This document shows positions 1 to 37,111 of a DNA stretch of 37,111 nt, one piece after another. The position numbers were made by a program, and so were the translations under genes. The DNA is taken from NCBI GenBank assembly GCA_013297675.1, contig JAAFHZ010000033.1, positions 1 through 37,111 on the forward strand, given 5' to 3'. This DNA comes from Synechococcales cyanobacterium bin59.metabat.ball.084. GTDB lineage: Bacteria; Cyanobacteriota; Cyanobacteriia; Cyanobacteriales; Chamaesiphonaceae. Positions within the stretch are counted from its first letter, which is position 1. Every line of letters starts with the position of its first letter. The notes below the pieces were generated by a model. It ran no database searches, was not told the origin of the DNA, and worked only from the letters and a program-made list of their open reading frames with translations.

Positions 1-1701
1 CTCGATCGAGAAATGGCTGATACTGAGCTGACTTTTCGCAGTTTTGATGACTATATTTCTAAGTATCGGCGGGTTCTGGATTATTTTGATGCGGTGAAAA
101 TTGGTTTGACGGCCACTCCGGCTTTGCATACTACCCAGGTTTTTGGGCTGCCGGTTTATACTTATAGCTATCGAGAGGCGGTGATTGATGGCTATTTGGT
201 AGATCATGAGCCGCCGATACAGATCAATACCCAGCTTTCTACTGGGGGCATCAAGTGGCGGGTTGGGGAAGAAGTGAAGCTATATAATGTGCAGCAGAGT
301 CAGTTGGATTTGTTTACTACTCCCGATGAAATTCAATTAGAGGTAGAAGCTTTTAACCGCAAGGTAATTACGGAATCTTTTAATCGGGTGGTTTGTGAGT
401 ATTTGGCACAGGAATTAGATCCTAACTCGCGGCAGAAGACGCTGATTTTTTGCGCTAACGATGCTCATGCTGATTTGGTAGTTACTTTACTGAAACGGGC
501 ATTTGCGGATTTGTATGGTGCGGTGGATGACGATGCGGTGATTAAAATTACGGGGACTGCGGATAAACCTTTGCAGCTAATTCGGCGCTACAAAAATGAG
601 CGTTATCCCAATATCGCAGTGACGGTGGATTTGTTGACTACGGGGATTGATGTGCCAGAAATTTGTAATTTGGTGTTTTTGCGGCGGATTAATAGCCGGA
701 TTTTGTATGACCAAATGCTGGGGCGGGCGACGCGCTTGTGTCCGGCGATCGACAAAGAGGCTTTTCGGGTTTTTGATGCGGTGCAGCTCTATAATGCGTT
801 AGAGAAGGTGACGGCCATGAAGCCGGTGGTGGTGAATCCGCAGATTTCTTTTGGTCAATTGGCGACGGAAATGCAGACAGTGGATAGTGATGAGGCTCGA
901 TCGCTGGTGCGAGATCAGTTTGTGGCTAAGTTGCAGCGCAAAAAGCGGCATTTGAGTGAGGGTTCGTTGCAAGATTTTGAGACGGTGGTGGGGATGCCGC
1001 CAGATGATTTTATTCGAGAGCTACGCCAGATGCCCTTGGCAAGTGTGGCGACTTGGTTTACTCAGAATCCTGATTTGGGTGAGATTTTGGATCGTCGGCA
1101 TACCGGAAATGCACCGATGATCTTTATTTCGGAACATGCTGATGCTTTGCATAGTGTGGAGCGGGGTTATGGCAATGCCAAGCAGCCAGCAGATTATTTG
1201 CAAGAGTTTAATGAGTTTATTCGCAGCAATAGTAATACGTTGCCAGCGTTGATGACGGTGTTGACTCGTCCCAAAGATTTGACTCGGAAGCAGTTGCGGG
1301 AGTTGGCGCTGGAGTTAGATAAGCGGGGTTTTACGGAGACTAATTTGGCGACGGCTTGGCGGGAGATGACTAATCAAGATATTGCGGCGCGGATTGTGGG
1401 CTATATTCGGCAGGCGGCGATCGGGGATGCCCTAGAACCCTATGAACAAAGGGTCGATCGAGCTTTGCAGAAAATCTTGGCATCGCGGGCTTGGAGTACT
1501 CCGCAGCGCCAGTGGTTACAAAAAATTGCGGCGCAAACTAAGGCCAATTTAGTGGTCGATCGCGATGCTTTGGATGATCCTGATTTGGTGTTTCGGCGGG
1601 AGGGCGGCGGTTTTACCCGGTTGGATCGAATTTTTAATGGGGAGTTACAGCAGGTGTTGGCAGATTTCAATGATGGTCTGTGGGAGTCACCTGCCGCCTG
1701 A
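1..1701 (+). CDS. hsdR: Type I restriction enzyme R subunit (HsdR), 5' end outside window
   Basis: ATP-dependent translocase/endonuclease subunit of a type I restriction-modification complex; it acts on unmethylated DNA with HsdM and HsdS. The reading frame is open from base 1 (an ATG at 13 is internal), so the nuclease domain and Walker A/B part lie outside the window. Visible superfamily 2 helicase signatures are LTATP (motif III, near the start), KTLIFC (motif IV), VTVDLLTTGIDVPE (motif V) and QMLGRATRLCP (motif VI). The following ~300 residues match the EcoEI-type R C-terminal domain in character, which fits the COG4096 subtype. The stop at 1699-1701 faces the antitoxin gene stop with a 5-bp gap. 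Leu is mostly TTG and Val/Ala mostly GTG/GCG, as in hsdM. Family assignment is firm; whether the 5' part is intact is unknown. Confidence 0.93.
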   Translation, partial: LDREMADTELTFRSFDDYISKYRRVLDYFDAVKIGLTATPALHTTQVFGLPVYTYSYREAVIDGYLVDHEPPIQINTQLSTGGIKWRVGEEVKLYNVQQSQLDLFTTPDEIQLEVEAFNRKVITESFNRVVCEYLAQELDPNSRQKTLIFCANDAHADLVVTLLKRAFADLYGAVDDDAVIKITGTADKPLQLIRRYKNERYPNIAVTVDLLTTGIDVPEICNLVFLRRINSRILYDQMLGRATRLCPAIDKEAFRVFDAVQLYNALEKVTAMKPVVVNPQISFGQLATEMQTVDSDEARSLVRDQFVAKLQRKKRHLSEGSLQDFETVVGMPPDDFIRELRQMPLASVATWFTQNPDLGEILDRRHTGNAPMIFISEHADALHSVERGYGNAKQPADYLQEFNEFIRSNSNTLPALMTVLTRPKDLTRKQLRELALELDKRGFTETNLATAWREMTNQDIAARIVGYIRQAAIGDALEPYEQRVDRALQKILASRAWSTPQRQWLQKIAAQTKANLVVDRDALDDPDLVFRREGGGFTRLDRIFNGELQQVLADFNDGLWESPAA

Positions 1702-1706
1702 GATAG

Positions 1707-2021
1707 CTAGATCACACTATCTATTCCCCGAGTCTGGACTAGATGTAGTAACTTGAGAGCTGTTCCGGTAGGACGCTTTTGGCCAATTTCCCACTTTTGG
1801 ACAGTTGATAGACTGGTGTTTAAAATTGCCGCAAACACTGCCTGACTAACATTTGATTCTTCACGAATTTGTTTTATTTTCTCAGGTTCTAAAGATTCGA
1901 TCGGCATTAGACACAATCGATCGAACTCACGAAGTGTAACTTGATCTATTACCCCCGCATTGTGTAAACCTTTGGCCGTATCATGGACGGCCTCAAGAAT
2001 CGCTGATTTTTTCTTCCGCAT
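1707..2021 (-). CDS. XRE-family HTH antitoxin (HigA/NadS-like)
   Basis: DNA-binding antitoxin of a type II toxin-antitoxin pair, 104 residues. The C-terminal half carries a helix-turn-helix: SQAVFAAILNTSLSTVQKWE followed by GQKRPTG, the usual recognition-helix layout of COG2944-type antitoxins that bind their own operator. The N-terminal half, rich in charged residues (MRKKKSAILEAV), probably contacts the toxin. It lies downstream of the toxin gene and overlaps its end by 29 bp, so the order is toxin first, as in higBA-type modules. The cassette sits between hsdR and hsdM on the opposite strand, and a 21-bp palindrome at its promoter is the likely binding site. Family is clear; the exact subfamily is inference. 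Confidence 0.87.
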   Translation of the reverse strand: MRKKKSAILEAVHDTAKGLHNAGVIDQVTLREFDRLCLMPIESLEPEKIKQIREESNVSQAVFAAILNTSLSTVQKWEIGQKRPTGTALKLLHLVQTRGIDSVI

Positions 2022-2388
2022 TACAGTCTACCTCTATTAATTCTTTGTCTTGTGTGGCTAAGGCCAAAGCTTCTGGAGTTAGCAATAACAATTCTGTGGC
2101 CAGTTTTTTTAGGGCTTCTGATTCATTTTTATCAATATTGCTGCGCTCATTTTTGGGAAAGCCAAAGACAAAAAACCATTTTTCGCCTTGATTGGTGGCA
2201 ATCAAAGTGCGAAAGCCGCCGCGTTTTCCCTGGCCGGGTCGGGCAATGCGCTTTTTAAACAATCCGCTGCCTAAGTCAGCATCGTAAAGTCCTGTAGCCA
2301 TTTCACTCACCGCAATGCAAAGACTAAGGTTGTCTAATCCTTGCTTGTGTGCCCAACGATTGAACCAGCGAGTCTTGTAGATTATCAT
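1993..2388 (-). CDS. RelE/HigB-like toxin (COG4737-type)
   Basis: Probable mRNA-interferase-type toxin, 131 residues from the ATG at 2388 (MIIYKTRWFNRWAHK). I prefer this start because a GAGGGG Shine-Dalgarno match lies a few bases upstream and the family begins with this strand-helix pattern; the frame is open up to 2463 but that would read through the operator. The core has the family's KKRIARPGQGKRGGFRTLIA strand-loop segment followed by WFFVFGFPKNERSNI, typical of the COG4737 branch of RelE toxins. The gene overlaps the HTH antitoxin by 29 bp, giving translational coupling. It points away from hsdM, and its promoter region is shared with the hsdM upstream region. Activity is inferred from family. 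Confidence 0.87.
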   Translation of the reverse strand: MIIYKTRWFNRWAHKQGLDNLSLCIAVSEMATGLYDADLGSGLFKKRIARPGQGKRGGFRTLIATNQGEKWFFVFGFPKNERSNIDKNESEALKKLATELLLLTPEALALATQDKELIEVDCNAEEKISDS

Positions 2389-2407
2389 GCCATCCCCTCT
2401 CGATCCT

Positions 2408-2437
2408 TTTATAGCACTTAGTGCTATAAGACGGCAA
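2408..2437 (-). promoter_or_regulatory. Predicted sigma70-type promoter of the toxin-antitoxin operon
   Basis: On the minus strand TTGCCG (2437-2432) is followed after 18 bp by TATAAA (2413-2408), with a TG two bases before it (extended -10). It ends about 20 bp before the toxin start codon. The 21-bp palindrome fills almost the whole spacer and part of the -10, so a bound antitoxin would block RNA polymerase. Predicted from sequence only. Confidence 0.55.
2409..2429. promoter_or_regulatory. 21-bp perfect palindrome, probable antitoxin operator
   Basis: Half-sites TTATAGCACT and AGTGCTATAA are exact reverse complements around a single central T. The palindrome lies between the toxin start (2388) and the hsdM start (2576), over the predicted toxin promoter. 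HTH antitoxins of this kind commonly bind such a site to autoregulate. That the HTH protein binds here is inference. Confidence 0.65.
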
Positions 2438-2487
2438 GCTTGAAACAACAACCAAACTTGCAAATGTGGATTATACTGGCTAAATTA

Positions 2488-2504
2488 CGTCCGCGCTGCG
2501 GACG
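2488..2504. repeat. Short GC-rich hairpin upstream of hsdM
   Basis: A 7-bp stem CGTCCGC / GCGGACG with a 3-base loop (GCT) stands in AT-rich sequence between the TA operator and hsdM. There is no T-run after it, so it is not a clear terminator. It could be a small dispersed repeat or a 5'-leader structure of the hsdM transcript. Confidence 0.4.
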
Positions 2505-2575
2505 CAATTGCAAAGAGTGGCATAGAAAGGATAGAGTAAGGTGCTTTAACCGCTTTCTCTGCCCCGGTGATTTCT

Positions 2576-4036
2576 ATGAGTGCTACCCACGATATTGTTG
2601 CGAAGCTGTGGAACCTTTGCAATATTTTGAAAGATGATGGGGTGACTTATCACCAGTATGTGACGGAGTTGACTTATTTGCTGTTTTTGAAGATGGCCAA
2701 GGAGACTAGTACTGAGGATCAGATTCCGGCGGGCTATCGATGGGATGATTTGGAAAGGCTGGCGGCACCCGATCGATTAGAGCAATATAAAAAACTATTA
2801 CTGCATTTGGGTGGTGCCGGTTCTGGGTTGGTGCAAGAGATTTTTGCTAATGCTACTTCGTTTATTCGCAAGCCAGCGACGCTTTCGACTTTGGTGACAG
2901 AAATTGAGAAGTTAGATTGGTATAGTGCGCGGCAGGAGGGGCTGGGGGATTTGTATGAGGGGTTGTTGGAGAAGAATGCTAATGAAAAGAAGTCGGGGGC
3001 GGGGCAATATTTTACGCCGCGCCCACTCATTGACAGTATGGTGGCGGTGATGAAGCCGCAGTTGGGGGATGTGATTCATGATCCGGCGGCGGGGACTGGG
3101 GGCTTTTTGATTGCTGCCGATCGGTATATTCGTAGTCACGACAATCCTGATAATTGGACAGAAAAGGAGCAGCGCCAGTATCATAACGATACTTTCTATG
3201 GGATGGAGCATGTGCAAGATACTCACCGTCTGGCGCTGATGAATTTGATGCTGCATGGGTTAGATTCTGATCCGCAGGGGGCGGGGATTAGGTATGGGGA
3301 TACTTTGGGTGGTGATGGGGAGGCGTTGGGTCAAATTGGGGCGACGTTGATGTTGACTAATCCGCCGTTTGGCACCAAAAAGGGTGGTGGGTTGCCGACG
3401 CGGAATGATTTTACGTTTCCGACGAGTAATAAGCAGTTTTGTTTTTTGCAGCATATTTATCGGGGGCTGAAGCCCGGTGGGCGGGCGGCGGTGGTGTTGC
3501 CAGATAATGTGTTGTTTGAGGGGAATGTGGGGCGACAGATTCGGGCTGATTTGATGGATAAGTGCAATTTGCATACTATTTTACGGTTGCCGACGGGGAT
3601 TTTTTATGCGCAGGGGGTGAAGACGAATGTGTTGTTTTTTACGCGGGGTGAAAAGGAGAAGGGGAATACAAAAGAGGTTTGGGTGTACGATTTGCGGGCG
3701 AATATGCCGCAGTTTGGCAAGCGGACGCAGTTGATGCGGCAGCATTTTGCGGAGTTTGAGGTGGCTTTTGGGGGTGATCCGTTGGGTAAGGCGGCGGCTT
3801 TGAAGAAGCGGGTGGATACGGGGGAGGAGGGGCGGTTTCGGTGTTTTGGGCGAGATTATATCGCGGAGCGCAATGATAATTTGGATCTTGCTTGGTTGCG
3901 GGATGATAGTGACGATAGTGCTGAGGAGTTGCCGGAACCGGCGGCTTTGGCGCAGATGGCGATGGTGGAGTTGGAGGCTGTGATGGCGGAGCTTCAGGGG
4001 ATTTTGGCGGAGTTGGGTGAGGAGGTAGAAGTATGA
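2576..4036 (+). CDS. hsdM: Type I DNA methyltransferase subunit M (HsdM)
   Basis: N6-adenine methyltransferase subunit of the type I complex; it also forms the modification-only methylase with HsdS. It has 486 residues from ATG 2576 (MSATHDIVAKLW), with GGTGA six bases upstream; a GTG at 2567 is in frame but less likely. The N-terminal HsdM_N helical bundle covers about residues 5-125. The N6_Mtase domain follows, with SAM motif I DPAAGTGGF near residue 170 and catalytic motif IV NPPF near residue 263. GAGQYFTPRPL just before motif I is also typical. The gene ends in an ATGA overlap with hsdS. Its upstream region is shared with the divergent TA promoter, so the two units may affect each other. 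Full family length, no damage seen. Confidence 0.97.
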   Translation: MSATHDIVAKLWNLCNILKDDGVTYHQYVTELTYLLFLKMAKETSTEDQIPAGYRWDDLERLAAPDRLEQYKKLLLHLGGAGSGLVQEIFANATSFIRKPATLSTLVTEIEKLDWYSARQEGLGDLYEGLLEKNANEKKSGAGQYFTPRPLIDSMVAVMKPQLGDVIHDPAAGTGGFLIAADRYIRSHDNPDNWTEKEQRQYHNDTFYGMEHVQDTHRLALMNLMLHGLDSDPQGAGIRYGDTLGGDGEALGQIGATLMLTNPPFGTKKGGGLPTRNDFTFPTSNKQFCFLQHIYRGLKPGGRAAVVLPDNVLFEGNVGRQIRADLMDKCNLHTILRLPTGIFYAQGVKTNVLFFTRGEKEKGNTKEVWVYDLRANMPQFGKRTQLMRQHFAEFEVAFGGDPLGKAAALKKRVDTGEEGRFRCFGRDYIAERNDNLDLAWLRDDSDDSAEELPEPAALAQMAMVELEAVMAELQGILAELGEEVEV

Positions 4037-5607
4037 ATGAAATTCCAATGGGTTGGAGTAATACTGATTTAAGTAGTTTAATCGTTCGCATTATGGGAGG
4101 TGGGACACCATCAAAATCGAATGTAGTGTTTTTTCAAGGGAAGATCCCATTTATGACGGTAAAAGATATGAAGGAAAGATTTCCTTTGGACACTATTGAC
4201 CATATTACGGAAGAAGCAGTTGAAAACAGTTCAACTATTGTTGTACCTGCTGATACGCTTATCGTTGCGACAAGAATGTCTTTAGGTAAAATTGTAAGGC
4301 CACGATTTGAAACAGCTATTAATCAAGATTTAAAGGCTTTGTTTTTTGCTGAGGGAATCGACAAAACTTTTGTTGAGCATTGGTGGCGTTCTCGCAGTAA
4401 GCTTATCCAGAATTTAGGGACTGGAACAACAGTCAAAGGAATTCGATTAGAAGATATTCACTCACTCTCGATTGATATTCCTCCCCTCAATGAACAGAAA
4501 CGGATTGCGGATAAGCTCGATCGGCTTCTGGCCAAAGTTGATAATTGCCGGGAAAGACTCGATCGAATCCCCCTCATCCTGAGTAGATTTCGCAGTTCGA
4601 TTTTAACCCAAGCATTTTCAGGAGAACTCACAAGAATTTTTCAGAATAGTAATAAGTATTCTGAAGAGTGGAGTTATGAACGTGCAGTAGATGTTTGTGA
4701 GAAAGTACAAAGTGGAGGAACTCCCAGGGAAGGATTTATTGATAATCCAGGAATTCCGTTTTTGAAAGTTTATAATATTGTCAATCAGAAGGTTGATTTC
4801 GAGTATCGCCCTCAATTCATTCTTGAGAAAATTAATAGTTCTTCAATGTCAAAATCTCAAGCAAAGCCTGGAGATGTTCTTATGAATATTGTTGGTCCAC
4901 CACTGGGCAAAGTAGCGATAGTACCAAATTCATATCCTGAATGGAACATTAACCAAGCAATAACTTTATTTAGACCAAGCTCTAGGATAACAACAGGGTG
5001 GCTATATTACTTGTTGTGCAGCGGAATAAACGTTAGCTCTATAATCAATGAAACAAGGGGATCGGCTGGACAATCTAACATCTCATTATCACAGTGTCGT
5101 GATTTCGTCTTTCCTGTACCGTCTGTTCAAGAACAAGATGAAATTGTTCACCAAATTGAAAAGCTCTTTAATTTTGCTGATCGCTTAGAATCCCGTTATC
5201 AAACAGCTCGTGCTCAAATCGATAAACTCACCCCCGCCCTCCTCGACAAAGCCTTCAAAGGCGAACTAGTCCCCCAAGACCCCACCGACGAACCCGCATC
5301 AGTCCTGCTCGCCAAAATCCAACAAGCCCGCGCCAACCCAGAAAACCAAACCTCCAAACAGCCCAAAACCCCCCGTAAACCCTCCATCCCCAAAGTCAAA
5401 ATGCTTACCCGCAGCACCATCCAACCCTCACACCTCGCCGACATCTTAAAAAACAGCGGCTCCCTCACCGCCGAAGCTCTCTGGAACGCCTCTAAACTGT
5501 CGATCGATGACTTTTACGATCAGCTTAAAGCCGAAGAACTACAAGAACTCCTCAAAGAAGTACAAGGAGAACTATCAACCTCCATCCGACTACTGGAGGC
5601 TATATGA
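4033..5607 (+). CDS. hsdS: Type I specificity subunit S (HsdS) with a C-terminal extension
   Basis: DNA-recognition subunit, 524 residues. Two target-recognition domains are visible: TRD1 about residues 1-150, ending at the conserved IPPLNEQKRIADKLDRLLAK, and TRD2 about 210-355, ending at VPSVQEQDEIVHQIEKLF. Each is followed by a helical spacer; the spacers end in the matching motifs LTQAFSGEL and LLDKAFKGEL. After the second spacer, where many HsdS proteins end, there is a Pro/Lys-rich linker (about 430-450) and a compact segment (about 455-524) with LTAEALWNASKLSIDDFYDQ. That tail may form an extra small domain. Both TRDs are AT-rich, while the last third shifts to C-rich codons like the next gene. 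Overlaps hsdM and the ATPase gene by ATGA. The target sequence cannot be predicted. Confidence 0.94.
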   Translation: MNEIPMGWSNTDLSSLIVRIMGGGTPSKSNVVFFQGKIPFMTVKDMKERFPLDTIDHITEEAVENSSTIVVPADTLIVATRMSLGKIVRPRFETAINQDLKALFFAEGIDKTFVEHWWRSRSKLIQNLGTGTTVKGIRLEDIHSLSIDIPPLNEQKRIADKLDRLLAKVDNCRERLDRIPLILSRFRSSILTQAFSGELTRIFQNSNKYSEEWSYERAVDVCEKVQSGGTPREGFIDNPGIPFLKVYNIVNQKVDFEYRPQFILEKINSSSMSKSQAKPGDVLMNIVGPPLGKVAIVPNSYPEWNINQAITLFRPSSRITTGWLYYLLCSGINVSSIINETRGSAGQSNISLSQCRDFVFPVPSVQEQDEIVHQIEKLFNFADRLESRYQTARAQIDKLTPALLDKAFKGELVPQDPTDEPASVLLAKIQQARANPENQTSKQPKTPRKPSIPKVKMLTRSTIQPSHLADILKNSGSLTAEALWNASKLSIDDFYDQLKAEELQELLKEVQGELSTSIRLLEAI

Positions 5608-7178
5608 GACTAGATAAACTACATATTCCTAACTACAAAGACAACAGCCTGCGTAACTTTACTATCGACTTCGATGAAGGCCGATCGACCACCGTATTAA
5701 TTGGGCGCAACGGCTCCGGCAAATCTAACCTCATCGAAGCGATCGTCGAAATATTTCGGGACTTAGAACTCCACAACCCACCCGCCTTTGCATACCAACT
5801 ACGCTACATTTGCCGCGATCGAGTCGTCGAAATTACCGCCGACCCAGCCAAAAAAAGCAATCGCCTCGAAGTCAAAATCGACCAAAAAACCATCAGTCAA
5901 ACCGAATTTCAACGCAACCTCGCCGAATACCTGCCCAACTTCATTTTTGCCTACTACTCCGGCTGGAGCAGCCGCCTCGAAAAACACTTCGATGAACCCA
6001 CCCGCCGCTACTACAAAAATATTTTAAACAGCAGAAACACCGAAATGCCCATCCGGCGGATGTTCTTTTGCCGCAAAGAATATAGTCAGCTTGTCCTGCT
6101 GGCCTTCTTCTTAGCCAACTCCGACACCGCCAACCATTTCTTAGAAAAATACCTGGGTATTCGCTGCTTCGACTCCGCCTTATTTGTGCTCAAAACCCCC
6201 TGGTGGCGCGGCAGCGGTAAACCCAACAAAACCCAAATAGACGAAGGCGATCCGCGCTTTTGGTATGCCCGAGGTGCATTCAAAACCTTCCTCGATCGCC
6301 TGTGGAGCCATTCCTTTGCCCCCGTTCGCAACACCGAATCGATCGAAAGAGACGTGCGCGGTAAAACCGAAAGCACCGAGCGGCTTTATTTATTCATCAA
6401 AAACCAAGCCGAACTAGCCAAACTCAAAACTGCCGAAGAAGATGCCAAAACACTCTTTGGCTACCTCGAAAGCTTATTTCTCTGCGACCTCATGGACGAA
6501 GTGCGAGTTACCGTCGAACGCACCGACGGCACCAAAGTTAAATTCACCCAACTCAGCGAAGGTGAACAACAGCTTCTTACCGTCCTCGGCCTGATGCTAT
6601 TCACCCAAGACGACGAATCGCTGTACCTACTCGATGAACCCGATACCCACCTCAACCCCGTCTGGACTTACGACTACCTCAAGTTACTCCAAGACAACAT
6701 TCAGGCCGAAAAAGGCCAGTTAATCATCGCCACCCATAACCCCCTGATGATTGGCAGCTTGTACAAAAACCAAGTACGCATTATCACTCAACAACCCGCA
6801 GGCACTTTTGCTGAAGAACCAGAATATGACCCGATCGGCATTGGCATTGAAGGTTTACTAAAATCTGAATTATATGGATTGCGATCGACCCTCGCCCCAG
6901 AAGTTTTAGACAAACTCGATCGACACTATGAACTACTTGGGAAACTCGATAAGACTCCAGAAGAAGAATTAACGTTAATTAAGCTAGCTAACGAACTAAA
7001 TTCTTTACATGTATCTCGCACTCATCCCAACCCCTATTTTGAACATTTTGCTAACGCTATGGCCAATCGTATACCTACCGATGAAACTGTTCTAACCAAG
7101 GAACAGATCGAATCTCAAACCAAAATAGCTGATGAAATATTAGCTGAAATTCTGGCAGAAGAGGCTAATCAACCATGA
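5604..7178 (+). CDS. ABC-like AAA ATPase, PtuA-like, coupled to hsdS
   Basis: Cytoplasmic SMC/ABC-type ATPase of 524 residues. Walker A GRNGSGKSN is at 34-42, an ABC signature-like LSEGEQQ near 317, Walker B LYLLDEPDTHLNP near 340 and an H-loop IIATHNP near 376. The insert between Walker A and the signature is long, as in the AAA_15/AAA_21 (OLD/PtuA) group. No TOPRIM nuclease domain is seen, so it is not OLD. It starts inside the hsdS stop codon and its own stop overlaps the HNH gene start, a layout that implies a shared transcript and probably a complex. The pairing with an HNH protein is that of Septu PtuA/PtuB, where the ATPase senses infection and the HNH cuts nucleic acid. C-rich codons in the first two thirds contrast with hsdM. 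PtuA identity is inference from architecture. Confidence 0.82.
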   Translation: MRLDKLHIPNYKDNSLRNFTIDFDEGRSTTVLIGRNGSGKSNLIEAIVEIFRDLELHNPPAFAYQLRYICRDRVVEITADPAKKSNRLEVKIDQKTISQTEFQRNLAEYLPNFIFAYYSGWSSRLEKHFDEPTRRYYKNILNSRNTEMPIRRMFFCRKEYSQLVLLAFFLANSDTANHFLEKYLGIRCFDSALFVLKTPWWRGSGKPNKTQIDEGDPRFWYARGAFKTFLDRLWSHSFAPVRNTESIERDVRGKTESTERLYLFIKNQAELAKLKTAEEDAKTLFGYLESLFLCDLMDEVRVTVERTDGTKVKFTQLSEGEQQLLTVLGLMLFTQDDESLYLLDEPDTHLNPVWTYDYLKLLQDNIQAEKGQLIIATHNPLMIGSLYKNQVRIITQQPAGTFAEEPEYDPIGIGIEGLLKSELYGLRSTLAPEVLDKLDRHYELLGKLDKTPEEELTLIKLANELNSLHVSRTHPNPYFEHFANAMANRIPTDETVLTKEQIESQTKIADEILAEILAEEANQP

Positions 7179-8005
7179 GATATATCCAATTAGAAAAACC
7201 CGCCCCAGGTTCAAAACACTATGCAGATTTTCAAAAATGGGAGGCTAAAGCTAGCAAAATTACGGCAGAACTACATAACGCCCCAGATATGGCAACCCGC
7301 AAAGCAATCATCGATAAAAATCAACATCTGTGGGGTGAGCTAAAAGATTGGCTCTTGTCGCTGTCAGATCAAAAATGCTGGTTCTCAGAAGCCAAAGACT
7401 GTTTTAGCCATTGGGATGTAGAACATTTTCGCCCCAAAAAATCTGCAAAAGATCAAGATGGTAACGAATACGATGGATATTGGTGGCTGGCCTTCGATTG
7501 GCAAAATTTTCGGATCTGCGGCAACGCCGGTAATCGCAAAAAAGGCACATATTTTCCTTTACAGTCAGAAGTAAATCGCGTTGGTACACCCACGGCTGAT
7601 CTACGGTCAGAAAATCCCCTGCTACTAGATCCTATCGATCCAGAAGATCCAGCTCTACTTTTCTTTGATTCTACGGGTAGAGCGATACCGGCTCCTGGTG
7701 TTACCAGTGACTGGGATAAAAAGCGAGTAGAGCAATCCATTAAACGTTGTAATCTTGATTTTCATCCTTTAGTAGAAAAGCGCAGAATGGTATGGAATCA
7801 ATGCTCGCAACACATTGAACAATATCGCCAAGAAATCAAAAGGTTTGATGATAGCAATGGTAATAACTTAATTGCCAAGCAGATGCTCAAAGAAAAAGCC
7901 AAGGCTATTCGTGAAATGATTAAAACTAATCAGGAGTTATCATCAGTAGCCCGAGCTTGCGTAATCAGTTCTGGCGATTCCCGAGTAAGAAATTTGTTGT
8001 CTTAA
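7175..8005 (+). CDS. HNH endonuclease-like protein, PtuB/TIGR02646-like
   Basis: 276 residues, start overlapping the ATPase stop (ATGA). The nuclease core is DVEHFRPKK (81-89), then WLAFDWQNF (104-112) and YFPL (126-129). This layout matches the PtuB/TIGR02646 HNH family, in which EHFRPK supplies catalytic His and WxNL/CxxCN the second half. The usual CxxC pairs are altered here: the first is CWFS (C68) and the second is CGNAGN (C115), so two of the four expected zinc ligands are missing. The remaining ~145 residues are helical and rich in Lys/Glu. Probable effector of the ATPase in an anti-phage module attached to the type I RM operon. Whether it still binds zinc or cuts DNA is open. Confidence is high for the HNH fold and moderate for the role. 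Confidence 0.8.
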   Translation: MRYIQLEKPAPGSKHYADFQKWEAKASKITAELHNAPDMATRKAIIDKNQHLWGELKDWLLSLSDQKCWFSEAKDCFSHWDVEHFRPKKSAKDQDGNEYDGYWWLAFDWQNFRICGNAGNRKKGTYFPLQSEVNRVGTPTADLRSENPLLLDPIDPEDPALLFFDSTGRAIPAPGVTSDWDKKRVEQSIKRCNLDFHPLVEKRRMVWNQCSQHIEQYRQEIKRFDDSNGNNLIAKQMLKEKAKAIREMIKTNQELSSVARACVISSGDSRVRNLLS

Positions 8006-8008
8006 CTC

Positions 8009-8034
8009 GTTCGCGCAGCGTCGGCTTTGGCGAA
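8009..8034. repeat. Short dispersed GC-rich repeat (type TTCGC...CTTTGGCGAA)
   Basis: Directly after the HNH stop codon, TTCGC and GCGAA arms enclose GCAGCGTCGGCTTTG. A related word (TTCGC, GCGCC, TTTGGCG) occurs at 11562-11588. Short intergenic elements of this style are common in cyanobacteria. It may act as a weak transcript-end structure between the convergent HNH and phosphatase genes. Confidence 0.4.
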
Positions 8035-8050
8035 TCAATTCAAAGCCTGC

Positions 8051-8407
8051 TTACAGATCTAATCTGCTTGTACCAAAAGTGCCCAACAATGGCAAAACTT
8101 TCTTGTTTAACAACGCCACCAATTCTGGCTGCATGTACTCATAGTTATCTGGAATATCTAAACAAACAATGCGCTTGTTGCGCAGCTCAGGTTGAAACTT
8201 ATTCTGCAGCTTGCGCAGATGGGTCTTCTCCATCACAAATATAATGTCTGCCCATTGAATGGCTTCGATCCCTAAAGGAGTTTCGGCATCTCGATCTACC
8301 CCCGCAGAATCTACTTCCAAACCTAGATACTCACAAAACATCGATTCGGCAGTAGGGCTACGCAAACGGTTTTTGCCACAGACAAAAAGTAAATTTAAGT
8401 TTTCCAT
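8051..8407 (-). CDS. Low-molecular-weight protein tyrosine phosphatase family protein (COG4551-like)
   Basis: 118 residues from ATG 8407; the frame can be extended to a TTG at 8416 but ATG is preferred. The N-terminal strand runs straight into the phosphatase P-loop CGKNRLRS (C-x5-R-S), and a DIPDNYEYM segment near residue 92 supplies a D-P-like acid region. The protein is shorter than classical LMW phosphatases (about 150 residues), which fits the small COG4551 family. These are annotated as phosphotyrosine phosphatases but are poorly studied. The gene is convergent with the HNH gene and separated by the short repeat at 8009-8034, marking the return to core genes. Substrate unknown. Confidence 0.8.
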   Translation of the reverse strand: MENLNLLFVCGKNRLRSPTAESMFCEYLGLEVDSAGVDRDAETPLGIEAIQWADIIFVMEKTHLRKLQNKFQPELRNKRIVCLDIPDNYEYMQPELVALLNKKVLPLLGTFGTSRLDL

Positions 8408-8439
8408 CGTTGACAAGACAAAATAAATACAGTAACAGT

Positions 8440-8967
8440 CTACCGAAATAGCCGCTGCTGTTTCTCTGAAATTCCTGCGCCCTCATGCTCCAAAAGCCAT
8501 TGTTTTCGGTTTAAGCCCCCAGCATAACCAGTGAGTTTGGCATTGGCTCCGATCACGCGATGACAAGGCACCACGATCGCCACAGGGTTTAGTGAATTGG
8601 CCATTCCTACCGCTCTGGCAGCGGTGGGCTTACCCAATTTTGTTGCTAGTTCTCCATAGGTAAGCGTTGCACCAAGGGGGATTTCTCGTAGTCCCTGCCA
8701 GACCAACTGCTGAAATTCAGTCCCGCCAGCGTTAACCGGAATATTATTTAAAGCGTTAAAATCCCCAGCTAAATAAGCGCGGATTTTGCTGCTGAATCCT
8801 TGGGGATTGATCGATTCTACTAATTCCACCGCTTCATAGCGTTTCTGTAACAACCCTATCATCCGCGCTTCATAGTCAGCAAAATCTACAGCACATAGAC
8901 TCTGACCATCAGAAACTAGTAGCATAGTGCCCATGGGGGAGGGGATTCGATCGATTAAAAGTTTCAT
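8440..8967 (-). CDS. ogt: Methylated-DNA--[protein]-cysteine S-methyltransferase
   Basis: Suicide DNA-repair enzyme that transfers the methyl group from O6-methylguanine to its own cysteine. It has 175 residues from ATG 8967 (MKLLIDRIPSPMGTMLL). The frame is open further upstream but would run far into the preceding gene. The N-terminal ribonuclease-like domain is followed by the DNA-binding domain with the helix TYGELATKLGKPTAARAVG, the arginine finger (AARAVG), the active site PCHRVI, and then GYAGGLNRKQWLLEHE. The length is typical of Ogt/AGT. It starts 2 bp after the solute-binding protein gene ends, so the two probably share a transcript, although their functions are unrelated. No damage seen. 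Confidence 0.95.
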   Translation of the reverse strand: MKLLIDRIPSPMGTMLLVSDGQSLCAVDFADYEARMIGLLQKRYEAVELVESINPQGFSSKIRAYLAGDFNALNNIPVNAGGTEFQQLVWQGLREIPLGATLTYGELATKLGKPTAARAVGMANSLNPVAIVVPCHRVIGANAKLTGYAGGLNRKQWLLEHEGAGISEKQQRLFR

Positions 8968-8969
8968 AG

Positions 8970-9752
8970 CTACAAACCCCAATACCGAATTCTTTCCTGT
9001 AACCAACCCTCTTTTTGCCACCGATCGAGTGCCTCGGCTACAAACTCTCTTAGCTCTCGGTGCTGTAAGCCTTTGGGCATAGCGATCGCCAGTGATTCTA
9101 CCGTCAACTTCTCTGGCAACAGCCGATAACCTTGCGGAAACTCCTGCATCCATCCTACTAACAAACTATAATCTGCGGCGAAAGCCACTACTTTCCCTTC
9201 GTCTAATAATCTTTTTGCTCCTTCATAGCTACCCACCGGTACTAGCTTTACTCCTGGTACCTGCTCAGCCACTGGATAGGAGCTAACCGAAGACTGAATC
9301 ACCGCTACTGGTTTTCCAGCTAAATCTGTCAACTTCCTCACCTTGAGGCTGTTGGTCAGTATCCCCGTCCCATCTTGATAATAGGGCTTACTAAACTCTA
9401 CTACTCGCGATCGACCCCGATTTACTCCTAAGCGGGCAATAGTTACATCTACTCTTCGATCGAACAACACCTGCAATCGATCCTGATTATTCACTGGTGT
9501 AAAATCCACCCGATCGGACTGTCCCAAAATCTCTGTTGACAGTCGCTGGGCAATATCAATCTCTAAGCCCTGGAGCTTTCCTGCGCTGTCTTTAAATCCC
9601 AAGGGTCGGGTGTTGTCTTTGACTGCTATAATCATTCGTCCCCGTTGGCGAATCCCCTTCAAAGTTTCTGCTGATGCAGTTAAATAGAGTATGGGAGTCA
9701 GACAAAACAAAGTCAGCCCCAGCACTAAAAAGATCCGAAGCTGACTTTGCAT
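8970..9752 (-). CDS. Periplasmic amino-acid-type solute-binding protein (SBP family 3)
   Basis: 260 residues. The N-terminus is a signal peptide: hydrophobic segment IFLVLGLTLFCLTPILYL followed by TASAET, with likely cleavage after ASA. The mature part begins KGIRQRGRMIIAVKDNTRPL and continues GLEIDIAQRLSTEIL, the classic start of a type-3 periplasmic binding domain of polar amino acid ABC transporters. The motif VDVTIARLGVNRGRSRVVEFS and YYQDGTGIL are also typical. No permease or ATPase gene is adjacent, so it may serve a transporter encoded elsewhere. The ligand cannot be read from the sequence. Confidence 0.9.
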   Translation of the reverse strand: MQSQLRIFLVLGLTLFCLTPILYLTASAETLKGIRQRGRMIIAVKDNTRPLGFKDSAGKLQGLEIDIAQRLSTEILGQSDRVDFTPVNNQDRLQVLFDRRVDVTIARLGVNRGRSRVVEFSKPYYQDGTGILTNSLKVRKLTDLAGKPVAVIQSSVSSYPVAEQVPGVKLVPVGSYEGAKRLLDEGKVVAFAADYSLLVGWMQEFPQGYRLLPEKLTVESLAIAMPKGLQHRELREFVAEALDRWQKEGWLQERIRYWGL

Positions 9753-9785
9753 GGAGTATTCTCCTCTGAATTTACCTAGCGCTGA

Positions 9786-10139
9786 CTATTTAGCGGCCAT
9801 TGCTAATTTCACGACTTGCTCAAATCCGGCCATATCTTGAATTGCCATCTGCGCTAGCATCTTGCGGTTCAGTTGAATATTAGCTTTTTTCATACCACCA
9901 ATCAGACGACTGTAAGTGGTGCCGTGCATTCTAGCCGCAGCATTGACCCGCGCAATCCACAGGCGACGGAAATCACGTTTCTTTTTGCGCCGATCGCGGT
10001 AAGCGTTACGCAGGGCTTTCATTACCTGCTGGTTGGCAATGCGGAACAGTTTAGAGTGAGAACCTCTGAAACCGCTGGCTAGTTTTAAAATTTTGTTGCG
10101 ATGTTTGCGGGCAACATTACCGCGTTTTACTCTGGTCAT
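9786..10139 (-). CDS. rplT: 50S ribosomal protein L20
   Basis: 117 residues, normal length for L20, which binds 23S rRNA early in large-subunit assembly. Diagnostic sequence is [20 protein letters not shown], then [37 protein letters not shown] and RINAA-type [10 protein letters not shown]. It lies 122 bp downstream of rpmI in the usual bacterial order. infC is not next to this pair here. Confidence 0.99.
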
Positions 10140-10261
10140 TTATTTGGAGGTGTTAGTCGATGGTGATTTGATTTTGATGGCTCTACGGTACAAGAGATTA
10201 ATAAAAACCTCGATTCCTCAAGCTACCAAGCTAACTGGGAGGGTTTATTTATAAGTAGAAC

Positions 10262-10459
10262 TTACAAATATGGCAACATGCCATGTACCCGATCGGTATC
10301 TACTTCACTAACCACCGCAATCTTAGAAAGATTCCGGCGACGAGTAGGACTCTTGTGAGCTAGTAAGTGGCTCTTAAAAGCTTTGCGGCGCATGATTTTG
10401 CCGGTGCCGCTGGCGCGAAACCGTTTAGCGGCAGCGCGGCGGGATTTGAGTTTAGGCAT
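10262..10459 (-). CDS. rpmI: 50S ribosomal protein L35
   Basis: 65 residues, the usual L35 size. It starts [20 protein letters not shown], contains [20 protein letters not shown] and ends MLPYL, all typical. It precedes rplT on the same strand; the 122-bp spacer is long enough for a leader or processing site but shows no clear hairpin with a T-run. Autoregulation by L20 is known for this operon in other bacteria but cannot be shown here. Confidence 0.99.
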
Positions 10460-10494
10460 GATTTATCTTAAATTGTAAGACGCGATCTCCCAGT

Positions 10495-11325
10495 CTACAG
10501 CATACAGAAGTTCCCTGGCAACCCTAGCCCCGTGCGTACCGCTGGTTCAAAAATACCTGTGATATTGGCACGAGCCAAAACCATGCTGGGTAAAGGATAA
10601 TTGCCATAATTCCGCCCAATCTCTGCCGGGAAAATATCTTTATTGGACAAAGAAACCCAGTGACCACCTGCGGCGTGAAAAATTGGCCAGACCGCTGCTA
10701 AGTCCCAAATTTTGGGCGTGGATTCTACTGCCCCCATCATGAAACCGGCTGCTACCGATAAAAAGCTGTAGGTGGTGACACCGACCATGCGCAGTTTAGC
10801 GGGCACGCGATGCTGGACGATCGCCGTGCTCCGAGCGCAAATTCCAAATAGGTGGCTGCTGCTGGGCTGATCGCGGGTGGTGTGAATGGGGTTGCCGTTT
10901 AACCAGGCACCTGTCGGCATTTCTAGGCCGCTTTCCCCTGGCCAGTAGCCATAGAAAGATTGCTGAATTGGCGGGAAGTACACATGACCAAATACTGGGT
11001 GGCCGTGATAGAGCAGACCGATCGAGATGCCCCATAAGGGCATTCCTCGGGCAAAGTTGGTGGTGCCATCGATCGGGTCAATTACCCATGTCCAAGGGGT
11101 ATCAGTGAAAAGGTGAAAATCTTCTTCGCTCAAGACGGCATGACCAGGGAAGGCTTTGAGCAGGGCTTGCTTGATGAAGTTATCTGCCCAGCGATCAGAC
11201 TGGGTGACTAAGCTGCCGTCAGATTTGGTTTCAGCGGTGGCGCTACCAAAGTCGCTGAGCAGTCGATCGCCTACTTCTTTGCTGATTTCGTGAGAGAGGG
11301 TCTGTACCTGTTGCCAAAAATCCAT
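10495..11325 (-). CDS. Inositol monophosphatase family phosphatase
   Basis: Mg-dependent, Li-sensitive-type phosphomonoesterase, 276 residues from ATG 11325 (MDFWQQVQTLSHEIS). A 14-residue longer start at 11367 lacks support. Metal-binding motifs of the family are present: LSEEDFHLF (Glu-Glu), WVIDPIDGTTNFARG (DPxDGT) and, near the end, KIWDLAAVWPIFHAAGGH (WDxAA). Family members act on inositol phosphate, histidinol phosphate or 3'-phosphoadenosine phosphate; cyanobacteria often have several copies, and this window does not distinguish them. It could be the histidinol-phosphatase (HisN-like), but no his genes are near. It is separated from rpmI by 35 bp, possibly transcribed into it. Confidence 0.88.
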   Translation of the reverse strand: MDFWQQVQTLSHEISKEVGDRLLSDFGSATAETKSDGSLVTQSDRWADNFIKQALLKAFPGHAVLSEEDFHLFTDTPWTWVIDPIDGTTNFARGMPLWGISIGLLYHGHPVFGHVYFPPIQQSFYGYWPGESGLEMPTGAWLNGNPIHTTRDQPSSSHLFGICARSTAIVQHRVPAKLRMVGVTTYSFLSVAAGFMMGAVESTPKIWDLAAVWPIFHAAGGHWVSLSNKDIFPAEIGRNYGNYPLPSMVLARANITGIFEPAVRTGLGLPGNFCML

Positions 11326-11377
11326 AGGTGATGATCCTCGTAAATTCCTTGATATTGAACAACACAATCATCTCAAA

Positions 11378-11482
11378 TTATTTGTGCAAGTCATAATCTG
11401 CTATTTCTTGTTTGAGAGTGTCTATTAATCTACGCTGAAGCTCAAAAACACTAGAGATGGTTGTATTTGGTAGTTTAGCCAT
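11378..11482 (-). CDS. Possible 34-residue small ORF, unrecognised
   Basis: An ATG at 11482 opens 34 codons ending in TAA at 11378-11380. The product starts MAKLPNTTISSVFELQRRL and has an amphipathic, charged helix-like second half ending DYDLHK. It lies between the monophosphatase gene and the STAND remnant on the same strand. It could be a small gene, a scrap of the same decayed locus, or chance. No family recognised. Confidence 0.3.
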   Translation of the reverse strand: MAKLPNTTISSVFELQRRLIDTLKQEIADYDLHK

Positions 11483-11531
11483 TAGCCAAAATAGTAAATA
11501 AAGACTACTTTGCTTTGGTCTCAAGAATCTG

Positions 11532-12275
11532 TCAATTGTGAAGAAAGTCTTTGAGTAAGATAGCTTCGCTTGCGCCTTTGGCGTTCACAAAGTGTCTCTG
11601 GAAGAGAATCGACAGCCCAAAAGTCACTTCAATCTCTGTGGTATTTGTTTGGAGTAAGCCGCGTCGATCAAGTGATTGCAATACGTCAATAATATCTGTA
11701 GGGCTGAGGTCTAGATTTCTTTGCAGGTCGGTGATAGTTACTGAGCCGGTGGCAATTTGTTGAACTACGGTTTTTTCTTTGGTGGTGAGTCGATCGAGCT
11801 GTTGTTGTAAAACTTGCTTGTAGTCATCGGGGATCGGTAGAGGCTGGGTTTGGGTAAAGGCGGCGGCGCTTCCTCCGAAGAATTGGCTGATGAGGGTGGT
11901 AATGATGTGGAGGGCTTGGGGGTTGCCGTTGTAGTATTCGATGATTTGTGGCCAGTGGTTGGGTTCGGTGAGTTGGTGCTGTTGAAATATTTGTTGGGCA
12001 TCGTTGCCTAGTCCAGTGAGGGCAAGGCTTTGATAGTTAGGATGCTCGGTGAGCTGTTGGAGGTGGCGGGGGATTTCTTGGCTGAGCAGGATGATGGTGC
12101 TGTGGTGAGGGGCGGTGATCAGTCGATCGAAGAGTTGTTGATATTGGCGGTATTCGGGGGCGTAACTGCCAGCAAGCTGTTGGCTCCAGAGAATTTCTTG
12201 CAGGTCGTCGAAGATGACCTGGCTGGGTGGGTGGGTTGGTTGATGAGGTGGTAGAATATTTAAAATATTTTGCCA
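11532..12275 (-). pseudogene. STAND/NB-ARC ATPase remnant (3' half only)
   Basis: A minus-strand frame stays open from the TAG at 12369-12371 to the TGA at 11532-11534, but has no plausible start codon. From W at 12275 it reads 247 residues with clear STAND features: Walker B VIFDDLQ, a sensor-1 strand STIILLSQE, LALTGLGNDAQQIF, the YNGNPQAL (GxP) motif of NB-ARC domains, and a winged-helix segment LTTKEKTVVQQIATG. Walker A and the N-terminal effector are missing, and the C-terminal sensor repeats are absent. Such proteins are signalling/defence NTPases in cyanobacteria. The 3' end includes a short GC-rich repeat read in frame. The gene has lost its 5' part, perhaps when the neighbouring plus-strand gene arrived. 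Very likely non-functional. Confidence 0.75.
11562..11588. repeat. Short dispersed GC-rich repeat inside the STAND remnant
   Basis: AGCTTCGCTTGCGCCTTTGG then CGTTCAC. It shares the TTCGC and CTTTGGCG words with the element at 8009-8034. On the minus strand it is read in frame as about ten residues just before the remnant's stop codon, where normal STAND sequence appears to end, so it may be an insertion that helped break the gene. Confidence 0.4.
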
Positions 12276-12385
12276 ATCGATACTAAACCCTGTTAGCAGT
12301 AAATAGCAGAAAGTCGTTATAAAATAGAAATACCGATCACATGCTTTTTCTGATATACTGAGTTTCTTCTAAAAACATTTGCGCA

Positions 12386-13420
12386 ATGGAAATCATAAAA
12401 TCGTTCATTGATCTCACCACTTCAGGAATTAAACTAATCCAGGAAAGACCAAAAACCTCATTAGTAATATTCGGGGGCGTTGCAGTTGTCGTAGTAGTGT
12501 TACTAACATCTAATATTTTCACACCTGAAAAGGAAATTTCTTTTAGAATACTGGATGGAGATACAAAAGAGAGAAAATCCGTACAAAATGCATCTGTAAC
12601 ATTAGAATCAAATGGTAAAAAGGGACAAACTTTTCTCACAAAAATAGATGGTAGAGTTACTTTTCGAGTTAAACTCTCAGATATATGCAGTAAAGTAGTT
12701 GTAGGTCATGAGGCTTATAAAGAGAAGACAATAGAGTCACTGCCATTAATTCCTAACTGCTATGATTTGATATCCACACCTGTAATTCTAATAACTAAGA
12801 AGAAAGTAATACCTGATCCACCCCCAATAATTGAAGAGGATGACAAGCAACAGAAAGCAACATTCAATTTCGAGTCACTACTAACTCAATATACGTGGGA
12901 ATTTAAAAAGACAGACACTTTAAGTAATGGAGTAACAGGAGGAATTCTAGCGGAGACGAAAATTATCCAAGAGCTTTCACACCCTGTTCTTAGTGAAGAT
13001 ATTAAGAATTCACAATCTATAATTGCTGTCGGCTTAGCTTCCTGTGAAGGTGAATTAAAAACAGAGAATCGAAGAGCAGCTCTAAGAGCAAAAGTTATAA
13101 AAAGTGCTTTGCAAAAATTGGATAGTAAGCCCCGTGGGGAAAATATATATGTTCTGGAGTTGGGGCAGTACAAGGATTCTGATTGTCAATCGACTAATAC
13201 AGAACTTCAAAGAAGATTGCTGATTATACGAGTTACACGAAAAGATGAAGGTATTGATCTAGAACAAGCTTTGAAAAAAGTTGTAAATAGAGATGAGATA
13301 AAAAAGTGGCTTCTAGCATACTTACTAGGTAATAAGAATCCTTCTCCATTAAAAGGTAAAAATATGGATGCAAGCAACTATTCATCCATACTCAATTCCA
13401 CATTTCATCTGGGCTTGTAG
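12386..13420 (+). CDS. Unknown membrane-anchored protein with beta-domain and OmpA-like C-terminal region
   Basis: 344 residues, not recognised as a named family. An amphipathic N-terminus is followed by one strong transmembrane helix at about 25-44 (SLVIFGGVAVVVVVLLTSN). Residues about 50-135 look like a small beta-sandwich (carboxypeptidase-regulatory or transthyretin-like pattern: NASVTLESNGKKGQTFLTKI, then DGRVTFRV). A Lys/Pro/Glu linker (KKKVIPDPPPIIEEDDKQQK) leads to a C-terminal alpha/beta domain with SIIAVGLASCEG and ENRRAALRAKVI, which resembles the OmpA-type pattern where a list of renamed residues precedes a helix. AT-rich, unlike the ribosomal genes nearby. It is divergent from the STAND remnant, and the two may once have formed one locus. 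Role unknown; a signalling or conflict role is a guess. Confidence 0.65.
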   Translation: MEIIKSFIDLTTSGIKLIQERPKTSLVIFGGVAVVVVVLLTSNIFTPEKEISFRILDGDTKERKSVQNASVTLESNGKKGQTFLTKIDGRVTFRVKLSDICSKVVVGHEAYKEKTIESLPLIPNCYDLISTPVILITKKKVIPDPPPIIEEDDKQQKATFNFESLLTQYTWEFKKTDTLSNGVTGGILAETKIIQELSHPVLSEDIKNSQSIIAVGLASCEGELKTENRRAALRAKVIKSALQKLDSKPRGENIYVLELGQYKDSDCQSTNTELQRRLLIIRVTRKDEGIDLEQALKKVVNRDEIKKWLLAYLLGNKNPSPLKGKNMDASNYSSILNSTFHLGL

Positions 13421-13519
13421 TAAGCTTATTATTGTTGTCAAAGACTCTCATTTGATCGAAAAACAAATGCTACTATCAATGAATTGCTTTGACATCGGTA
13501 AATACATCAAGTCCAGAGA

Positions 13520-14218
13520 CTAGATAATTTCTTCAACATCAATGCCTAACTCTCGTAACTTAGCAGCCAGCATATCTGCACGTTGTCGCTCTCGATCGGC
13601 TCGCTCTATTAACAATAACCTCTCCTGACTGGTCATCACCCAATTTCCATCTGCATCATACCATCGCAACCATTTTCCCTCCACCCCATCATGGCTTCCT
13701 TGCCACAAACCCAGCCCCAAACCCCCTGACCACTCAGATCTAACTCCACATAGCGACCACCCTGCAAACAAAACATCCACAAATAGCCCGATCGCCAATC
13801 GAACACCACATAGTAAGGTACCCGCAACACCCTCTCATAAAGCCCCCGCTAAATTTTCTACCAACTCCTCACCATTAACTCCTGGAGTCAACAACTCCAC
13901 CACTATAAAAGGAGTGATCGCCTCTTGCCATAGCATATAACTCCAGCGCAACTCTGCCGATGTCTTGCTAGCAGCCACCCCCGGCACCAAAAACCAATCA
14001 GGAATCTTGTACTGCAAAGCATTCTTCACATCAAAGTAAAAATGCATATTCGACCCAATGAAAAACTTCGACAGCCTAGGCCGACAAGTTGTTTTCAACA
14101 AATTGCGCTGCATCCGATGAAATCCATCAGATGGAGCCAAGTTGTCATGATCTTCACTAGGCAAATCATACATTGTCAACAATGTATTAGCGGGTAGAGC
14201 AAGAATATCTTGGTACAT
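13520..14218 (-). pseudogene. Uma2 (DUF820) family gene broken by two frameshifts
   Basis: Three overlapping minus-strand frames together make one Uma2 protein parallel to the intact copy at 14311-15117. The first (14218 to 13835) gives MYQDILALPANTLLTMYDLP through PDWFLVPG and PFIVVELLTPG, then stops at ENLAGAL. The next frame continues with LRVPYYVVFDWRSGYLWMFC. The last frame gives LGLWQG, KWLRWYDADGNW and the coiled tail RADMLAAKLRELGIDVEEII. Uma2 proteins have a restriction-endonuclease-like fold of unknown function and are very abundant in cyanobacteria. The breaks lie near 13835 and 13700. Sequencing error is the alternative to true decay. Confidence 0.85.
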
Positions 14219-14310
14219 AATTTCTAATTTTGATATTTTGAATATTCTAGCCTAGCAGTAAATTTCTTGTCATTTTGTTTAGCCAGAGCCGATCAACTGA
14301 AGATATCGAC

Positions 14311-15117
14311 TCAGCCATTACTTTTGGCATCAACATCGATACCCAACTCTCGCAACTTAGCAACCAATTGTTCAGCCCGCTGTTCAGCACTTTCAGCTCT
14401 CTGTTGCTGTAGATCAGCTCTTTGTCGCTCCTGTTCAGCTAACTCATTAGCCCGCTGCGCCTCTTGTCGAGCTATCAACTTCTCCTCTTCAAGAGTTGGT
14501 ATCCATTTGCCCGATCGATCGTACCAGCGCAACCACTGTCCCCTGCCTCCCTGATAAAACCCAGACCAAATACCCAGCCCTAACTCAATCTCTGGCAGCC
14601 AAAAACCCTGACCACTGATTGTCGCCTCAACATACTGACCACCCTGCAAACAAAACATCCGAAATCGACTAGAAAACTCATCAAATACCGCATAGTAAGG
14701 CACTTGCAAAACCTGTTCATACACATGCCACTTAGTTGGCGGCTTACCCACAACCCGCAAAGTTTGTCCCAAGTCTTCCGCCTCTGTTCCCGGCGATAAC
14801 AACTCCACCATCAAAAAAGGATTCACCCTCTCTTGCCACACGACATAACTTTGTCTTCGATCTTCTGGAGATGTACTAGCTGGCACCCCGATCGCCAGAA
14901 AGTAATCTGGTCGCTTGTACCAGCCAGTATGCTCAACATCATAGTAAAGATTGAGATCAGCCCCCATAAAAAAATCGTCAACAGCAGGCCGACAAGTTTC
15001 TTTCAATAAATCAGGCTGAGTATCATGAAACTCATCAGGCAAACCCATTTCCTCCGAATCTTCACTGGGCAAGTCATACATAGTGGGCAATGTATTAACA
15101 GGATTATTTTGATACAT
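14311..15117 (-). CDS. Uma2 family (DUF820) endonuclease-like protein
   Basis: 268 residues from ATG 15117 (MYQNNPVNTLPTMYDLPSED); this start matches the start of the broken paralogue next door, and both have the same TACATAATTTCT words across the start. The PD-(D/E)XK-like core has KRPDYFLAIGVP, NPFLMVELLSPGTEAEDLG, WHVYEQVLQVPYYAVFD, and a C-terminal heptad region of Glu/Arg/Ala repeats (RADLQQQRAESAEQRAEQ) ending KLRELGIDVDAK. The coiled-coil tail is typical of the filamentous-cyanobacterial branch. No partner gene is evident. Function of the family is unknown despite the nuclease-like fold. Confidence 0.88.
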   Translation of the reverse strand: MYQNNPVNTLPTMYDLPSEDSEEMGLPDEFHDTQPDLLKETCRPAVDDFFMGADLNLYYDVEHTGWYKRPDYFLAIGVPASTSPEDRRQSYVVWQERVNPFLMVELLSPGTEAEDLGQTLRVVGKPPTKWHVYEQVLQVPYYAVFDEFSSRFRMFCLQGGQYVEATISGQGFWLPEIELGLGIWSGFYQGGRGQWLRWYDRSGKWIPTLEEEKLIARQEAQRANELAEQERQRADLQQQRAESAEQRAEQLVAKLRELGIDVDAKSNG

Positions 15118-15163
15118 AATTTCTATACCTAATAACTTTTTTGATTCTAGCTTATTTCTTACC

Positions 15164-15367
15164 TTGAGCCGCAACGGCATCAAAACTGCCACAGACTTCA
15201 AATACAAATCTCAGAGCTGGCAAATTCAAGGACATCTCACCGATTCCACTACTGCCAAAGACGAAAAAGGCTTAGCCGCCAGAGTTCGCGGCACCATGAC
15301 CGTCACCAACAACGACGGCTGGCAAGCAAAACGCCAAATAGAATGTGCCTACGACCTCGGCGGTTAA
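15164..15367 (+). pseudogene. Orphan gene fragment of unknown family
   Basis: A plus-strand frame, open back into the Uma2 gene but without ATG, encodes about 67 residues ending in TAA: ...GIKTATDFKYKSQSWQIQGH, later GLAARVRGTMTVTNNDGWQ and IECAYDLGG. The composition looks like a folded beta-rich protein, and the codons (GCC, ACC, AAC, GGC) are C-rich, unlike the surrounding AT-rich DNA. A TTG at 15164 could serve as a start, but the most likely reading is the 3' end of a lost gene. No family recognised. Confidence 0.45.
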
Positions 15368-15408
15368 CTACAAAATGCCTCAGAAATCATTGATATCAAT
15401 TTCATAAT

Positions 15409-15561
15409 CTAGAGAGTTTCATCAACATCAATACCCATCTCTCGCAACCTAGCAGCCAGCACATCTGCACGTTGACGCTCTCGATCGATTAGTTGCTCAG
15501 CATCATCAGCCCGTTGCTCCGCCTTCAAAGTACGCTCTTGCTCCGAAAGCACCCAATTACC
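15409..15561 (-). pseudogene. C-terminal scrap of a third Uma2 gene
   Basis: About 50 residues, beginning GNWVLSEQERT and ending LAARLREMGIDVDETL, align with the C-terminal tails of the two Uma2 copies nearby (GNWVMTSQER... LAAKLRELGIDVEEII). Nothing upstream in this frame matches Uma2, so only the tail remains. It shows that the locus once carried at least three tandem copies. Confidence 0.75.
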
Positions 15562-15670
15562 AGCAGCACATCCTTGCAAAATCTTTATTCGATTTATCAG
15601 CACTCACTGCGAATATGTCTCAGTTATCTTGAGTTAGTTAATCGCTGATATCGATTTCACTCTTCACCAT

Positions 15671-16114
15671 TTATTTGATATCTGAAAATCGAGATAGATA
15701 TAGTTCAGCAGGAGTGCTGAAAGATAAATGTTTAAATGGAGTTTGGTTAACTAACTTCTCATATGTTTCATTGTCATTTCGATTGTACCTGTCTATCTGA
15801 CCTATAATGACTTTGATGTTATTCATAGAACTGACTAGACTTCTATTTTGAGACTTGAAATAGTTGATTTCACCAATATTAATACTATCTTGTCTTGTGG
15901 CTAACTTTAATCTTTGAATGATGCCACCAAAACCGCTGTGAAAGGAAGAAATACAGGTATATAGAGTTGGTTCATTGGTAATAATGAAAATTGATCTTTT
16001 CCTTAGCTCCACAGAATCCACACGCCAATTATCTGTGCTAGGGGTGCAATCACCATCTAGATTAAATTCTTTTTTTAGTCTTTCAGCGACTTTGTTAGAT
16101 AAGATAAGATTCAT
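15671..16114 (-). CDS. DUF6933-like protein
   Basis: 147 residues from ATG 16114 (MNLILSNKVAERLKKEF); the frame opens earlier (16207) but that extension looks non-coding. The pattern 'strand - KVAERLK - ... - NWRVDSVELRKRSIFIITNE - PTLYTCISSFHSGFGG' matches what I know of DUF6933 proteins, small single-domain proteins often found near toxin or defence genes, with no known function. It is AT-rich, and the tail is rich in Asn/Ser. Standalone, between the Uma2 scraps and the aminopeptidase. Family call is moderate. Confidence 0.6.
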   Translation of the reverse strand: MNLILSNKVAERLKKEFNLDGDCTPSTDNWRVDSVELRKRSIFIITNEPTLYTCISSFHSGFGGIIQRLKLATRQDSINIGEINYFKSQNRSLVSSMNNIKVIIGQIDRYNRNDNETYEKLVNQTPFKHLSFSTPAELYLSRFSDIK

Positions 16115-16238
16115 GTTGGGGTATTTAACCGTTAAACTATAAATTTCAAATAATGTAGTAAAGAACATCGGCAAATTGATGCAGGAATCCTTATTTTTTC
16201 GATGCAATTCACCTATTCACAAGCCACAAATGTAAGGC

Positions 16239-16275
16239 TAAAGATCTAGCCAGATTAGTTAAAGCTAGATCTTTA
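16239..16275 (-). terminator. Strong hairpin after the aminopeptidase gene
   Basis: A perfect 12-bp stem (TAAAGATCTAGC / GCTAGATCTTTA) with a 13-base loop lies 14 bp beyond the aminopeptidase stop. No T-run follows on the minus strand, so it is not a textbook intrinsic terminator. It may end or stabilise the transcript. The stem also contains a partial inner palindrome (AGATCT). Confidence 0.5.
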
Positions 16276-16288
16276 AATGCCCAAAAAT

Positions 16289-18886
16289 CTAAGAAGGTGT
16301 TGATTCCTCTGGTTTCTTATCCTTCGCCTCCAATGTCTCCATGCGGCTTCGGAGTTCTTGATTAGCTTTTTTGACTTCATCAAGTTCTTGGCGAAGCTGC
16401 TTCAGCGCTGGATCAGTACCGGCGTTTTTCTGTACCACCTGAATTGCTTCAGAAGCCATGCGTTGCACCCGACCATCTGGGCTGCCATTGGCCAGACCTT
16501 GGAGTACCCCGATCGCCTTAATTGTAGTCATCTGTTTCAAAGCCCCAACTACTGATACCTGGGTTAAGAAAAATGATTCCCGCGCCAGTTCTTGGAGTCG
16601 ATCGAGCGCCTTATTTACATCCACCGGAGCCTGATGCACCGATACTGCTCCTAAAGCCCGAATTGCGGCCAATCGCAATGGCTGCGGTGTACCTGCTGCC
16701 GTGTAAGCCATTACCATCCCCAATGCTACCGGATCATCGGTCATTTTGGCCAAACCACTGATGGCTCCACCGCGCACCACTTCATTCCAGCCCGATCGCT
16801 CGTTTAACACTCTTGCCAACAAATCTTGAACAGCTTGGCGCTCGGTGGGTAAGGCCGAAACAAAGCCACCTAAGACTGAACAAGCGGTAGATTCCACATA
16901 GTAGCTTGCATCACCTGTAGTTACTATGTCAGTAACAGCATGATAGCTATTGGCAGTTTTTAGTCTGCCCAGGCAATTAACAATCGATTTACGCACCAAA
17001 GGATCTTCGTCTGCTATTTCCGAAATCAGAATTTCTGTTGCCCGATCGAGCTGTACTCCAGCCAAGGCTTCGGCGGCTTCTAGTCGGACTGCCCAAAAAT
17101 CTTCGGTGGCTAAGCATTTGCCGAGGGCTTCAACTCCGGCCAGGTTGCCTTTGGCGGCGATCGCTCTAGCGGCATAAATGCGACCGATCGGATCGGGGTC
17201 ATGCTCTAACTGAGCGGTTAATTCAGCTAGACCATAGGCCAGTTCTACTGTTTTGAGATGATAGTTACCGGTGTCGAAGCTAATAAAATTGGGCTTCTTT
17301 TCTAAGGGGAAATAGAGGACTTGCTCTTTCTCGAAAATTCTGACTTTGAAGGTTTTGAGGGTAACATCTTCGCCTGCTACATAGCCAAAGGCGATCGGGA
17401 TTTTTAGGTCGAATAGATCGTTAGCTAAAACGTGCAAACCTTCCTTGGCTTGGGTTTGAGTTACTGTCACCTGAGCGGTGCTAGTATCATCGTCCCAACT
17501 ATAGGCAATTTTGTAGTCGGGGTGGCCGCCGCGAAAGACGAATTGATCGAATAAAAATGCGAGGTTACGACCAGTGGCTTTATCGATCGCCCTTAATACA
17601 TCAATAGTTTCGACGGTTTTGTGGGCGTTATCTTGCACAAAGGTCTGGACAAATTTATCGAATAGTTCCTCGCCCAGTTCATAGCGAATCATGTGATAAA
17701 CGCACGCGCCTTTTTCGTAAAGATGGCGGTCGTATAGTTCGATTGCTTCGCGGTAGATATTGGTAACTATAGGACGACGGTATCGATCGCTGTCTTCGCC
17801 CAAATAGCTCTCCATTTCACCCAGCATGTAGTAGGCGGCTTCGTCGGCATCGTATTCATGTTCTGTCCAGAGAACTTCGCAATAAGAGGCCATCCCTTCT
17901 TTAATCCAGGCATGTGACCAATGTTTGATCACTACTAAATCTCCAAACCATTGGTGAGCGAGTTCATGAGCGACCAGGCTTTCGGTATTCCAGTTGTCGA
18001 TGCTGGCGCGTTCGTCTAAGAGACAGCGATCGGTCAACAGGGTAGTGCCGGTGTTTTCCATGCCGCCAAAAATGAAGTCATCGACGCAGACTTGGTTATA
18101 TTCGGCGAAGGGATAAAGGTAGCCGAATTTTTTGCTAAAAAACTCCACCATGCGGGGGGTTTTGCCCATGCTCAGGCGGCCTTGGTCTTCGCGACCTTTT
18201 TCTACATAGTAGTTGATGGGGATCTCGTTCCAAGAGTCTTTGATTTCAGCAAAGCGACCCACTGCCAGGGTCATTAAATAAGTGGGGTGGACTTGTTCTT
18301 GTTGCCAGTGGTAGAGCTTGTTTTCTAGGCCAGTCTCGGTCTTTAGTAGTTTGCCATTAGAAATAGCGATAAAGTCTTGGGGTACCGAAACCCGGATTTC
18401 GGAAGTGGCTAATTGGCCGGGGTAGTCGAAGCAGGGAAACCAGAAGCGGGAATCTTCGTCTTCGCCTTGAGTCCAGACTTGGGTGGGTTTGTGGGGGTAG
18501 GCGGCGCTGGGGAGGATGAAGTAGATGCCCCGTTGGGGTTTGCTGACGGCGTAGGCGATGTCGATGTCGATCGATTTGCCCGGTTTTAATAGTTCGGGGA
18601 CTTTGATTTGGAGTTTTTCGCCGTCGTAGGCAAATTCGTGAGTGAGGCCGTTGATTTTGATCGATCGAATTTCTAGATCTACTGCATCTAGAATTAGATT
18701 GTGAACATCTGGGCGCACGGGGTTGAGGCGAATGTGACAGTGGCCTTGCAGGTGCTGCTGAGAGATATTCAGGATCAGGTCTAGGAAAATATGCTCGACT
18801 TGTCCCGGTCGATCGGGGTTGTAATGGGGCTTGGAGCCGGGGAGCTGGAAAGATCTAGAATTGTCGTCAAAGGAGGTATGCAGCAT
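16289..18886 (-). CDS. M1 family zinc aminopeptidase with C-terminal HEAT repeats
   Basis: 865-residue cytoplasmic metallopeptidase that removes N-terminal residues from peptides. The exopeptidase motif appears as GGMENTG (274-280, the GAMEN element) and the zinc motif as HELAH (307-311), with the third ligand Glu at about 330 in WIKEGMASY. The N-terminal beta domain spans about 1-210 and the catalytic domain 215-450. After a beta domain, about 570-815 form HEAT-like repeats (IYAARAIAAKGNLAGVEALG, LEAAEALAGVQLDRATEIL, PLVRKSIVNCLGRL). The last ~40 residues are a charged coiled coil (VKKANQELRSRMETLEAK). This layout is usual in cyanobacteria. Monocistronic, ended by a hairpin. No damage seen. 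Confidence 0.95.
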   Translation of the reverse strand: MLHTSFDDNSRSFQLPGSKPHYNPDRPGQVEHIFLDLILNISQQHLQGHCHIRLNPVRPDVHNLILDAVDLEIRSIKINGLTHEFAYDGEKLQIKVPELLKPGKSIDIDIAYAVSKPQRGIYFILPSAAYPHKPTQVWTQGEDEDSRFWFPCFDYPGQLATSEIRVSVPQDFIAISNGKLLKTETGLENKLYHWQQEQVHPTYLMTLAVGRFAEIKDSWNEIPINYYVEKGREDQGRLSMGKTPRMVEFFSKKFGYLYPFAEYNQVCVDDFIFGGMENTGTTLLTDRCLLDERASIDNWNTESLVAHELAHQWFGDLVVIKHWSHAWIKEGMASYCEVLWTEHEYDADEAAYYMLGEMESYLGEDSDRYRRPIVTNIYREAIELYDRHLYEKGACVYHMIRYELGEELFDKFVQTFVQDNAHKTVETIDVLRAIDKATGRNLAFLFDQFVFRGGHPDYKIAYSWDDDTSTAQVTVTQTQAKEGLHVLANDLFDLKIPIAFGYVAGEDVTLKTFKVRIFEKEQVLYFPLEKKPNFISFDTGNYHLKTVELAYGLAELTAQLEHDPDPIGRIYAARAIAAKGNLAGVEALGKCLATEDFWAVRLEAAEALAGVQLDRATEILISEIADEDPLVRKSIVNCLGRLKTANSYHAVTDIVTTGDASYYVESTACSVLGGFVSALPTERQAVQDLLARVLNERSGWNEVVRGGAISGLAKMTDDPVALGMVMAYTAAGTPQPLRLAAIRALGAVSVHQAPVDVNKALDRLQELARESFFLTQVSVVGALKQMTTIKAIGVLQGLANGSPDGRVQRMASEAIQVVQKNAGTDPALKQLRQELDEVKKANQELRSRMETLEAKDKKPEESTPS

Positions 18887-18979
18887 GAGGTGAGAGGAAA
18901 AGTTTTATCAATCCTACCGCAATGCCCCATGGTAGATCCAAGCTGAGGTGTACTTGCCAGAATTTAGCTCCAGTCAAAA

Positions 18980-19756
18980 CTAAGCCTCTTCTGGATCAAT
19001 TCCCATTTCTCGTAATTTTGCAGCCAGTCGATCGGCTCGTTGTTTTTCTGCTGCTACTTGCTGAAATGCTTGTTCTGCACGCAGTGATTCTTGCTTTGCC
19101 AGCTCATCACCGGCCAGCAATAAATTTCCGGCACTATCCCACCAGCGCAGCCACGGGAAATCTTGATTGAGGTATTCCCCTTGCCAAATTCCTAACTCTA
19201 CTCCCATTGGTATAATTGAATAATGCCCTCGCTGGTTTGCGGCAATTCGTTGATATTTGCCATTCACTAATTCATAAACTTCTACTGCCGCCTTTTTTGC
19301 CTCATATATGGCATAAAAGGGAATCTTAATGGCCTGCTCGTACACCCAAAATTTACCGGCTTTAGCATCATCGGTAGGTGCTGTAGCATCTCGCTCTTCG
19401 GAACCATCGCCAGATACAATCTCAATGGCGATCGTGGGAATTACTAATTCTTTCCACATTACATAAGAGCGCCGATAGGTGCCATCCAAGGAAGGTGGTA
19501 CGTTGGCGACATAGAACCAATCTGGGGCTTCGGCTCCGCGCTCTGGTGGCTCTACCAATCGCCAATAAATGCCGCTGTCTTGCCCGATCGCGTACTGACC
19601 ATCAGGATGCAGTTGATTTAATGTGGGGATAATGGAGCTGGTCAGCAATAAGCTCTGGGGATGTTCTTGAAAGTTTTTCACGAAGGAACCATCCGATTCT
19701 GGCAACTGCCGATGATCGGGTAATGATAACGAGGTTAATGGTTTGGCGATCGTCAT
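18980..19756 (-). CDS. Uma2 family (DUF820) endonuclease-like protein
   Basis: 258 residues from ATG 19756, preceded by GGAG at good spacing; a GTG at 19771 is the alternative. Core elements are GAEAPDWFYVANVPP, a YVMWKELVIPTIAIEIVSGD strand pair with the acidic residue, GKFWVYEQAIKIPFYAIYE, and GVELGIWQGEY. The tail is a short coiled coil ending DRLAAKLREMGIDPEE, the same end signature as the copies at 13520-15561. It is therefore a relative of those, but more distant (different N-terminus and an intact metal-site region). Function unknown. Confidence 0.88.
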   Translation of the reverse strand: MTIAKPLTSLSLPDHRQLPESDGSFVKNFQEHPQSLLLTSSIIPTLNQLHPDGQYAIGQDSGIYWRLVEPPERGAEAPDWFYVANVPPSLDGTYRRSYVMWKELVIPTIAIEIVSGDGSEERDATAPTDDAKAGKFWVYEQAIKIPFYAIYEAKKAAVEVYELVNGKYQRIAANQRGHYSIIPMGVELGIWQGEYLNQDFPWLRWWDSAGNLLLAGDELAKQESLRAEQAFQQVAAEKQRADRLAAKLREMGIDPEEA

Positions 19757-19806
19757 GGAAATTATCTCCACATCTAGAAAACCGATATCTTATTATAGTT
19801 GATGTA

Positions 19807-20424
19807 TTAGTTTTTTTTGACAGGATCAATCGGACGCACCATCCAGCACAAAATCCCCAGTAATCGATCAATCGGTTCCAGTGAATATTCTTGGGGTTCA
19901 ATCCAAACCTGCTGATTTTCTAGGCTTAAAAACTGCCAGTTAGTGCCAGTGGTGACGATACCATAGATGGGCCAAGGAGGAGACTGATGCTGTTGGTTAA
20001 ACCTTTGAGCTGCAACCATTTCGGCAATGCACTGACCCCAACCATCTTGAAGTACTCCTTTTTTTGCTTCCACAATGGTCACTACTGGAGCTTCTAACTT
20101 GACCTGAATGCTGGAGCGACTAATCAAGAAATCGCAAATACCATTGAGTCCGATCTGGCGATCTTGAGTTAATTCTTGGCCAGAGAAAATGCTTACTTGA
20201 TGGTTCAAAATTCGGTCTAACTCTAGTAGCAGTGGAGCCACAATAAACTCTGAACGAGCCTTTTCAGATCCGGCACCAATAGCCACAACCCGCCCTCTTT
20301 GGATGTAGGTTAGCAGCACTGGGTCGCAGGGAACAGGCTGAACATGAGGTATAAATAGTCGATCGCCAATTTTCAAATCTAAAATCCGGGCAGCACTATC
20401 AACTGTAAAGTCACTATAGGACAT
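19807..20424 (-). CDS. PD-(D/E)XK nuclease-like cyanobacterial protein
   Basis: 205 residues from ATG 20424 (MSYSDFTVDSAARILDLKIG); the frame extends to 20490 but homology-like sequence begins here. The core has the restriction-endonuclease pattern: GICDFLISRSS (Asp), APVVTIVEAKKG (E-x-K), then a helix with QCIAEMVAAQRFNQQ and a strand IYGIVTTGTNWQFLSLENQ. Such small proteins are sometimes labelled type I restriction R-like, but no helicase part is present. Divergent from cpcT with a ~100-bp shared upstream region. Likely a standalone nuclease-fold protein; role unknown. Confidence 0.65.
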   Translation of the reverse strand: MSYSDFTVDSAARILDLKIGDRLFIPHVQPVPCDPVLLTYIQRGRVVAIGAGSEKARSEFIVAPLLLELDRILNHQVSIFSGQELTQDRQIGLNGICDFLISRSSIQVKLEAPVVTIVEAKKGVLQDGWGQCIAEMVAAQRFNQQHQSPPWPIYGIVTTGTNWQFLSLENQQVWIEPQEYSLEPIDRLLGILCWMVRPIDPVKKN

Positions 20425-20528
20425 GATACTAGGAGAACCTGATTGTTTGACTTTAATGGTATCACTTGGCAGCGATGGCAATGTCTGCAATTCATAGATA
20501 ATAATGTTGCCGATTCAATTTTTTCGCC

Positions 20529-21146
20529 ATGACTGTCCCTAATGTTTCATCTCAGATAGTACAGCTTGCCCGGTGGATGGCTGCTGATTTTAGCAACCAG
20601 GCGCAGGCTTGGGAAAACCCCCCATTTTTTGCCCATATTCGGGTGGCCATGAGACCTTTACCGATCGAACTCCTAGATGGCATCAGTCTATTTTTGGAGC
20701 AAGCCTATGATATTGCTTTGCATGAACCATATCGAATGCGGGTGCTAAAGCTAGTCCCAAGAGATCAACTGATCGAAATTGAGAATTACCTAGTCACAGA
20801 CGAAGCCGAGTTCTATGGTGCTGCTCGTCAACCGGAAAAATTAGCGCAGCTCACCATCGATCGATTAACCAAGCTAGAAGGTTGCAGCCATTTAGTAGAG
20901 CGCAAAGGCAACTGCTTCTATGGCTATGTTCAACCGGGGAAACAATGCATTGTCAACCGCAACGGCCAGGATACCTACTTGGCCAGCACCTTTGAAATTG
21001 ATGCTGATCGATTTAGCAGCCTCGATCGAGGCTGTGATCTAGAAACTGATGCCAGAGTTTGGGGTTCGGTTGCTGGCCCCTTTGAATTTGAGCGTACCAC
21101 CAGCTTTGCCGATGAAATCTCCGCGCCATCAGCCACAATTCATTAA
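20529..21146 (+). CDS. cpcT: Phycobiliprotein chromophore lyase CpcT/CpeT family
   Basis: 205 residues. The family attaches bilins to cysteine of phycobiliprotein beta subunits (CpcT: Cys-153 of beta-phycocyanin). Recognisable parts are the N-terminal LARWMAADFSNQAQAWENPP, VAMRPLPIELLDGISLFLEQ, AYDIALHEPYRMRVLKL, CSHLVERKGNCFYGYVQPGK, and STFEIDADRFSSLDRGCD near the C-terminus, a calycin-like beta barrel pattern. Length is normal. CpcT and CpeT cannot be separated by sequence alone; CpcT is preferred because no phycoerythrin genes are seen. It supports a phycobilisome-containing host. Confidence 0.9.
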   Translation: MTVPNVSSQIVQLARWMAADFSNQAQAWENPPFFAHIRVAMRPLPIELLDGISLFLEQAYDIALHEPYRMRVLKLVPRDQLIEIENYLVTDEAEFYGAARQPEKLAQLTIDRLTKLEGCSHLVERKGNCFYGYVQPGKQCIVNRNGQDTYLASTFEIDADRFSSLDRGCDLETDARVWGSVAGPFEFERTTSFADEISAPSATIH

Positions 21147-21358
21147 CAACCAAGGCTATGAATTAATCCTTAGAGCACTCAATCTTCTCATAACCTGATA
21201 CTAGTAAAGGCCATTCCATCTTGCTGATCGACCAAATTCCCCCAAAACCTGATACATTGAGTCTCGATTCCCCATGCTCCATCAAGCATCTAGTACAACA
21301 TTTGTGGTCAACATTCTGGCTATTCTGTATAGGGTGTGACTGACGGAATCACAATTGA

Positions 21359-22540
<1,182 letters not shown>

Positions 22541-22659
22541 GTTGACAGTATTTGAGTTGAGGGAATTGCTTGATCGGCAGGTGGGTTGATTTTACGATTG
22601 ATGTTCCATCGGGACTGAATGGTGTTTGTGATTTGCAGGATGGGGACAACCTGCAAGGA

Positions 22660-22832
22660 TAATTAGCAATTAGGGCAGCGGCTTGGGTTTCTTGTTTAAA
22701 AGCTTGACGAATTAATTGTGCAGCCTGTTCAATATCACCTCTTAATCTGGCAACTGCTGCGGCTTCAGCTAAAGTTCAAAGACAAAATTGATCTTGGCAT
22801 CCAGCTAATAGCTTTTGTTCTTTTGCTGTAAC
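22660..22832 (-). pseudogene. Short coding remnant with an in-frame stop
   Basis: The 325-bp stretch between sqdB and the HEPN gene holds a minus-strand frame reading VTAKEQKLLAGCQDQFCL-stop-TLAEAAAVARLRGDIEQAAQ and then LIRQAFKQETQAAALI. The alanine-rich helical pattern and the single TGA within a continuous coding-like frame suggest a broken gene. Family not recognised. The rest of the stretch shows nothing clear. Confidence 0.4.
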
Positions 22833-22865
22833 GGGTTGTTAGTTGAACTATATCATAAACCATTT

Positions 22866-23615
22866 TTATAGTATCAAATGGATGCTTTCAACAAGTACTT
22901 CAATAAAATCAACTGCATCACTGACAAGTACCTCGTCAATATTCCACCGATTTCCAATGTTAAAAGTTGGATTTATATCAGCTTCATGAGCAATTTTATT
23001 TCTCCGATCAACAATCGAGTCAAGCTGCTGCTTAATATCTTTAACAGGTCTAGCCATTTTGATAGCGACTTCATCCCACAGTTTCTTATTTGAGATGTAT
23101 CTAATTGCCTCAGCGATTTTTTCCGGTTGCTGAAAACTTTGGTATCCTAAACGATCTCTGATTTCACTCTCTAACCAAGCAGTATTATTTAGCTTATTTT
23201 GAATGCTACTCGATATTGTAGGAATTAAGGCTGAAATCATGTGAGATTGCTGAAGAAAATCATATCCTTGAGCTTGTTGAAGTTCAGCTTCCAGCCAAGA
23301 GGCAATATCAATTGCTGTTAGTCGATCCTGACGTGCGCCACCTAATGAAACTTGAAAACGGGAGAATGCTGATTGAGTTGTATTTGCAGAAGGTAATGGT
23401 TCTGGGCGTTGCCCTCGATGGATCTCCAACATTCCTAATGTCACAACCTCATGAACATAGTAGTCTAATGCGCTGACAGATAGAACCAGAGCCGCACGCA
23501 ACATATCTGATACATCAAGTGCGCTGGTAGACTGAGCTTTTACAGAATTATGAAGTGAAATTAGGTCTCGAACACGACTAATGCTGATGCGAAATTGATC
23601 AAGCGCTGACTGCAT
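22866..23615 (-). CDS. RiboL-PSP-HEPN-like ribonuclease protein, partner of ParA-like ATPase
   Basis: 249 residues from ATG 23615. A GTG at 23633 is possible, but both starts overlap the end of the ParA-like gene (17 or 35 bp). The HEPN catalytic motif R-x4-H occurs as RRNKIAHEAD (Arg 205, His 210). Two more helical hallmarks are AALVLSVSALDYYVHEVVTL near the N-terminus and the long helical middle with KLWDEVAIKMARPVKDIKQQ. HEPN proteins are metal-independent RNases and frequent toxins of abortive infection systems, and the RiboL-PSP type is a common branch. Its overlap with an ATPase gene suggests that the ATPase controls it. AT-rich, next to a defence island. The RNase role is inferred from the motif. 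Confidence 0.8.
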   Translation of the reverse strand: MQSALDQFRISISRVRDLISLHNSVKAQSTSALDVSDMLRAALVLSVSALDYYVHEVVTLGMLEIHRGQRPEPLPSANTTQSAFSRFQVSLGGARQDRLTAIDIASWLEAELQQAQGYDFLQQSHMISALIPTISSSIQNKLNNTAWLESEIRDRLGYQSFQQPEKIAEAIRYISNKKLWDEVAIKMARPVKDIKQQLDSIVDRRNKIAHEADINPTFNIGNRWNIDEVLVSDAVDFIEVLVESIHLIL

Positions 23616-24669
23616 AAGCGTGGCTCTCAGCACTCAATACAATAATTTTATCTGCTAAATCCGAAAAAGTTTTCTTAAGTTCCTCTTGCTTATTTTTAGT
23701 GATTTCTAGAATAACTCCCGATTGCTTCAACTGCTGGTTCGTTAATGCATAAACTGGAGTTTGATGTTGTTGGGATATGGCAATTAGGCTGTTGAAGTCA
23801 GGAATTTTTGTCAAGCACAAACTACCGCTCATTCCTTGCTCCTGATAAGCACTATCCAACAGCATCATGTCACTATTTTTTAGATTAGGAATTAGTTTGG
23901 AAATGACCGCCTCTTCAATTTTTCTTATCCATGTTTGAAAAGCAGCAGTCTCTTTACTATTTTTGATACGATAATTTTGAATAATAATCCCTAAAAAACG
24001 CGGGTTAGAGTTGGGAAAAGGATAATTGGCTTCTTTGAGAATTTGCAGTGAATTTGCTGATTTAGCCCAAGAGCGCCATTTTGGCAGAACTTTAGCTAGA
24101 GAATCAATCGCCATTACGGAGAAAAAATCAGCAGTAGTTGGAACTAGGAAAAAGTCACTAATCATCAATATGTTTTGGTTGATTGAGCCTAAGCTAGGAC
24201 TCATATCAATCAAAATATAGTCTGCGTTAAGCTTAACTGCGGTTTTTTCTAGCAAATCATTGATAGAACCTGGTAAGTTTTTGAGTGCTTGAATTGAACC
24301 ACTTAGTTCTTGTGCAATACCTAGCGTTACTTCATACTCAGCAAAACCAATATGACCAGGTAGCAAAAATAAATTATCTTGACCCTTTACCGGAATACAA
24401 TTAATTGCTTCAATGGCTTTTGGCTGTGACTCGAATGCAGGAGCTAATCCGGCCTTTATGTTTGAAGCTGCGTTGTAGATTTCTTGAATTCTATCTTCGT
24501 CATTCTCACTTTGTTCTCCTAAAACCATACCCGTTAGATTACATTGAGGGTCACTATCTACAAGAATTACTCTCTTTCCTTTTGAAGCGAGCATCCAACC
24601 TAAGTTGAAAGTAGTCGTGGTCTTACTAACCCCACCTTTGTGATTGAACAATGCGATTTTTTTAACCAT
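23599..24669 (-). CDS. ParA-like (AAA_31/SIMIBI) ATPase upstream of HEPN gene
   Basis: 356 residues from ATG 24669 (MVKKIALFNHKGGVSKTTTT); a TTG at 24678 is less likely. Deviant Walker A HKGGVSKTTTTFNLG has Ser where most ParA proteins have Gly. Also visible are VDSDPQCNLTG (Walker A' region), DYILIDMSPSLGSINQNILM (Walker B) and VPTTADFFSVMAIDSLAKVL. It is longer than chromosomal ParA/Soj (about 255), with a ~100-residue C-terminal part. No ParB or centromere-like repeat is adjacent, so plasmid partition is unlikely; the overlapping downstream gene is the HEPN protein. An imperfect palindrome ACTCGAATT/AATTGAGT at 24705-24723 lies 36 bp upstream. Candidate regulator or sensor of a two-gene toxin system; role inferred. 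Confidence 0.83.
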   Translation of the reverse strand: MVKKIALFNHKGGVSKTTTTFNLGWMLASKGKRVILVDSDPQCNLTGMVLGEQSENDEDRIQEIYNAASNIKAGLAPAFESQPKAIEAINCIPVKGQDNLFLLPGHIGFAEYEVTLGIAQELSGSIQALKNLPGSINDLLEKTAVKLNADYILIDMSPSLGSINQNILMISDFFLVPTTADFFSVMAIDSLAKVLPKWRSWAKSANSLQILKEANYPFPNSNPRFLGIIIQNYRIKNSKETAAFQTWIRKIEEAVISKLIPNLKNSDMMLLDSAYQEQGMSGSLCLTKIPDFNSLIAISQQHQTPVYALTNQQLKQSGVILEITKNKQEELKKTFSDLADKIIVLSAESHAYAVSA

Positions 24670-24704
24670 TGAGATCAAGCCTTTTTGTGAATATTGTATT
24701 GGTC

Positions 24705-24723
24705 ACTCGAATTAGAATTGAGT
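24705..24723. promoter_or_regulatory. Imperfect palindrome before the ParA-like gene
   Basis: ACTCGAATT and AATTGAGT flank AG; one extra base breaks perfect symmetry. Placed 36 bp before the start codon, it could be an operator. Weak evidence. Confidence 0.25.
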
Positions 24724-24850
24724 AGGCGAGATATCTAAAATTTGCTCCCCTAGTATAGCGTATGGATTGAAACTCTCTCACCTATAAAGTTCTTCACAGT
24801 CAAGTGGTGTCGGGCAGCTTATGGTTGTCAATAACGGCTTGAATCATTAT

Positions 24851-25274
24851 TGATCGCACCCCAACCTCACCGCCCGAAAAAGTTAAATTGTGAAGGGATT
24901 ATAGAAAAAATGGCTTTTTGTGGGGATCTCAGGCAAAATAGTGCCCAGAGGATATTCAATCAGTAGAGTAGCCATCATGCAGCCAATCCGCACCTTCAAC
25001 GTATCACCATCCCTCCCAGCCCAGCTAGCGCCCCTGCAAAAACTAGCCTACAACCTTTACTGGGACTGGAATATTGAGATCAAAGATCTCTTTCGTCGCC
25101 TCGATCGAGACCTCTGGGAAACCACCCGACACAACCCAGTCGCCACGATCGCCCAAGTCAGCCAAACCCGCTTGCAAGAAGCCGCCAACGACGACGGCTT
25201 CTTGGCGCATATGGAACGCGCCGCCGCAGCCCTCGCCGACTACCAGCAAAGCCGCGACTGGTACAAAAAGCACC
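24851..25274 (+). repeat. Upstream copy of the glgP 5'-end direct repeat
   Basis: This stretch (upstream leader plus the first ~99 codons of glgP) repeats at 31056-31479, offset 6205 bp. From 24877 to 25274 I count 12 mismatches and no gaps in 398 bp. Similarity fades through 24851-24876 and is absent upstream of that, and it stops abruptly after CACC at 25274. It marks the left edge of the 25275-31055 island. Confidence 0.93.
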
Positions 25275-25309
25275 TGAAGAATGATAAATTCAGTCATAAT
25301 AATAGTTGA
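24977..25309 (+). pseudogene. Truncated glgP (DUF3417 domain only)
   Basis: Begins at the ATG equivalent to that of intact glgP (MQPIRTFNVSPSLPAQLAPL) and follows it to DWYKKH, then runs into unrelated sequence (LKNDKFSHNNS) and stops at 25309. Only the N-terminal DUF3417 domain remains, with no catalytic or PLP-binding part. Its leader and presumed promoter are intact, so it may still be transcribed. The stop is 5 bp from the end of the convergent restriction endonuclease gene. Confidence 0.92.
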
Positions 25310-25314
25310 GTTAT

Positions 25315-26055
25315 TCAATCAAGCCTTGCTGATGTTGCTGCTATGTGCCCAGCTAATGTGCTCACAAAGGGCTTTAATCCAGTCATTGTAGACATCTCGG
25401 AAAATTCACCAGTTTGATAAGCTGTCCGGGGAGAAGCAATCAAACAGGCACTTGTGTAAAGCTGTTCTTGTACTAGCCGCTGACACAGTACGTCGTAGCG
25501 TTTAAGGTACGAGGCACTTTGAAACTCTGTAAAAATGGGGAAGTGTGGAGAATTATCCCTAACAGCAGAACGTGATTCAGGTGCATCCTCAACTAACATT
25601 AACCATCCCACAAATGGTCGAGATTGTTTTCCAAATGCTCCCTCTCTGTAGGCTATGCAAAAATCATGCGCAATGCCAATGGCTTCTTCTGTCCGATTAT
25701 TAAAATTATTGCCAAACGATGGACCAACTTGGCTTTTTAACTCGATGGCTATGATTAGTTCTCCTTGGTGAGTCACTAACAAATCCCAAAGCTTGGTCGG
25801 TCGAAAATATCCAGGAAGTGTCAACACCGATCGGCTTTGGTGAATTTGAGCATCGGCTAATCCATTAGCCCGCACAATGTCGAGCATTAAAGCCAAAAAG
25901 CCATCCATATTTTTACCGGCTGTCACTCCAGCCCGTTCACCTTGGTCAGCTTTGCCCGACTCAATCTGTTTTTGTCTGGCTGCATCGCGGTTGCCCCAAA
26001 ATGCCTTGATTGCTTCATGGGCTTTTTGTTCATAATTCACCAAATCAAGAGCCAT
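25315..26055 (-). CDS. Type II restriction endonuclease, XhoI/PaeR7I family
   Basis: 246 residues, full length for PaeR7I-type enzymes, which cut CTCGAG. The core is [20 protein letters not shown] then [20 protein letters not shown], the PD-(D/E)XK site with Asp in KLWDLLV and E-x-K in IELKSQ, followed by RTEEAIG. The N-terminus ([18 protein letters not shown]) is also typical. The ATG is 2 bp after the methyltransferase stop (TAA-TA-ATG), so the protective methylase is translated first. I found no CTCGAG anywhere in this window by eye. Specificity is inferred from the family and needs experiment. Confidence 0.92.
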
Positions 26056-26057
26056 TA

Positions 26058-27839
26058 TTATCCATTATCTCCAAGAATAAATTGTTCTTTGTCATTTAAT
26101 CCATATAGCTTGAATGTTGCACGGTTACAAGCCAGTAGGTCTCTTTTTATAGCTGCATCTGCAAGCTCCTCCCGGAGTATTTGTGGTACATCAATCCACT
26201 GTGGAATACGAATTCGGCGTAGATATTGAGCTTGAAACCGCAGAAAACCTCCCTGCATTTGAGTTGAATAAGTTGCGATAAAAAGTCTTGTGACGGCAGA
26301 CAACAGAACAGCCTGTAGAGATCTTAGCTCCCATTCATCACTAGTAACATAATATAAATTATGGTGTGGATAAAGTGTGCCATTTTCATAAACAATATGT
26401 GCTTCCCCTTTAATGTCTGGGATTAACAACTTTGGTGTTTTGGCGAGTGATGGTGTAATTCTATCAATTGTGCGATACCAATTTTCAGGAGATTTTTTGG
26501 CACAGTGACGATTCTTGATGACCTCTTTTCTTTCATTTAGATAACTATGAAGACGAGGATAATCACTAAGATCAACCAAACCGCCTTCATCAGCGAAAGG
26601 ATTGATTACTCCCTGGCCAAGCCACTTTACTTCTCCTGAGGCAATATCCTTAGTTGTAACCATTGCCAGTTTTCGATCGGCTTCAACGTCAAGCTGCTCA
26701 AATTTGCCAATAAATGCCTTGTCAGCACCAGTGGCTACGCCAATACCTACCTTACAACCAGTTTCTTCTAGGCTGGGAAATTGCTGTTCCAATCGTCTGA
26801 TCAGCATCATTTGATCTGCCGACTCTAGTAGCCATGGTTCTGAACCCTGGACAACCTTGGCTAGTTCTCGGACAGACTCTGCTGTTTTTGGTAATGTTTT
26901 TACTCGTAGTGATGTGGCTAATTTAGTCAATGAGGCTTGATCGATCACCGGGCGATAGGCAATTCTGGTTGCACTTGGTGTTTCGCGACTAATTACTGTA
27001 ATTGCTGGATAGGCAATGACATCAGACTGGAAAGCCGGAGTATTTACCATATCAACATAAATTTTTAGGTGGAATTGCTCGGCAACCAGGCCACGTAGCG
27101 GCCCCCCATAACGATTTTTCATCCAGCGATCGGCGCAGATAAAAGCTAAGCTGCCACCTTTGGCAAGTAGCATCAATGACCTTTCGATAAAGGGAATATA
27201 GAGATCTGCTCGATCGTATATGGTCTGATAGCGGCGGCGATATTCTATTAAAAGTGATGGAGGAATTAGCTCTTGGCGAACATAGGGCGGGTTGCCAACA
27301 ACAAAATCAAATTGTGATTCTAATGGTGCCAATAAAAAATCTGCTTGGGAAAGCCATCGATCGGCTAAATCTGTGGCTATCTTGGAGGCGATGTTTTCGC
27401 TGATGAGTAGGGCGATCACGGCTTCCCGAGTGCTGTGGAATGTTTCGCTGTGCAATTCTACAGCGCGGATGGCATTGCTTAGTTCATCGATGGTCTGGCC
27501 TGTTTTTTTTGTGGTTTTCCAGGCGGTTAACAATCTACTGACGATCGGTAATAAGAAGTCGCCTCTGCCGAATGATGGTTCCAAAATTCGTTGTTGATGC
27601 AGTGGCTGGTCTGTGGTGTATCCGGCTAGGTCAAGGATAAAATCGACGACTTCGGTGCGGGTAAAGATGGCTCCGCGAGATTCGGTGCCTATGGATGTGG
27701 ACAATTTTTCAATGGCGGTAGTGATTCCGGGGGATTGAGGAGTATCTAAATCAAAGTACTGATCGAAGCTGAGCTGCTTAGATACCAAGTTTTTTTTCTT
27801 ACCATCTTCTTTACTGTAAAGGCGTTGGCGAACTGCCAT
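26058..27839 (-). CDS. N6-adenine DNA methyltransferase (Eco57I/XhoI-type)
   Basis: 593 residues. It protects host DNA by methylating adenine, presumably in CTCGAG together with the adjacent XhoI-like enzyme. SAM motif I is [16 protein letters not shown] (85-100); catalytic motif IV is NPPYVRQE (183-190); the following [20 protein letters not shown] is motif V/VI-like. A C-terminal TaqI-like target-recognition region spans about 340-560, with [12 protein letters not shown] and [12 protein letters not shown]. It belongs with gamma-class M.PaeR7I-type enzymes. First gene of the RM operon; the ATG at 27839 has ~150 bp of non-coding DNA upstream. No damage seen. Confidence 0.93.
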
Positions 27840-27990
27840 AGGTTTGACTCGGTTATGACCTAAGTTATTTTACCAGTTCTCGAAGTTCGTTAATGTTGAT
27901 TGTGGTTTACCACATTCGATCTCTAGAGATAACGATTGAATTTGTCTGATTGGATTAGGGGTAAAATTCTAGATGCCATCTTCTATGATT

Positions 27991-28254
27991 TCAACCTGAA
28001 ATGTCATATTTTTGCTGCATTTCTTTCATAAAATCATCGATCGGGCGAGTTTGGCCGGAGTTTAATTCCTCAAAGCCTTGCTGAATGCCCTCAATCGTCT
28101 CTAGCTGATCTATTAGTTGGCGTAGTTTGGCAGAGTCGATCGAGCCAGGAGTAAGAAAGGTTACGAGAACTTGAGATTGATCTACAATACCTTGTGGTAG
28201 TTCGGTGAAATGAACTTGCCCATCTTGATAAATGCCTTCGATGGTTTTTAGCAT
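27991..28254 (-). CDS. Small antitoxin-like protein
   Basis: 87 residues. The first half, MLKTIEGIYQDGQVHFTELP, is the pattern of cyanobacterial proteins of antitoxin type (a beta-hairpin DNA-binding start). The second half is helical and ends DDFMKEMQQKYDI, like RelB/ParD tails that wrap a toxin. No toxin gene follows: the next minus-strand gene is the XhoI-type methyltransferase 150 bp away. An inverted repeat at 28279-28305 lies just upstream. Orphan antitoxin is the best guess. Confidence 0.6.
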   Translation of the reverse strand: MLKTIEGIYQDGQVHFTELPQGIVDQSQVLVTFLTPGSIDSAKLRQLIDQLETIEGIQQGFEELNSGQTRPIDDFMKEMQQKYDISG

Positions 28255-28278
28255 AGGTTGAGGTTGGGTTAGTGGCCA

Positions 28279-28305
28279 CCTTAATTCTATCAGATAAAAT
28301 TAAGG
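28279..28305. promoter_or_regulatory. Inverted repeat before the antitoxin-like gene
   Basis: CCTTAATT and AATTAAGG, 8-bp perfect arms with an 11-base gap, 25 bp upstream of the start codon at 28254. It is a possible autoregulation operator; AT-rich composition makes chance plausible. Confidence 0.3.
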
Positions 28306-28423
28306 GGCTAGATCTGGAGTTCTGATTGTGCAATATAAACCTCGCATTGACTTAGTTATGGCTGGATTCATTCCACCTCAATCACAAAAATTTGTATGTC
28401 AGTCTTTGCAACTTATTTTATGT

Positions 28424-29530
28424 TCACTTTGGCATATCATTGTCAGCCAATGTCTGTTCAGAATAAATATTTGCTGATGCAATAATTTTTTCTTTGTGAT
28501 CAAAAATATCATCAATGGTAACTATGGGTATTTTCTCTTCTTTCTTGTCTGATGTAAATATACTAATGTATTTTTTACCCCCATTTAAATACAGGCGAGA
28601 AATTGGTTTTCTATTATTGTCATCAAGCAATATACCAAAATATGATTGAGTGTCTCTGTAAAATACTCTGCTCAAATCGACAGTGCCTTTCAAAACAGAT
28701 TTAACTGCATAAAACCCCTCAAGCTCTTCTTGAGTAGTAATGATTTTATTTTCATCAGCATTTTCAGGAATTGCCGCAGACTCCACTTCTGTTTGATTTG
28801 AATTGGCAACGGGTACCTCAATGGATAATGCCGATTTAAGCCGATCATTTAATTTGTCATTGATAAAATGCTGAAATGCTTTAGCAATAATGGGAATGAA
28901 CTGCTCTTTGACTTGTGCTGTTATTCTTCCTGGATAAGCAGTTGCTAGTACGAATTTCACAAATTCATCTGATGGATTTACAAGTTGTTCATTAATGAGG
29001 TTCTTTATTATCTTAGTGTATTTTAACTCACTGGCAGATGATAATACATTGTCAATATTGAATGACATTTTAGTGAATTTCTTCAATTCTCCGAGGACTA
29101 TTTCATCTACATGTGCAACAGAGAACTCTAAGAATGGCTTGTTATCCATTTTATTAGGCTCATCTAAGTCGGTATAAAACTTGTAAATTATTCCATCTGT
29201 CAATACGCCTATTCTTGCCTCAGTAGCGTGAAAATATCTATGCAGTTGTGATTCATTTTGAGCATCAAGTTTGGAATCAACCATTTTGCACTCAACAAGT
29301 ATTGAGATTTTACCACCTACTGATATTGCATAATCGACCTTTTCACCTTTTTTGATACCAATATCAGCAGTGAATTCTGGGATCACTTCTTCTGGATCAA
29401 AAACATCGTAACCGAGCGAACTTATAAATGGCATTATAAAAGCTGACTTAGTAGCTTCTTCTGTTGCAATTAAATTTTTCTGTTTCGCAATTTTAGAAGC
29501 AATCTGATTTAGATGATCGATCAAATCCAT
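28424..29530 (-). CDS. COG2810-like restriction endonuclease-fold protein
   Basis: 368 residues. The N-terminal domain has the type I R-subunit N-domain pattern: a helical start, EEATKSAFIMPFISSLGYDV, FTADIGIKKGEKVDYAI (Asp) and ILVECKMVDS (E-x-K), then RYFHATEARIGVLTDGIIYK. These are the PD-(D/E)XK catalytic elements. No helicase motifs follow, so it is not a true HsdR. The C-terminal ~110 residues (GTVDLSRVFYRDTQSYFGIL, KKYISIFT) look like a separate beta domain often found with COG2810 proteins. Usually labelled type IV restriction or standalone nuclease, common in phages and islands. Substrate unknown. Monocistronic in the glgP-bracketed island. Confidence 0.8.
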   Translation of the reverse strand: MDLIDHLNQIASKIAKQKNLIATEEATKSAFIMPFISSLGYDVFDPEEVIPEFTADIGIKKGEKVDYAISVGGKISILVECKMVDSKLDAQNESQLHRYFHATEARIGVLTDGIIYKFYTDLDEPNKMDNKPFLEFSVAHVDEIVLGELKKFTKMSFNIDNVLSSASELKYTKIIKNLINEQLVNPSDEFVKFVLATAYPGRITAQVKEQFIPIIAKAFQHFINDKLNDRLKSALSIEVPVANSNQTEVESAAIPENADENKIITTQEELEGFYAVKSVLKGTVDLSRVFYRDTQSYFGILLDDNNRKPISRLYLNGGKKYISIFTSDKKEEKIPIVTIDDIFDHKEKIIASANIYSEQTLADNDMPK

Positions 29531-29674
29531 CTGTATACCTCTTGATTTTTATAAATACAATTAATTTTGTTGGAGGATGAATTCTGTAGCTTAATCTTAG
29601 TGGAGAGTTTATACTTAAGAAGATCTTAAAATATCCCATTAAATGTTTAATCATTGCATATATTGCTTCGATAG

Positions 29675-30409
29675 TTAGAGCTTTAAAACAATTTCATCAA
29701 ACCTCAATAGATAATAGCCAGTCCACTCTTTAGAGTAACTCCACCAACCATTTAATGCAAAAATGTATTCTCTTGGTAGGCTTCCTTGTGGAGATTGAAG
29801 GTCATAATTGAAAGAATCATATGGAGATAACCATCTACTTCCAACACGCCACTGAACATATTGGCCAAAAGTATTTTCACTAATTGTCTGTATGGATATG
29901 TTGTCAGATGACTTACAACCTAGCATACGCCATATTTTACTTTGAACACTAAATCCAAATCGACCATTACTATATTTCACCCAGAGTTGATCTATAACCA
30001 ATAAAGCTTGGGGTGAAATAGCCTTTGCATCATTCGATAATAACCATCCTTCCTTCTCTCGACCGGCTAATTTAAGTAAGAGCCTTTTAGTTTCATGATC
30101 AGCATCTTTTAATTTGCCCAATTCAAGAAGTTGCTCTAACTTTTCGCAATTAATAGGAATTTTGATAGGTTGCACTGGCTCAGGCTTTACTGCACTTTTA
30201 GTAACTTGAGGCTGGTAACATTTTAAAAATTCGTAGGCGGCATTGATTTTCTTAAGCTTTTCCTCAGCCTTTTTCTGTAGTTTCAGATTATCAGAAAAAC
30301 GATCTGGGTGCCAAACCTTAGCTAAATCTTTGTAAGCCTGTTTAATATCATCTTGTGATGCCCCTACTTCGATTTCAAGAATCTGATAGTGTATTTGTGG
30401 CTCTGTCAT
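29675..30409 (-). CDS. DnaJ-GUN4 fusion protein
   Basis: 244 residues. A J-domain fills 1-65 with HPD at 34-36 (KVWHPDRFSD), the motif that stimulates Hsp70 ATPase. A linker with Pro/Lys (70-85) leads to a GUN4 domain (about 88-215): EKLEQLLELGKLKDADHETK, LLVIDQLWVKYSNGRFGFSV and SKIW, then FGQYVQWRVGSRWL and SPQGSLP. GUN4 binds porphyrins and activates Mg-chelatase, but GUN4 domains also occur fused to other modules in cyanobacteria. Here the tetrapyrrole pathway is not near, and the gene follows a coiled-coil gene by 14 bp inside a defence island. It may recruit Hsp70 to a ligand-sensing system. Role is inference; the domain calls are strong. Confidence 0.85.
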   Translation of the reverse strand: MTEPQIHYQILEIEVGASQDDIKQAYKDLAKVWHPDRFSDNLKLQKKAEEKLKKINAAYEFLKCYQPQVTKSAVKPEPVQPIKIPINCEKLEQLLELGKLKDADHETKRLLLKLAGREKEGWLLSNDAKAISPQALLVIDQLWVKYSNGRFGFSVQSKIWRMLGCKSSDNISIQTISENTFGQYVQWRVGSRWLSPYDSFNYDLQSPQGSLPREYIFALNGWWSYSKEWTGYYLLRFDEIVLKL

Positions 30410-30423
30410 AATAGTTTCCTGGA

Positions 30424-30819
30424 CTACGATTTTTCAATAATAAATTTTTCAAGTTGTAGAACTGCCTGCTCAATTGCATTAATAATACCATCAATGGTAT
30501 TATTACGTTGTTCTAATGGTGCAAGCTCTTGTGCTAAAGTCCGACGATCCACATCCCGACTAATTGTTTGAACTGTGCGTACTAGCCGACCAAAGCCACC
30601 ACCTCCAATAAATTTAGAACCTTTTTGACGCACACTATTTGTGTACTCTGCCCGAATTAATTTTTGTTGTTGAGAAATTTCCCTTTTAGCTAAGGCATAT
30701 TCTCTTTTCTTCAACTTCAATTCTTTGATTGCGATTTTTGCTTCTGCCACTGACTTAGCTGAAACATTCAGATCTCCATTATTGCTGATATTCACAAAGC
30801 TATTTTGATTGGGAAGCAT
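30424..30819 (-). CDS. Coiled-coil protein upstream of DnaJ-GUN4 gene
   Basis: 131 residues from ATG 30819 (MLPNQNSFVNISNNGDLNVS); an ATG at 30825 adds two residues. The N-terminus resembles a short capping segment, then a charged helix (AKIAIKELKLKKREYALAKR and EISQQQKLIRAEYTNSVRQK), a glycine turn GGGGFGRL, and a second helix (LEQRNNTIDGIINAIEQAVL). It is probably a two-helix hairpin coiled coil. No family recognised. It is 14 bp upstream of the DnaJ-GUN4 gene on the same strand, so they are likely co-expressed and may interact. Confidence 0.6.
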   Translation of the reverse strand: MLPNQNSFVNISNNGDLNVSAKSVAEAKIAIKELKLKKREYALAKREISQQQKLIRAEYTNSVRQKGSKFIGGGGFGRLVRTVQTISRDVDRRTLAQELAPLEQRNNTIDGIINAIEQAVLQLEKFIIEKS

Positions 30820-31055
30820 ATTCAATACTCCGGACAGATTTACAACTATTTCGCTGGAACCCGCACTCCACTGTTACTGAACAGGTAAACATAATGTCTT
30901 AGGTTGAATGTACGAGTAGACAAAACTTAGTCTATATTCCATTATGCCCAACATAGTATAAGTCTTAACATTCCGTTGCATAGTTTATTGAAAGAACCTT
31001 TTTTGACAGCAAAGAATCAAATTGTTCCACACTTAAATGCAGCTTTTGCCATCAC
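30820..31055. other. Intergenic stretch at right edge of the island
   Basis: No coding frame, tRNA or integrase remnant is visible. It is AT-rich and should hold the promoter for the coiled-coil/DnaJ-GUN4 pair. The duplicated glgP leader begins at 31056, so the island boundary falls at the end of this stretch. Nothing else is recognised. Confidence 0.5.
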
Positions 31056-31479
31056 CGATCGCCCCCCAACTGCACTTACCAAAAAAGTTAAATTGTGAAG
31101 GGATTATAGAAAAAATGGCTTTTTGCGCGGATCTCAGGCAAAATAGTGCCCAGAGGATATTCATTGAGTAGAGTAGCCACCATGCAGCCAATCCGCACCT
31201 TCAACGTATCACCATCCCTCCCAGCCCAGCTAGCGCCCCTGCAAAAACTAGCCTACAACCTTTACTGGGACTGGAATATTGAGATCAAAGATCTCTTTCG
31301 TCGCCTCGATCGAGACCTCTGGGAAACCACCCGACACAACCCAGTCGCCATGATCGCCCAAGTCAGCCAAACCCGCCTGCAAGAAGCCGCCAACGACGAC
31401 GGCTTCTTGGCGCACATGGAACGCGCCACCGCCGCCCTCACCGACTACCAGCAAAGCCGCGACTGGTACAAAAAACACC
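31056..31479 (+). repeat. Downstream copy of the glgP 5'-end direct repeat
   Basis: Partner of 24851-25274. It includes the leader GTTAAATTGTGAAGGGATTA, the intact glgP start and its first ~99 codons. Coding differences from the other copy are few (for instance AMI for ATI, ATAALT for AAAALA), so both were under the same reading frame until recently. Confidence 0.93.
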
Positions 31480-33746
31480 ATGGCAACGCTAGCCCCGAAG
31501 CCAAACCCTGCTTCGCTTACTTCTGCGCCGAATTCGGCCTCGTAGACTGTCTGCCTATTTACTCTGGCGGTCTCGGCGTATTGGCCGGAGACCACCTCAA
31601 ATCCGCCAGTGACCTGGGGATTCCCTTAGTGGGGATTGGCCTGCTGTATCAGCAGGGCTACTTTGCCCAATACCTAGGAGCCGATGGCTGGCAGCAAGAA
31701 CGCTACCCCCTCAACGACTTCTACAACATGCCCTTAGCGCTAGAACGCAAGCCCGACGGCACCGAGCTACGCATCGCCGTAGAATACCCCAACCGCTTGG
31801 TTTATGCCCGAGTCTGGCGGGTGCAAGTAGGCACCGTGCCCTTATTTTTACTCGATACCAACATCGAACCCAACAGCCCCTACGACCAAGACATCACCGA
31901 TGCCTTGTATGGCGGCGACTTAGACACCCGCATTCACCAAGAAATCATGTTGGGGATCGGTGGTTTTCGAGTCTTGCAAGCTCTGGGTTATGCCCCCACC
32001 GTCTACCACATGAACGAAGGCCACTCCGGCTTCTTGATTTTAGAAAGACTGCGGGTGCTGATGCAGCAAGAAAAACTCAGCTTCCCTGAAGCCCGACAAG
32101 TGGCCATGTCCAGCCAAATTTTTACCACTCATACCCCCGTGAGCGCTGGATTTGACCTGTTCCCACCCGATAAGGCCATGTACTATGTTGGCCACTATGC
32201 CAACTCTTACGGTTTAGGCCGCGAAGAATTCTTAGGGCTGGGTCGAGAGAACACCGGCGACCTAGATTCGCCCTTTAGTATGGCCGCCTTGGCTATGAAA
32301 AACGCCAGTTTTGTAAACGGAGTCGCCCAGCTCCATGGAGCAGTCTCTCGGGAAATGTTCCAAAACATGTGGCCAGAAGTGCCCTTGTCCGAAATCCCGA
32401 TTACCGCAATCACCAACGGTGTTCACGCCCGAAGCTGCGTGGCCAAGAGCAATCAAGAATTGTTCGATCGATACCTAGGCGATGACTGGGCCGAAAAGCC
32501 CGCTGATGATCACCTCTGGCAAAAAGTCCAAACCATCCCTGATGAAGAGCTATGGCGCAACCATGAACACTGTCGATCGGAGATGGTGGTGTTTGCCCGC
32601 GATCGAATTATTAGCCATCTAAAAGAGCGAGGAGCCACTGGTGCCGAAATGCAGCATGTGCAGAATTCCCTAGACCCGGGAGTCTTCACCATTGGCTTTG
32701 CCCGGCGGTTTGCCACCTACAAACGCGCCACCTTGTTCTTACGAGACCTGGATCGGATTAAAAAGCTATTAACTGGCAACAAAGAGCGCCGGGTACAGTT
32801 TGTGATTGCTGGCAAAGCTCACCCCAAAGATATTCCTGGCAAAGAACTGATCCGCGACATCGTGCAGTTTACTCGCTCTGAAGGGATGAACTCCGTGGTC
32901 TTCGTCCCCGATTACGATATCTATGTATCGCGCCTGATGGTTTCGGGCTGTGATATTTGGCTAAACACCCCGCGTCGGCCTCGGGAAGCCTCGGGCACCA
33001 GCGGTATGAAAGCCTCCATGAACGGTCTACCCAACGTCAGCATCTTAGATGGCTGGTGGGATGAAGCCGACTATGTGCGGACTGGCTGGCCGATCGGCCA
33101 TGGCGAAATGTATGACGATGAAACTTACCAAGACAACGTAGAAGCCAATGCCTTTTATGACTTGTTGGAAAAAGAAGTTGTCCCGATGTTCTATGATCGA
33201 GATAGCGAAGGGATTCCCCGCCGCTGGGTAGCCAAAATGAAAGACTCCATTTGTCTAAATGCCCCGCGCTTTAACACTGCCCGGATGCTGAGAGATTACG
33301 CAGATCAAGGCTATGTGCCAGCCCATCAACGGCAGGCAATCATGGTGGGCAATAGTTACCAAAATGGCAAAGACTTAGCGCACTGGAAGGCGCGAATCTT
33401 TGAAAACTGGTATGAAATCAAGATTAAAAATGTTGATGCTGCGACCCCAGAGCAGTTGGGCGTGAACCAGTCGATCGAAGTAAAAGCCACTATTAATTTA
33501 GGTCAACTCCAGCCCAGCGATGTGCGAGTAGAGGTCTATCAGGGTGCGATCGATAGTCACGATGGCAAAATTATGAATGCTAAGACAGTGTTAATGAACA
33601 GCACCAAAACTACCAATGGTGAAACCTTTTATACTGGCACTATTAGCTACGAAGCCAGCGGTCTACAAGGTTTCTCGGTGAGGGTACTACCCAACCACCC
33701 TCATTTGAGTAATCCCCATGAGTTGGGTCTAATTCATTGGGCTTAG
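31182..33746 (+). CDS. glgP: Alpha-glucan (glycogen) phosphorylase
   Basis: 854 residues from ATG 31182 (MQPIRTFNVSPSLPAQLAPL). It releases glucose-1-phosphate from glycogen. The N-terminal DUF3417 domain is about 1-105, followed by the phosphorylase catalytic fold: YFCAEFGLVDCLPIYSGGLG, VYHMNEGHSGFL, FARRFATYKRATL and the PLP region SGTSGMKASMNGLPN, with the PLP-binding Lys in GMKAS. This is the GlgP subtype common in cyanobacteria rather than the shorter classical GlgP. It ends before a strong terminator (33777-33807). The first 99 codons and leader are duplicated at 24851-25274. Confidence 0.97.
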   Translation: MQPIRTFNVSPSLPAQLAPLQKLAYNLYWDWNIEIKDLFRRLDRDLWETTRHNPVAMIAQVSQTRLQEAANDDGFLAHMERATAALTDYQQSRDWYKKHHGNASPEAKPCFAYFCAEFGLVDCLPIYSGGLGVLAGDHLKSASDLGIPLVGIGLLYQQGYFAQYLGADGWQQERYPLNDFYNMPLALERKPDGTELRIAVEYPNRLVYARVWRVQVGTVPLFLLDTNIEPNSPYDQDITDALYGGDLDTRIHQEIMLGIGGFRVLQALGYAPTVYHMNEGHSGFLILERLRVLMQQEKLSFPEARQVAMSSQIFTTHTPVSAGFDLFPPDKAMYYVGHYANSYGLGREEFLGLGRENTGDLDSPFSMAALAMKNASFVNGVAQLHGAVSREMFQNMWPEVPLSEIPITAITNGVHARSCVAKSNQELFDRYLGDDWAEKPADDHLWQKVQTIPDEELWRNHEHCRSEMVVFARDRIISHLKERGATGAEMQHVQNSLDPGVFTIGFARRFATYKRATLFLRDLDRIKKLLTGNKERRVQFVIAGKAHPKDIPGKELIRDIVQFTRSEGMNSVVFVPDYDIYVSRLMVSGCDIWLNTPRRPREASGTSGMKASMNGLPNVSILDGWWDEADYVRTGWPIGHGEMYDDETYQDNVEANAFYDLLEKEVVPMFYDRDSEGIPRRWVAKMKDSICLNAPRFNTARMLRDYADQGYVPAHQRQAIMVGNSYQNGKDLAHWKARIFENWYEIKIKNVDAATPEQLGVNQSIEVKATINLGQLQPSDVRVEVYQGAIDSHDGKIMNAKTVLMNSTKTTNGETFYTGTISYEASGLQGFSVRVLPNHPHLSNPHELGLIHWA

Positions 33747-33776
33747 GTTGGGCAAAGAATCATCTAAGTTAATGCC

Positions 33777-33807
33777 ATCCCCTATATTTTTGATAGGGGA
33801 TTTTTTT
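33777..33807 (+). terminator. Rho-independent terminator of glgP
   Basis: A 9-bp stem ATCCCCTAT / ATAGGGGAT with a 7-base loop is followed by a run of T, 30 bp after the glgP stop. Best-formed terminator in the window. Confidence 0.9.
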
Positions 33808-33901
33808 GTAGAAAAACCGTAAAATAGCGTTTGACTTATGAAGATGACTATCCGAAAATCAGTTCTGAAACAACAGGTGTTGGTAACTTGAGTAGTACAA
33901 T

Positions 33902-34417
33902 ATGACAATCTCCACTGGAAAAGACCTTACTAGTGATAGCTCTGCTTGTGTCAAAAATATTCACAAAGCTTCTCAGCCAGGAAATCGATCTAAACGTAAT
34001 CGCAGTCGATCGAAGCGACGACAGATCTTTTGTCCAATGCATGGCTGTCAAATGGATAGCGTCAGCCCCAAGCATTCTATTTTTGGCGATCGAGTAGAGC
34101 ATTTACAGCAGGCCGGGTTCGATCGTGGCTTGGCCAACATACTAATGGATCAACACACCACCATCTCTATTCCCGGAGAATGGCTAGAAAAATTTTGGTG
34201 TATGGAATGCGACCAAGCCCAGTGGTATCGGGTAAAACGCTATCACCGACCAGATGGGAGCGGAGCAGCCCAGTACTTTGTGGAGTTAGCAGCTCAAGAG
34301 CTATGGCAAAGAGTAGCCGGGGTGCATGATCCGACCGGCAATCCATCAGTGAGTGAATTTACTCGTAAACAAGCCAAAGCAAAAGGGATGGTGCGAGATT
34401 TTAAATTTATTATGTGA
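33902..34417 (+). CDS. Conserved cyanobacterial protein with Cys motifs
   Basis: 171 residues. The first ~40 are Ser/Arg/Lys-rich and probably disordered (SKRNRSRSKRRQ). Two cysteine clusters, IFCPMHGCQMDS and FWCMECDQ, could bind zinc (CxxxxC and CxxC). Between them is FGDRVEHLQQAGFDRGLANI, and the C-terminus has QYFVELAAQELWQRVAGVHD and TRKQAKAKGMVRDF. I recognise it only as a cyanobacterial hypothetical protein. Possible nucleic-acid binding is inference. Between the glgP terminator and nblB, same strand. Confidence 0.7.
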   Translation: MTISTGKDLTSDSSACVKNIHKASQPGNRSKRNRSRSKRRQIFCPMHGCQMDSVSPKHSIFGDRVEHLQQAGFDRGLANILMDQHTTISIPGEWLEKFWCMECDQAQWYRVKRYHRPDGSGAAQYFVELAAQELWQRVAGVHDPTGNPSVSEFTRKQAKAKGMVRDFKFIM

Positions 34418-34491
34418 AGGTCACGGATATCAACTTGTATTGTGCAGGATTCTGGCCGTAACATAGATCTTGTTCAGTACCGCGCAGCTCC

Positions 34492-35145
34492 ATGACCATT
34501 ACACCAGAATCAGTCAGTGCATTGCTATCTTCCGAAAGCCATGGCGATCGCATTAGAGGAGTCAATCAACTCCGAGAACTAGATAAGCCGATCGCCTATG
34601 AATTAGTTCAAGCACCCATTCAAGATAGAAATACTCGGGTGCGCTACGCGGCGGTAAGCCTGATGGATACTATTGGAGATGTAGATTTGGTCAAGAGTCT
34701 GGCCATTTTACGGAATTGCTTGCAAGATGCCGAATACGATGTGAAGGCCGCAGCGGCTGATGCCCTAGGGGGCTTAAAGCTGAAGGAGTCTTTGCCAGAC
34801 CTGATTGCTCTCTATCATGAGACCGAAGAATGGTTACTAAAGCTGAGCATTGTAGCCGCATTAGGTTCTATGCAAGACCAGCGAGCAATGCCGTTATTTG
34901 CCGAATCTTTAGAATCTAGCGTAGAGCTAATCCGCATGACCACGGTGCAGGCGATCGGTGATATGAGTGACCCCGCAGGTGTAGACTTATTGGCGAAAGT
35001 AATCGCTGAACCGGATGCGCAAATTCGTTTTCGGGTGGCCGAAGCTTTAGGCAAAATTGGTGGTGGGCCAGCCCAAGAGCTGCTCAAACAAATGGCCAAT
35101 GATACTGACCCTCAAGTAGCTGAGCAAGCTCAAGCGTTTTTATGA
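34492..35145 (+). CDS. nblB: HEAT-repeat protein, NblB-like
   Basis: 217 residues made almost wholly of HEAT repeats: VNQLRELDKPIAYELVQAPI, VRYAAVSLMDTIGDVDLV, VKAAAADALGGLKLKESLPD, LLKLSIVAALGSMQDQRAMP, IRMTTVQAIGDMSDPAGVDL and FRVAEALGKIGGGPAQELL. NblB is the phycocyanin-lyase-like protein needed for phycobilisome degradation under nutrient stress, and this length and start (MTITPESVSALLSSE) fit it. Related CpcE/CpcF/PecE lyases are larger or different. Ends in an ATGA overlap with glucokinase, so the two are translationally coupled. NblB versus another HEAT protein is moderately sure. Confidence 0.75.
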   Translation: MTITPESVSALLSSESHGDRIRGVNQLRELDKPIAYELVQAPIQDRNTRVRYAAVSLMDTIGDVDLVKSLAILRNCLQDAEYDVKAAAADALGGLKLKESLPDLIALYHETEEWLLKLSIVAALGSMQDQRAMPLFAESLESSVELIRMTTVQAIGDMSDPAGVDLLAKVIAEPDAQIRFRVAEALGKIGGGPAQELLKQMANDTDPQVAEQAQAFL

Positions 35146-36191
35146 AGTTATTATTAGCCGGAGATATTGGTGGCACTAGCACTCGTCTGCGTCTTGCCCC
35201 GATCGAAGATTGGCGCAGCCATCAATGGGAGCGCATTTATGCTAGCCAAGACTTTCCTGATCTAGCACCGGTGGTGCAAAGTTTTTTGGCAGAGTTGAAT
35301 GTCTCTGGGGAAGTGGTAGCGGCTTGTTTCGCGGTGGCTGGCCCGGTGGTAGGTGGAGTAGCCAAGCTGCAAAATTTGGCTTGGCAGCTAGAGACCGATC
35401 GGCTGATCAAGTCTTTAAATATCCCTAACTTGAAATTAATTAACGATTTTGCCGCAGTGGGCTACGGCTTGGCTCATTTACGCCCCGATGAGCTGCACGT
35501 ATTGCAGGCTGGTGAGGTGGTAGCAGATGCTCCCCAAGCAGTGATTGGGGCGGGGACTGGTTTGGGTCAGGGATACTTAATTCCGGCCTGCGGCAAATAT
35601 GAGGTGTTGGCCAGCGAGGGGGGACACAGCGACTTTGCCGCGCGGACTCCTCTAGAGTTTGAGCTGGTGGAATATTTGATGGAGCGAGATGATCTAGATC
35701 ACGTCTCCTACGATCGATTGGTTTCTGGGCGGGGAATTGTGAACATGTATCGGTTTTTGCGCGACCGCCCCACAGATGAAGTTTCACCATTAGCAGATAT
35801 CCCAGAAATTGCCGAGGCCGTAAAACAGTGGGAAAAAACTACGGTGTCCGATCGAGCGCACCTCACTGATCCGGCAGTCTTGATCGCCAAAGCAGCTCAA
35901 GCTGGCACCAGTGCTCTGGCACGGGCAACTATGCAGATGTTTGTGAGCGCCTATGGTGCAGAAGCCGGGAACTTGGCTTTGAAGTTTTTGCCTCGGGGTG
36001 GCCTATATATTGCTGGTGGTATTGCGGCTAAAAACTTACCGCTGTTGACTGATGGAACTTTTATGACAGCCTTTGGCCAAAAAGGCCGGATGCGTAGTTT
36101 GGTAGCCCAAATTCCGGTGGCAGTGGTGCTAAATTCTCAGGTAGGTTTAATCGGTGCGGCAGCGCAGTCATTGGATATGCTGGATAGTTAG
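35142..36191 (+). CDS. glk: Glucokinase
   Basis: 349 residues; phosphorylates glucose with ATP. ATP-binding LLAGDIGGTSTRLRL at the N-terminus, NDFAAVGYGLAHL near residue 100, GAGTGLGQGYL (glucose/ATP contact) and ASEGGHSDFA (catalytic region) are typical of bacterial Glk. RGGLYIAGGIAAKNLPL is near the end. Start ATG overlaps the NblB-like stop. With glgP upstream, it links glycogen breakdown to glucose use. Full length. Confidence 0.96.
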   Translation: MKLLLAGDIGGTSTRLRLAPIEDWRSHQWERIYASQDFPDLAPVVQSFLAELNVSGEVVAACFAVAGPVVGGVAKLQNLAWQLETDRLIKSLNIPNLKLINDFAAVGYGLAHLRPDELHVLQAGEVVADAPQAVIGAGTGLGQGYLIPACGKYEVLASEGGHSDFAARTPLEFELVEYLMERDDLDHVSYDRLVSGRGIVNMYRFLRDRPTDEVSPLADIPEIAEAVKQWEKTTVSDRAHLTDPAVLIAKAAQAGTSALARATMQMFVSAYGAEAGNLALKFLPRGGLYIAGGIAAKNLPLLTDGTFMTAFGQKGRMRSLVAQIPVAVVLNSQVGLIGAAAQSLDMLDS

Positions 36192-36292
36192 GAGCTTAAT
36201 TTCTAGCGCGGGATTCAGCTACATGACTGATAGGCTATAGAACACAAGGTTCTTATGATTGAGGGGAGCTATTTTAATCAGCATTTTTTTCT

Positions 36293-37111
36293 ATGAACCC
36301 TAACAGACCAAAGGTGACAGTGGGCTTGGCTTTCTATAATCCGGGCGCAGATTTTGAGTTGGCCATTAAATCAGTGTTTGCCCAAACTTTTACCGACTGG
36401 GAATTTATTTTAGTAGATGATGGCTCTAACGATGGCTCTTTAGAATTTGCCCAGAGCATTGATGACCCGCGAGTTCGAGTTTTGAGCGATGGCAAAAATG
36501 TGGGTGCTAGCATTCGGATGAACGAAGTCATCGCTGCCGCTCAAACCCCTTATTTGATTAGAATGGATGCCGATGATGTCCTGCATCCCCAGCGAGTAGA
36601 AATTCAGTATGCAGAGCTGCTGAAGCACGGAAACGAAGCGATCGTGGGCACCGCGACCTATTCGATCGACACTCAAACTCAGGTAATTGGCTTTACTCCT
36701 AGCAAACAATTTCAAGCTTTTGGCTATGCCGCTCGTCACAACTTGGTACAGCCCACTGTAGCCGCTTCGATCGAGTGGTTTCTCAAACATCCTTACTCTA
36801 AAGATTGGGTGTATCGCCGCTGCGAAGATGCCGAGCTGTGGTGCCGAGCTTCTGTGGATAGCAAATACATCAATATGGAAATGCCCCTGGTATATTATCG
36901 AGAAGTTGGTAATTATTCCTTGAAAAAGCAGATGGCTACGTATCTTGGCCTATTCAATATTATTTACGATCATCACTTTCAGCAGCCTTGGCGCTTCAGC
37001 TTGCTGATGGGTAAAGAACTCTTTAGACTATTTATAATTAGCACTTTAACAGCCCTAGGCAAAAGTAACTGGTTTGTATCCCGGCGTTATCGTTCGTTAA
37101 CTTCTGCTCAA
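36293..37111 (+). CDS. Family 2 glycosyltransferase, 3' end outside window
   Basis: The frame is open from ATG 36293 (MNPNRPKVTVGLAFYNPGAD) to the last base, 273 codons, so the end is cut off. It is GT-A fold: ILVDDGSNDGS (nucleotide-binding), then MDADDVLHP (DxD metal site). Other elements are RASVDSKYIN and a hydrophobic stretch near the end (LFRLFIISTLTALG) that may be a membrane-associated helix. Acceptor and sugar are unknown; likely for cell-surface polysaccharide. 101 bp after glk, same strand. Confidence 0.9.
   Translation, partial: MNPNRPKVTVGLAFYNPGADFELAIKSVFAQTFTDWEFILVDDGSNDGSLEFAQSIDDPRVRVLSDGKNVGASIRMNEVIAAAQTPYLIRMDADDVLHPQRVEIQYAELLKHGNEAIVGTATYSIDTQTQVIGFTPSKQFQAFGYAARHNLVQPTVAASIEWFLKHPYSKDWVYRRCEDAELWCRASVDSKYINMEMPLVYYREVGNYSLKKQMATYLGLFNIIYDHHFQQPWRFSLLMGKELFRLFIISTLTALGKSNWFVSRRYRSLTSAQ

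Follow-up and report, generated by a model that had tools for sequence, protein, structure and literature searches.

Canonical GUN4 of cyanobacteria, the Ycf53-like cofactor of Mg-chelatase, has an N-terminal helical domain. GUN4 domains are also carried by kinases, caspases, TIR proteins and trypsin-type proteins, a group reportedly described by Davison in 2005. As far as the available text of the sources goes, the LxNxLR motif of GUN4 proper holds Asn211, which is tied to bilin binding, and Arg214, which is tied to porphyrin binding (PMC10156173, PMC8967248); changes of the equivalent Arg211 in Arabidopsis GUN4 lower the affinity for Mg-porphyrin 7.5 and 12.2 fold (PMC8967248). The accessible part of a published survey states that no GUN4 paralogue keeps Asn211 and proposes that bilin binding was lost (PMC10156173). 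The combination of GUN4 with kinases, caspases, trypsin and TIR domains is already in print (PMC7159879, PMC5756287, PMC1262709), a GUN4/Ser-Thr kinase gene appears in a table for one phage-resistant substrain (PMC10811720), and in an eLife paper of 2020 the GUN4 domains of conflict-system proteins were proposed to be tetrapyrrole sensors (PMC7159879). For J-domain proteins, the dedicated DnaK1/DnaJ3 pair of Nostoc is a precedent for specialisation (PMC9239167, in the text available). Within the accessible parts of the mostly open-access literature on GUN4 domains, J-domain proteins and cyanobacteria (including PMC7159879, PMC10811720, PMC5756287, PMC1262709, PMC4398503 and PMC9992760) we found no description of a J domain fused to GUN4, and a literature search combining GUN4, anti-phage and cyanobacteria gave no match.

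The J-domain/GUN4 fusion and its orthologues

One ORF of 244 amino acids on the minus strand (29675..30409 of the window, the whole stretch of 37,111 nucleotides that was analysed) contains two Pfam domains, both over their curated cut-offs: DnaJ (PF00226, 56.1 bits against 27.8, residues 7-63, 30221..30391) and GUN4 (PF05419, 108.7 bits against 29.2, residues 87-214, 29768..30151). The first-pass annotation, which had described a J domain with intact HPD joined to a GUN4 domain, was correct on this point. HPD (residues 34-36) and QAY are invariant among the seven intact family members that were aligned (7/7). No further Pfam domain was found in the sequence, and on reading it contains neither CxxCxGxG repeats nor a G/F region. 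The last 30 residues (215-244, YIFALNGWW..., 29675..29767) form a conserved C-terminal segment. Independent assemblies carry the same fusion, so neither chance nor an assembly error accounts for the join.

In J-only relatives from other cyanobacteria a similar J cassette at the N-terminus (YYxxLxLxPGA..QAY+..WHPDR..LQQKA) is followed by pentapeptide repeats (L059, L061, L062) or TPR-WD40 (L052, L058; TPR from sequence reading). These class C proteins share a loose linker with the fusion and end in pentapeptide or WD40 repeats, whereas the fusion ends in GUN4. Since a similar cassette precedes other C-terminal parts elsewhere, we assign the fusion from its sequence to the class C J proteins, with a GUN4-like module; it looks like one more C-terminal exchange within this series. 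In the genome of the window the J domain has 11 matches, of which 10 exceed the cut-off, and HSP70 has eight, including three that are nearly full length. No recognised dnaK gene was seen beside the fusion at any member locus. The Hsp70 recruitment suggested by the first-pass annotation is something we infer from the intact HPD-bearing J domain, which is under selection, and from the presence of HSP70 genes in the genome. At the Chlorogloeopsis locus the fusion gene is convergent with a 1368-aa ORF (L067:8909-13015, minus strand). By reading, this ORF contains an Hsp70/actin-like GIDLGTT motif, but neither Pfam at 0.01 nor PADLOC at 1e-5 gave a match for it.

Comparison of the window with Chlorogloeopsis gave dN/dS values of 0.05 (J), 0.10 (GUN4) and 0.88 (linker), and comparison with PMM_0082 gave 0.10, 0.06 and 0.29 respectively; these values are rough, since dS exceeds 1 in many comparisons, and several with undefined dS were set aside. 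The C-terminal segment showed 0.05-0.15 in unsaturated comparisons. The J and GUN4 domains are under purifying selection and the linker is freer; the low values in both domains therefore identify both halves of the fusion as working parts.

Seven intact members of the family were found, including that of the window, and one more is cut at a contig end. The others are from Chlorogloeopsis fritschii PCC 6912 (L067), Chamaesiphon sp. CAN_BIN30 (L068, the same as G392), uncultured PMM_0082 (L069), Leptolyngbyaceae SM1_4_3 (L070), FACHB-471 (L072) and G388; the cut copy is from Chamaesiphon polymorphus CCALA 037 (L071, the same as G389). The window genome belongs to the same family as Chamaesiphon. 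In a FastTree of 147 GUN4 domains, in which many forks are weak, the seven members and the cut copy form one group of eight rows with local support of 98. The J-GUN4 fusion is thus one orthologous family, rare and patchy in its spread.

Across the phylum, 63 of 386 genomes match the fusion at 1e-20 and, among the matches listed, only that of the window spans both domains; a match in G167 covers residues 13-212, yet HPD and a J domain are both missing from its ORF. Three matches among 40 relatives are full length or nearly so (the window's own, G392 and G388), and a fourth, in G389, covers residues 97-244 near a contig end. A profile of six members matched 34 of 388 genomes of the order at 1e-35; the top four (own, G392, G388, G389) scored 2.4e-75 or better and the next 8.1e-41, at positions 70-223. 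In a collection of named genomes 403 stretches fitted a sequence pattern and 302 encode a relative, with six family members among the best 80. A J domain was present in 7 of the 136 distinct GUN4 ORFs at the loci fetched in the first round, and 97 later loci, which include many repeats and loci of glgP, J or HSP70 genes, yielded 30 GUN4 ORFs and no further family member. Candidates for other J-GUN4 architectures (G167, G255, G215, G572, G509, G609) match beyond GUN4, and none has a J domain in its ORF. Because the sampling is weighted towards sequences close to the query, independent fusions may exist elsewhere. Among the genomes covered and the matches listed, the survey of such fusions and their neighbours suggested by the first-pass annotation gave a single rare family, with defence genes for company at some loci only.

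The GUN4-like domain and the LxNxLR motif

An AlphaFold model from 83 aligned rows (mean pLDDT 83.2, pTM 0.65; an earlier model from six rows, pLDDT 49.5, was set aside) matched GUN4 structures in 14 of 14 PDB hits at E<=0.001, followed by J domains with weak E-values. Its GUN4 core superposes on the Chlamydomonas and Arabidopsis proteins with TMt of 0.67-0.76; the whole-chain TM-score to cyanobacterial GUN4 is only ∼ 0.5, as expected because the N-terminal domain differs. The fusion shares the core fold and the S-N/L-G-R/N-F-G core with the canonical cofactor (1y6i, 1z3x, 4xkb, 7e2t), but the J domain takes the place of the N-terminal part and LxNxLR is absent.

The alignment to the PDB entries stops at Pro208 of the Synechocystis protein, which is Pro212 here. 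The next residues are R-E-Y-I-F-A, of which R, Y, I and F are invariant in the seven members, and the conserved C-terminal segment lies at and behind this place. Because the family has R-[EA]-Y-I-F-[AT] where LxNxLR would be, Asn211 and Arg214 are gone: by alignment, from which the loss is judged, Asn211 corresponds to the invariant Tyr215 and Arg214 to Ala in six of the seven members and Thr in one. The porphyrin contact Phe196 of Synechocystis aligns with the invariant Phe200, and Trp192 with a variable position adjoining an aromatic one. LxNxLR was found in 1 of 147 GUN4 domains, a sample with few canonical GUN4s. The single case is the canonical GUN4 of the window genome itself (G000:C72), so the motif test was able to detect it. 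The comparison with Synechocystis GUN4 proposed by the first-pass annotation thus speaks against its idea that the GUN4 part may sense a tetrapyrrole, and we rejected this as the main reading for want of the motif. Sensing of this kind by the fusion is unlikely, since its GUN4-like module lacks LxNxLR; the domain may have a different tetrapyrrole pocket.

Outside the family, the closest relatives of the GUN4 part (41-49% identical in the ten best matches) are GUN4 paralogues, many of them on kinases and other multidomain proteins. The 53 GUN4 proteins with neither a J domain nor a simple kinase motif include 18 with Pkinase, eight with caspase, seven with TIR_2 and five with Trypsin_2 domains; kinase labels in the tree and ORF set come from a crude motif. 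In the set that was fetched, the kinase, caspase, TIR and trypsin proteins likewise lack LxNxLR. They differ from the fusion in the partner of GUN4, which in the fusion is a co-chaperone domain and no catalytic domain.

The small upstream gene and the genomic surroundings

A small gene of 131 amino acids (30424..30819, minus strand) ends 14 bp before the ATG of the fusion, the spacing given by the first-pass annotation. The ORF list starts it at a TTG (30825); we prefer the ATG at 30819, since its two close homologues (L068, L064) begin with MLP. It matches no Pfam or NCBIfam family above cut-off. The coiled coil ascribed to it earlier could not be confirmed: hydrophobic periodicity of 3.5-3.6 is no stronger than in shuffled sequences (P 0.26 for the whole, 0.70 and 0.13 for two segments). 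Against two close homologues dN/dS is 0.17 and 0.17. It may be a distant relative of a 130-aa cyanobacterial family (L166-L170), with which hhalign pairs it at 86% probability and 26% identity; that family has a VGLDxFGKxKxAGxxRAxTR core and no Pfam match at 0.01 in the one member tested.

The small gene matches three of 386 genomes (own, G289 and weakly G153) and two of the 40 relatives (own and G392); a four-row profile that includes the weak row matches eight of 386. In CAN_BIN30 (L068) it precedes the fusion by 18 bp, and in Chlorogloeopsis (L067) it is a pseudogene remnant with an internal loss and a frame change next to an intact fusion. G289 (L064) has it without the fusion, before a truncated XisH gene. 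No trace was detected at E<1 upstream of the fusion in G388, L069 and L070, and one 18-residue match in L072 (E 0.067) is read as chance. In C. polymorphus (L071) the place lies off the contig and the genome has no match. Being present, decayed, alone or absent depending on the locus, the small gene is an optional partner. The constant two-gene unit of a toxin-antitoxin system was not seen, since the fusion stands without the small gene at four intact loci (G388, L069, L070, L072).

Both genes lie in a 5.8-kb block (25275-31056) between two copies of the 5' end of glgP, a partial one at the left border (24852..25274, plus strand) and the start of the intact gene at the right (31057..31479, plus strand), which form a 423-bp direct repeat with 95.5% identity. 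Outside the pair, the block contains an XhoI-type restriction enzyme with its methyltransferase (25315..27839, minus strand; PF04555, 325 bits; PADLOC REase_II and MTase_II) and an orphan HSDR_N nuclease-like protein (28424..29530, minus strand; PF04313; phrog_4225 endonuclease, E 1.3e-124). G+C is 0.33-0.37 in the right half of the block versus 0.50-0.56 in glgP. The block may have entered with target duplication or by homologous recombination. The same-genus genome G386 has neither a full-length fusion nor the small gene at the thresholds used, and no empty site could be defined because it shares only glgP with the window there. Farther left, positions 1-8005 hold type I restriction genes (R, cut by the contig edge to its C-terminal part, M and S) and then a Septu PtuA/PtuB pair, on the plus strand; two small minus-strand genes separate R from M. 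At 22866-24678 (minus strand) a gene for a ParA-like ATPase overlaps that for a HEPN (RiboL-PSP) protein, possibly a toxin-like pair.

At other loci the fusion is flanked by rhodanese and accB/efp genes (L070, L072), or is found by fabD and purL (L069) or by genes for small exported proteins (L071, G388); apart from the L070 rhodanese, these names come from reading of the ORFs. Neighbours were scanned as ORFs of at least 80 aa (65 in L162) picked greedily within ∼ 6 kb; the scans covered 33 of 34 and 45 of 46 of these, short of a single small ORF at L068 and another at L071. Around the five fusions where the small gene was not found (L069, L070, L071, L072, G388), none of the 45 scanned neighbours matches PADLOC at 1e-5. 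The 33 neighbours of L067, L068 and L162 are touched by 26 PADLOC families; among the 19 scanned singly, hits to Fic and Uma2 are credible, DUF499 and PDC-S17 were also hit, and those of neighbours read from their sequences as CRP-type, ABC, response-regulator, PAPS-reductase-like and PrmA-like proteins look like housekeeping resemblance. In CAN_BIN30 the small gene is preceded, at a distance of 88 bp, by a SoFic-like Fic gene of the same strand, and in Chlorogloeopsis a TacA-GNAT pair and a Uma2 (PDC-S03) gene lie upstream of the fusion. Where the small gene or its remnant is present, the surroundings thus seem more mobile, but a sample of three cannot carry a claim. The 'defence island' of the first-pass annotation describes this window well, with its restriction systems, orphan HSDR_N protein and more distant Septu pair, but not the loci of most other members. 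The case named there as counter-evidence, a fusion spread broadly through core loci with no defence link, applies in part: the surroundings are often housekeeping, but the fusion is rare.

The PADLOC model PD-T4-6 (PDLC04062) matches the fusion with 100.7 bits, positions 280-429 of 450 aligning with residues 55-218. The defence kinase shares only this C-terminal part with the fusion, in which no Pkinase match was found at E<=1. Since the part from ∼ 280 to 429 matches GUN4 domains at ∼ 100 bits, in 29675-30409 as well as in L212:3985-6435, the model may flag kinase-less GUN4 proteins as defence. According to the available text of one study, the PD-T4-6 gene is present in all its S. thermophilus genomes and has a very mild effect (PMC11514479). 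The fusion has no match in 50,697 phage records. Of 72,556 plasmid records 34 match it, and in none does the match extend over 80% of the query; the 15 matches listed are cyanobacterial and annotated mostly as GUN4 proteins or kinases. Two viral contigs match it, in the J domain only, and no relative of the small gene was found in the viral contigs.

Proposed role and alternatives

Taken with its architecture, orthology, selection, motif loss and patchy spread, the fusion is best read as a rare accessory gene for a specialised co-chaperone, not a pigment sensor. We favour, with modest confidence, a class C J-domain co-chaperone whose J domain brings DnaK to a client held by the GUN4-like module. 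The N-terminal J domain would dock on host DnaK through HPD and stimulate it, and the GUN4-like domain would bind proteins, either to choose the client or to position the chaperone. The gene probably arose by domain exchange, when a cyanobacterial J cassette was joined to one of the many paralogous GUN4 domains found on kinases, caspases, TIR and trypsin domains. The small gene would be an optional partner: some lineages have it in the position of an operon mate, while in others it was lost or has decayed. J-GUN4 is a new domain architecture in which a chaperone arm joins the known partners of GUN4-like domains and is kept under selection with GUN4 as a unit. Together with the motif count, it makes tetrapyrrole sensing improbable for GUN4-like domains outside chlorophyll synthesis, contrary to the eLife 2020 proposal.

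A porphyrin or bilin on GUN4 could instead switch Hsp70 recruitment and so couple proteostasis to the pigment state. The sensor proposal (PMC7159879) and the known tetrapyrrole-binding fold would fit this, as would the retained Phe200 and the plant chaperones that, in the available text, act on the pigment-synthesis enzymes GUN4 (cpSRP43) and POR (the J-domain protein CPP1) (PMC9992760). However, the invariant Tyr215 and the Ala or Thr in place of Arg214, the absence of the fusion from the LxNxLR count, the accessible survey data on Asn211 (PMC10156173) and the affinities of the Arabidopsis Arg211 changes (PMC8967248) make such gating quite unlikely. We regard as rather unlikely an anti-phage or toxin-antitoxin-like pair in which J-GUN4 senses or disarms phage factors via Hsp70. 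The adjoining XhoI-type and HSDR_N genes, the PD-T4-6 score, the Fic, TacA-GNAT and Uma2 genes at the two further loci that have the small gene or what is left of it, the truncated XisH beside the lone small gene, the low G+C and the patchy spread that includes Chlorogloeopsis are consistent with it, but the 45 neighbours free of PADLOC matches, the decay of the small gene beside an intact fusion in Chlorogloeopsis, the C-terminal confinement of the PD-T4-6 match with the mild effect of that gene in S. thermophilus (PMC11514479, available text), and the phage and viral searches argue against it. Outside the window the neighbour scans did not support a defence pair, which we therefore set aside; a defence role is not supported in general, and a role of the fusion in phage defence is possible.

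A signalling adaptor is also unlikely. In this reading the GUN4-like domains that kinases, caspases and TIR proteins carry would bind one another, and J-GUN4 would be a chaperone arm for loading or dismantling the assemblies. It draws on the domain company of the 53 proteins counted above, on the same company in the accessible part of the eLife paper (PMC7159879) and on a TIR-GUN4-HipA protein in the window genome, but no conserved linkage was seen and potential partners are few, since this genome has only four GUN4 places. Extending the co-chaperone reading, GUN4-like domains that no longer bind tetrapyrroles might be a cyanobacterial interaction module common to kinases, caspases, TIR effectors and J-GUN4, through which Hsp70 assembles, holds inactive or dismantles GUN4-bearing effectors, with the small protein regulating in mobile contexts; we consider this very unlikely.

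Another contig of the window genome (G000:C177) has a second J gene neighbouring a GUN4 gene. We rejected this pair as a functional link, because homologues of its J gene occur in 59 of the 60 genomes searched and it therefore looks core. The same contig encodes an 816-aa protein (L212:3985-6435, plus strand) composed of TIR, GUN4 and the N-terminal and C-terminal domains of HipA, possibly a toxin of new architecture in which effector domains enclose GUN4.
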